DNA from: a virus
Strand: one strand, 5' to 3'
Length of the DNA: 38,017 bases
IMG/VR virus record: IMGVR_UViG_3300031857_000549
Coordinates: 1 to 38,017 of that record
The position numbers and the translations under genes were made by a program. Below the pieces are notes generated by a model. The model saw only the letters and a list, made by a program, of their open reading frames with translations. It was not told the DNA's origin and ran no database searches. Shown here one piece after another: positions 1-38,017 of this stretch (position 1 is the first letter of the stretch; the number at the start of each line of letters is the position of its first letter).

Positions 1-2
1 TT

Positions 3-551
3 TTTAATATTCCTAACTATACAATAGCAGGTTTAGGTGGTGTTCCGACTAGTAGGCAGTTACAGATTAATAACGTAGCCTATGACCTTAGTGCGGATAG
101 GTCTTGGAGTGTAGGTACGGTTACTAGTGTAGCAGCTTTAACTATTGGGACTACAGGAACGGATATAACATCGAGCGTAGCAGATGGAACTACTACTCCT
201 GTTATTACTTTAAACATACCTACAGCATCTGCTTCTAATAGAGGTGCTTTATCAAGTGCGGATTGGAGTACGTTTAACTCAAAGATGAGTAACGTTTTTA
301 CTTCTCTAGGTGATTTAGTTTATTCAAATGCAGCTGGTGCTCCTGTTCGCAGGGCTGGGAATACGACAACTACTAAAATGTTTCTATCCCAGACAGGAAA
401 TGGAACAAGTAGTGCAGCTCCTCAATGGGAGGCTATTACAACTACAACACTAAACGCAGTACCTACTAGCCGAACAATAACTATAAATGATGTAGTTTTT
501 GATTTAACGGCAGATAGGAGCTGGAGTGTTGGTGATTTCGGAACTTGGTAG
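3..551 (+). CDS. Tail fibre / receptor-binding protein, C-terminal part (5' truncated)
   Basis: An open frame enters from the left edge at base 3 and stops at 549-551, leaving 182 residues of what must be a longer protein. It is rich in Thr, Ser, Ala and Gly, typical of trimeric phage fibres. It carries two copies of a module of about 25 residues: VPTSR, then a short stretch reading INN or IND, then DL(S/T)ADRSWSVG, near its start and its end. The C-terminus is DFGTW, and another tail protein ending at 30102 also ends in FGTW. The lysis-type genes that follow match the usual position of a distal tail fibre. The missing 5' part cannot be seen. Tail fibre is inferred from repeats, composition and context. 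Confidence 0.7.
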   Translation, partial: FNIPNYTIAGLGGVPTSRQLQINNVAYDLSADRSWSVGTVTSVAALTIGTTGTDITSSVADGTTTPVITLNIPTASASNRGALSSADWSTFNSKMSNVFTSLGDLVYSNAAGAPVRRAGNTTTTKMFLSQTGNGTSSAAPQWEAITTTTLNAVPTSRTITINDVVFDLTADRSWSVGDFGTW

Positions 552-559
552 TATATTTG
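529..559 (+). promoter_or_regulatory. Candidate Bacteroidota promoter before the coiled-coil/spanin genes
   Basis: TATATTTG at 552-559 matches the Bacteroidota -7 consensus TAnnTTTG. A TTG lies 20 bases upstream at 529-531, and the ATG of the next gene lies 15 bases downstream. That distance is like those at 1204, 14578 and 36860. It overlaps the stop codon of the fibre gene. The -33 element is minimal, so confidence is modest. Confidence 0.4.
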
Positions 560-574
560 TTAAAACTTTTAACT

Positions 575-715
575 ATGGATATCAAATCTTTAAAAAGCGA
601 TGCTTATGACTGCTTGGCTCAGATAGAGTACTTGCAGAAGAAATTAGCGGAAATTAATCAGAAAATAGCTGAGGCTATGCAGAATGAGAATAATAGCTCT
701 GATTCTTCTAATTAG
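575..715 (+). CDS. 46-aa coiled-coil protein between tail fibre and spanin
   Basis: This 46-residue protein begins MDIKSLKSDAYD and continues as one predicted amphipathic helix containing IEYLQKKLAEINQKI, then a Ser/Asn/Asp-rich tail. Its function is not known. A clearly homologous 45-aa protein lies at 34402, also directly after a tail-fibre region and overlapping a lysis gene, so the position is conserved between the two modules. Its 3' end overlaps the spanin start at 684 by 32 bases. It could be a fibre-associated or lysis-associated oligomer; that is inference from location. Confidence 0.7.
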   Translation: MDIKSLKSDAYDCLAQIEYLQKKLAEINQKIAEAMQNENNSSDSSN

Positions 716-1154
716 TGGATGTTTTCCGCATAGAAAACTTGCGGAAATTTGCCTAGAGAAATATCCTCCTATAGTAGAAACTAAAACGGATACCCTTAGG
801 GTTATAGATACTATTCCAGTAATCTATAACTCTAGGGATACTTTTTATATAGATACTACAGTTATCATTCGGGAGGTTAAGACAATAGAGTCAACAGCTA
901 GGCTAGAGGTCGAGCGTAAACGCAATAAGAGGCGATTTGACAGCCTTTATGCCTATGATATGGCTATCATCCTAGACCTAAATAAACAACTCGATAAAAC
1001 GGCTAAGGATACGTCTAAAATGGCTCAGAAGATTAGAACTATCAACAAAGAGAAGGATAGTTTGAAAAAGGATGCGGATAAGTATAAGTATTTATTTCTT
1101 TTATCTGTCTTATTTTTGGTGGGTAATATGTGGTTAAAAGCTCGGTCTGTCTAG
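684..1154 (+). CDS. Unimolecular spanin (u-spanin) candidate
   Basis: The 156-residue product starts with a short hydrophobic signal ending in a lipobox (ISGC, Cys13), so it is predicted to be lipidated and anchored in the outer membrane. A charged periplasmic region follows, with a Thr/Asp/Ile-rich strand-like part (about 35-75) and a Lys/Asp-rich helix (about 85-132). It ends with a membrane helix (about 136-150) and a short basic tail. A lipobox plus C-terminal membrane segment in one chain is the architecture of u-spanins, which fuse inner and outer membranes at the last lysis step. A homologue of the same design lies at 35095. Holins and endolysin lie 7 kb away at 8.0-9.0 kb. The ATG at 684 places the signal correctly. 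Confidence 0.7.
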   Translation: MRIIALILLISGCFPHRKLAEICLEKYPPIVETKTDTLRVIDTIPVIYNSRDTFYIDTTVIIREVKTIESTARLEVERKRNKRRFDSLYAYDMAIILDLNKQLDKTAKDTSKMAQKIRTINKEKDSLKKDADKYKYLFLLSVLFLVGNMWLKARSV

Positions 1155-1169
1155 GCTGGGCTTTTTTTT
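1136..1169 (+). terminator. Rho-independent terminator after the u-spanin gene
   Basis: The stem pairs AAAGCTC (about 1138-1144) with GGGCTTT (1158-1164), with one G-T pair and a loop of about 13 bases. The run of T continues to 1169. It overlaps the stop codon region of the u-spanin gene and precedes the early promoter, so it probably separates late from early transcription. Confidence 0.6.
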
Positions 1170-1187
1170 GCAAAATAAATTTTTCTA

Positions 1188-1211
1188 TTTGAAACAATAG
1201 GTTTATATTTG
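1188..1211 (+). promoter_or_regulatory. Early promoter of the replication operon
   Basis: TATATTTG at 1204-1211 lies 16 bases before the ATG at 1228. The 15-mer ATAGGTTTATATTTG (1197-1211) recurs exactly at 14571-14585 in front of the small-gene block, which argues for a shared promoter. The -33 element is weak here: the nearest TTTG (1188-1191) is only 12 bases upstream. Confidence 0.5.
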
Positions 1212-1227
1212 CAGAAACCACATTATT

Positions 1228-1809
1228 ATGAACACAGTAAAAATCAAGGGCAAGGATTATATTCCTGTATCCGAAAGAATCAAGTATTTAGCAGCGAATT
1301 ACAATTACTCAATCAACACCGATTACGAGTATTTTCCAGAAAGAAAAATGTGGGTAGTTAAAGCTACCTTAACAATCTATGATGAGCAGGTCAGGACTTT
1401 TACAGGTTTAGCTCAAGAAATAGAAAGCAGTAACTACAAGGATGTTAATCATACATCTGCTTTGGAAAATGCAGAAACTTCGGCAATCGGTAGGTGCTGT
1501 GCGTTTTTTGGTCTAGGAATAGACACAGGAATAGCATCGGCTGACGAGGTTAGTAAAGCGATTAACAGAGTAGATGAGGTAGGAGAAGAAGCAAGGCTTC
1601 AGCTATTATCTATGTTAGAGAATACTACTTACGAAGAAAGGCAGAAAGAACAACTAGCAATCCGTATAGAATCAATACTGACACAATCCGAATGGGAGAA
1701 GGCATATAATAACCTAGAGGCTAACAAGATTCAAGACAAGGATAGAATAGCTATGGGCATGACTTACAATCAGACCGATATTAAAAAATCTCTAAAAGCA
1801 TTAAAATGA
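1228..1809 (+). CDS. Putative single-strand annealing recombinase (ERF/Rad52-like)
   Basis: The 193-residue product opens the early operon. The N-terminus contains KGKDYIPVSERIKYL and a strand-rich section. At residues 76-98 it has a signature, TSALENAETSAIGR followed by an aromatic/Gly-rich stretch, which I recognise from phage single-strand DNA-annealing proteins of the ERF/Rad52-like group. Such proteins anneal complementary single strands during phage replication and recombination. The C-terminal third is charged and may bind partners. An SSB-tailed mini protein, a DnaA-like protein and nucleases follow in the operon, which fits. Family assignment is by memory of the motif and is moderately sure. 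Confidence 0.6.
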   Translation: MNTVKIKGKDYIPVSERIKYLAANYNYSINTDYEYFPERKMWVVKATLTIYDEQVRTFTGLAQEIESSNYKDVNHTSALENAETSAIGRCCAFFGLGIDTGIASADEVSKAINRVDEVGEEARLQLLSMLENTTYEERQKEQLAIRIESILTQSEWEKAYNNLEANKIQDKDRIAMGMTYNQTDIKKSLKALK

Positions 1810-2171
1810 TTGATAAATACCAAGACCACTACAAGAGGATGCTTGACTTTTTACAGAAGCCACTAGAGAAAGATTACGAGCCTTTAATTGAGCGTATGGA
1901 AAAACTAGGAGTATTAATAACTAGGGCAGGAGAATACTCTGTAGAATGTCAATATAAAATAGACGAGGTTATCGATATCGAATGTAAAGTCAACTTAGAG
2001 CTTTTGGATAAGTATTCTGCTTCTACTTTCAATATGATGATAAAGGCTAAGGCTAAGGATTGGACTAGGCTCAAAACAGGCTTTGAGAAATGCTACAGCT
2101 CTGGGGTGCATCAGATAGATTACATTCGTACTATAATTAGTTTTGAAAAAGCTAAAATGCAAATTTTATGA
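1806..2171 (+). CDS. Hypothetical early protein, 121 aa
   Basis: I do not recognise this gene. It overlaps the annealing protein by 4 bases (ATGA), so translation is probably coupled. The 121-residue product is charged and mixed helix/strand, with helices predicted at the N-terminus (DHYKRMLDFLQKPLEKDYE) and the C-terminus and no membrane segment. It contains three Cys without a zinc-knuckle spacing. Position in the recombination/replication block suggests an accessory role in DNA metabolism, as inference only. Confidence 0.6.
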   Translation: MIDKYQDHYKRMLDFLQKPLEKDYEPLIERMEKLGVLITRAGEYSVECQYKIDEVIDIECKVNLELLDKYSASTFNMMIKAKAKDWTRLKTGFEKCYSSGVHQIDYIRTIISFEKAKMQIL

Positions 2172-2362
2172 ACCCTTTCCAAAAAGTACCACCTTCCGAA
2201 AGAATGGTATTGCTTGCAAAACTCTATCACAATATGTGGTATGATGAAGTGCGATTTAACTTTATTATGGAAATAGTAAAAGACTGGGAGAAGAACCCAA
2301 TTAAGGAAGCTAAATTTTTAAATGAAATAATCGATGGAACAGAACAAACCGAATTATGCTAA
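2168..2362 (+). CDS. Hypothetical early protein, 64 aa
   Basis: This small protein is predicted to be mostly helical (PSERMVLLAKLYHNMWYDE and a Lys/Glu-rich C-terminus). It is ATGA-coupled to the gene before it, and its last 29 bases overlap the start of the SSB-tailed gene. There is no recognised motif, signal or membrane segment. Its compact fit in the operon supports it being real. Confidence 0.6.
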   Translation: MNPFQKVPPSERMVLLAKLYHNMWYDEVRFNFIMEIVKDWEKNPIKEAKFLNEIIDGTEQTELC

Positions 2363-2543
2363 AGGAATCTTTTTAACTAAACGCAAAGCTAAGTCAGGAA
2401 AAGAGTATCTAGAATTGTCTATTAAAAAAGAGCAGGGCTATGATAAGTATCTCTGTTTTGAATCGGACAAGCTAGATAAGTTTGGTAATAAGATGTATTC
2501 AGTAATGATAAAGGAAGAGAAACCAAATGACCTACCTTTCTAA
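2334..2543 (+). CDS. Small protein with SSB-like C-terminal tip
   Basis: The 69-residue product is strand-rich and basic in its body (KGIFLTKRKAKSGKEYLEL), compatible with a minimal OB-like fold. It ends in an acidic linker and NDLPF. Bacterial single-stranded DNA-binding proteins end in an acidic tail closing with D(I/L)PF, which recruits primase, RecO, PriA and exonucleases. The phage protein could be a minimal SSB or a decoy for the SSB-interaction network. The start at 2334 lies inside the previous gene and the next ATG (2543) shares its last base. The tip is seen directly; the function is inferred. Confidence 0.65.
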   Translation: MEQNKPNYAKGIFLTKRKAKSGKEYLELSIKKEQGYDKYLCFESDKLDKFGNKMYSVMIKEEKPNDLPF

Positions 2544-2926
2544 TGAACAGAGAAAAAATTAAAAGCCTTATTAAAAGTCATTATATGATGATTACTAAGC
2601 TAGAGGATTTACTAGAGGAAGTACCTGTACAAAAGAAAAAGCTACTATGTCCAGCGGAGGATATTATTAACGCAGTTAACGATGTATTCAATACGGACTG
2701 CCGAGAACAATCCAGAAGACATAGAGTAGTATTAGCTAGGCATTGTGCGTCTTATTATTTAAGAGAGCATACCGATATGACATTACTAGAAATATCTATG
2801 GCTTTTGGGAATACAGACCACTCTACTGTGGTGCACTCTATAAAGACCTGTAAAGATTTAATAGATACAGACGAGAGCTATAAAATGAAGGTGGAGCAGG
2901 TAAAAAAATTAATTTTTCTAGAATAA
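2543..2926 (+). CDS. Free-standing DnaA domain IV-like origin-binding protein
   Basis: The 127-residue product has an N-terminal helix pair (about 5-35) and then a helix-turn-helix domain matching DnaA domain IV. Visible are the Arg-rich helix before RHCASYYLREHTDMTLLEI (66-84), the AFGNTDHSTVVHSI segment (87-100) with the DH(S/T)TV signature that contacts the DnaA box, and a final helix. There is no AAA+ ATPase part; full DnaA has over 400 residues. It probably binds DnaA-box-like DNA in the phage origin or host oriC. The 111-base structured gap immediately downstream is the only real gap in this operon and is a candidate target. Confidence 0.8.
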   Translation: MNREKIKSLIKSHYMMITKLEDLLEEVPVQKKKLLCPAEDIINAVNDVFNTDCREQSRRHRVVLARHCASYYLREHTDMTLLEISMAFGNTDHSTVVHSIKTCKDLIDTDESYKMKVEQVKKLIFLE

Positions 2927-2947
2927 AAAAAAGCTTTATTTTAGCTC

Positions 2948-3028
2948 TATGAAGGTGTCCGACTTCATATTATTAACTTTATTAATTCCCAATGGGGCGA
3001 GGAGCGGACACTCCAGACCCTATTGGGA
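2948..3028 (+). promoter_or_regulatory. Structured gap: two hairpins with complementary loops inside the early operon
   Basis: Hairpin 1 pairs TATGAAG (2948-2954) with CTTCATA (2963-2969) and has loop GTGTCCGA. Hairpin 2 pairs GGAG (3001-3004) with CTCC (3011-3014) and has loop CGGACA. The loops are perfect complements over six bases: TGTCCG at 2956-2961 and CGGACA at 3005-3010. Hairpin 2 is enclosed by TCCCAAT (2987-2993) pairing with ATTGGGA (3022-3028), ending 9 bases before the initiator ATG at 3038. It could be a cis-acting translational control of the initiator, a processed RNA, or a replication origin. Only the pairing is seen. Confidence 0.55.
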
Positions 3029-3037
3029 TTATTTTTT

Positions 3038-3700
3038 ATGGCAAAAGACCCAGCAGTGCTTCTATACACTAGCGATTTTTTAAGCGGAACTTTTACGATG
3101 ACAGACGAGCAGGTCGGTAGGTATATACGATTGTTGTGCCTACAACACCAAAAAGGCAAGCTATCCGAAAAGGATATGCAGAGCATATGCAGGGGATATG
3201 ATGCGGAAGTATATGAAAAATTCGAGTTAGTAGATGGGTATTATATAAACAAAAGGATGTATGAGGAGGCTGAAAAGCGTTCTAAATTCACAGAATCTAG
3301 AAGAAAAAATGCTAGTGCTAAGCATATGCCTAAGCATATGGAAATTGAAAATGAAAATGAAAATAGAAATATAAATACAATTAATACAGAGTTTAATCAA
3401 ATTTGGGAAGAGTGGAAATTATACAAGAAAGAGGAACATCGTGATAAATACAAATCACCTAAAACAGAACAGAGGGCTTTTGACAACTTGTATAAATTAG
3501 CTGGAGGAGATATAGAAATGGCTCGGCAAATAGTTAACCATTCAATAGTTAATAAGTATAAAGGTTTATTCGAGATAAAAACAAATCAACCTAAGCAAAC
3601 TAAACTTTCACAATATACAAACTGGCTACATGAACTTAACACTAAGCACGAAGATTCAGGAACGCAAGTCAACACCGAAAATAAAAGAATTAGCTTTTAA
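3038..3700 (+). CDS. Replication initiation protein (DUF1376-type N-terminus)
   Basis: The 220-residue product begins MAKDPAVLLYTSDFLSG and continues with the EQVGRYIRLLCLQHQKG signature. This is the winged-helix-like N-terminal domain found in many phage and plasmid replication initiators and replisome organisers. It ends near KRSKFTESRRKNA. A repetitive Glu/Asn linker follows (about residues 100-118), then a helical C-terminal domain that may load helicase or bind DNA. I chose the ATG at 3038 rather than the upstream TTG at 3023, because homologous proteins start near the DPA motif and the TTG lies within a base-paired arm. The start is just after the kissing-loop region. Confidence 0.75.
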   Translation: MAKDPAVLLYTSDFLSGTFTMTDEQVGRYIRLLCLQHQKGKLSEKDMQSICRGYDAEVYEKFELVDGYYINKRMYEEAEKRSKFTESRRKNASAKHMPKHMEIENENENRNINTINTEFNQIWEEWKLYKKEEHRDKYKSPKTEQRAFDNLYKLAGGDIEMARQIVNHSIVNKYKGLFEIKTNQPKQTKLSQYTNWLHELNTKHEDSGTQVNTENKRISF

Positions 3701-4280
3701 TCAGATAAGCCCAATAATAGCTAAAGGATTAATGCTCTTAGGTATTAAAGGAGATAGGCTACCTAGTCAGCCAGAGGTGGAGTATATGGTAAATATGTTG
3801 CAGGAGGATTATGGTAACCTTCCAATAGGAGAACTAGACCTTGCTTTTGAGTTAATGGTAAAAAATAAATTAGACGAGAACCCAGAAACATATCAAAACT
3901 TCTCAGTCCTCTATCTTTCTAGAATGCTAGGAAGCTATGCCAGATTTATGACCGCTAATTACGTTCCTATAATACCAGAGGCTAAACAAATAGAGCTACC
4001 TAAGGAGGATTTAGATATTGATTATATTTATCAGATATACTTAAAAAACCCTGTAAGCTATGAAGATATATTTATGGGGTTATCAGCCTTTAAGATTATA
4101 CACGAAAAAAAGTTATTTGAGTATGATGCAGCAGAAATCTATAAATTAACTATAGAGGCTATAAAAAATAAAGACAAACGGGAGGCTAAAAAGATACTAG
4201 CCGATGAGGACAGGATAGAAATACTATGTAAAAGAATGGTAGTTAAATTATATTTTGAACAATTAAAAACAAAACAATGA
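3630..4280 (+). CDS. Probable replication-accessory protein, 216 aa
   Basis: This gene overlaps the end of the initiator by 71 bases in another frame. The 216-residue product is helical. It has a segment typical of phage proteins encoded after an initiator (LPSQPEVEYMVNMLQEDYGNL) and a middle part rich in Tyr and Phe (NFSVLYLSRMLGSYARF). There is no Walker motif, so it is not a complete helicase or loader ATPase. Position suggests a helicase-loading or initiator-partner role, which is inference. The start is uncertain: ATG 3630 gives the long form, and another ATG in frame lies at about 3731. Confidence 0.6.
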   Translation: MNLTLSTKIQERKSTPKIKELAFNQISPIIAKGLMLLGIKGDRLPSQPEVEYMVNMLQEDYGNLPIGELDLAFELMVKNKLDENPETYQNFSVLYLSRMLGSYARFMTANYVPIIPEAKQIELPKEDLDIDYIYQIYLKNPVSYEDIFMGLSAFKIIHEKKLFEYDAAEIYKLTIEAIKNKDKREAKKILADEDRIEILCKRMVVKLYFEQLKTKQ

Positions 4281-4468
4281 GCGATTTTATCACAATCAAC
4301 AGCACAGACCCAGTCCTCTACGAGCTAGCTAGACGATTAAGAGCTAGAGAAGACTCAGCACAAACTCACGTTGACCAATTATCTAAAGGGATAGATAACG
4401 CAATCGAGCAAGCTTTAGAGATAGCGATTTACTTAATTAAAATAAAACAAAATGAAGGCGAGTATTGA
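4277..4468 (+). CDS. Hypothetical early protein, 63 aa
   Basis: ATGA-coupled to the preceding gene. The product is short and helical, with YELARRLRAREDSAQ followed by a second helix EQALEIAIYLIKIKQ. There is no recognised family. It could be a small helical-hairpin regulator or antirestriction-type protein, but nothing visible decides this. Its tight fit between neighbours supports coding. Confidence 0.55.
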   Translation: MSDFITINSTDPVLYELARRLRAREDSAQTHVDQLSKGIDNAIEQALEIAIYLIKIKQNEGEY

Positions 4469-4664
4469 ATTTAACTTAGAGGATGAGTTTGACAAATGGA
4501 GGTACGATGTATGTAACCATAGCCTAGACATCTTACAAGTAGTAAAAGATTTTGAGGCAGAGCTTCGGATGAGGTCTAAACACCTTAACGATGAGCAGGC
4601 TGGGGAGTACAGAGAAACACTTTGGCAGATATGCTGCGAACATCAAATAAACCACTTATTATGA
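4452..4664 (+). CDS. Conserved small phage protein, 70 aa
   Basis: The product begins MKASIEFNLEDEFDKW, a start I recognise from a widespread family of small phage early proteins of unknown function (usually MKA-x-(I/L)-EFNL and then a helical domain). The remainder is helical with conserved Trp and Cys residues (WQICCEHQ). It overlaps its neighbours at both ends. No catalytic motif is visible. Confidence 0.6.
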   Translation: MKASIEFNLEDEFDKWRYDVCNHSLDILQVVKDFEAELRMRSKHLNDEQAGEYRETLWQICCEHQINHLL

Positions 4665-4864
4665 AAAAAGTCCACAAAGTAAAAGATTACATCGAAGGTA
4701 ATCAGAAAAGAAAAGACCTGCATTGGCAGATTAGAAACGGGAAAAAATACTTTCAGCACGAAGGTCGCTGGTGGGAAGAGAAGTACCTAGATAACTTCTA
4801 TCCTGAAATGAATTACGTTAAAAGCACTAAAGGAGATTTAATCGGTAAAAACTATTTGTTATGA
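4661..4864 (+). CDS. Hypothetical basic protein, 67 aa
   Basis: I set the start at ATG 4661, which overlaps the preceding stop (ATGA) and follows the leader ACCACTTATT. The same leader precedes the gene at 15279. The product is Lys- and aromatic-rich (KYFQHEGRWWEEKYLDNFYP), suggesting a small nucleic-acid or protein-binding fold. No family is recognised. Confidence 0.55.
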   Translation: MKKVHKVKDYIEGNQKRKDLHWQIRNGKKYFQHEGRWWEEKYLDNFYPEMNYVKSTKGDLIGKNYLL

Positions 4865-5241
4865 TATACGAACACCCAGATAGATACGGAAATAAATTCT
4901 ATTTAATTACAGGAAAGCCAGCGGAGGTCAAGCTACAACTAAAAGGCAAGCGACCGAAGTCAATAGCTAAATATGATTTTGATAGTAAAACCCTATGGCT
5001 TAAAAGAAACTCAGCTAGGCACTATCACTATGTTTCTAAGAGTTATGGCTTCTCAAACGAGCTATTTAATTTGCTAGATATAGAGTATGTAAACCTACAG
5101 ATTGATAGAGAGTTCTTTCGGATTCCTAGACAAGTTTTTGCTAATATGGGAAAATATCTTAATTTTCAAGCTCAAGGCTATGAGCTTCAAGTATTTTTGA
5201 AGGTAGAAATAATAAGAAAATATGCGGTGCTCGGTCTGTAA
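4861..5241 (+). CDS. Hypothetical early protein, 126 aa
   Basis: ATGA-coupled to the gene before it. The product is basic and strand-rich, with several Tyr and His residues (SARHYHYVSKSYGF) and no zinc-knuckle, Walker or membrane motif. It lies directly before a zinc-ribbon/VRR-NUC pair. I cannot assign a function. Composition agrees with the neighbouring genes. Confidence 0.55.
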   Translation: MIYEHPDRYGNKFYLITGKPAEVKLQLKGKRPKSIAKYDFDSKTLWLKRNSARHYHYVSKSYGFSNELFNLLDIEYVNLQIDREFFRIPRQVFANMGKYLNFQAQGYELQVFLKVEIIRKYAVLGL

Positions 5242-5449
5242 ATGTTATTACACGTTAACGGAACATAAAAATAAAAGGGCAGTAGATATCTGTCCGCACT
5301 GCGGATATGACGGCAGCAGAGTTAACCAAGTGGGCAAAATCAAAGCTAGAGGCGGAAGGCTGCAGGCTGAATCGTGTGAACAATATCCCAGTCAGGCGAA
5401 GGAAGGGAACAGTCCAGAAAGGATGGGCAGACCTACAAGGATACTCTAA
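5222..5449 (+). CDS. Zinc-ribbon ORF overlapping the VRR-NUC gene
   Basis: The first 30 residues form a clear zinc ribbon: CSVC near the start, then CPHCG about 20 residues later. This part (5222-5306) is the only coding sequence in its stretch and overlaps the preceding gene by 20 bases, as is normal here. After base 5307 the frame runs across the VRR-NUC gene for 143 bases and reads like a shadow frame. Either it is a small zinc-ribbon protein with an unconserved tail, or the ribbon is the N-terminal domain of the nuclease, joined by a +1 frameshift or separated by a sequencing error. Confidence 0.45.
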   Translation: MRCSVCKCYYTLTEHKNKRAVDICPHCGYDGSRVNQVGKIKARGGRLQAESCEQYPSQAKEGNSPERMGRPTRIL

Positions 5450-5609
5450 AGATGGTATTTATGTAGCTTGTGAGGTTAAGACAGAGAATGACCGACTAAG
5501 CCCTGAGCAGATTGAGAGGCTACAAGATGTAGTAAACTGCGGTGGATATGCCTACCTTTGCAAGGATGATAAAGGTCAACCTATATTAATTCCGTTTGGC
5601 AAGCCGTAA
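5307..5609 (+). CDS. VRR-NUC domain nuclease
   Basis: The 100-residue product has the full minimal VRR-NUC (PD-D/E-x-K type) pattern. There is a basic N-terminus with RRRKGTVQKGWADLQGY (D42), then ACEVKTE with catalytic Glu56 and Lys58, then the LSPEQ motif (64-68), and a final hydrophobic strand/helix (GGYAYLCKDD). Stand-alone VRR-NUC proteins of about 100 residues are common in phages and act as structure-specific endonucleases in replication and recombination. The gene overlaps the zinc-ribbon ORF before it and the sigma-like gene after it. Confidence 0.85.
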   Translation: MTAAELTKWAKSKLEAEGCRLNRVNNIPVRRRKGTVQKGWADLQGYSKDGIYVACEVKTENDRLSPEQIERLQDVVNCGGYAYLCKDDKGQPILIPFGKP

Positions 5610-6081
5610 CGATATCCTAGTAGAGTTCTGGAATAGCGAGGAGGTAAACTCGGCTATCGGCAAGATGCACCCTATTGAACTACAAGACGAGCTAAAATCA
5701 GAGCTTTTCTTAATCCTAGCAGAGATGGATGAAATAAAGCTAGTTGAACTTTACGAGCGGAAGCAGTTAAAATTTTATGTAGTTAGAGTTATGCTTAACT
5801 TAGTGCAATCAACAGATAAAAAGTTCTTTAAGAAATTTAGGGACTTCGTAGAATATACCCCTATTGAGAAACCAGACATAGAACAACCTGACCCTACAGA
5901 AAACTTAGCCGAGATATTTGACAAGTTATATTGGTATAATAAGGAGATATTTCGGCTATACACTTATGAGTTCAACCGAAACGCACGAGAGCTATCTAGG
6001 GCTACGGGGATTCCATATATGTCAATTATTAGGACTATTAACCAAACTAAGAAAGGACTAAAAAAAGCTATAAGAAAATGA
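5596..6081 (+). CDS. Sigma-70-like / HTH transcription regulator
   Basis: The 161-residue product resembles a reduced ECF-type sigma factor. The N-terminal helical part (QDELKSELFLILAEMDEIK) is followed by KFYVVRVMLNLVQ, similar to region 2. An acidic linker (PDIEQPDPTEN) leads to a C-terminal helix-turn-helix (ARELSRATGIPYMSIIRTI) resembling region 4. It probably directs or modulates phage transcription. The reading frame starts with TTG at 5596, just inside the preceding gene; the first ATG in frame (5665) would lose about 23 conserved-looking residues, so I prefer the TTG start. Confidence 0.6.
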   Translation: MASRNDILVEFWNSEEVNSAIGKMHPIELQDELKSELFLILAEMDEIKLVELYERKQLKFYVVRVMLNLVQSTDKKFFKKFRDFVEYTPIEKPDIEQPDPTENLAEIFDKLYWYNKEIFRLYTYEFNRNARELSRATGIPYMSIIRTINQTKKGLKKAIRK

Positions 6082-6323
6082 TAATACCAGCAGCCTTATC
6101 TTTTGCTTTATTCTTTGTAGAGATACATGGATTCCATAGAAAATGGAAGCTAAACTTTAAGCCTTTTAATTGTGCATCTTGCCTAGCCTCATGGGTAGCT
6201 TTAGGACTATTCTTTCTTCCTGATTGGGTAGCTGAGGTTACTCTGGTGATGTTTGCTAGCGGAGTATTAGCACCTTTATTGAAATTATTTTTAGACAAAT
6301 ACTATAAATGGGCAACCAAATGA
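6078..6323 (+). CDS. Small membrane protein with Cys pair
   Basis: The 81-residue product has a first membrane helix at the N-terminus (about 2-17), a loop with HGFHRKW, then a C-x2-C pair in FNCASCLASWVAL entering a second hydrophobic segment (about 37-50). A third segment follows (about 53-72) before a basic tail. This resembles the small DUF1360-like membrane proteins with a CxxC at a helix start that are common in phages; the function is unknown. It is ATGA-coupled to both neighbours, inside the early operon. Confidence 0.6.
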   Translation: MIIPAALSFALFFVEIHGFHRKWKLNFKPFNCASCLASWVALGLFFLPDWVAEVTLVMFASGVLAPLLKLFLDKYYKWATK

Positions 6324-6646
6324 AACAAGAACACAAAGATTATCTAGAAGCCAATATCGGCAATTATCACACAGTCCAGAATGGTTATGTAAGAAACCTA
6401 GATATCCATCTCTTAAATATGTACGAGCACATATACAGGGAAAATCTAGACAGCCAATTCGTGCTAACCAAATGGTGTAGCTCCTGCGTAATGGAAATGC
6501 TTCAAAGGTTATACGGATACTACCTATCTCTACCTCAAGAATCTGTACAGAATCTTGTACAGAATCATGTACAAATTGAGTCCGAGATAAAAGTAGAATC
6601 ACAGATAGAAGATGCGAAACGTAAAAGGGGCAGACCAAAAAAATGA
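6320..6646 (+). CDS. Hypothetical protein with basic RGRPKK tail
   Basis: The start chosen is ATG 6320, which overlaps the preceding stop (ATGA); an in-frame ATG at 6308 is possible. The 108-residue product is helical, with a Cys-containing centre (KWCSSCVMEML). Near its C-terminus it has a VQN(L/H) repeat encoded by three 12-base tandem units at 6544-6579. It ends KRKRGRPKK, similar to an AT-hook or DNA-contact tail. A DNA-associated role is suggested only by this tail. Confidence 0.55.
   Translation: MKQEHKDYLEANIGNYHTVQNGYVRNLDIHLLNMYEHIYRENLDSQFVLTKWCSSCVMEMLQRLYGYYLSLPQESVQNLVQNHVQIESEIKVESQIEDAKRKRGRPKK
6544..6579 (+). repeat. Three tandem 12-base units inside a coding gene
   Basis: Units TGTACAGAATCT, TGTACAGAATCA and TGTACAAATTGA follow without gap and encode VQNL-VQNH-VQIE. 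Because the unit is a multiple of three, copy-number slippage would change protein length without shifting frame. Confidence 0.6.
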
Positions 6647-7635
6647 GAATACTAGGACTAGCATCTAAGCACTCAGGGGTGAGCTATCATCGGGTTATCC
6701 TTCCGCTAGTTAATATGCAGAAGGATTACTGCCTAATTACTGATGTACTTAACGAAGAGGTGCTAGAGAAAGGATTTGATATCCTAGTACTTAATAGGCT
6801 TATCCCGAACTCAGTAGAGCAGTTACAAGAGTGGAGAAAGAAATATGGATTTAAAATAATAGTAGATAACGATGACTATTGGGATTTACCACCTACGCAT
6901 CAGTTATACGAAAGATATGCCTATTCTAACATCCCAGAGAAAATAAAAAGTTTTATCTGGATAGCCGATGCCTGTACTGTTACCCACGAAAGATTAGCCG
7001 ACCAAGTTAGTAAAATAAACAAAAATGTTTATATTTTACCTAACGCTTTACCCTATGGGCAGGAGCAGTTTGGAGAACATAAGATAGAAAGCAATAAGGT
7101 CAGGCTATTCTGGTCAGGCTCTGGAACACACGAGCACGATATAAAAATCTTAAAAGAACCTATCAAAAGACTTGTAGGCTCAGATATTAAAATGGTTTTA
7201 GCTGGGTATAATGAAGTTGAGAAAGACATTTGGAATAATATGGTCTTTTACTATACGGCAGGCAGAAGGATAGAGAATACTATATATAGATATAACGAGG
7301 TTATTAGGTACATGGAAGCGTATGCGGATTCAGATATCAGCCTAATACCTCTACAGAATAATACATTTAACTCTATGAAGAGCAATCTTAAAGTCCTAGA
7401 AACCGCAGCAAAGAAAAACCCAGCTATAGTCTCGGAAGTTAACCCTTATCTGAATCTACCTGTTTTTTATGTTAGAAAACAAACCGACTGGTTTAAGCAT
7501 ATAAAAAATTTAACGAACGATAAACAAATGAGAGAGGAGAGTGGACTAAAGTTATATGAATACTGCGAGAAGCATTTTAACTTTCATGCGATAAATTCCC
7601 TGCGTTTCAACATTTATTCAAGAATAATTGTATAA
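6643..7635 (+). CDS. Glycosyltransferase, GT-B fold (GT4-like)
   Basis: The 330-residue product resembles a GT-B glycosyltransferase. The N-terminus reads MRILGLASKHSGVSYHRV (donor-loop type start after strand 1). The segment VDNDDYWDLP (74-83) is typical of phage GT4-like enzymes. A nucleotide-sugar-side motif (LFWSGSGTHEHD) lies near residue 150, and a C-terminal SNLKVLETAAKKNPAIVSE carries the conserved Glu region of GT4. It would transfer a sugar from a nucleotide donor to a virion protein, phage DNA or host surface glycan; the acceptor cannot be told. A GT2-type enzyme and a LpxA-like acyltransferase lie in the same operon. Confidence 0.75.
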   Translation: MRILGLASKHSGVSYHRVILPLVNMQKDYCLITDVLNEEVLEKGFDILVLNRLIPNSVEQLQEWRKKYGFKIIVDNDDYWDLPPTHQLYERYAYSNIPEKIKSFIWIADACTVTHERLADQVSKINKNVYILPNALPYGQEQFGEHKIESNKVRLFWSGSGTHEHDIKILKEPIKRLVGSDIKMVLAGYNEVEKDIWNNMVFYYTAGRRIENTIYRYNEVIRYMEAYADSDISLIPLQNNTFNSMKSNLKVLETAAKKNPAIVSEVNPYLNLPVFYVRKQTDWFKHIKNLTNDKQMREESGLKLYEYCEKHFNFHAINSLRFNIYSRIIV

Positions 7636-7636
7636 A

Positions 7637-8053
7637 ATGCCCGTAATAAAGTGCAGTAACGGTAGGTACAGAATTGGGAATGGCTCCTGCATATATCAGA
7701 CCGAAGAGGCTGCACATAGGGCTTGGGCTGCTATTAGGGTTGCTATGGCTGACTCCTATAACGATTATCCACAAGCTGCTGTAAATGCAGCTAAACGTGC
7801 TATAGCATGGGCTGAAAAGAATGGCTGGGGAGATTGTCTGACTGCCGTAGGGAAAGCCAGAGCTTACCAGCTCAGTCGAAAAGAACCGATTTCGAGAGAT
7901 ACGATAGCTAGGATGTCAGCATTTGCAAGGCATCTTCAATATAAAGACGTACCCTACTCTAAAGGATGTGGTGGCTTAGCCGTAGACGCATGGGGTGGGC
8001 AAGCAGGAATTGAATGGGCAGAACGTAAACTAAAAGAAATAAAAGGTGAGTAG
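7637..8053 (+). CDS. Conserved phage protein, DTIARMSAFARH family
   Basis: The 138-residue product starts MPVIKCSNGRYRIG. I prefer ATG 7637 to the TTG 9 bases earlier. It contains a region recognisable from many phage genomes: AAKRAIAWAEKNGWGDC, then ISRDTIARMSAFARH, then CGGLAVDAWGG and a last helix with WAERKL. This family is widespread in phages, often near head or lysis genes, but I know no proven function. Conserved Cys, Trp and Gly suggest a compact globular domain. It is followed by the holin-like genes. Confidence 0.65.
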   Translation: MPVIKCSNGRYRIGNGSCIYQTEEAAHRAWAAIRVAMADSYNDYPQAAVNAAKRAIAWAEKNGWGDCLTAVGKARAYQLSRKEPISRDTIARMSAFARHLQYKDVPYSKGCGGLAVDAWGGQAGIEWAERKLKEIKGE

Positions 8054-8321
8054 GTTAGAAGAACTAGGAATCAATATCGGATTAAGTATTGCTGGATTTT
8101 TCGGCTCGATATTTTTTATAGACAGGAAAGAGGACTTTAGAAGTACGCTTGTATCAATGTTTGGTGGAGTAGCCTCTGCTAATTACTTGACTCCTGTTGT
8201 ATGTGATTGGTTCGGAATAGATAAGATAAATCATCAGTTTAGCGTAGCGTTCCTCTTAGGATTTATGGGACTTAGGGGAGTAGAAAAAATAGCACAGAAA
8301 CTCTTAAAACATAAACAATGA
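8046..8321 (+). CDS. Holin-like membrane protein, 91 aa
   Basis: It starts with GTG inside the last codons of the gene before it. The product has two or three hydrophobic segments: LSIAGFFGSIFFI, a glycine-rich middle FGGVASANYL, and VAFLLGFMGLRG. A short charged loop and a basic C-terminus (KLLKHKQ) complete a holin-like topology. It is immediately followed by a 51-aa membrane protein and an M15 endolysin, so a role in membrane permeabilisation for lysis is likely. Holins are too diverse for certainty. Confidence 0.65.
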   Translation: MSRLEELGINIGLSIAGFFGSIFFIDRKEDFRSTLVSMFGGVASANYLTPVVCDWFGIDKINHQFSVAFLLGFMGLRGVEKIAQKLLKHKQ

Positions 8322-8473
8322 AACAGCTTTTTGAAAACATCAAGACAAGTTTATTCGGTGCAGTTGCAGGACTTCCTCTTTTAGTAGAAGGTATCTTAAA
8401 TAAAGATTGGCATAAAGCCTTAGAAGGATTAGGCATTCTTCTGATTGGTATTTTTGCTAAAGATGCCAAGTGA
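8318..8473 (+). CDS. Small holin or antiholin-like membrane protein, 51 aa
   Basis: The gene is ATGA-coupled to the preceding holin-like gene and overlaps the endolysin start by 11 bases. The 51-residue product has a hydrophobic helix at about 12-27 (LFGAVAGLPLLVEGI), a short charged turn (NKDWHKA) and a second helix at about 35-47 (LEGLGILLIGIF). That is a two-helix class II holin layout. Together with the gene before it, it may form a holin/antiholin pair. Confidence 0.65.
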   Translation: MKQLFENIKTSLFGAVAGLPLLVEGILNKDWHKALEGLGILLIGIFAKDAK

Positions 8474-8972
8474 TAAAATTACTTTAGAGCGTATCCAGAT
8501 GCTTCATCCCAAACTCAGGGATGAGGCTATGGATTTATATGAGGAGATAGCTAAGGCTCTAGGTAATAAAGTAGTATGCAGGTTTACGCATACGCTAAGG
8601 ACATTTGCAGAGCAGAATGCTCTTTATCAGATAGGTAGAACAAAGGTAGGGAGGATAGTAACTAACGCTAAAGCAGGAAGGTCTTATCATAATTATGGTC
8701 TAGCTGTTGATATTGTTTTACTACATGATAAAAACAATGACTGGATTTTTGAGACGATAAGCTATGACCAGAAGGCGGATATAGATGCGGATGGCAAAGC
8801 GGATTGGATGGAGGTAGTTACTATTTTTAAAGAGTATGGCTGGGAGTGGGGCGGTGATTGGAAGTTCTATGATGCTCCACATTTTCAAAAAACTTTCGGG
8901 TACTCTATAAATAGTTTACACGATTTACATAAAAAAGATAAGGTAGATAAGAACGGATACGTCTTAATATGA
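8463..8972 (+). CDS. Endolysin, M15 family peptidase (VanY/CwlK-like)
   Basis: The 169-residue product carries the M15 zinc-peptidase signature SYHNYGLAVD (74-83), giving zinc ligands His76 and Asp83. The third ligand is His140 in DAPHFQ, preceded by Glu128 in GWEWGGDW. These enzymes cut L-Ala-D-Glu or D-Ala peptide bonds in peptidoglycan and serve as phage endolysins. There is no signal peptide, so release depends on the holin-like proteins just upstream. The start at ATG 8463 gives a normal family length. The cassette sits in the middle of the early-type operon rather than after the tail genes. Confidence 0.88.
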   Translation: MPSDKITLERIQMLHPKLRDEAMDLYEEIAKALGNKVVCRFTHTLRTFAEQNALYQIGRTKVGRIVTNAKAGRSYHNYGLAVDIVLLHDKNNDWIFETISYDQKADIDADGKADWMEVVTIFKEYGWEWGGDWKFYDAPHFQKTFGYSINSLHDLHKKDKVDKNGYVLI

Positions 8973-9988
8973 GACAAATAGTTCTGGATTATTTAAAGCT
9001 CTATCCTGAGCTAAAGGATTATACTTTAGCTGCCAAGATATACAAAGAGAATCCTAAGGTATTTATAGACCTAGAAAGAGCTAGGCATTACGTTAGATAT
9101 TATCGGGGACATAACGGAGAGAAGAGCAGAAAGGGACTACGAAATAAAGAAACTATGAAGCCACTTAATTACGATACTAAAAACCAGCAACCATTCAGAG
9201 AGCAGACGGGAGCAAACGTACTTATCCTAGATATAGAAACCGCACCTATTAGAGCTTATGTTTGGGGTATATGGCAACAGAACGTAGCCTTAAATCAAAT
9301 ACAATCCGATTGGTTTTGTTTGACTTGGGCAGCTAAATGGTTATTTGAGGATAAGGTTTATTCGGCTAAGCTCCAGCCTAAAGAGGTATTAGAGCAGAAC
9401 GATAGCAGAATTATTAAAGGCATCTGGGAGCTGGTAAACAAAGCGGATATAGTAATCGCACATAACGGAGAAAAGTTTGATATTCCTAAACTTAATACTA
9501 GGTTTATTATTAACAATCTAGAGCCACCGCTTCCCTATCTGACTATTGATACATTAAAGCACATCCGTAGGAAATTTGGGTTTACATCAAATAAGCTGGA
9601 CTATGTAAACAAAATACTAAATTTGCATAGGAAAAGTGATACAGGAGGCTTTGAGCTATGGGAGAGATGTATGCAGGGAGATAAGAAAGCCTTAGCGGAA
9701 ATGGAGGGATACAACATTAACGATGTTAGAATCCTAGAAGAAACATACCTAGCAATTAGGGGCTGGATAACACCGCACCCAAATATAGGTCTGCATATTC
9801 TAGATGAGAAGCAAAGCAGGTGTCCGAATTGTGGAAGCGATGAGTTGCAGGAGCAGGGTAAAAAGTATTATACTTCTGCAAATGTTTATGAGATGTACCG
9901 ATGTAAAAATTGCGGAGCTACGAATAGAAAGAGATTAAGTTCTCTGACAATTAAAGAAAGAAGACACTTAATAATGCCTAGCAGATGA
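8969..9988 (+). CDS. DnaQ-like (DEDD) 3'-5' exonuclease with N-terminal module and zinc ribbon
   Basis: Three parts are visible in 339 residues. Residues 1-60 form a small helical module containing LAAKIYKEN and RARHYVRYYRGHNG, shared with the phosphoesterase at 35484. Residues 80-265 form a ribonuclease-H-like exonuclease: motif I ILDIET (Asp88, Glu90), motif II IAHNGEKFD (Asn166, Asp171), motif III YNIND (Tyr248, Asp252). This is most like the RNase_H_2/YprB group. Residues 285-315 hold a zinc ribbon CPNC...CKNC. It probably trims DNA or RNA during phage replication or repair. It is ATGA-coupled with the endolysin before it and with the following gene. Confidence 0.8.
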   Translation: MRQIVLDYLKLYPELKDYTLAAKIYKENPKVFIDLERARHYVRYYRGHNGEKSRKGLRNKETMKPLNYDTKNQQPFREQTGANVLILDIETAPIRAYVWGIWQQNVALNQIQSDWFCLTWAAKWLFEDKVYSAKLQPKEVLEQNDSRIIKGIWELVNKADIVIAHNGEKFDIPKLNTRFIINNLEPPLPYLTIDTLKHIRRKFGFTSNKLDYVNKILNLHRKSDTGGFELWERCMQGDKKALAEMEGYNINDVRILEETYLAIRGWITPHPNIGLHILDEKQSRCPNCGSDELQEQGKKYYTSANVYEMYRCKNCGATNRKRLSSLTIKERRHLIMPSR

Positions 9989-10173
9989 TACCTAAAAAAT
10001 TTTTCAAGATGACCGTACAAGAGCAAGAGGTTTATTTAGTACAAAAGCTAACAGAGATATACGAGAAAGAAAAAGTAATAAAGAGGGCACTTGCAAAGGT
10101 TAGAGGAAAGAATAAAATAGAACCAATAGATATAGATAGACCAGATTTATTAGAGTTAAAAGGTGAGAATTAA
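9985..10173 (+). CDS. Hypothetical protein, 62 aa
   Basis: ATGA-coupled to the exonuclease. The product is mostly one helix with many charged residues (TEIYEKEKVIKRALAKVRG) and an Asp/Pro-rich C-terminus. There is no recognised family. It lies between the exonuclease and the zincin-like protein. In the right-hand copy of this module the phosphoesterase is followed directly by the zincin, so this gene is not part of the conserved pair. Confidence 0.5.
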   Translation: MIPKKFFKMTVQEQEVYLVQKLTEIYEKEKVIKRALAKVRGKNKIEPIDIDRPDLLELKGEN

Positions 10174-10432
10174 AGTCAAATACAAAAAACTTGGAAAGCA
10201 TCAGGCTTGGGGCTTAGCAGATAGTGCTGGATTTGTAGAGATTGACGAACGGCTAAAAGGAAAGAAGGCTTTGGAGATATTAGTACATGAGTGTTTGCAC
10301 TTGTTGTTTACAGAGGCTAGTGAGGAGGAGATAGTAAAAAAATCAGTAACTTTAACTAATACGCTCTGGCATGAAAAGTATAGAAGGATAGACGATAAAG
10401 AAGGTCAGAGGCTACAAGATGGTTCACTATGA
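10163..10432 (+). CDS. Mini-zincin, HExxH protein (89 aa)
   Basis: It starts with GTG inside the end of the previous gene. The product begins with strands (MRIKVKYKKLGKHQAWGLA), then EIDERLKGKKALEILVHECL. The HECLH motif is an HExxH zinc site on a helix, followed by a Glu-rich helix (EASEEEIVKKS) that could supply a third ligand. At 89 residues it is far smaller than most metallopeptidases and may be a minimal peptidase or a zinc-stabilised domain. A homologue with about 60% visual identity lies at 36451, also downstream of a protein with the same N-terminal module. Confidence 0.65.
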   Translation: MRIKVKYKKLGKHQAWGLADSAGFVEIDERLKGKKALEILVHECLHLLFTEASEEEIVKKSVTLTNTLWHEKYRRIDDKEGQRLQDGSL

Positions 10433-10695
10433 GAAAACACACCAAGATTTATTTTGATTATTTTGGATATGGGAAGGAGGACTTTGTTTCATGCGAAGTC
10501 TGTGGCAGACGAGCTTGCGATACGCATCATATAGATTGCAGAGGTATGGGAGGTAGTAAAGAAAAAGACGTAATAGAAAACTTAATGGCAGTTTGCAGGG
10601 AGTGTCATATTAAATACGGAGATAAAAAAGAGTACATGGATTTCCTAAAAGAAAAGCACCATGAATTTATGGAAGCCTATGGCAAGTTCTACTAA
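10429..10695 (+). CDS. HNH endonuclease-like protein
   Basis: The 88-residue product shows an HNH nuclease pattern with zinc-binding Cys pairs: CEVC (22-25), then THHIDCRGMGG with catalytic-type His33/His34. ENLMAVCRECH follows, with Asn52, Cys56, Cys59 and His60. HNH proteins near the terminase of phages commonly take part in packaging or DNA cleavage; here the terminase genes lie 2.3 kb downstream. It overlaps the zincin gene by 4 bases. Confidence 0.8.
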   Translation: MRKHTKIYFDYFGYGKEDFVSCEVCGRRACDTHHIDCRGMGGSKEKDVIENLMAVCRECHIKYGDKKEYMDFLKEKHHEFMEAYGKFY

Positions 10696-11188
10696 CTTCA
10701 TCCATCCAACAGCTATAATCTATCCTAACGTAGTATTAGGAGAGAATAACTATATAGGAGCTTATTGTATCATCGGAGCACCTGCAGAGCATAAAACAAA
10801 CTGGGGCAAGACTAATGATATTGTAATCATTGGTAATAACAATGTAATTACAGGACTAGTGACTATTGACGGAGGGATGGAAAATATAACCTACATAGGA
10901 AATAACAATTTCTTTATGAAGGGGGTGCATATTGGACATGATTCACACATCTGGGATGACGTTATTATAAGCTGTGGGGCTAAAGTCGGAGGTCATTGCG
11001 TTGTAAATAATAAAGTAAACATAGGACTAAACGCAGTCATACACCAGAGGCAGAACATATCTGAGGGATGTATGATAGGAATGGGAGCGGTAGTAACCAA
11101 AAAACTAATAACTAAAGCATATTCTAAATACGCAGGTAATCCTGCTAAATACATAGGAAGCAATGAAGGTAGCCATAGTCCTGCTTGA
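10679..11188 (+). CDS. LpxA-like hexapeptide-repeat acyltransferase
   Basis: The 169-residue product is a left-handed beta-helix protein. It begins FIHPTAIIYPNVVLGENNYIG and runs in six-residue repeats with hydrophobic first positions, up to IGMGAVVTK and the closing AGNPAKYIG. HIGHDSHIWDDVIIS resembles the active-site turn of LpxA-type acyltransferases. It probably transfers an acetyl or acyl group to a sugar nucleotide or glycan. It is unusual in a phage and lies between an HNH gene and a GT2 gene, so surface-glycan modification is likely. I chose ATG 10679; ATG 10661 is also possible. Confidence 0.75.
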   Translation: MASSTNFIHPTAIIYPNVVLGENNYIGAYCIIGAPAEHKTNWGKTNDIVIIGNNNVITGLVTIDGGMENITYIGNNNFFMKGVHIGHDSHIWDDVIISCGAKVGGHCVVNNKVNIGLNAVIHQRQNISEGCMIGMGAVVTKKLITKAYSKYAGNPAKYIGSNEGSHSPA

Positions 11189-11801
11189 TTATCTAAGGCA
11201 TACATATACTCAACAAGCTATTGATAGTTTCCATAGAGGTAACTATCCGTTTGATTTATTTAGGATAGATAGACTAGGAATAGCAGCTGCATTAAACGAG
11301 GGCATAGATAAAACGAGAGATTATGATGCGGTAGCTTTTTGTGGCAATGACATACTAATGCCTGACAACTGGCTACTAATAGCAATAGAGCATTTATACG
11401 CTATCCCAGAAACAGGAATGTGTGGGATATACTGCGTAGAGACTCTTCCAGCTACAGAGGTAATAAACGGCAAAGAGGTGCATCCTACTTGGGCAACATT
11501 CGGAAATGTTATAATACCAAGAAAAGCAATAGACACAGTAGGATATTTTAACGAAGCATATGACCCTTATGGTATGCAGGATAGCGATTACGGACTAAGG
11601 CTAACTCAACTAGGATTTAAAAGTTACTACATAAAAGGTTTACAAAGTTCTCATATAGGGCATGACGTAGGAGAGCAGACAGATTACAGAAAGATGAAGG
11701 ATGAAGGATTAAACAAGGCTGCTGCTATCTGGGAAACTTATAACAATTTATATTCTGAAACCAACAACTATACTATTTTTTATGACGAGAGTATCAATTA
11801 A
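11163..11801 (+). CDS. Glycosyltransferase, GT2-like (GT-A fold)
   Basis: The 212-residue product begins with strand MKVAIVLLDYLRH and continues with a donor-binding pattern: LGIAAALNEGID, then AFCGNDILMPDNW, where the Asp residues take the DxD place. NVIIPRKAIDTVGYFNEAY and MQDSDYGLRL are typical of GT2 acceptor and catalytic-base regions. It overlaps the acyltransferase by 26 bases, so the two are likely to work together. The acceptor (phage DNA base, virion or host envelope glycan) is not visible. Confidence 0.75.
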   Translation: MKVAIVLLDYLRHTYTQQAIDSFHRGNYPFDLFRIDRLGIAAALNEGIDKTRDYDAVAFCGNDILMPDNWLLIAIEHLYAIPETGMCGIYCVETLPATEVINGKEVHPTWATFGNVIIPRKAIDTVGYFNEAYDPYGMQDSDYGLRLTQLGFKSYYIKGLQSSHIGHDVGEQTDYRKMKDEGLNKAAAIWETYNNLYSETNNYTIFYDESIN

Positions 11802-12978
11802 AGATATTAAGCCTAACCCGAATAATCCAAGACTTGTTAAAGACGATAAGTTTAAAAAGCTAGTACAGAGTATAAAGGACTTTCCACAGATGCTAGATAT
11901 TAGACCTATTGTAGTTAATAAAGATATGATAGTTCTAGGCGGTAATATGAGATTAAAGGCTTGTAAAGAAGCAGGATTAACAGATATACCAATAATAAAA
12001 GCAGAAGATTTAACAGAGGAGCAGCAAAGAGAGTTTATCATTAAAGACAACGTAGGTTATGGAGAATGGGACTGGGAGTTAATAGCTAACGAATGGGATA
12101 CTCAAAAACTAAACGAATGGGGTTTAGATATACCAGACTTTAAAGCAGAGGAAATAGAAACAGTAGAGGATGACTACGAAATACCAGAGGAGTTAAAGAC
12201 AGATATAGTTATAGGTGATTTATTTGAGATTGGTGAGCATAGGTTACTTTGTGGGGATAGTACAGATAGTGACCAAGTGGCTTTATTGATGAATGGACAG
12301 AAAGCAGACATGGTTTTTACAGACCCGCCTTATGGTATGTTTTTAGATACTGATTATTCAAAAATAAAAGGTACTGAAAATTCAATAGGATTTAAAGGTA
12401 ATAAAACAGGTAATAAATATGATAAAATAATAGGTGACAATGAAGACTTTACACCAGAATTAATAAACACAATTTTTGCTTCATTCCCTAAAACAAAAGA
12501 AATATTTATTTGGGGGGCAGATTACTTTGTAGATTTATTACCTAACTATGGTAAAGATGGAAGTTGGCTTGTCTGGAATAAAAGAAGTAGTGAAGCACAA
12601 CAAAGAGGAATTGGAAATTGTTTTGAGTTATGCTGGTCATTAAACAAACATAAAAGATTTGTCTTAGATTTTGAATGGTTTGGATTTTTAAGTAAAGAAG
12701 ACCCAAACGAGGCAAGAAATAGACAACATCCATCAATGAAGCCTTCTAAGTTAATTAGCAGAATGATTAATGAGTTTTGTAAAGATGCTAATATAATTGT
12801 TGATATATTTTTAGGTTCTGGAACTACAATGTTAGCAGCACACCAACTAAAAAGAAAATGTTATGGTATGGAACTAGACCCTAAATACTGCCAAGTAATA
12901 CTAGACAGAATGATTAAACTAGACCCAAGTTTAGAAATCAAAAGAAATGGTAAACCTTACTTTAAAACAACGGAATAA
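11782..12978 (+). CDS. ParB-like domain fused to DNA methyltransferase
   Basis: The 398-residue product joins two domains. Residues 1-120 form a ParB/sulfiredoxin-like domain (IKPNPNNPR at 9-17, then VLGGNMRLKA at 51-60). Residues 140-390 form an adenine-N6 or cytosine-N4 methyltransferase, with DPPYG (181-185) as the catalytic motif and DIFLGSGTT (341-349) as the S-adenosylmethionine site. The order DPPY before FxGxGTT indicates the beta class. Such fusions are frequent in phages and may protect DNA from host restriction. The catalytic core (about 12.33-12.86 kb) is more A-rich than its surroundings and lacks CTAG, which hints at separate acquisition. Confidence 0.88.
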   Translation: MTRVSIKDIKPNPNNPRLVKDDKFKKLVQSIKDFPQMLDIRPIVVNKDMIVLGGNMRLKACKEAGLTDIPIIKAEDLTEEQQREFIIKDNVGYGEWDWELIANEWDTQKLNEWGLDIPDFKAEEIETVEDDYEIPEELKTDIVIGDLFEIGEHRLLCGDSTDSDQVALLMNGQKADMVFTDPPYGMFLDTDYSKIKGTENSIGFKGNKTGNKYDKIIGDNEDFTPELINTIFASFPKTKEIFIWGADYFVDLLPNYGKDGSWLVWNKRSSEAQQRGIGNCFELCWSLNKHKRFVLDFEWFGFLSKEDPNEARNRQHPSMKPSKLISRMINEFCKDANIIVDIFLGSGTTMLAAHQLKRKCYGMELDPKYCQVILDRMIKLDPSLEIKRNGKPYFKTTE

Positions 12979-12980
12979 CA

Positions 12981-13361
12981 ATGGCAAAGATAGTTGAGCA
13001 ACAGCATGGTGGAGCACTTCAAGTATGGGAGAAGGGAGAAAGTGGTAACCCTAACGGCAGACCTAGAAAGTATGTTAGTTTACTAAAGGAACAAGGATAC
13101 AAGCTATCAGAAATAAACGATACAATCCAGACTATGATGGCTATGGACTTAGAGGAGTTAAAAGGAGTATTTGAGAATCCTAAAGCTACTATCCTAGAAA
13201 AGACAGTTGCTAACGCTATGAAGAAAAGCCTAGAGAAGGGCAGCCTATACTCAATAGAAACTTTACTTACTAGGGTATATGGCAAACCTAAAGAGCAGAT
13301 GGATATTAACTCAGAGAATAAAGTAGAGGTAGTATTTGTTCGAGGTAAGTCTATTCTATGA
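12981..13361 (+). CDS. Terminase small subunit (DUF5681-type N-terminus)
   Basis: The 126-residue product carries KGESGNPNGRPRK near the N-terminus, a sequence typical of small terminase-like proteins (DUF5681). A helical region for oligomerisation follows (EEIKG-type helices around 50-110). It ends where the large terminase starts, with a 4-base overlap. It would bind the packaging initiation site. Assignment rests on the motif and on direct adjacency to the large subunit. Confidence 0.75.
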   Translation: MAKIVEQQHGGALQVWEKGESGNPNGRPRKYVSLLKEQGYKLSEINDTIQTMMAMDLEELKGVFENPKATILEKTVANAMKKSLEKGSLYSIETLLTRVYGKPKEQMDINSENKVEVVFVRGKSIL

Positions 13362-14503
13362 CGATTGAGATACCCGAACCACATATTAACCAAGACCCAG
13401 TACTGGATAGCCCAGCAAGGTTTAACGTACTTATGTGTGGGAGGCGATTCGGCAAGTCAGAGCTAGCCATTATTAAACTAGTCAGTAAAGCAGTACAGGG
13501 AGAGCAGATAGCTTTTATCACTCCTACCTATAAACTAGCTAAGCAGTTTTATGAAAAGCTAGGAAGCGTAGCACCACTCCCTAAAAAAGATTTAAAAATA
13601 TATTTCCAGAACGGAGGGATGGTAGAGTTCTTTACAGGAGAACGACTAGACAACCTACGGGGTAGGAAGTTTCATGGGGTAATTATAGACGAGGCTAGCT
13701 TTATTCCTGACCTAGAACAAGGATGGCTAAACTCTATCCGACCTACCTTAACCGACTACAAAGGCTGGGCTTTATTCCTCTCTACTCCTAGAGGTAAGAA
13801 TTTTTTTTATAGCTTATTCATGAAGGGAGGCGAGCCTAATTGGGCTAGCTTTAAATACACTACCTACGATAACCCTTATATAGACCACAAAGAGATTGAA
13901 GAGGCGAGAAGCCAGCTACCGACTGCAGTCTTTGAGCAGGAGTACATGGCTAACCCAATGGAGAACTCTGCTAATCCTTTCGGCTCGGATTTTATTCGTA
14001 AGTGCATCCGACCAATAAGCACCCTTCCTCCTGTATGCTATGGGATAGACCTAGCTAAGAGTTACGACTGGACAGTTATCATAGGGCTAGACGAGAATGG
14101 AAGCGTATGCTACCTAGAGAGATTCCAGAGGGATTGGCATAATACTAAACAAGCGATTTTAAGCCTCAATAGGAAGCCTATGCTCATAGATAGTACTGGA
14201 GTAGGAGACCCGATATTTGAGGAGCTGCAAAGGGCTAATATGCCTGTGCAGGGGCTAAAGTTTACGAGTCAAAGCAAGCAGAACCTGATGGTCGGGCTAC
14301 AGACCGCTATACATCAGGGGACTATCGGGTTTCCAGATGGGGTTATTGTAAACGAGTTAGAGGTGTTCGAGTATCAGTTTACGGCTAACGGGGTTAGGTA
14401 TTCCGCTCCTTCGGGATTCCATGATGACTGCGTAGTAGCCCTAGCCCTAGCCTATTCTAACTTCAGCCTGAAGATGGGAAGCGGTAGGTACTCATTTCTA
14501 TAG
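13358..14503 (+). CDS. Terminase large subunit
   Basis: The 381-residue product has the two-domain layout of phage packaging motors. The ATPase part contains Walker A MCGRRFGKS (26-34), the adenine-side segment FITPTYKLA, Walker B VIIDEAS (108-114) and a coupling motif LFLSTPRG. The nuclease part shows acidic residues Asp231 (YGIDLAKS), Asp278 (LIDSTGVGD) and Asp356/357 (FHDDCVV), of RNase-H-like type. At 381 residues it is compact but complete. It packages DNA into proheads and cuts concatemers. The portal lies unusually far away, at 26.3 kb. Confidence 0.93.
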   Translation: MTIEIPEPHINQDPVLDSPARFNVLMCGRRFGKSELAIIKLVSKAVQGEQIAFITPTYKLAKQFYEKLGSVAPLPKKDLKIYFQNGGMVEFFTGERLDNLRGRKFHGVIIDEASFIPDLEQGWLNSIRPTLTDYKGWALFLSTPRGKNFFYSLFMKGGEPNWASFKYTTYDNPYIDHKEIEEARSQLPTAVFEQEYMANPMENSANPFGSDFIRKCIRPISTLPPVCYGIDLAKSYDWTVIIGLDENGSVCYLERFQRDWHNTKQAILSLNRKPMLIDSTGVGDPIFEELQRANMPVQGLKFTSQSKQNLMVGLQTAIHQGTIGFPDGVIVNELEVFEYQFTANGVRYSAPSGFHDDCVVALALAYSNFSLKMGSGRYSFL

Positions 14504-14527
14504 TTTCTATCTATAGGTATATAGAAA
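14504..14527 (+). terminator. Weak terminator-like hairpin after the large terminase
   Basis: TTTCTAT (14504-14510) pairs with ATAGAAA (14521-14527), with a 10-base loop, and an A-rich stretch follows rather than a T run. It lies right after the terminase stop and before the promoter at 14555. The stem is AT-only, so termination is doubtful; it may be a processing or boundary hairpin. Confidence 0.3.
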
Positions 14528-14554
14528 AAATTTATAAAAAAAACTAAAGATATT

Positions 14555-14585
14555 TTTGTTATTATTAAAAATAGGTTTATATTTG
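14555..14585 (+). promoter_or_regulatory. Bacteroidota-type promoter of the small-gene block
   Basis: TTTG at 14555-14558, 19 bases, then TATATTTG at 14578-14585, with ATG 21 bases further on. This is the best match in the window to the Bacteroidota housekeeping promoter (TTTG and TAnnTTTG). The 15-mer ATAGGTTTATATTTG is identical to that at 1197-1211. Confidence 0.65.
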
Positions 14586-14606
14586 TATAAACAAAACCAC
14601 AACACA

Positions 14607-14804
14607 ATGAACACACAAAAGAGACTTTCAGAACTTAGGAATCAGTTAGAGGAAATTTACGCAGTAATGCCAGAAACATTTTTTGACCAGCAACAAAGAG
14701 ACAAATCTGCTTTTTTAATTTCAAAAGAGATTGAGAAATTAGAGAACCCAGAATCCTATGCTTTAAATAGCAACCATTGGGATAACCACGAAATTCGTTT
14801 ATAA
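14607..14804 (+). CDS. Hypothetical small helical protein, 65 aa
   Basis: First gene of the block behind the 14555 promoter. I use ATG 14607, because an earlier in-frame start would lie inside the promoter. The product is charged and helical (KRLSELRNQLEEIYAV and FLISKEIEKLENPE), perhaps forming a two-helix bundle. No family is recognised. Its leader AAAACCACAACACAATGAA (14593-14611) is repeated exactly before the next gene. Confidence 0.6.
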   Translation: MNTQKRLSELRNQLEEIYAVMPETFFDQQQRDKSAFLISKEIEKLENPESYALNSNHWDNHEIRL

Positions 14805-14835
14805 CTAAACAAGGGTGCAGCATCCTAACAACTGC
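14803..14835 (+). repeat. Intergenic repeat element, copy 1
   Basis: About 33 bases beginning AACTAAACAAGGG and ending CATCCTAACAACTGC, starting within the stop codon region of the gene at 14607. TGCAG and CTGCA can pair around an 11-base loop. A near-identical element occurs at 15128, after the next gene. Confidence 0.6.
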
Positions 14836-14852
14836 AATAAAACCACAACACA

Positions 14853-15128
14853 ATGAAACCTATAAACATTTTAGATATCCCTTTTTTTAATTCACAAGAA
14901 CAATTTGAAAGGAATAGGGAAATGGCAGAATCAAATAAATATGAACATTGTCCCTGCTGCGGTAAAGCAATTAAAAACCCTAAATATTTTATCAATAGTA
15001 TTTATGGTGGTTGTATGTATCCTAAAAATGACAAGAGCCAATACAATGATGCTTGGGTTATAGGAATAGGTTCTGAATGCAGAAAAAAAATACCAGTAGA
15101 ATACGTAATGACAAAAGAAGAATTATAA
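14853..15128 (+). CDS. Small protein with CPCC zinc-knuckle, 91 aa
   Basis: The 91-residue product has an N-terminal helical part, then HCPCCGKAI (about 33-41). Two further Cys lie downstream (GGCMYP and GSECRKK), enough for one zinc site of the type C-x2-C...C. AWVIGIGSECRKKIP is distinctive but not assigned to a family. It is preceded by the same 19-base leader as the gene at 14607 and followed by repeat copy 2. Confidence 0.6.
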   Translation: MKPINILDIPFFNSQEQFERNREMAESNKYEHCPCCGKAIKNPKYFINSIYGGCMYPKNDKSQYNDAWVIGIGSECRKKIPVEYVMTKEEL

Positions 15129-15162
15129 ACTAAACAAGGGGGAGCAGCATCCTACCAACTGC
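15128..15162 (+). repeat. Intergenic repeat element, copy 2
   Basis: Starts AACTAAACAAGGG and ends CATCCTACCAACTGC, matching copy 1 (14803-14835) except for two extra bases and a few substitutions. GCAG and CTGC remain able to pair. Both copies begin at a stop codon and end shortly before the next start. Confidence 0.6.
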
Positions 15163-15170
15163 GTAACATT

Positions 15171-15260
15171 ATGAACAACCTAGAAACATTTATCCAAAAA
15201 AACCCTTATAAAGTTTTTTTTATCATTATCATTATTTGTATATTAGCAGATAACTTTTAA
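15171..15260 (+). CDS. 29-aa single-membrane-helix miniprotein
   Basis: A 30-codon frame gives MNNLETFIQKNPYKV followed by a strongly hydrophobic segment of Ile and Phe (about 15-26) and a short polar end. This is one membrane helix with a positive-inside N-terminus. It sits in an otherwise empty stretch between two small genes, with a regular spacing after repeat copy 2, which supports coding. Function unknown. Confidence 0.45.
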   Translation: MNNLETFIQKNPYKVFFIIIIICILADNF

Positions 15261-15278
15261 ACCAAAAAACCACTTATT

Positions 15279-15473
15279 ATGAAAATTCAATTATTACAAA
15301 AGCAAGACGAGACAGGCAGAATTTATTATCATATTATGAAGGATAATAGCTATGTCCCTAGTACAGTTACTTTTAATTTCGAAGAGGCGGTAACATTTTA
15401 CAATCAGGTTGTAGCGAATCATACACCTGTTGAGCCAATCGTTTTAATGGAAACAGAAATAGGAAAAAAATGA
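15279..15473 (+). CDS. Hypothetical protein, 64 aa
   Basis: Preceded by the leader ACCACTTATT, also seen before 4661. The product looks like a compact strand-helix fold (MKIQLLQKQDETGRIYYHIM, then FNFEEAVTFYNQVV). There is no metal-binding or catalytic motif. It overlaps the following gene by 4 bases. Confidence 0.6.
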   Translation: MKIQLLQKQDETGRIYYHIMKDNSYVPSTVTFNFEEAVTFYNQVVANHTPVEPIVLMETEIGKK

Positions 15474-15718
15474 AACACACATATACACAAGACGAGCTAA
15501 TAGACTGCGTAGTCGAATACGAAGTAAACGCAGACATCCAACCCCTACGAGTAGAGGAATGTCATGGATACCACTATTTTGATGATTCAAGCTACGAAGT
15601 AAACTTAACTAAGGTTTATATTAATATAGCAGGAGTACAGATAGATATAACAGATAGGCTAACTAAAGAGGAAAGAGTCAAGATAGAGGATAATATAGAA
15701 CCAAATATAGATTTATGA
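15470..15718 (+). CDS. Hypothetical acidic protein, 82 aa
   Basis: ATGA-coupled to the previous gene. The product is acidic, with CVVEYEVNADIQPLRVEEC and a second part VYINIAGVQIDITDRLTKEE, both strand-like. Acidic small early proteins in phages are sometimes DNA mimics or inhibitors; nothing here proves that. No family is recognised. Confidence 0.55.
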   Translation: MKHTYTQDELIDCVVEYEVNADIQPLRVEECHGYHYFDDSSYEVNLTKVYINIAGVQIDITDRLTKEERVKIEDNIEPNIDL

Positions 15719-15906
15719 TACATACATCAGAAACTCTAAAAAATGGTATAGAACTATTACAGAATAGAAGGTTACATTTTAAAATTTCAATAGCTTCTTT
15801 ACAAGAACAAATAGATAAATACAAAAATGAAATTGAAAAGTTAGATTACCAAATTTATAAAACTAAAGAAGCGTTAGATAATCTAGAACAAAATACAAAT
15901 ATATGA
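15715..15906 (+). CDS. Coiled-coil protein, 63 aa
   Basis: Overlaps both neighbours as ATGA. From about residue 20 the sequence is a regular heptad helix (LQEQIDKYKNEIEKLDYQI continuing to the end), so it probably dimerises. It stands directly before an XRE-type regulator and might be its partner; this is inferred only from position. Confidence 0.55.
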   Translation: MIHTSETLKNGIELLQNRRLHFKISIASLQEQIDKYKNEIEKLDYQIYKTKEALDNLEQNTNI

Positions 15907-16109
15907 TAGGACAACTTTTAAAAGAAGAAAGAAACAAAGCAGGGCTAACTCAGAAACAACTAGCAGAGAAATCTGGTATCTCATTCGTGGCAATAAACAG
16001 GATTGAGAAAGGAAACCTACCAAGAGTGTCAGTAGCTACAAAACTATTTAACGCTCTAGGATTAGATTTAAAATTTGCAGTAGAGCAAAGTGAAGGAAGT
16101 TTATCATAG
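15903..16109 (+). CDS. XRE-family (Cro/CI-type) HTH regulator
   Basis: The 68-residue product is one helix-turn-helix domain: LKEERNKAGLTQKQLAEKSG, with recognition helix ISFVAINRIEKGN and a final helix KLFNALGLDLKF. It probably binds as a dimer to operators in its own or the early promoter region. It closes the small-gene block and is followed by a strong terminator. Another XRE-type protein, not closely similar, lies at 37043. Confidence 0.85.
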   Translation: MIGQLLKEERNKAGLTQKQLAEKSGISFVAINRIEKGNLPRVSVATKLFNALGLDLKFAVEQSEGSLS

Positions 16110-16121
16110 GTGTAGCATAAG

Positions 16122-16150
16122 CCCTGCCATTTCTATGGTGGGGTTTTTTT
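16122..16150 (+). terminator. Rho-independent terminator after the XRE gene
   Basis: Nine-base stem CCCTGCCAT (16122-16130) with ATGGTGGGG (16135-16143), including two G-T pairs. The loop is TTCT, followed by seven T. It separates the regulator block from the morphogenesis genes. Confidence 0.75.
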
Positions 16151-16161
16151 AAATACAAAAT

Positions 16162-16389
16162 ATGGCACAACAAACGGCAGTAGAATGGCTCGAAGAAAGG
16201 CTGAATGTTTACTTTAAAAGTAAAAATAATGATAGCTTATGGAAAATAAAATCTAGGTTTTTGCAAGCTAAACAGATGGAGAAGGAACAGATAACAGAGT
16301 CTTATTTAAATGCTTGTGCAAGAGTAACACCTTATGGAAATTATAATGATTCGGCAGAACAATACTACAACGAAACATATAGCAAATGA
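16162..16389 (+). CDS. Hypothetical protein, 75 aa, start of the structural region
   Basis: The product starts MAQQTAVEWLEERL and continues with a helical region (KIKSRFLQAKQMEKEQI) and YNDSAEQYYNETY. I recall this kind of short protein, with AVEWLEE near the start, in many Flavobacteriia phages, without known function. It is ATGA-coupled to the tail chaperone gene. There is no clear promoter between the upstream terminator and this gene. Confidence 0.6.
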   Translation: MAQQTAVEWLEERLNVYFKSKNNDSLWKIKSRFLQAKQMEKEQITESYLNACARVTPYGNYNDSAEQYYNETYSK

Positions 16390-17048
16390 ATTGGAAAGAC
16401 TTGAACGTATTTCAATACCAGCAGATAGTAGAGGCTAATAAGATAGAGCATCCGCTAGACAGGGTAGATAGGTTTATAGGGATTATAAACGGATGGACAG
16501 CTAACCAAGTAGATAGCCTCTCAGTACAGGAGTATAACGACCAAGCTAAACGGCTGGACTTTTTAAATAAGGATATAGAAGGAAAACCTGTAAAGTATAT
16601 TAACGTAAATAAAAAAAGATACAAATGTATTTATGATGTACGTAAGCTACACGCTGCTAGGTATATCGAATCCAAACACTTCCAGACCGATTTGGTAGGC
16701 AACCTACATAAGCTAGCTGCTAGTATGATAGTCCCTATGAAGAAAACCTTAATAGGATGGAAGGATGATAGCTACGATGCTTCTAAGCACGAAGAGTACG
16801 CTCAGGATATGCTAGAGGCTAGGTTTATAGATGTATATCATTCTATTGTTTTTTTTTATCATGTATATCGGATATGGATAGAGGTTTCAAGGGCTTATTT
16901 GATAATGGAGATGGAAACGAAGGGGACAGCGGAGGCAGAAAAGGCTCTAGCAGATTTATTGAGTATTATGGATGGCAATATACCACCACACAAGTTGCAG
17001 AATACTATCGTATCTCGCTTAACGAAGCATATCAATTACCAGCCTTAG
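16386..17048 (+). CDS. Putative tail assembly chaperone, zero-frame product
   Basis: The 220-residue product begins MNWKDLNVFQYQQIVE, a start that I associate with Bacteroidota phage proteins encoded before the tail genes and acting like lambda gpG. The chain is helical; residues 145-160 read VYHSIVFFYHVYRIW, encoded by a nine-T run. A slippery heptamer lies here and the -1 frame continues into another protein-like frame. The zero-frame C-terminus after the site (EVSRAYLIMEME and on) also looks genuine. The function is inferred from gene order and the frameshift. Confidence 0.6.
   Translation: MNWKDLNVFQYQQIVEANKIEHPLDRVDRFIGIINGWTANQVDSLSVQEYNDQAKRLDFLNKDIEGKPVKYINVNKKRYKCIYDVRKLHAARYIESKHFQTDLVGNLHKLAASMIVPMKKTLIGWKDDSYDASKHEEYAQDMLEARFIDVYHSIVFFYHVYRIWIEVSRAYLIMEMETKGTAEAEKALADLLSIMDGNIPPHKLQNTIVSRLTKHINYQP
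16850..16856 (+). other. Slippery heptamer T TTT TTT for -1 ribosomal frameshift
   Basis: The T run 16849-16857 lies in the zero frame as GTT TTT TTT TAT, so bases 16850-16856 form an ideal X XXY YYZ site. After a -1 slip the next codons start at 16856 and run open through 16874 to the stop at 17101. Frameshifting at such a place is the known way of making the G and GT tail chaperones. Confidence 0.6.
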
Positions 17049-17101
17049 AGTATTTAAATGCTTTAGCATATATTAAAGCTTACAGGGATTTTCTCAGGTA
17101 A
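16856..17101 (+). CDS. C-terminal extension of the tail chaperone made by -1 frameshift
   Basis: This frame adds 81 residues to the first 157 of the chaperone, giving a fusion of 238. After a Gly/Asp-rich linker (GDGNEGDSGGRKG) it forms a compact helical domain: EYYGWQYTTTQVAEYYRI, then LNEAYQLPALEYLNALAYIK. That domain is typical of the T part of tail chaperones that binds the tape measure. An independent start at ATG 16874 is possible but lies deep inside the upstream gene. The part after 17048 is not covered by any other gene, which supports coding. Confidence 0.6.
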   Translation, partial: LSCISDMDRGFKGLFDNGDGNEGDSGGRKGSSRFIEYYGWQYTTTQVAEYYRISLNEAYQLPALEYLNALAYIKAYRDFLR

Positions 17102-17114
17102 TCTCTTAAATTTT

Positions 17115-17130
17115 ACGCATTTATATGCGT
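17115..17130 (+). promoter_or_regulatory. Perfect hairpin covering the GTG start of the next gene
   Basis: ACGCAT (17115-17120), loop TTAT, ATGCGT (17125-17130). The GTG start at 17129-17131 lies in the 3' arm, so the initiation codon would be masked when the hairpin forms. Confidence 0.4.
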
Positions 17131-17812
17131 GAGGAAAGCACAAGCAAAATTTGTTCGAGACCAGTTTGTTAATAGGTTTACATCGGGCTACTCAAAGGTC
17201 GATAAGGCTCAGTTTCCTATATTAGAACAGATTCTGATTCAGGCAGGTATAGACTTTAACCGAAGTATTGTTAAGAACCTAACCCAATCTAAAGCTATAA
17301 GCTCTGGGGATTTATTAGACGTAGCAGCTTCGCAGGTATCGGAAACCTCTACAGGATATTTATTAGAGGTAGGCTATCCTATTAATTCTAAGCAGTTTGA
17401 ATACTACGATTTTGTCAATCAGGGTGTACGTGGAGTAGGGGGTGATAAGCCTAAAAAAAATACAGGTAAATATAGCTTCAAGAATAAATACCCTAATCGT
17501 AAAATGGCTGCTGGTATTTATGCTTGGCTGAACCTTGCTCGGAAATCAATCAGGCTAGATAAGGTGGACTTAACAGGGGTACAGAGAAAGAGAAGGAAAC
17601 TAGCTAAAGTCCTATCCGATGCAGAGAATAAAAAAAGGCTAGCCTATGCGATATCCGTAGGAATTAAAAAGAATGGTCTAAGAGCGACATTCTATTTTGA
17701 TAAGGCTATTAAAGAAAACTTTACCCAAGACTTTAAAGACGCAGTATCGGAAGCACTAGGCGGTGATATTATTTTAAACTTTAGAACGTATGGCAATAAC
17801 GATAATAAGTAA
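17129..17812 (+). CDS. Putative virion / neck or tail-completion protein, 227 aa
   Basis: I use GTG 17129, because no ATG lies in frame upstream. The product is basic, with ETSTGYLLEVGYPINSKQF, a Gly/Lys-rich loop (GVRGVGGDKPKKNTG) and helices. It ends with RATFYFDKAIKENFTQDF, a layout similar to HK97-gp10-like neck and tail-completion proteins. I see no exact family signature. It lies between the chaperone and large tail proteins; its last 23 bases overlap the next gene. Confidence 0.5.
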   Translation: MRKAQAKFVRDQFVNRFTSGYSKVDKAQFPILEQILIQAGIDFNRSIVKNLTQSKAISSGDLLDVAASQVSETSTGYLLEVGYPINSKQFEYYDFVNQGVRGVGGDKPKKNTGKYSFKNKYPNRKMAAGIYAWLNLARKSIRLDKVDLTGVQRKRRKLAKVLSDAENKKRLAYAISVGIKKNGLRATFYFDKAIKENFTQDFKDAVSEALGGDIILNFRTYGNNDNK

Positions 17813-18980
17813 CCCACCAAACGACAAGTCGATTAATGACGATATCTGGATAACGACTAGTTCTACTAACGCAGGGACTACTAACTTTAAATTTGTATTT
17901 GATGTACTCGTTAATAGTACACTAGTATCTCGTTCTAAAGTATTCCCTAATCCTACTGATACCTATGGGTATTTTAACTCAGCTCCTATAGTCAGGAATT
18001 ATATAACAAACTATTTTGAGCCTAGCGGAAGCAGTATCTTAGTTACATCTAATAACAAATACAGCGTAGCATATCAACTGCAAATAGGCGAAGAGGTTTC
18101 TGGGGTGGTAACTACAAACCTAGCTAGTGGTAATTTCTCTGCTTCTAACTTTTACTATCCTATATTCTCTGACCTATATGGTTCTGGGAATACAACTGTA
18201 CAGAACGTATATACTAACGCTCTAGCTAACTATTACGATAACTTTTTAACAGAGAGGGATATTAGTAATGTCAAAGTAAAATACGGAGATAGGTTTTATA
18301 TTTCCTTTTTAAAATATGAGGGAGTAAACGAAACAGCGTATGTAAAAACCTATGATAGCTCAGGAACGCTAGTGGCTACTTATTCTGCTCTAGCTAATAT
18401 GTCAGGCTCTTTCAATATGTTTAATCTATCGGCAGCTGCTATAAATACATGGGCTGGCTCTACATTAATAACAGAAAATACTTACTCCTATGAATTTTAT
18501 ATATCTGGAGCTGGAAATTCCCGAAAAGTACGTATCTACCACGACTGCAACAAATACCCTAGATATAACGTACACTTTCTTAACAGACTCGGAGGATATG
18601 ACACCTTCTCCTTTAGTCTTGTTACTAGACGCTCAGCAAATTATGAAAGGGATTTCTACACTCGCAGCGAATGGCAGCGAAGCAGTGGACAAATGAAAAC
18701 ATGGGATAGTTATAATAGATTTAATGAAACAAAGACTCCGTTTAGTATTAGGCACACCGAAAGGATAAAGCTAACAAGCGATTGGGTTTCACAGATAGAT
18801 TATGACTTCCTAGCCCAGCTTGTATCCTCAAGCTCAGTTTACTTAGAGGTTCAATCTATGTATCTTCCTTTGTATATAACAACGGATAACTATCAATTTA
18901 AAACAGAGGCAGTAGATAAAGTATTCAACTTAGAACTAGAGGCAGAGATTCCTAAAAATATAAATAGCCAGTTTAGATGA
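17790..18980 (+). CDS. Tail structural protein, 396 aa
   Basis: The product begins MAITIISNPPNDKSINDDIW and is rich in Ser, Thr, Asn and Tyr, with predicted beta sandwiches and no signal or membrane segment. Segments such as YNVHFLNRLGGYDTFSFSL and YLPLYITTDNYQFKTEAVD are typical of distal or tip tail proteins of Bacteroidota phages. It overlaps the 672-aa tail protein as ATGA. Precise role (distal tail, hub) cannot be decided from sequence. Confidence 0.6.
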   Translation: MAITIISNPPNDKSINDDIWITTSSTNAGTTNFKFVFDVLVNSTLVSRSKVFPNPTDTYGYFNSAPIVRNYITNYFEPSGSSILVTSNNKYSVAYQLQIGEEVSGVVTTNLASGNFSASNFYYPIFSDLYGSGNTTVQNVYTNALANYYDNFLTERDISNVKVKYGDRFYISFLKYEGVNETAYVKTYDSSGTLVATYSALANMSGSFNMFNLSAAAINTWAGSTLITENTYSYEFYISGAGNSRKVRIYHDCNKYPRYNVHFLNRLGGYDTFSFSLVTRRSANYERDFYTRSEWQRSSGQMKTWDSYNRFNETKTPFSIRHTERIKLTSDWVSQIDYDFLAQLVSSSSVYLEVQSMYLPLYITTDNYQFKTEAVDKVFNLELEAEIPKNINSQFR

Positions 18981-20995
18981 GGACTGAGATATACGTAGAG
19001 AACAACAAGCTAGACTTAAACTCTGAGATAGACACGGAGTTCTCTTATGCTATTGACGATATTAAAGATTTTGCTAGTAGGAATACTAGCTTTAGTAAGA
19101 CTATCAATATAGCAGGTACTCCAAATAATAACGCTATATTCGGTAATGCTTTCTCTCTTCCATTATCCAATCCGTACGACCCTAACCTTCCAAGAGTATA
19201 TACAAACTTCAACGCTAGCGTATCTGCTCAATGTAGAATCTTTATAGACAATATCCAGATATTCAAAGGCGTTATCAGAATACTACAAATAACACAGCAA
19301 GAGAGAAAGGTCAATTACGAGTGCTCTGTCTTTGGAGATTTAGGTGGATTTATAACAAGTATTTCTAATGCTAAATTCGATAAAGCAAAACTTGAAGACC
19401 TAGATTTCTCCGCATACGATACTGCTTGGAATTATACAAACATTACTGCGAGCTGGGATAATATAAATGGCTCAGGTATTTATTTTCCTTTAATTGACTA
19501 CGGAGGTCTTTCAACAAATAAAATAGATTTCGATTTTAAAGCATTTCGACCTGCCCTGTATGTAAAAGAAATACTAGAAAAGATATTAGCAAGCTCTGGT
19601 TATACTTGGGATTTCACTTTCTTATCTTCTGCCTTAATGCAAAGGTTAGTTATACCTAATAATCAGAAAGTAGTTAGTAAGGTATCTAATACAATTTTTA
19701 ATGCAGACTTTCAAACACAATTAACCTCTAACCAATACTTGCCTATAACTATATTAACGGCTGGTAGTTTTACTGGTAGTAATCCAATAACCTTTACAGG
19801 AAGTAACGGGACAATAGTTAATATAAAGTGCAGACCAGTACTGCAAATCAATACACCTATACCAATAACAGCAACTATAACCTTATATAAAAATACCACA
19901 ATAATAAGTCAAGAGGTTAGATATGTTACAAGCAACACTCAAATATATAGCCTAAATCTAGATGCAGAAAATGTACAACTAGACGCAACAAATACATTAT
20001 CTGTAGAGATGAGTGCTAATGTTACTTTATATCAATTATTTTCTGGAGATTTTACTGTAACTAATGCGGTAGCTTCAGATGTACCAATCATATACAACGA
20101 GGTTCTTACTATTAATAATCTCATACCAAAAGGAATTTATCAGAAAGATTTTTTTATTTCTATATGTAAGATGTTCAATCTATATGTATATGATGACCCT
20201 GTAGAAGAAAAGAAAATAATAATAAAACCTTTTAATGAATTTTATACTGGTCAAACTATAGACTGGACAGATAAAGTAGATAAATCTAATTGGACTATAA
20301 AGCCAATGAGCGAAATAAACGCTAGATATTATCAGTTTAAATATAAGCCAGACAATGATTACTACGCAGAAAACTATAGGAAGAAATTCAATGAGGGCTA
20401 CGGTGATTTTATTTACGATACTGAATTTGATTTTGTTAAAGAAACAGATAGTACGGAGATTATTTTTTCAGCAGGAGTATTATATAAATTAGATGGTACT
20501 GACAAAATATATCCAGCAATCTATAAACTATCTAGCAGCGGAACTACAGAGGATTCTATGGATAGTGTTATAAAAATAATGCAAGCCAAAAAAATAACAG
20601 GAAGGAATACATATAGTATTAAAAATGGTTCTACCTCTTTAGTTAGTTTAAATTCTTACGGTTATGCTGGGCATTTAGATGACCCATTTTCTCCAACTCA
20701 AGACATTAATTGGGGTGCCTGTAGAGAAATATATTTCTTTGCTACAACATATCCTCGTACTAATCTTTTTAATGCAAACTATTCAGATTATATGTCTGAA
20801 ATCACAGATAAGGATAGTAAGCTTTTAATATGTGATGTATATTTAAATTCTATAGATATACAAAATCTAGACTTCTCTAAGTATATATATATTGATAATG
20901 TTTTATTTAGATTAAATAGAATTGAAGATTATAACCCTATACAGAATAGATTAACAAAAGTTGAGCTATTAAAAGTAATAGATAAAATAGATTAA
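18977..20995 (+). CDS. Large tail protein (tip/hub candidate), 672 aa
   Basis: The product starts MRTEIYVENNKLDLNSEID and contains ASRNTSFSKTINIAGTPNN, a segment I recall from large tail proteins of Bacteroidota siphoviruses. The rest alternates strand-rich domains, with FFISICKMFNLYVYDD near residue 390 and a final domain ending KVIDKID. The size and position beside the tape measure suit a tail hub or baseplate protein. No peptidase or lysozyme motif is visible. It is one base from the tape measure gene. Confidence 0.6.
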   Translation: MRTEIYVENNKLDLNSEIDTEFSYAIDDIKDFASRNTSFSKTINIAGTPNNNAIFGNAFSLPLSNPYDPNLPRVYTNFNASVSAQCRIFIDNIQIFKGVIRILQITQQERKVNYECSVFGDLGGFITSISNAKFDKAKLEDLDFSAYDTAWNYTNITASWDNINGSGIYFPLIDYGGLSTNKIDFDFKAFRPALYVKEILEKILASSGYTWDFTFLSSALMQRLVIPNNQKVVSKVSNTIFNADFQTQLTSNQYLPITILTAGSFTGSNPITFTGSNGTIVNIKCRPVLQINTPIPITATITLYKNTTIISQEVRYVTSNTQIYSLNLDAENVQLDATNTLSVEMSANVTLYQLFSGDFTVTNAVASDVPIIYNEVLTINNLIPKGIYQKDFFISICKMFNLYVYDDPVEEKKIIIKPFNEFYTGQTIDWTDKVDKSNWTIKPMSEINARYYQFKYKPDNDYYAENYRKKFNEGYGDFIYDTEFDFVKETDSTEIIFSAGVLYKLDGTDKIYPAIYKLSSSGTTEDSMDSVIKIMQAKKITGRNTYSIKNGSTSLVSLNSYGYAGHLDDPFSPTQDINWGACREIYFFATTYPRTNLFNANYSDYMSEITDKDSKLLICDVYLNSIDIQNLDFSKYIYIDNVLFRLNRIEDYNPIQNRLTKVELLKVIDKID

Positions 20996-20996
20996 G

Positions 20997-23063
20997 ATGG
21001 CAGAGCAGTTAAATTATCAGATAAATATAGAAGGCAATGCTAACCAATCGGTAGGCTCTCTAAAAAAACAATTAAGAGAGGCTCAGGCAGAAGTATCTAT
21101 GCTTTCTGATAAGTTTGGAGCAACTAGCAAAGAGGCTATTGAGGCAGCAAAGAGGGCAGCGGAGCTAAGGGATAGAATAGGAGATGCAAAAGCCTTAACT
21201 GAAGCTTTTAATCCTGATGCAAAATTTAAAGCATTATCATCTTCTCTTAGTGGGGTAGCTGGAGGCTTTGCTGCAATACAAGGTGCTATAGGTCTTTTTG
21301 GAGCAGAATCTAAAGAGTTAGAAAAGCAATTATTAAAGGTTCAAAGTGCACTAGCATTATCACAAGGATTGCAGAGTATTGGAGAAAGTATTGATGCTTT
21401 TAGAAATCTTGGTGCTGTAATCGAAACTACAACTGTATTCCAAAAGGCAAATGCAGCAGCTAATGCAGTAACGTCAGCAACATTAAGAGCTTTAGGAATA
21501 GCTGCAGAAACTACAGCTATATCATTTCGTGTATTAAAAACAGCAATAGCTGCAACAGGTATTTTAGCTGCTGTAGTAGTTATTAGTGAACTAGTAACTG
21601 CTTTAATAGATTGGGCGGATACTACAGATGAAACAACTAAAGCAAATAAAAAATTAAATGATGAACTAGAAAGGCAAAATGAGATTTTAAGTGCAAATGC
21701 TAGTGATGTATCACGAAGAAATAAAGTAGAAATAGCTAGGTTAAAGGCTCAAGGTGCAGACGAGGCTAAAATAAGAAAGCAATTATTAGACAACGCATAT
21801 AGAGATTATACAACAGCATTTGAAGCAGAACAAGAGGCAAGAAAACTATATAATAAAGCTCTAGATAATTCAGATGCAGAAACTTTAAAGAAATTTACAG
21901 ATAATTTAAGTGCCAGAGAAAAAGCTACAAAAGATGCCTATGCTTCATATTTAGAGTTAGGTTATAATCAGAATGCTGAAGAGGATAAACAAAGAGAAGA
22001 AAATAGTAAAAAGCAAAAAGAGAAAAGAGATAAAGATAATAAAGATGCTTTAGAAAAAGAAAAGCAAAAGAATGAGAAAATTCTAGAATTACAAAAAGAA
22101 CAAGCAGATAGAGAAAGTGCTGCACAAAAAGTACAAATAGAAGCATATAGGGCAACACTAACCGAAAGAGATAGGGAAATACTCAAAGCAGAAGATGAAT
22201 TTGAAGAAAAGAAAGGCGAATTAATCAAAGCTGGTGTATTTGACTTTACTTTAGTTCAAGAGCAATACAGATTAAAGGTACTAGAAATAAATGCTAAATA
22301 TGATAAAGAAGAAGAGGATAAACTAAAAGATAAACTAGATAAAGAAAGGGAAATTAGGGAGACTAACATATCTAGAGAAGTAGAAACTAGACAGCTTAAT
22401 GCAGATACCTTAAAAGAAAAGCAAGATGCTGAATTATTTGCTTTATCTAAAGAGTACGAATTAAAATATGAATTAGCTGTAAAGAATGGTGAAGATTTAG
22501 CATTATTGACTGAAAATTTTGCAGCAAAGGAATATGCTATATTTAAAAAATACAAAGAGGAACAGCAAAAATTAGACGAAGCTGGAGTACAATCAAAAAT
22601 TAACGCATTAAATGAAGCCAGTGCTGTAGTAGGTGCATTAGCTACATTATCAAGTGAACAGACACAGGCAAATCGTGCATTTACATTAGCTCAAATTGGA
22701 ATAGATACAGCAGCAGCGATTGCTAGCTTAACTAAAAATTCAGAGGCTAACCCAACTAACGCAGTGACATTTGGAGCTTCTGGTGCAGCACAATTTGCTG
22801 CTGGTTTAGTTAGAATTTTGGCTAATATAAAAAAGGCTAAGGATTTATTAACTAGCTCTAGTAATATATCTACAACAGCTCCATCAACATCAAGATTATC
22901 ACCTGTTACACCACCATTACCACAAGCCACCTTAACTCAATTAAATCAGGCTAGCATTAACGCATTAGGAAATAGTGCTATTAGAGCCTATGTAGTAGAG
23001 ACAGATATAACGGCTAGCCAGCAGAGGATAGCAGCTATTAAACAAAGAGCTAGGTTCGGGTAA
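20997..23063 (+). CDS. Tape measure protein
   Basis: The 688-residue product has a classical tape-measure composition. There is an N-terminal coiled coil (SLKKQLREAQAEVSMLSDKF) and Ala/Gly-rich amphipathic helices. A membrane-prone stretch follows at about 178-207 (AATGILAAVVVISELVTAL), then a very long Lys/Glu coiled coil (about 290-540), then a last hydrophobic helix region. It determines tail length; at about 1.5 angstrom per residue the tail would be near 100 nm. Unusually, it lies upstream of protease, capsid and portal genes. No transglycosylase or peptidase domain is seen. Confidence 0.85.
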   Translation: MAEQLNYQINIEGNANQSVGSLKKQLREAQAEVSMLSDKFGATSKEAIEAAKRAAELRDRIGDAKALTEAFNPDAKFKALSSSLSGVAGGFAAIQGAIGLFGAESKELEKQLLKVQSALALSQGLQSIGESIDAFRNLGAVIETTTVFQKANAAANAVTSATLRALGIAAETTAISFRVLKTAIAATGILAAVVVISELVTALIDWADTTDETTKANKKLNDELERQNEILSANASDVSRRNKVEIARLKAQGADEAKIRKQLLDNAYRDYTTAFEAEQEARKLYNKALDNSDAETLKKFTDNLSAREKATKDAYASYLELGYNQNAEEDKQREENSKKQKEKRDKDNKDALEKEKQKNEKILELQKEQADRESAAQKVQIEAYRATLTERDREILKAEDEFEEKKGELIKAGVFDFTLVQEQYRLKVLEINAKYDKEEEDKLKDKLDKEREIRETNISREVETRQLNADTLKEKQDAELFALSKEYELKYELAVKNGEDLALLTENFAAKEYAIFKKYKEEQQKLDEAGVQSKINALNEASAVVGALATLSSEQTQANRAFTLAQIGIDTAAAIASLTKNSEANPTNAVTFGASGAAQFAAGLVRILANIKKAKDLLTSSSNISTTAPSTSRLSPVTPPLPQATLTQLNQASINALGNSAIRAYVVETDITASQQRIAAIKQRARFG

Positions 23064-23097
23064 GCGATAAAAATAAACATTACAAACATTTATAGTT

Positions 23098-23685
23098 ATG
23101 GAACTTCCTATTTACGAGCTAATGATAAGCGAAGACCTGAGCGATAATGCTGAGGTGAATTTCGTATCATTAGTAGAGAGACCAGCTATTCAGAAGAACT
23201 GGCAAGCGTTTAACGATAAAGTTAAATTTAGTATAGCCAATGAAGAGAAGCGTATTATTTCTGGTGCTATTATGCTGGCAGATACTCCAATATATCGCAG
23301 GGATGATAGTCATGGCGAGTATTATGTTATATTCTCTAAGGATACTATTTTCCAGATTGTTCAGAGGTACTTTAAGAAAAAGTATCAGTTTAATGTAAAC
23401 ATTAACCACAGGCAAGATATGGTCTTAGAGGATGTTTATATGTTTGAATCCTTTATATCAGATAAATCTAGAGGCATATTACCGATGAAGGGTTTTGAGG
23501 ATGCTCCTGATGGCAGCTGGTTTGGTTCTATGAAAGTAGATAACGACTACGCTTGGAGTGAGGCTAAGGCTGGTAATTTAAATGGGTTTTCAGTAGAAGG
23601 AATCTTTGAGTATTCTAAGAAACCAAGAAGGGATGAGCAGATACTAGCTGAAGTAAAGAAAATCTTATCAGAGGTTAAGTGGTAA
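23098..23685 (+). CDS. Prohead serine protease, XkdF-like (Peptidase S78-2 type)
   Basis: The 195-residue product matches the XkdF-like phage protease family in several segments: VNFVSLVERPAIQKNW, GAIMLADTPIYRRD, YYVIFSKDTIFQIVQRYF, VNINHRQDM (the candidate catalytic His), and GNLNGFSVEGIFEY (the candidate Ser). These enzymes cleave the scaffold during capsid maturation. Scaffold and major capsid genes follow directly, which supports the call. Confidence 0.82.
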   Translation: MELPIYELMISEDLSDNAEVNFVSLVERPAIQKNWQAFNDKVKFSIANEEKRIISGAIMLADTPIYRRDDSHGEYYVIFSKDTIFQIVQRYFKKKYQFNVNINHRQDMVLEDVYMFESFISDKSRGILPMKGFEDAPDGSWFGSMKVDNDYAWSEAKAGNLNGFSVEGIFEYSKKPRRDEQILAEVKKILSEVKW

Positions 23686-23713
23686 CTATATTTATAATTA
23701 AACATTTAGTATT

Positions 23714-24271
23714 ATGAATCCAAAAGATGCAATTTTGAAAATAAGGGCACTCTTTGAAGATATGCCCCAAGAGCCAGAGCAGAAAGTCGAAATGGCTGAA
23801 TACTCTCTGGCTGATGGCACTAAAGTAATGATTAGTGCTCTTGAAGTAGGCGGTGAGGTTAAGCTTGAAGATGGTTCTGCTGCTCCTGATGGAGAGCATG
23901 AACTTGCTGATGGGCAGAAGATTGTAACCGAAGGTGGTTTGATTAAAGAAATTAAGCCAGCTGAAGAGCCATCAGTAGAGGTAGAAATTGAAGCTGTAAA
24001 GGATGAGAAGATTCAAGAGATGGCTGCTGAGTTTCAAGCTAAGCTCGACATTCTAACTGAAGAGAATCAAATCTTGAAAAACAAACTCGCTGAAATCGAA
24101 AGGAAATCAGTAGTGGGGTTTTCTCAAGTAATTGAACTAATCGAAGAGTTGACTAAAGTACCACAGGCTGACCCTATTGAGAAGCCTAGCTTTAAGTTTG
24201 AATCTTCAAAAGACATTAAGTTCGAAAGACTTAATAGATATCGCAACGCAATTCTAAACAATAAAAACTAA
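23714..24271 (+). CDS. Capsid scaffold protein candidate
   Basis: The 185-residue product is acidic and helical, lies between protease and major capsid, and contains a coiled coil at about 98-135 (EFQAKLDILTEENQILKNKL). A Gly/Asp-rich beta part precedes it (LADGTKVMISALEVGGEV). That composition is common in scaffolds encoded before the major capsid gene. Its C-terminus (FERLNRYRNAIL) may bind the capsid protein. It ends 5 bases before the capsid start. Confidence 0.7.
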   Translation: MNPKDAILKIRALFEDMPQEPEQKVEMAEYSLADGTKVMISALEVGGEVKLEDGSAAPDGEHELADGQKIVTEGGLIKEIKPAEEPSVEVEIEAVKDEKIQEMAAEFQAKLDILTEENQILKNKLAEIERKSVVGFSQVIELIEELTKVPQADPIEKPSFKFESSKDIKFERLNRYRNAILNNKN

Positions 24272-24276
24272 GAAAA

Positions 24277-25239
24277 ATGGCATTTGACGTATCAGCACTT
24301 GCAAACTATACCGAGCAGAATGAAGCTCTGCTGGTTACTAGTTCTGTTTTGGGTGCAAAAACTGCATCTCTGATTAAGAGTGCAGGTAACGTGATGGTAG
24401 GAGTTAAGTCTGCTGAAACCATCAATATCATGGATACAGACGCTATCTTCCAGAGCGGTGGTTCTTGTGGCTTTAACGCTTCAGGTTCAACTAGCTTTAC
24501 TCAGCGTACTGTTACTATCGGAAAGATTAAAGTAAATGAGGCTCTCTGCCCTAAAGACTTGGAATCTAAGTATCTCCAGAAGGCACTTCCTACTGGCTCT
24601 ATGTACGATGCGATTCCTTTCGAGCAAGAGTTTACCGATAAGAAAGCTAAGAAAATCGCAGCTCAACTTGAGACCGCTTTGTGGCAAGGTGATACTGCTT
24701 CTGGTAACGTTAACCTAAATAAGTTCGATGGCTTGGTTAAGCTTATCGGAGCTGCTTCTGGTGTAGTAGATGCTAACGTATCTGCTTACGTTTCTGGTGC
24801 TCCTATCTCTTCTGCAACAGGTATTACTGCTGCTAACGTAATCGCTATCTTTGATGGTGTTTACAGGGCTATCCCTGCTCAGATTGTTTCTGAAGATGAT
24901 GTAACTATCTTCTGCGGTATGGATGTATTCCGTACTTATACTATCGCTCTGAAGAACGCTAATATGTTCCACTATCAATTTGATGGTAAAGCTGACTCCG
25001 AATTCTACTTGCCAGGTACTAGCGTTAAAGTTATCGCTGTACAAGGTTTGAACGGAACTAGCAAGATTTACGCAGCTCGTCTTTCTAACTTGTTCTTGGG
25101 TACTGACCTTTTGAACGAAGAAGAGAAATTTGAAATCTTCTACGCAAAAGAAGCAGACCAAGTACGTTTTGTTTCTGAGTTCAAGATGGGTGTAAACTTT
25201 GCCTTCCCTGACGAAGTAGTTAAGTTTGTCCTTTCTTAA
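24277..25239 (+). CDS. Major capsid protein
   Basis: The 320-residue product has HK97-like features by position and composition: acidic, single copy, directly after protease and scaffold, and followed by a strong terminator. Recognisable segments are MAFDVSALANYTEQNEALL and VTIGKIKVNEALCPKDLESKY, then FEQEFTDKKAKKIAAQLETA, as in Bacteroidota phage capsids. Codon use differs from its neighbours (many GCT, GGT, ATC, TTC codons), as expected for very high expression. It forms the icosahedral shell. Confidence 0.85.
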   Translation: MAFDVSALANYTEQNEALLVTSSVLGAKTASLIKSAGNVMVGVKSAETINIMDTDAIFQSGGSCGFNASGSTSFTQRTVTIGKIKVNEALCPKDLESKYLQKALPTGSMYDAIPFEQEFTDKKAKKIAAQLETALWQGDTASGNVNLNKFDGLVKLIGAASGVVDANVSAYVSGAPISSATGITAANVIAIFDGVYRAIPAQIVSEDDVTIFCGMDVFRTYTIALKNANMFHYQFDGKADSEFYLPGTSVKVIAVQGLNGTSKIYAARLSNLFLGTDLLNEEEKFEIFYAKEADQVRFVSEFKMGVNFAFPDEVVKFVLS

Positions 25240-25244
25240 TATAA

Positions 25245-25273
25245 TAGGGGGTGAAATATCCCCCTACTTTTTT
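25245..25273 (+). terminator. Rho-independent terminator after the capsid gene
   Basis: TAGGGGG (25245-25251) pairs with CCCCCTA (25260-25266), with an 8-base loop, followed by C and a T run. It would keep capsid mRNA levels apart from those of the following genes. Confidence 0.75.
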
Positions 25274-25293
25274 AAACTTGTAAATTAATTAAT

Positions 25294-25806
25294 ATGCCGT
25301 GTGCACTAACTCAAGGATATGTTCTGGACTGTAAAGACTCTCTCGGTGGTATAACCGAAGTGTACTTTATGGCACTACAGGATGTAGCTTCTACGACAGA
25401 GGCTTCTGGTGTTATCACTGCACTTACTAAAGATGCTGGAAAGCGTTTCTACAAGTATGAACTCGTAAAAGAGACATCATCTTTTGTAGAGAACGTTAAT
25501 GCTTCTGTAGAGAACGGAAGTATCTTTTATCAGCAGGAGTTGACTGTTATCCTGAATAAACTTCAGGCTAATACTAGGAATGAAATTCTGCTCCTTGCTA
25601 AGAATCTTTTAGTAGCTGTAGTTGGTGATAACAATGGTAAGTACTGGTATCTCGGACAAACTAGAGGTTTAGATATTTCTGGTGGTTCTGCTCAGAGCGG
25701 TGCTGCTATGGGTGATAGAAGCGGATATAGTTTGACATTTACTGCGAAAGAGCCTTCTCTTGCTCCAGAGGTTGCTTCTGGTGTGATTGCTGGCTTGACT
25801 AGTTAA
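25294..25806 (+). CDS. Major tail tube protein candidate
   Basis: The 170-residue product is strand-rich. It has the same highly expressed codon style as the capsid gene and sits between two strong terminators, consistent with an abundant virion protein. RFYKYELVKETSSFVENVNA and IFYQQELTVILNKLQANTRN resemble tube-forming tail proteins, and GRDISGG-like LDISGGSAQSGAAMGDRSGY leads into a last strand. An alternative is a capsid decoration protein. I favour the tube because no other gene fits that role. Confidence 0.65.
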   Translation: MPCALTQGYVLDCKDSLGGITEVYFMALQDVASTTEASGVITALTKDAGKRFYKYELVKETSSFVENVNASVENGSIFYQQELTVILNKLQANTRNEILLLAKNLLVAVVGDNNGKYWYLGQTRGLDISGGSAQSGAAMGDRSGYSLTFTAKEPSLAPEVASGVIAGLTS

Positions 25807-25828
25807 ACTAGCAGTTGATTTTTAAGAA

Positions 25829-25859
25829 ATGCCTTCGCAAGAGCGAGGGCATTTTTTTT
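25829..25859 (+). terminator. Rho-independent terminator after the tail tube gene
   Basis: Ten-base stem ATGCCTTCGC (25829-25838) with GCGAGGGCAT (25843-25852), with one T-G pair. The loop is AAGA, followed by eight T. Very strong. A start codon for the next gene upstream of this hairpin is therefore unlikely. Confidence 0.85.
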
Positions 25860-25892
25860 GATAATAAACGCTCTTTCTGGCATTTATTAGAG

Positions 25893-26267
25893 ATGATACA
25901 GCTTACTAAAGGTCAGACGCAGTATATATATCTAACGCTAACGGAGAAGCAGACCTTAGCTACTCCTAACTATTTATTTGTGTTCAAAAATAGGAGCACT
26001 AATTTAGAGGTAAAATTCGTACTATTGTATGCAGCGGATGTATCATCCTATAAAGATAGATACAATAAGTTTAGCCTTAACGTAAATAAGTACTTTAGCT
26101 CTAAGCCGAGAGGACAATATATATATAATGTTTATCAGCAGAGCTCAACATCTAACACAGATGTAACAGGATTAACGGAGCTAGAGAGTGGGATAATGTG
26201 GCTAAACGATGAAGAGGTAGTATATACTGAATATCAGACTACGGATACCTATAAAATTAGACAATGA
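25893..26267 (+). CDS. Virion-associated protein, 124 aa
   Basis: I place the start at ATG 25893 (MIQLTKGQTQYIYLTLTEKQ), since the longer frame would begin before the terminator hairpin. The product looks like an Ig-like or strand-rich domain with many Tyr and Thr residues, similar in style to the N-terminal parts of baseplate or fibre-attachment proteins. It is ATGA-coupled to the portal gene. No secure family. Confidence 0.55.
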   Translation: MIQLTKGQTQYIYLTLTEKQTLATPNYLFVFKNRSTNLEVKFVLLYAADVSSYKDRYNKFSLNVNKYFSSKPRGQYIYNVYQQSSTSNTDVTGLTELESGIMWLNDEEVVYTEYQTTDTYKIRQ

Positions 26268-28030
26268 TTAACGCAGATTCATTTATACTAGTACAGTTTG
26301 CAGAGGCTAAGCAGCCAGAGTATCGTGAGAAAAAGGGTGAAGGATATATGCAATATGGGGATAAGAATGACTATCCTAATTATTTAGTTGACCTTTTTAA
26401 CAAGTCGGCTAAACATAACGCTATAGTAAGAAATAAAGTGCACTATATCTGCGGTAATGGGTGGAGCGGTAACGAGCAGTTTATTTCTAAGCCTAATAGA
26501 AGCGAGGATTTAAACGAGTTGACTAGAAAGATATCTTTGGATATTGAGCTCTTTGGTGGGGCTTATATTGAGGTTATATGGGGTTTAGATAGGGTAGCTG
26601 AGATGTGGCATATCGATTATACTAAAATCAGGACTAATAAAGACAATACTCAGTTTTGGTATAAGGAGGATTGGAAGGATTTAAAGAAAAAAGATTACAC
26701 GGTTTACCCTTCGTTTAACCCGAATAACAAACAGGGCAAGCAGATATACTATCTGAAGGAATATAGACCTAATGGCGGGGTTTATTCTCTTCCTGTGTAC
26801 TTTGGTGCTCTTAATTATATTGAGAGCGATGTAGAGGTTTCTAAGCACGTTCTAGGCAATGCAAAGACAGGCTTCTCTGCTAGTAAGTTAATCACTCTTC
26901 CAGATGGAGTACCTTCAAGGGAAGAGCAGAACGAGATTCATAGGAAATTTAAGAATACCTATACAGGTGCGGATGGCATTAAGTATATGCTATCTTTTGT
27001 TAATGACTCGACTAGAAAGCCTATTATAGACGATTTAGGGCAGTCGGATTTAACTAAGGAAGATTTCGGTAGGGTGGATACGCTTATTCAAACTAACATC
27101 TTCTCTGGACATCAAGTTACTACTCCTAGTATTTTCGGTATTGCGGTAGCTGGTCAGCTAGGCACTAGGACAGAAATGAGGGATGGATATGAGATTTTCA
27201 AGAATACTTACGTTAATGGTAAGCAAATGTTCCTTGAGAGTTTTGTAGATATGATGTCTGCTTATTTTGGTTATGCTGGGGAGTATAGAATTATACCTAC
27301 AGAGCCTATCGGAATAGAGTTAAGCGAGGCTACACTTTTACAAATAGCACCAAGAGAATACTTACTCGAGAAGGCTGGTATTGATTTAACTAAATACGTT
27401 AAGGAGCAACCTAGTCAATTCTCTGAAGATTATTCTTTTTTTTCGGAGTACGGAGAAAGCAAGGATAACTACGAGGTATGGAAGCAGAAGAGTTATTTTG
27501 AGGATGTAGAGTTATTCGCTGATGTTACCCAGCTACAATCTAATGTACTTGATTTAATATCTAAGGACAAAAGAATTACTCCAGAGGTAGTAGCCGAAAC
27601 ACTTAAAGAGGATATAGGAGTTATTAAAAGGATATTTAAAGTCCTAGAAGATAAAGGTTTTTTAAAGGTATCTGAGACGAGTATAGGAAAAGGAGATGAT
27701 AAAAATATCATTATAGAAAGACAACTAACAGAGCCTTTAAAAGATATCGTAGAAAAAATAAAGCCAAAGACTACGGAGTTTTTGATTAGATATAGTTATG
27801 AGTGGAGAGCAGGATTTAGTCAAGCCGATATTGGCACATCTAGAGAGTTTTGTAAATACTTACTAAAAGAGAATAAGTTTTATTCTAGAAGTGATATTGA
27901 GCAGATGAGTGCAAGACTAGGATATTCTGTTTGGGATAGAAGAGGTGGCTGGTACACAAACCCAGATACAGATAGGACTACTCCTTTTTGTAGGCACGAG
28001 TGGAAGAGCAACGTAGTAACTAGAAAATAA
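26264..28030 (+). CDS. Portal protein with C-terminal winged-helix and MuF-like end
   Basis: The 588-residue product begins with a portal domain. AKHNAIVRNKVHYICGNGW and LDIELFGGAYIEVIWG match the clip/stem start of portal proteins. ASKLITLPDGVPSREEQNEI, and later SIFGIAVAGQLGTRTEMRDG, belong to the PBSX-type portal core (to about 380). Beyond it there is a segment like a winged helix at about 415-480 (LDLISKDKRITPEVVAETLK, then GVIKRIFKVLEDKGFLKV). The end reads RRGGWYT, then PFCRHEW, as in minor head proteins. It forms the DNA channel at the capsid vertex. The gene stands after capsid and tail tube, not beside the terminase. Confidence 0.78.
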   Translation: MINADSFILVQFAEAKQPEYREKKGEGYMQYGDKNDYPNYLVDLFNKSAKHNAIVRNKVHYICGNGWSGNEQFISKPNRSEDLNELTRKISLDIELFGGAYIEVIWGLDRVAEMWHIDYTKIRTNKDNTQFWYKEDWKDLKKKDYTVYPSFNPNNKQGKQIYYLKEYRPNGGVYSLPVYFGALNYIESDVEVSKHVLGNAKTGFSASKLITLPDGVPSREEQNEIHRKFKNTYTGADGIKYMLSFVNDSTRKPIIDDLGQSDLTKEDFGRVDTLIQTNIFSGHQVTTPSIFGIAVAGQLGTRTEMRDGYEIFKNTYVNGKQMFLESFVDMMSAYFGYAGEYRIIPTEPIGIELSEATLLQIAPREYLLEKAGIDLTKYVKEQPSQFSEDYSFFSEYGESKDNYEVWKQKSYFEDVELFADVTQLQSNVLDLISKDKRITPEVVAETLKEDIGVIKRIFKVLEDKGFLKVSETSIGKGDDKNIIIERQLTEPLKDIVEKIKPKTTEFLIRYSYEWRAGFSQADIGTSREFCKYLLKENKFYSRSDIEQMSARLGYSVWDRRGGWYTNPDTDRTTPFCRHEWKSNVVTRK

Positions 28031-28036
28031 AATAAG

Positions 28037-28624
28037 ATGAGCCTTAATATATTATTTATATCAGTAGAGACCATAAAAGACAGGACAGGTCTGCATAATA
28101 ACGTAGATGAGAAACTAATTATGCCTGAGATTAAAACAGCTCAGGATATGTACATTCTCCCAGCGTTAGGAACGGCTCTTTACAATAGATTACAAGAGGG
28201 TGTAGAGTGCGGTAATTTGAACTGTGATGAGAAAACCCTTTTAGATGATTATGTAGTGGACTGCTTGACTAACTATGTCTTAAGCGAACTTCCCCAAGGA
28301 TTGTCTTATCAGTTTTATAACAAAGGTTTAGTTAGAAAAAGCTCAGATAATACAGAGCTTCCTTCTATGCAAGACCTTATAGATATAGCTAACAGATACA
28401 AGGCTAGAGCAGAGTTTTACAAGCAGAGGTTAATCAAATACCTGAAGCAGAACTCTACTCTATACCCAGACTACTTAAACTTTGGTGCTGGCTACGATGC
28501 CATAAAACCAGAGAACGATGGATATACTGCTTCTATATGGCTGGATGACCCATTCTGCTGTAAAGGAGAAAAGATATTTAGAGACCTCTATCAGGGCTCG
28601 AATCCCCCCTGTTGTTATGATTAA
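28037..28624 (+). CDS. Head-tail connector protein candidate (DUF6712-like)
   Basis: The 195-residue product is mostly helical, with TAQDMYILPALGTALYNRLQ and LLDDYVVDCLTNYVLSELPQ. This pattern is typical of head-tail connector (adaptor) proteins of Bacteroidota phages following the portal. The C-terminal end is Cys-rich (DPFCCKG and PPCCYD), which may form disulphides or bind metal. Six bases separate it from the portal gene. Confidence 0.65.
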   Translation: MSLNILFISVETIKDRTGLHNNVDEKLIMPEIKTAQDMYILPALGTALYNRLQEGVECGNLNCDEKTLLDDYVVDCLTNYVLSELPQGLSYQFYNKGLVRKSSDNTELPSMQDLIDIANRYKARAEFYKQRLIKYLKQNSTLYPDYLNFGAGYDAIKPENDGYTASIWLDDPFCCKGEKIFRDLYQGSNPPCCYD

Positions 28625-28627
28625 ACT

Positions 28628-28750
28628 ATGAGTAAGAAAGCAAACCTTAAAAACCAAGAGAAACTAAAAGTTTATCTAAGTAAAAAGAATGACATTAAAT
28701 CAAATCATATCGCAGATAAAAAGCTACGGAACAAGTCATCCTCAAATTAA
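28628..28750 (+). CDS. Possible 40-aa basic peptide
   Basis: A short frame gives MSKKANLKNQEKLKVYLSKK and further basic residues. It fills the gap after the connector gene but its last 62 bases overlap the start of the next gene in another frame. It may be a genuine mini gene or simply an open stretch. I report it with low confidence. Confidence 0.3.
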   Translation: MSKKANLKNQEKLKVYLSKKNDIKSNHIADKKLRNKSSSN

Positions 28751-29108
28751 CTACGTTTTATTTGGGGAGTTTTCCGATAAGCTAGATGATGAGGATGTAA
28801 CTTATCCTGCTATGTTTATTGATTTGCAAAGTGCTAACTTCCTTTCTAAGCAATTATCCTACACTTTTAACATTTATCTATTAGACAGGCATCTGCAAGA
28901 AACGGATGCTTTAGAGGTGTTAAGTGATATGAGCCTAGTAGCTGAGGATATTGTAGCAAGACTGCGTACTCCTTCTAATACTTGGGTAACAGATGATAAC
29001 ATAGCTGTAACGTTTTTTAGAGAAGCAGAGCCTGACTTCCTAGCAGGAGTTCGAATAGATGCTACGCTGACTCTTCCATCACTTAATAATAGATGTCAAA
29101 TACCATGA
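28689..29108 (+). CDS. Tail completion / terminator-like protein
   Basis: The 139-residue product has an N-terminal helix (MTLNQIISQIKSYGTSHPQI), strands with FGEFSDKLDDEDVTYPAMFI, then FNIYLLDRHLQETDALEVLS and a helix (SLVAEDIVARLR). This alternation resembles small tail-terminator and completion proteins of siphoviruses that cap the tail tube. It is four bases overlapped with the following gene. Confidence 0.6.
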   Translation: MTLNQIISQIKSYGTSHPQINYVLFGEFSDKLDDEDVTYPAMFIDLQSANFLSKQLSYTFNIYLLDRHLQETDALEVLSDMSLVAEDIVARLRTPSNTWVTDDNIAVTFFREAEPDFLAGVRIDATLTLPSLNNRCQIP

Positions 29109-29446
29109 ATAGCGATTTTAAACCAGCCGAATTAGATATAGAAATAGTAAAGGGAGACTATTGGGTAGAGGTTTTTGCTTTAAGCCTCAATAGTACACCT
29201 ATCAACCTAACCTCACAGAATGTTGAGATAGAGATAACGCAAGGATGCTCTACTACAGTTTTATGGAGTGCTACCGCAGGGGATGGCATAACCATAACAG
29301 GAGCCAGCAATAATCAAATAAGTTTAAGCAAGCTAGTTAATCTAGATGCTGGAAACTATGAGTATGTGTTGAAGGTAACCTATACAACAGGGGTAGTAAA
29401 GACATATATCTGGGGTAACTTTGTAGTGTACGAATCTAAGCCATGA
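29105..29446 (+). CDS. Virion protein with Ig-like domain, 113 aa
   Basis: ATG 29105 overlaps the previous stop (ATGA); an in-frame ATG at 29093 would add four residues. The product is a strand-rich domain, with ELDIEIVKGDYWVEVFAL and YVLKVTYTTGVVKTYIWGNF, similar to the N-terminal domain of BppU-like baseplate proteins. It is probably part of the distal tail or fibre attachment. It overlaps the next gene by 4 bases. Confidence 0.6.
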   Translation: MNSDFKPAELDIEIVKGDYWVEVFALSLNSTPINLTSQNVEIEITQGCSTTVLWSATAGDGITITGASNNQISLSKLVNLDAGNYEYVLKVTYTTGVVKTYIWGNFVVYESKP

Positions 29447-30102
29447 GTGTAGAGATAACTTATACAGAGCAAGTAATAGACCTAACGGTAACTGAGCAAC
29501 AAGTAGATGTTAACGTTACTCAGAACCCAATAGATGTAAATGTAACTCAACAAGTAGTTGAGATTACTAGCTCTACGGGTATTAATATCAATAATGATGT
29601 TACTAATCTTGTAACGTTAGTAAGGAATCAGACAGGTGCGACTATCCCAGCTTTTAGGGTTGTTTATATTAGTGGGGCTACAGGTAATAAACCAACAATA
29701 ACTTTAGCTAGTGCGTCAGGAGAAATCTCATCAAGTAAAACTTTTGGGGTTACTGAGGCATCAATAAACAACAATCAGACAGGATATGTAGTAACTGTAG
29801 GAGAGCTACAGAATATTGATACTTCTGCATATAACGAAGGGGATTTATTATGGCTATCAACTACGGCAGGGTTTGTACAAACTACACCACCAGCAGAGCC
29901 TGCTCATGCGGTCTTTATTGGGTATGTTATTAGGTCGCATCCGAACTTTGGTGTTATTGAGGTAAGGATACAGAATGGATATGAGCTTGACGAATTACAT
30001 GGGGTTTTATGCCCAAATCCTGCGGATGGAGATGTACTTCAGTATGTCTCTTCTACAGGCTTATGGACAAAGACCTCTTCTATAAACTTTGGAACTTGGT
30101 AA
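29443..30102 (+). CDS. Tail fibre-base protein with FGTW C-terminus
   Basis: The 219-residue product starts with a repeat-like region of Val/Thr/Gln (EQVIDLTVTEQQVDVNVTQ). A fibre-type domain with TGATIPAFRVVYISGATGN and GELQNIDTSAYNEGDLLWLS follows; this domain recurs in many phage fibres. The C-terminus is SINFGTW, the same last four residues as the fragment at 3-551. The last CTAG of the window lies inside this gene (29708), so its 3' part may already belong to the sequence type of the right-hand region. Confidence 0.7.
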   Translation: MSVEITYTEQVIDLTVTEQQVDVNVTQNPIDVNVTQQVVEITSSTGININNDVTNLVTLVRNQTGATIPAFRVVYISGATGNKPTITLASASGEISSSKTFGVTEASINNNQTGYVVTVGELQNIDTSAYNEGDLLWLSTTAGFVQTTPPAEPAHAVFIGYVIRSHPNFGVIEVRIQNGYELDELHGVLCPNPADGDVLQYVSSTGLWTKTSSINFGTW

Positions 30103-30103
30103 T

Positions 30104-33100
30104 ATGGCAAATACATTAAAATTCAAAAGGGGTTTATTAGCAGGGATACCAACGGCTGCGTTGGGTGAGCCTTTGTTCACTACGGACACCTTTGACCTTT
30201 ATATAGGTAATGGAACGGGGAATACGAAGTTTCAAAAGTTCATAGCGAGTGGTGCGACTACGCAGATTATTCGTGGTGATGGGTCGCTCTATACGTTCCC
30301 ATTAGCGATTAGCAGCCCTTCAAATGGTCAAGTATTAAAGTACAATGGCACATCTTGGGTGAACGATAGCGATGCTGGTATTACGGGTAGTGGCTCTGCT
30401 GGTCAAGTTGCATACTTCACTGGTTCGACTACACAAGCGGGGGAAGCTGGTCTTACTTGGGATACAACTAATAAAAGATTAAAATTAGCATCAACTGGTG
30501 GTGGGCAATTATATTTAGAAGATACGGATGCAACATCTACTTTTAATATAACTGAGATTACTAATAACGCTGGTAATTTTAATATAGCAACAAGAAGTTC
30601 TGCTGGTGCATTTGTATCAACAGACTATCAAATTGTAAAAGACACTGCATCTTCTACTTATCATAGATGGTTTACTGCTGCGAGTACCGAAAGAATGCGA
30701 TTATTTAATACTGGCAACTTCGGTATCGGCACTGGTGCGAGTGATTCGGGGCAGAAGTTACAAGTTGTTGGTGATGCTTATATAAAAGGTAGTGGAGCAA
30801 CAAGTGGGACAAATGGATTAGTAATACAAGATAGTGCTGGTGTAAACATTTACACATTTAGGAATGATGGTCAAGCTATTTCAACCATAAGAAATGCACA
30901 AACTGAAGCATCATTAAGATTTACGCAAGTAACTGCAAATAATAATGCTGGAACAAGCATACCAATAATATGGTATGAAAATACTGCCGCTTCACAAAGA
31001 GGAGTTATTAATGGTGTTTGGGATAGCTCAAATAGGGCTGGGTTTAATTTTATTCACGGTCAAGGCACTACTGGTGTTTCTATATTGCTAAACAACCCAT
31101 CTAACCAACTTGTTGGCGGAAGTACATTTACAATAAATGAAACATTTAATCCAACAAGTGGAACTGCATTTAGAGTATTTGCAAATATTGCACCTACAAT
31201 TAACCAAACTGGTGGTGCAAATGGCATTACTTATGGTTTATCTGTTAACCCTACATTGACTGCTGCTGCTGATTGGAGGTCTATAACGTGGACAAACAAT
31301 AGTGGATGGGGGTTGTATGGTCAAGGCACTGCCAACAACTATATCAATGGCGGTTTATTTATTGGAACTACAACTACATCAACGTATAAATTAGACATTG
31401 TTGGAAATGCAAGAGTAAATGGTGTGTCAAGATTGGGTAGTGCGGTTGCAACAAATGGAGCAACAACTATTGAGCAGATTTATGTAGGCGACCAAGTGCT
31501 TGGTGTTATAAGTGCAAGACAAGGAAGTGGTGCATTATTATTAGGATATGGTGCAAAGGCTAAAAGTGGTGCAGATGGTTACATATCTACATTTGATAAT
31601 TTTAGTGCAAGAAGAGCATTGCTTGACATCAATCAAGGATACTTTGATTTTGTAAATACTGCTGCGGTTAATACTGCAATAGGTAGTGATTTAACTCCTA
31701 CTATATTAATGCGTTTAAATACAACTGGTAACCTCCTCATCGGCAGCACAACTGATTCGGGCGAGAAGCTACAAGTGACGGGGACAATGAAGGTGACTGG
31801 GCAAACTGATGTTGGAGGTAGATTAATAATAACTACAAGTTCAAATTATGCACACGGTGTAGTAAATAGTGCTGGTACTTCAGCAGCTTCTTCTTATTAT
31901 CAAAATACAAGCGGTGCATTTTATGTTGGAGTTGATAGTGCAGGTGGTGGTGCAATTAGCGGAACAACTGGTTATGCAAGATTAATTTGGGGGCAAGGTG
32001 CTTATCCATTATTATTTGCTACTAATGGAACCGAACGTATGCGTCTTGACGCATCTGGCAATCTCGGTCTGGGTGTGACTCCGAGTGCGTGGAGAAGTGC
32101 AGCTAAAGCATTTCAAGTTGGGACAACATCATCTGTTTATAATGTAGCTGACGGAACTTTTATCGGAAATAACGTTTTTAGCAATAGCACTGCAGCCGAT
32201 ATATATATAAAAAATGGACCAGCAGGGGTATATGGACAAACAAATACTGGAAGTCATATTTGGGGTGTTGCTGCATCTGGCACTGCTGGAAACGCTATCA
32301 CCTTCACCCAAGCAATGACACTTGATGCGAGTGGGAATTTAGGAATAGGAACGACAAGTCCAAGAGCAAGGTTACATACTTTATTAAATGGTAATGCTTC
32401 AAATGGTATAACTGGTACTACACTAATCGGACAAAACAGTTCAAGTGGTAATAGCAGCTATTTAACTTTGGTAGGTGCTTTTGATGCGGATGCTGGAATA
32501 GTATTTACAGATGAATCAGTTGCATATAAAGGTAGAATAGTTTATAGTAACAATAATGAATTTATGTCCTTTTGGACAGATGGCTCTGAGCGTTCAAGAA
32601 TATTCTCTACTGGTAATATTGCCATCGGCTCTACAACCGATAGCGGAGAGAAGCTCCAAGTCACTGGCACTGCGAAGATAACGGGTGCAGCCACGTTCTC
32701 AAGTAGTGTGACGGCTCAAACTGGTTTGTTTGGTGGTAATTTAGGAGGAGCTAACCAAAGAGTTGCTAACTTTAGGAATAGTGGTGGTAATGCTTTTATA
32801 GAATTGCAGTCAAGTGGTGCGGGTGCAGTCGCATTATGGGCAGCATCAGCAAATGAATTTGGTATATATCAAAATGCAACGGCTGGTACTATTGGCACAA
32901 ATGTTTTTTATATAACATCGGCTGCAAATATTGGAATAGGAACTTTTACACCATCTTATAAATTAGATGTCAATGGTACATTTGGAGCAACTGGTGCTGC
33001 CACGTTCTCGAGTAGTGTGACGGCTAATGGTAATTTATTTGTTGGCACACAAGCATTTTCAATAGATGTTGCATCAAACAGGGTTGCAATTAACAAATCA

Positions 33101-34084
33101 AGTCCAACAAGAAGATTGGATATTGGTGGAACAGTTGGTGATTTTCAGGTTTATGATTCAGGTGCAGAAGTGTATTTCACAAGAAATGCAAACAATGATA
33201 TTTATGCAGATGGTGGAACAAGTGCTGGTTTGACATTAGGTGGTAGAAGTTATCTTGCTTTTAAAACTGGTACTGCTTCACTTACCGAACGTATGCGTTT
33301 AGACGCATCGGGCAATCTTGGTATAGGTGGAACACCTGCTCAAAGACTTGATGTTCAAGGCTCTGCTAATAGCATTCAAGCACGATTTGGTAATGTAGCT
33401 GGTAGGGGATTAACCATAGGTACAAGTGCAATAAGTGGTACAAATGATGCAGGGGTGATATTTAACGCACCAACGGCTACCGATGGGACACTTATATTTC
33501 AAACTACATCTGTTGAAAGAGCAAGAATTTCTGGTAGTGGTAATTTACTTATAAATACAACATCAGATACTGGTTATAAACTTCGTGTCAACGGAACATC
33601 ATATTTTGATGATAACCTACGCTTCCCTAACTTAAAAGGTTGCGTATTCGTACAAACGGGAGGTACATTGCTTGGTAGTATTGCAATGGATAGTGCAAAC
33701 GCAGTAACCATAGATAATAATGGCTTTGCAGGGTTGAGTGTAGGTGGTTCGTACACTATGACTGGGGGTAATTTAGGAATTGGACATAGTGCTTTTGGAA
33801 CAAGTGCTACAAAGACAATATCAGTAAATAGTGGTACTGCTCCTTCTACAAGTCCTGCCGATGCCTTCCAATTATACTCCGCCGACATCACCGCTGGTAA
33901 CGCTGCTCCTCACTTTAGAACGGAGAATGGAGGAATAATTAAACTCTACCAACAGACAACGGGTGTTACAAGTGCAACATACATAGGTGGTGCGGGTACA
34001 ACAGTTACTGACCTTGACACCTTTGATGGTTATACAATTCCACAAATAGTAAAAGCACTTAGAAACGCAGGATTATTAGCTTAA
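30104..34084 (+). CDS. Large repetitive tail fibre protein, 1326 aa
   Basis: The start at ATG 30104 gives MANTLKFKRGLLAGIPTAAL, a fibre N-terminus known from many phages. TAALGEPLFTTDTFDLYIG follows. The body repeats a module with TERMRLDASGNLGIG and a second one with SGEKLQVTGTAKITGAATF, separated by variable strand-rich parts, as in trimeric beta-helical fibres. The end is LDTFDGYTIPQIVKAL. No S74 autoprotease domain is visible. Conserved repeat DNA is GC-richer than the AT-rich variable segments. CTAG is missing from the whole gene, unlike all genes left of it. It should recognise the host surface. Confidence 0.85.
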   Translation: MANTLKFKRGLLAGIPTAALGEPLFTTDTFDLYIGNGTGNTKFQKFIASGATTQIIRGDGSLYTFPLAISSPSNGQVLKYNGTSWVNDSDAGITGSGSAGQVAYFTGSTTQAGEAGLTWDTTNKRLKLASTGGGQLYLEDTDATSTFNITEITNNAGNFNIATRSSAGAFVSTDYQIVKDTASSTYHRWFTAASTERMRLFNTGNFGIGTGASDSGQKLQVVGDAYIKGSGATSGTNGLVIQDSAGVNIYTFRNDGQAISTIRNAQTEASLRFTQVTANNNAGTSIPIIWYENTAASQRGVINGVWDSSNRAGFNFIHGQGTTGVSILLNNPSNQLVGGSTFTINETFNPTSGTAFRVFANIAPTINQTGGANGITYGLSVNPTLTAAADWRSITWTNNSGWGLYGQGTANNYINGGLFIGTTTTSTYKLDIVGNARVNGVSRLGSAVATNGATTIEQIYVGDQVLGVISARQGSGALLLGYGAKAKSGADGYISTFDNFSARRALLDINQGYFDFVNTAAVNTAIGSDLTPTILMRLNTTGNLLIGSTTDSGEKLQVTGTMKVTGQTDVGGRLIITTSSNYAHGVVNSAGTSAASSYYQNTSGAFYVGVDSAGGGAISGTTGYARLIWGQGAYPLLFATNGTERMRLDASGNLGLGVTPSAWRSAAKAFQVGTTSSVYNVADGTFIGNNVFSNSTAADIYIKNGPAGVYGQTNTGSHIWGVAASGTAGNAITFTQAMTLDASGNLGIGTTSPRARLHTLLNGNASNGITGTTLIGQNSSSGNSSYLTLVGAFDADAGIVFTDESVAYKGRIVYSNNNEFMSFWTDGSERSRIFSTGNIAIGSTTDSGEKLQVTGTAKITGAATFSSSVTAQTGLFGGNLGGANQRVANFRNSGGNAFIELQSSGAGAVALWAASANEFGIYQNATAGTIGTNVFYITSAANIGIGTFTPSYKLDVNGTFGATGAATFSSSVTANGNLFVGTQAFSIDVASNRVAINKSSPTRRLDIGGTVGDFQVYDSGAEVYFTRNANNDIYADGGTSAGLTLGGRSYLAFKTGTASLTERMRLDASGNLGIGGTPAQRLDVQGSANSIQARFGNVAGRGLTIGTSAISGTNDAGVIFNAPTATDGTLIFQTTSVERARISGSGNLLINTTSDTGYKLRVNGTSYFDDNLRFPNLKGCVFVQTGGTLLGSIAMDSANAVTIDNNGFAGLSVGGSYTMTGGNLGIGHSAFGTSATKTISVNSGTAPSTSPADAFQLYSADITAGNAAPHFRTENGGIIKLYQQTTGVTSATYIGGAGTTVTDLDTFDGYTIPQIVKALRNAGLLA
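31739..33335 (+). repeat. Repeated DNA modules within the tail fibre gene
   Basis: Near-identical segments recur. About 26 bases starting CCACGTTCTC occur at 32691-32716 and 33000-33025. A segment starting ACCGAACGTATGCGT occurs near 32030 and 33284. A segment coding for (D)SGEKLQVTG occurs near 31755 and 32640. Such repeats allow unequal recombination and copy-number change of fibre modules. Confidence 0.65.
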
Positions 34085-34102
34085 TAACAAAAACAAATAA
34101 AA

Positions 34103-34381
34103 ATGTCAAAGAGTATTCAACCAGTACAAGTATGGAAAAACGGAGAAGAAAAACAAGCAAACAAATTCTCCCTTATTCTTATCAATGATGACTTAGCAAC
34201 AAACGCTAATTTTTACTATCAACTCATCTCCTCCGTTGTTGATGGAGAAAATGAGTCCTCTCAAATGGTAGCCGATGGCAACTGCGCTATGAGTGGGGAT
34301 GATTATCTCGGATGGGATGGTTCAAATGACGCGGCTTATTCATTTGTTGCGGGTAAACTAAATCTCGTAATTATTTCCTAA
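34103..34381 (+). CDS. Small fibre-associated protein, 92 aa
   Basis: The product begins MSKSIQPVQVWKNGEEKQAN and is strand-rich and acidic (GENESSQMVADGNCAMSG, then YLGWDGSNDAAYSFVAG). I recall similar small proteins after the fibre gene in phages of Flavobacteria, probably virion-associated. There is no signal or membrane helix. It has no counterpart in the left-end module. It lacks both CTAG and GATC. Confidence 0.6.
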   Translation: MSKSIQPVQVWKNGEEKQANKFSLILINDDLATNANFYYQLISSVVDGENESSQMVADGNCAMSGDDYLGWDGSNDAAYSFVAGKLNLVIIS

Positions 34382-34401
34382 ATTCGTAAAAACTTAAAAC
34401 T

Positions 34402-34539
34402 ATGGACATTAAGGAACTAAAGGCACAAGCCTATGATCTACTTGCAAACATCGAGTATTTGCAAAAACAACTTGCCGAAGTAAACCAAAAAATCGGTGAG
34501 GCAATGCAGCAATCCAATGCTGACGAAAGTAAAGCATAA
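34402..34539 (+). CDS. 45-aa coiled-coil protein, homologue of the one at 575
   Basis: The product begins MDIKELKAQAYDLL and shares most positions with the 46-residue protein at 575, including IEYLQKQLAEVNQKI. Its last 23 bases overlap the endolysin gene. The first GATC of the window lies in this gene (34435). Function unknown; the repeated position between fibre and lysis gene suggests a role in one of them. Confidence 0.7.
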   Translation: MDIKELKAQAYDLLANIEYLQKQLAEVNQKIGEAMQQSNADESKA

Positions 34540-35098
34540 GTTACCCATACAAGTGTATGATGAGTTGGTTGATGTCGCGCGTGAGTTCGACATCACCAAC
34601 CCATTTCGTATGGCGCACTTCCTTGCTCAATGCGCCCACGAGAGTGGTAACTTTAAACACGTTAGAGAAAATCTAAACTACTCCGAGCAAGGACTACTCA
34701 ATGTATTCCCAAAGTATTTTGATAAGAACACGGCTAAGTTATACGCTCGTAAGCCAGAGCAAATAGCCAACATTGTGTATGAATGTCGCTTGGGCAATGG
34801 GAATAGGAACACTGGTGATGGATGGAAATTTCGTGGCCGAGGTTTTTTGCAGTTGACCGGCCTTGTAAATTATAAGGCGTTTGGTGAATTTATAGGGGTT
34901 GACTTACTTACCAATCCCGACCTGGTGGCTACAAAGTACCCACTAACCTCTGCGGCTTGGTTCTTCCACAAGAAAGGACTTTGGAAGATATGCGATCAAG
35001 GGGTGGATGAGCCAACCATAGTGGCGGTCACCAAGCGAGTTAATGGTGGGACTAATGGGTTAGCGGATAGGATTAGCAAAACAAAAGTCTTCGTATGA
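34517..35098 (+). CDS. Endolysin, GH19 chitinase/lysozyme-like
   Basis: The 193-residue product shows the GH19 pattern. AHFLAQCAHESGNF has candidate catalytic Glu42, followed by LNYSEQGLLNVFPKYF with a second Glu nearby. Then come ARKPEQIANIVYECR and the substrate-cleft segment DGWKFRGRGFLQLTGLVNY. Phage GH19 enzymes cut the sugar backbone of peptidoglycan. I use ATG 34517; a GTG at 34496 would add seven residues. It differs in fold from the M15 endolysin at 8463, so two unrelated lysins are present in the window. Confidence 0.85.
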   Translation: MLTKVKHKLPIQVYDELVDVAREFDITNPFRMAHFLAQCAHESGNFKHVRENLNYSEQGLLNVFPKYFDKNTAKLYARKPEQIANIVYECRLGNGNRNTGDGWKFRGRGFLQLTGLVNYKAFGEFIGVDLLTNPDLVATKYPLTSAAWFFHKKGLWKICDQGVDEPTIVAVTKRVNGGTNGLADRISKTKVFV

Positions 35099-35487
35099 AA
35101 TACCTAATTATACTTATATTCCTATCCTCTTGCACCACCGAGCGATTAATAACCAAATACATCGATAGAGAGATACACGACACAACCATCATCCAAAAGG
35201 ATAAGATAGTGGTTGATCGCATCACAGATAGCATTTATTCGTGGATATACGACACCACAATAGTAGAGTACGAGCGTGTGCGTAAGGTATTGCAACCTTG
35301 TGCTGACTCAATAGTAAAAATAAACAAAGTTGTTTATACGGAACTATACAAAGACCAGTTCCACGAGGCTGAACAAAAATTAAAAAAATTAGAAGAAAAT
35401 AAACGTTGGTGGCAAAAGGGCGCACTCCTTACTTGGGGGTGGATTGGACTATTAATTTTAGTAATTATTGCAATAAAACGTAGATGA
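35095..35487 (+). CDS. Unimolecular spanin candidate, second copy
   Basis: The 130-residue product has a lipoprotein signal with lipobox FLSSC (Cys13), a Thr/Ile/Asp-rich strand-like region (REIHDTTIIQKDKIVVDRI) and a Lys/Glu helix. It ends with a membrane helix (about 108-126) and the basic KRR end. The layout and repeated DTT/IDT segments match the protein at 684, so both are homologous u-spanins. It is ATGA-coupled to the GH19 endolysin, a normal lysis arrangement. Confidence 0.72.
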   Translation: MKYLIILIFLSSCTTERLITKYIDREIHDTTIIQKDKIVVDRITDSIYSWIYDTTIVEYERVRKVLQPCADSIVKINKVVYTELYKDQFHEAEQKLKKLEENKRWWQKGALLTWGWIGLLILVIIAIKRR

Positions 35488-36467
35488 CTAAAAAAGAACT
35501 ACTCACCCAATATCGTCAAAAGTATGGGTGGGAAATCCCGACTAAAAAACTTGCTCGAATTGTCTATAAAGAGAATAGTATTCTTTTCCCTAATCTTGAG
35601 GCCGTAAGACTTGGAATAATGCGATTGGAGGGTAAAGGTATGTCAACACGTTACAAACCCATAACCAATATGCCGAACAGACCAACAAACCCCTACAACA
35701 TTCCTCAATCGTATAGTGAGGAACGTGAGCCATTTGAACTTGACAAGAAGTGTAATAACATCCTTCTTATCTCTGATTTACACATCCCCTACCACAATGT
35801 CGATGCAATTACTATTGCTTTTGAGTATGGGGTGAAAAATGGCATCAATACAATCATCATCAATGGCGATTTGATGGATTTTCACAACTTATCACGCTTT
35901 GAGAAAGACCCACGCAAACGCTCCGTAAGGGAGGAGTTTGTGTTCACCAAGCAATTCCTACAATCTTTGCGTAAAACATTCCCAAAGGCCGCTATTTATT
36001 GGCTATTGGGCAATCACGACATACGCTACCAAAAGTGGCTAATGACCAAGGTGTATGAGATTTTTGATGATGAGTATTATCACCTACACACCAGGCTAAA
36101 GATTAGCGAGGAAAATATCCAAATAATACCGGACAACGTGCTTGTCAAGGCGGGTAAGTTATCCATCACGCACGGCCATCATATAATGAAGGGTTTTTTC
36201 TCACCCGTGAACTCCGCTCGTGGAGCGTGGATGAAGGCTAAGCAAAGTGTCATAATAGGTCACGTTCATAAGGTGAGTAACCACGTTGAGGTTAACTTAG
36301 ATGGCGAGTCATTTGGGTGTTGGTCTACTGGCTCCCTTTGTGAACTCAAGCCTGACTACAACCCCCTGGTAAGTAATTACCAGCACGGATTTGCCCATAT
36401 CGTAGTGAACGATGATGGTAATTTTAGTGTTAAAAATTATCAAATTATCAATGGCAAAATACATTAA
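35484..36467 (+). CDS. Calcineurin-like metallophosphoesterase with N-terminal module
   Basis: The 327-residue product has two parts. Residues 1-50 carry KLARIVYKEN and a following AVRLGIMRLEGKG, homologous in layout to the N-terminus of the exonuclease at 8969. Residues 93-265 hold a complete phosphoesterase site: SDLHIP (Asp98, His100), NGDLMD (Asp129, Asp132), GNHD (176-179), THGHH (His230/His232) and GHVH (His260, His262). It may act on nucleic acid ends or nucleotides. It is ATGA-coupled to the spanin and directly followed by the zincin. Confidence 0.82.
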   Translation: MTKKELLTQYRQKYGWEIPTKKLARIVYKENSILFPNLEAVRLGIMRLEGKGMSTRYKPITNMPNRPTNPYNIPQSYSEEREPFELDKKCNNILLISDLHIPYHNVDAITIAFEYGVKNGINTIIINGDLMDFHNLSRFEKDPRKRSVREEFVFTKQFLQSLRKTFPKAAIYWLLGNHDIRYQKWLMTKVYEIFDDEYYHLHTRLKISEENIQIIPDNVLVKAGKLSITHGHHIMKGFFSPVNSARGAWMKAKQSVIIGHVHKVSNHVEVNLDGESFGCWSTGSLCELKPDYNPLVSNYQHGFAHIVVNDDGNFSVKNYQIINGKIH

Positions 36468-36726
36468 AGTCAAATACGCCAAATTGGGTAAGCAAAAGGC
36501 GTGGGGCATTGCCCACGGGCGTGACTACATTGAGATTGATGAACGCCTCAAAGGTCGCAAACACCTTGAAATTTTGCTTCACGAGTGTCTACATATCATA
36601 TTGCCTCAACTTGAGGAGGAGGAGGTCATAAAACAATCCGTAATACTTACCAATACGCTTTGGCGTGAATCATATCGTAGGGTGGAAGATCACGAGAATA
36701 TGCCCCTACAAGATGGAAGTAATTAG
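36451..36726 (+). CDS. Mini-zincin, HExxH protein (91 aa), second copy
   Basis: I use ATG 36451 (MAKYIKVKYAKLGKQKAWGI). The HECLH zinc motif follows RLKGRKHLEILL, and a Glu-rich helix (LEEEEVIKQS) comes next. The protein is collinear with the one at 10163 throughout, up to the end (LQDG). It overlaps the phosphoesterase gene by 17 bases in another frame. A regulator-cleaving or immunity-related peptidase role like ImmA/IrrE is conceivable, since an XRE gene follows, but unproven. Confidence 0.65.
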   Translation: MAKYIKVKYAKLGKQKAWGIAHGRDYIEIDERLKGRKHLEILLHECLHIILPQLEEEEVIKQSVILTNTLWRESYRRVEDHENMPLQDGSN

Positions 36727-36757
36727 GTCGGGTTTTCTTATATAGGCGGTTGATTAC

Positions 36758-36790
36758 GCCCTTCGTTTCTACGAGGGGCTTTCTTTCTTT
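36758..36790 (+). terminator. Rho-independent terminator after the right-hand late genes
   Basis: Nine-base stem GCCCTTCGT (36758-36766) with ACGAGGGGC (36771-36779), with one T-G pair. The loop is TTCT, followed by a T/C-rich tail. It separates lysis-side genes from the promoter at 36835. Confidence 0.72.
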
Positions 36791-36808
36791 ATGTACCTAA
36801 CTACACTT

Positions 36809-36861
36809 AATCTATAAATAAATCTATAAAAATATTTGTTTATTGTAGTTTTGTTATTGTA
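36809..36861 (+). repeat. Two pairs of direct repeats in the right-hand promoter region
   Basis: AATCTATAAA occurs at 36809-36818 and 36821-36830. TTTGTTTATTGTA (36835-36847) is repeated as TTTGTTATTGTA (36850-36861). The second pair covers the space between the -33 and -7 elements and could be an operator for the XRE protein encoded 180 bases downstream. Confidence 0.45.
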
Positions 36862-36867
36862 CATTTG
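36835..36867 (+). promoter_or_regulatory. Bacteroidota-type promoter of the right-hand early operon
   Basis: TTTG at 36835-36838, 21 bases, then TACATTTG at 36860-36867, with ATG 17 bases downstream at 36885. It lies in the only sizeable non-coding stretch of the right end (36727-36884), which otherwise holds a terminator and direct repeats. Confidence 0.6.
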
Positions 36868-36884
36868 CATATCAACAAACCTAT

Positions 36885-37049
36885 ATGAAAAGAGAACTTA
36901 CCGAACAAGAATGGATACGCGAATTTAGAGTTGGGATGTACTACATCAAACCAACCAATTACTATCCCACCGAGTGGCATATGGATTACAACCAATCCCC
37001 CCTATCACGCATTATTAATTCAATTATAAAATTCATCAAGAAATGGTAG
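36885..37049 (+). CDS. Hypothetical early protein, 54 aa
   Basis: First gene after the right-hand promoter, 54 residues, beginning MKRELTEQEWIREFRVGMYY and ending in a basic amphipathic helix (IINSIIKFIKKW). It overlaps the start of the XRE gene by 7 bases. No family recognised. Its place directly behind a promoter with suitable spacing supports coding. Confidence 0.55.
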   Translation: MKRELTEQEWIREFRVGMYYIKPTNYYPTEWHMDYNQSPLSRIINSIIKFIKKW

Positions 37050-37234
37050 AGATTAAAAAACTTAGACAAGAGAAGGGACTAACCCAAGAGAAATTGGCTC
37101 AATTAACGGGTCTTACTACGGCAACTATTAATAAAGCCGAGAACCACGGTAACATCAGACTAATCACTTATCGCACAATCATCGAAACACTTACTAACTA
37201 TGATGTACATACTAATACTCCTACTGCTGCTTAG
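37043..37234 (+). CDS. XRE-family HTH regulator, 63 aa
   Basis: The product is one HTH domain: KKLRQEKGLTQEKLAQLTGL with recognition helix TATINKAENHG and final helix YRTIIETLTNY. It likely represses its own promoter; direct repeats at 36835-36861 overlap that promoter. It is similar in fold but not closely similar in sequence to the XRE protein at 15903. Confidence 0.8.
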   Translation: MVEIKKLRQEKGLTQEKLAQLTGLTTATINKAENHGNIRLITYRTIIETLTNYDVHTNTPTAA

Positions 37235-37514
37235 TATTATCATTGGGTTGTACTTATTCGCAGAATACGAACCAATCGAAACAGAAAAATTAAGCGGTTA
37301 TGACATCCCGCGCATCTTCTACTCCGATTACAATCGCATTTGTTTGGAGATCTTCCAAATGACTAAAGAGTCAAGCGATAAGGTAATGCACGAGATATAC
37401 TCCTTTGAAGATAAGTATTCTCAAATAGTCGAACACAAAGCCTACCACGAGGCGGTTGCAATGCTCCTTGAAACATATCGTAAGCGTTATTTTTTTCTTA
37501 ACTATAATAAATAA
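37200..37514 (+). CDS. Membrane-anchored small protein, 104 aa
   Basis: The product starts with a hydrophobic helix (about 3-21: ILILLLLLSIIIGLYLF), probably an uncleaved anchor, followed by a polar helical domain with EIYSFEDKYSQIVEHKAYHE. No Cys lipobox. It overlaps the XRE gene by 35 bases. Could be an early host-membrane-directed protein; function unknown. Confidence 0.6.
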   Translation: MMYILILLLLLSIIIGLYLFAEYEPIETEKLSGYDIPRIFYSDYNRICLEIFQMTKESSDKVMHEIYSFEDKYSQIVEHKAYHEAVAMLLETYRKRYFFLNYNK

Positions 37515-37519
37515 ACAAA

Positions 37520-38017
37520 ATGGGACTACAAGAAAGTCAAACACAAAATGGAGGGATTACATTCCTATCCGTTAGCAATGGTAAGTTCGTTCGTAGAGTT
37601 GACGAAGGCACACCAAACGCAGTGTCACGAGTCAACAAAGTCGGTAAGACTGTACACGAACTATTTTACACCTCACTCATTGGTCACATCAAAGAAGTGA
37701 CAACTAAGGAGAGTGAGTATGGTAAGTTTTGGGTGGTTAAGGTCAAATCACCGGCCAATGACCAAGTATACCAGTTCGAGATGAACTACTCAAGTGGGTA
37801 TGCGACATCTTTTCTCAAGGCACTACCAAACGTAAACCTCGACATCAACGTTGAGATTTCACCCGCCATCGTCAAAAAAGATGACAAAAGCCAAAGTGTT
37901 ATCTTCCTTCGCCAAGATGGTCAAGCGGTCAAGCACTTCTTCACCAAGGCTACACCCAATGGTATGCCTGACCTTGAGCAAATTAAGGTCAAAGGCAAAA
38001 TAACCTGGGATGACACC
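37520..38017 (+). CDS. Replication-associated ssDNA-binding-like protein (3' truncated)
   Basis: The frame opens at ATG 37520 and runs to the window edge: 166 codons, no stop. It starts MGLQESQTQNGGITFLSV and contains DEGTPNAVSRVNKVGKTVHE and YQFEMNYSSGYATSFLKALP, then HFFTKATPNGMPDLEQIKVK. I recognise this as a conserved early protein of Bacteroidota phages encoded among replication genes. Strand-rich composition suggests an OB-like ssDNA-binding fold, not proven. It would be the beginning of a replication operon comparable in place to that at 1228, but with a different first gene. Confidence 0.6.
   Translation, partial: MGLQESQTQNGGITFLSVSNGKFVRRVDEGTPNAVSRVNKVGKTVHELFYTSLIGHIKEVTTKESEYGKFWVVKVKSPANDQVYQFEMNYSSGYATSFLKALPNVNLDINVEISPAIVKKDDKSQSVIFLRQDGQAVKHFFTKATPNGMPDLEQIKVKGKITWDDT

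Follow-up and report, generated by a model that had tools for sequence, protein, structure and literature searches.

The 38,017-nucleotide stretch analysed here (the window; positions 1 to 38,017 of the linear IMG/VR virus record IMGVR_UViG_3300031857_000549) carries two sets of lysis and early genes, which raises the question of whether it represents the genome of one phage or pieces of two. The first-pass annotation had proposed a junction between two related phage genomes at the tail-fibre locus, and offered either a natural recombinant or an assembly chimera as its origin. We consider the chimera to be the better reading, given that both constituents, here called phage A and phage B, are each complete and separate in their relatives. 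Based on these comparisons, the record is very probably an assembly chimera of two phages, which most likely come from Bacteroidota-type bacteria. The parts of the window assigned below all lie on the + strand.

Searches of IMG/VR with the portal and ERF sequences returned over 100 loci, and by comparison with these, positions 1 to ~30.1 kb can be assigned to a near-complete phage A. The nearest complete A relative, G007 (IMG/VR 3300032322_000290), comprises 33,052 bp with a 123-bp end repeat, and other A relatives with end repeats measure 31.2-34.1 kb. The backbone at 1,228-30,102, recognised by its terminase and portal profiles, encodes ERF-like, DnaA-like and RNase H-like proteins, an endolysin that the first-pass annotation labelled M15, and zincin, terminase, tail, capsid, portal and collar proteins; 53 proteins of the window are found in G007 in the same circular order. 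G007 is likewise CTAG-rich and without GATC or GCGC, but is a distinct species, its A-type terminase, portal and capsid being 67%, 70% and 83% identical, respectively, to those of the window. Part of the backbone, together with the start of the following gene (25,018-30,215), is 100% identical (5198/5198) to L002, an independent contig of the A group that stops at 30,215. Among GenBank phages, only Nonlabens phages P12024S/L have a similar portal (25% identical over 55% in P12024S), and the closest named phages by terminase are Halorubrum and Thermus phages, with matches of only 30-34%.

In A relatives, the portal, collar, fibre, g34103, second fibre, coiled coil, spanin and ERF genes follow one another in one circle. 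The order g34103, second fibre, coiled coil and spanin after the fibre is seen in G007, L010 and L098, and is followed by ERF in G007 and L098, while L010 ends before ERF. The window begins within this order. Positions 1-551 hold the 3′ end of the second tail-fibre gene of phage A, cut by the contig start (open frame 3-551, with homology to the second fibre of A relatives, four CTAG sites and an A-type signature); a coiled-coil ORF of 46 aa (575-715) precedes the spanin, as it does in A relatives; and a spanin-like lipoprotein (684-1,154) was assigned from its position and its lipobox-like N-terminal start, with homologues that precede ERF in A relatives. Since base 1 lies inside the second fibre and A relatives close in this order, base 1 would be the cut point of a ~31-34-kb circle, and fibre sequence should precede it. 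The earlier suggestion that a ~30-kb phage closes on base 1 is therefore supported by the G007 circle, in which the second fibre is followed by coiled coil, spanin and ERF. What G007 carries between the end of its first fibre and the beginning of its second is missing next to the A part of the window. As a whole, the record departs from the ~31-35-kb circle with single lysis and early modules that is typical of the A group, as it measures 38,017 bp, has doubled modules, and showed no end repeat when one was looked for; the A-group order holds for 1-30.1 kb.

Several observations concern the A group more broadly. A 297-bp stretch at 14,562-14,857, after the terminase in the window, is 92.6% identical to L098:1927-2220, where it lies just before ERF, and is possibly a small mobile or shared element. 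In L269:13327-15282 (G022), an A-like terminase is interrupted in frame by ~250 aa that resemble an intein and include a LAGLIDADG domain. The A-type terminase occurs twice, 31.3 kb apart, in G014 (IMGVR_UViG_3300043436_001856, 63,203 bp), which is probably the dimeric record of a single ~31-kb genome. Finally, an A-type capsid that is 60% identical lies in a bacterial chromosome contig of Chitinophaga polysaccharea (L277:10001-10954; 515-kb contig), and two more A-type capsid matches in a Chitinophagaceae MAG provide a host lead.

The phosphoesterase and GH19 searches yielded 24 further contigs, and on comparison with these, the right part of the window, from at most ~33.8 kb to 38,017, can be attributed to a phage B whose backbone is unrelated to that of A. 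One of its relatives, L082 (IMG/VR 3300025889_000904), shows 81-82% DNA identity over 34,379-38,017. The fibre end, g34103 and coiled coil (33,794-34,499) stand in B order with no second fibre between, and are collinear with L152 (71% over 723 columns), L146, L148 and L150. This stretch reaches into the 45-aa coiled-coil ORF (34,402-34,539; 88% identical to L082 and 72-83% to most other GH19 loci), after which come a GH19 endolysin (34,496-35,098; Pfam PF00182, PHROG 181; 89% to L082), a spanin-like lipoprotein (35,095-35,487; 73% to L082), a metallophosphoesterase with an N-terminal domain (35,484-36,467; PF00149; 89% to L082), a mini-zincin (36,451-36,726), and an XRE regulator, g37200 and g37520 (37,043-38,017; 82%, 76% and 98% to L082), the last of which is cut by the contig end. 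Most GH19 loci read fibre, g34103, coil, GH19 and spanin, B relatives place holin and collar before these, and the window follows the B-group order fibre, g34103, coil, GH19, spanin and zincin over 33,794-38,017. L082 shares the order g34103, coil, GH19 and spanin and has no CTAG, but differs from the window in that a second fibre separates g34103 from the coil; in the majority of the other B relatives, an RNase H-like enzyme stands where the window has the phosphoesterase. In an exact-pattern scan for the same B strain, a 25-mer from the B part of the window found no match, and the sole match of a 23-mer from the fibre N-terminus was L002.

A complete example of the B group is provided by G029 (IMG/VR 3300032288_001608; 34,061 bp with a 123-bp end repeat), and B relatives measure ~34 kb. 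The B terminase is separate (23-28% identical to that of A), and no A-type capsid or portal was found in B relatives. Membership of the B group (L082, G029-G037) entails a B-type terminase and structural module, whereas the only structural module in the window is A-type. The view that the right part is a relative of the left thus holds for the fibre region and scattered modules, which are shared, and fails for the structural module. A search for either half alone, a check named in the first-pass annotation, returned complete genomes of relatives of both A (G007) and B (G029), each with a 123-bp end repeat.

The genes that had been paired between the two parts were scored by alignment against shuffles. 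The coiled coils at 575 and 34,402 (29/39 identical, z 22) and the mini-zincins at 10,163-10,432 and 36,451-36,726 (54/86 identical, z 52) are indeed related, as are the two XRE regulators (z 11.5), though theirs is a generic fold. The pairing of the enzymes at 8,969 and 35,484 stands only for a weak match of their N-domains (z 5.3 over the first 90 aa), as the enzyme domains differ, one being RNase H-like and the other a metallophosphoesterase. The spanins at 684 and 35,095 gave z 1.6, with no detectable homology in the shuffle-tested alignment, so that what had been taken for a related pair shares position only. The endolysins at 8,445 (M15, by its earlier label) and 34,496 (GH19 by Pfam) are unrelated, as previously described.

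The first-pass annotation had also pointed to the loss of CTAG at 29.7 kb. The counts are correct: CTAG occurs 189 times in 1-29,711, for the last time at 29,708, and is absent from 29,712-38,017, although between 20 (Markov) and 30 (independent bases) sites would be expected there. The edge does not, however, mark a change of genome, and we ruled it out as the joint, because the fibres of natural CTAG-rich A relatives lack CTAG too. In L007, CTAG falls from 4.59/kb outside the fibre gene to 0.26/kb inside, in L015 from 6.60/kb to 0, and the fibre of the complete G007 is likewise CTAG-poor and the remainder CTAG-rich. A further signature change, absent from the first-pass annotation, is the switch in GATC, CGCG, GCGC, GGCC and CCGG, all of which are absent from the first 29.7 kb and present again from 34,284 onward. 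By its restriction words, the window is thus of A type as far as 29.7 kb and of B type from 34.28 kb onward.

The tail-fibre gene that holds the joint (30,105-34,084) is without CTAG, CATG, GATC, CGCG, GCGC, GGCC and CCGG. Judged from the flanking assignments, the joint lies within 30.09-33.8 kb. It would thus run through fibre sequence, as had been proposed, but inside the fibre gene rather than at the CTAG edge at 29.7 kb or at 34.4 kb. We ruled out a joint at ~34.1-34.4 kb, where GATC and GCGC return, because B fibres are poor in both and 33,794-34,499 is collinear with B. Codon usage was uninformative for placing the joint, as most of the fibres of relatives, including the longer one of L082, look A-like. 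A count of diagnostic sites in the fibre N-terminus was also abandoned, since it gave a mixture of A and B and assigned at least one row of B (L223) to A; a tree was used instead, and in it the A and B rows of 30,102-30,480 are intermixed.

Our best guess for the joint zone is the N-terminal, Mtd_N-like module of the fibre (30,090-30,480), which is common to the A and B families, with homology to B loci from 30,102. Relatives of A and B have exact fibre runs of 143-200 bp in common, which in several pairs begin at the fibre start; in the N-terminus of the fibre, such runs between other A and B phages reach 185-200 bp. The length of contig end repeats usually reflects the word length that the assembler used, and the repeats of A and B contigs measure 97-127 bases, while L002 ends 126 bases past 30,089. 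If the word length was ~123-127 and L002 ends at a fork of the graph, we infer that the shared sequence starts near 30,089-30,093, shortly ahead of the fibre gene, whose first base is 30,105. Another A contig, L013, ends at the fibre start too. The joint most likely falls at 30.09-30.22 kb, and possibly further inside the fibre, as the middle of the fibre finds its nearest pieces in A relatives (89% to L010 for 31,325-31,803) as well as in B relatives. A scan with a fibre segment that is rarely matched elsewhere gave three matches, in other and longer contigs. Several short A contigs (L013, L094, L006 and L039) have an end within or close to fibre DNA that is also found in B, a pattern that might be expected if assemblies frequently broke at this place.

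Sharing of fibre DNA between the two groups is well supported as the outcome of exchange. Exact DNA common with B occurs in 12 of the 14 loci of the CTAG-rich A subgroup and in L039, vs 0 of 12 genomes of two other A clades, and in the loci examined it is confined to the fibre region, as far as the coiled coil. Fibre DNA is also 91-98% shared between phages with different capsid and portal genes. This pattern fits fibre genes moving between both groups.

The window is alone among its relatives in having two zincins, two coils, two spanins, an RNase H plus a phosphoesterase, and M15 plus GH19 endolysins; not one of the 21 relatives that are complete or nearly so (28.9-35.8 kb) combines the two sets of lysis and early modules. 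As a chimera would have it, each half has a separate, complete genome among its relatives (G007 and G029). We envisage a single sample that contained both phage A, a relative of G007 of ~31-34 kb, and phage B, a ~34-kb relative of L082 and G029, and in whose assembly graph the conserved fibre module common to both probably formed a branch. The contig would then have run from the collar gene of A through the shared fibre into the fibre end, lysis and early genes of B, instead of into the second fibre of A and back to base 1. The join would thus have been made in software, not in a cell; the A/B joint is probably not a real feature, and the shared fibre gene is real.

Alternatively, recombination in the fibre gene could have brought the fibre end and the lysis and early genes of B into a phage A genome, which would then carry two early and lysis sets. 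Such an origin is conceivable, as fibre modules are exchanged between both groups and single modules (phosphoesterase, GH19) occur in A-type backbones, but we regard this as unlikely: exchange in relatives replaces modules rather than doubling them, and the window, at 38.0 kb and cut at both ends, already exceeds the 28.9-35.8 kb of all relatives checked. With the remainder of the early genes of B, estimated from L082 at about 11.7 kb up to where the terminase begins, the genome would reach about 50 kb, probably too large for the capsids of ~31-35-kb phages. Still less probable is an arrangement of two adjacent prophages, or of a phage cointegrate, in a single host DNA molecule. The capsid gene in the Chitinophaga contig indicates that at least distant relatives of A can integrate, but the searches made identified neither a host gene nor an integrase gene between A and B, the join falls within a single open fibre frame, and the record begins inside a fibre gene, as a cut circle would. 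That one genuine phage carries two diverged paralogous lysis and early modules is scarcely credible, for although the coil and zincin pairs are truly homologous, the right genes are 73-98% identical to another phage (L082), the left genes belong to the G007 group, the palindrome signatures of the two parts are opposite, and no relative among the 21 has both sets.

The chimeric reading leaves the fibre itself as a genuine gene, and its palindromes may bear on where such fibres have been. Words were counted against synonymous-codon shuffles, with fibres chosen by composition and length; the P values treat sites as independent despite related sequences, and clades were grouped after the counts had been seen. 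In the CTAG-rich A subgroup, CTAG stands at 1.46 of expectation outside fibres and 0.25 inside, and in B the corresponding values are 0.99 vs 0.32 for GCGC, 0.33 vs 0 for CGCG and 0.51 vs 0.26 for GATC. Controls are provided by the two other A clades, though only for words that these do not avoid in the first place, CTAG being rare throughout both. In one (G008-13), GATC was 1.05 outside vs 0.97 inside and CATG 1.09 vs 1.24; in the other (G016-20), GCGC was 1.87 vs 1.88 and CGCG 1.25 vs 1.66, while GATC fell from 0.48 to 0.17 (nominal P 0.029). AGCT was mildly lower in the fibres of all four groups. The fibre at 30,105-34,084 and those of L007, L010, L015, G007 and G029-G037 contain few of the words that, at genome level, are rare in the other group alone (CTAG in A fibres; GCGC, CGCG and GATC in B fibres), and these are just the two groups that share fibre DNA. 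We lean, by a little, towards the view that fibres circulate between groups that differ in their restriction-word vocabularies and bear the avoidance pattern of each, as a record of the restriction regimes, and perhaps the hosts, that they have passed through; word avoidance would here be a trace of restriction.

Taken at face value, the record would describe a phage that has two lysis systems and whose genome size is foreign to its group, and would tie B-group lysis and early genes to an A-group capsid in viral databases. Recently swapped fibre genes are a likely weak spot at which short-read assemblies may join different phages. If the double palindrome avoidance holds in other phages, it would offer a sequence-only readout of the restriction regimes through which a receptor-binding gene has passed; a limited literature search found no description of it in shared fibres. 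The window resembles short-read metagenome chimeras that arise from shared repeats, in that the join lies in a conserved gene, the linear record is longer than complete relatives, and single-copy genes are doubled; it differs in having been recognised by comparison alone. The horizontal exchange of tail-fibre modules is known in general, and as in those cases, fibre DNA is shared here despite different capsid and portal genes. What sets the present fibres apart from that known exchange is that they also carry the palindrome avoidance of both groups.
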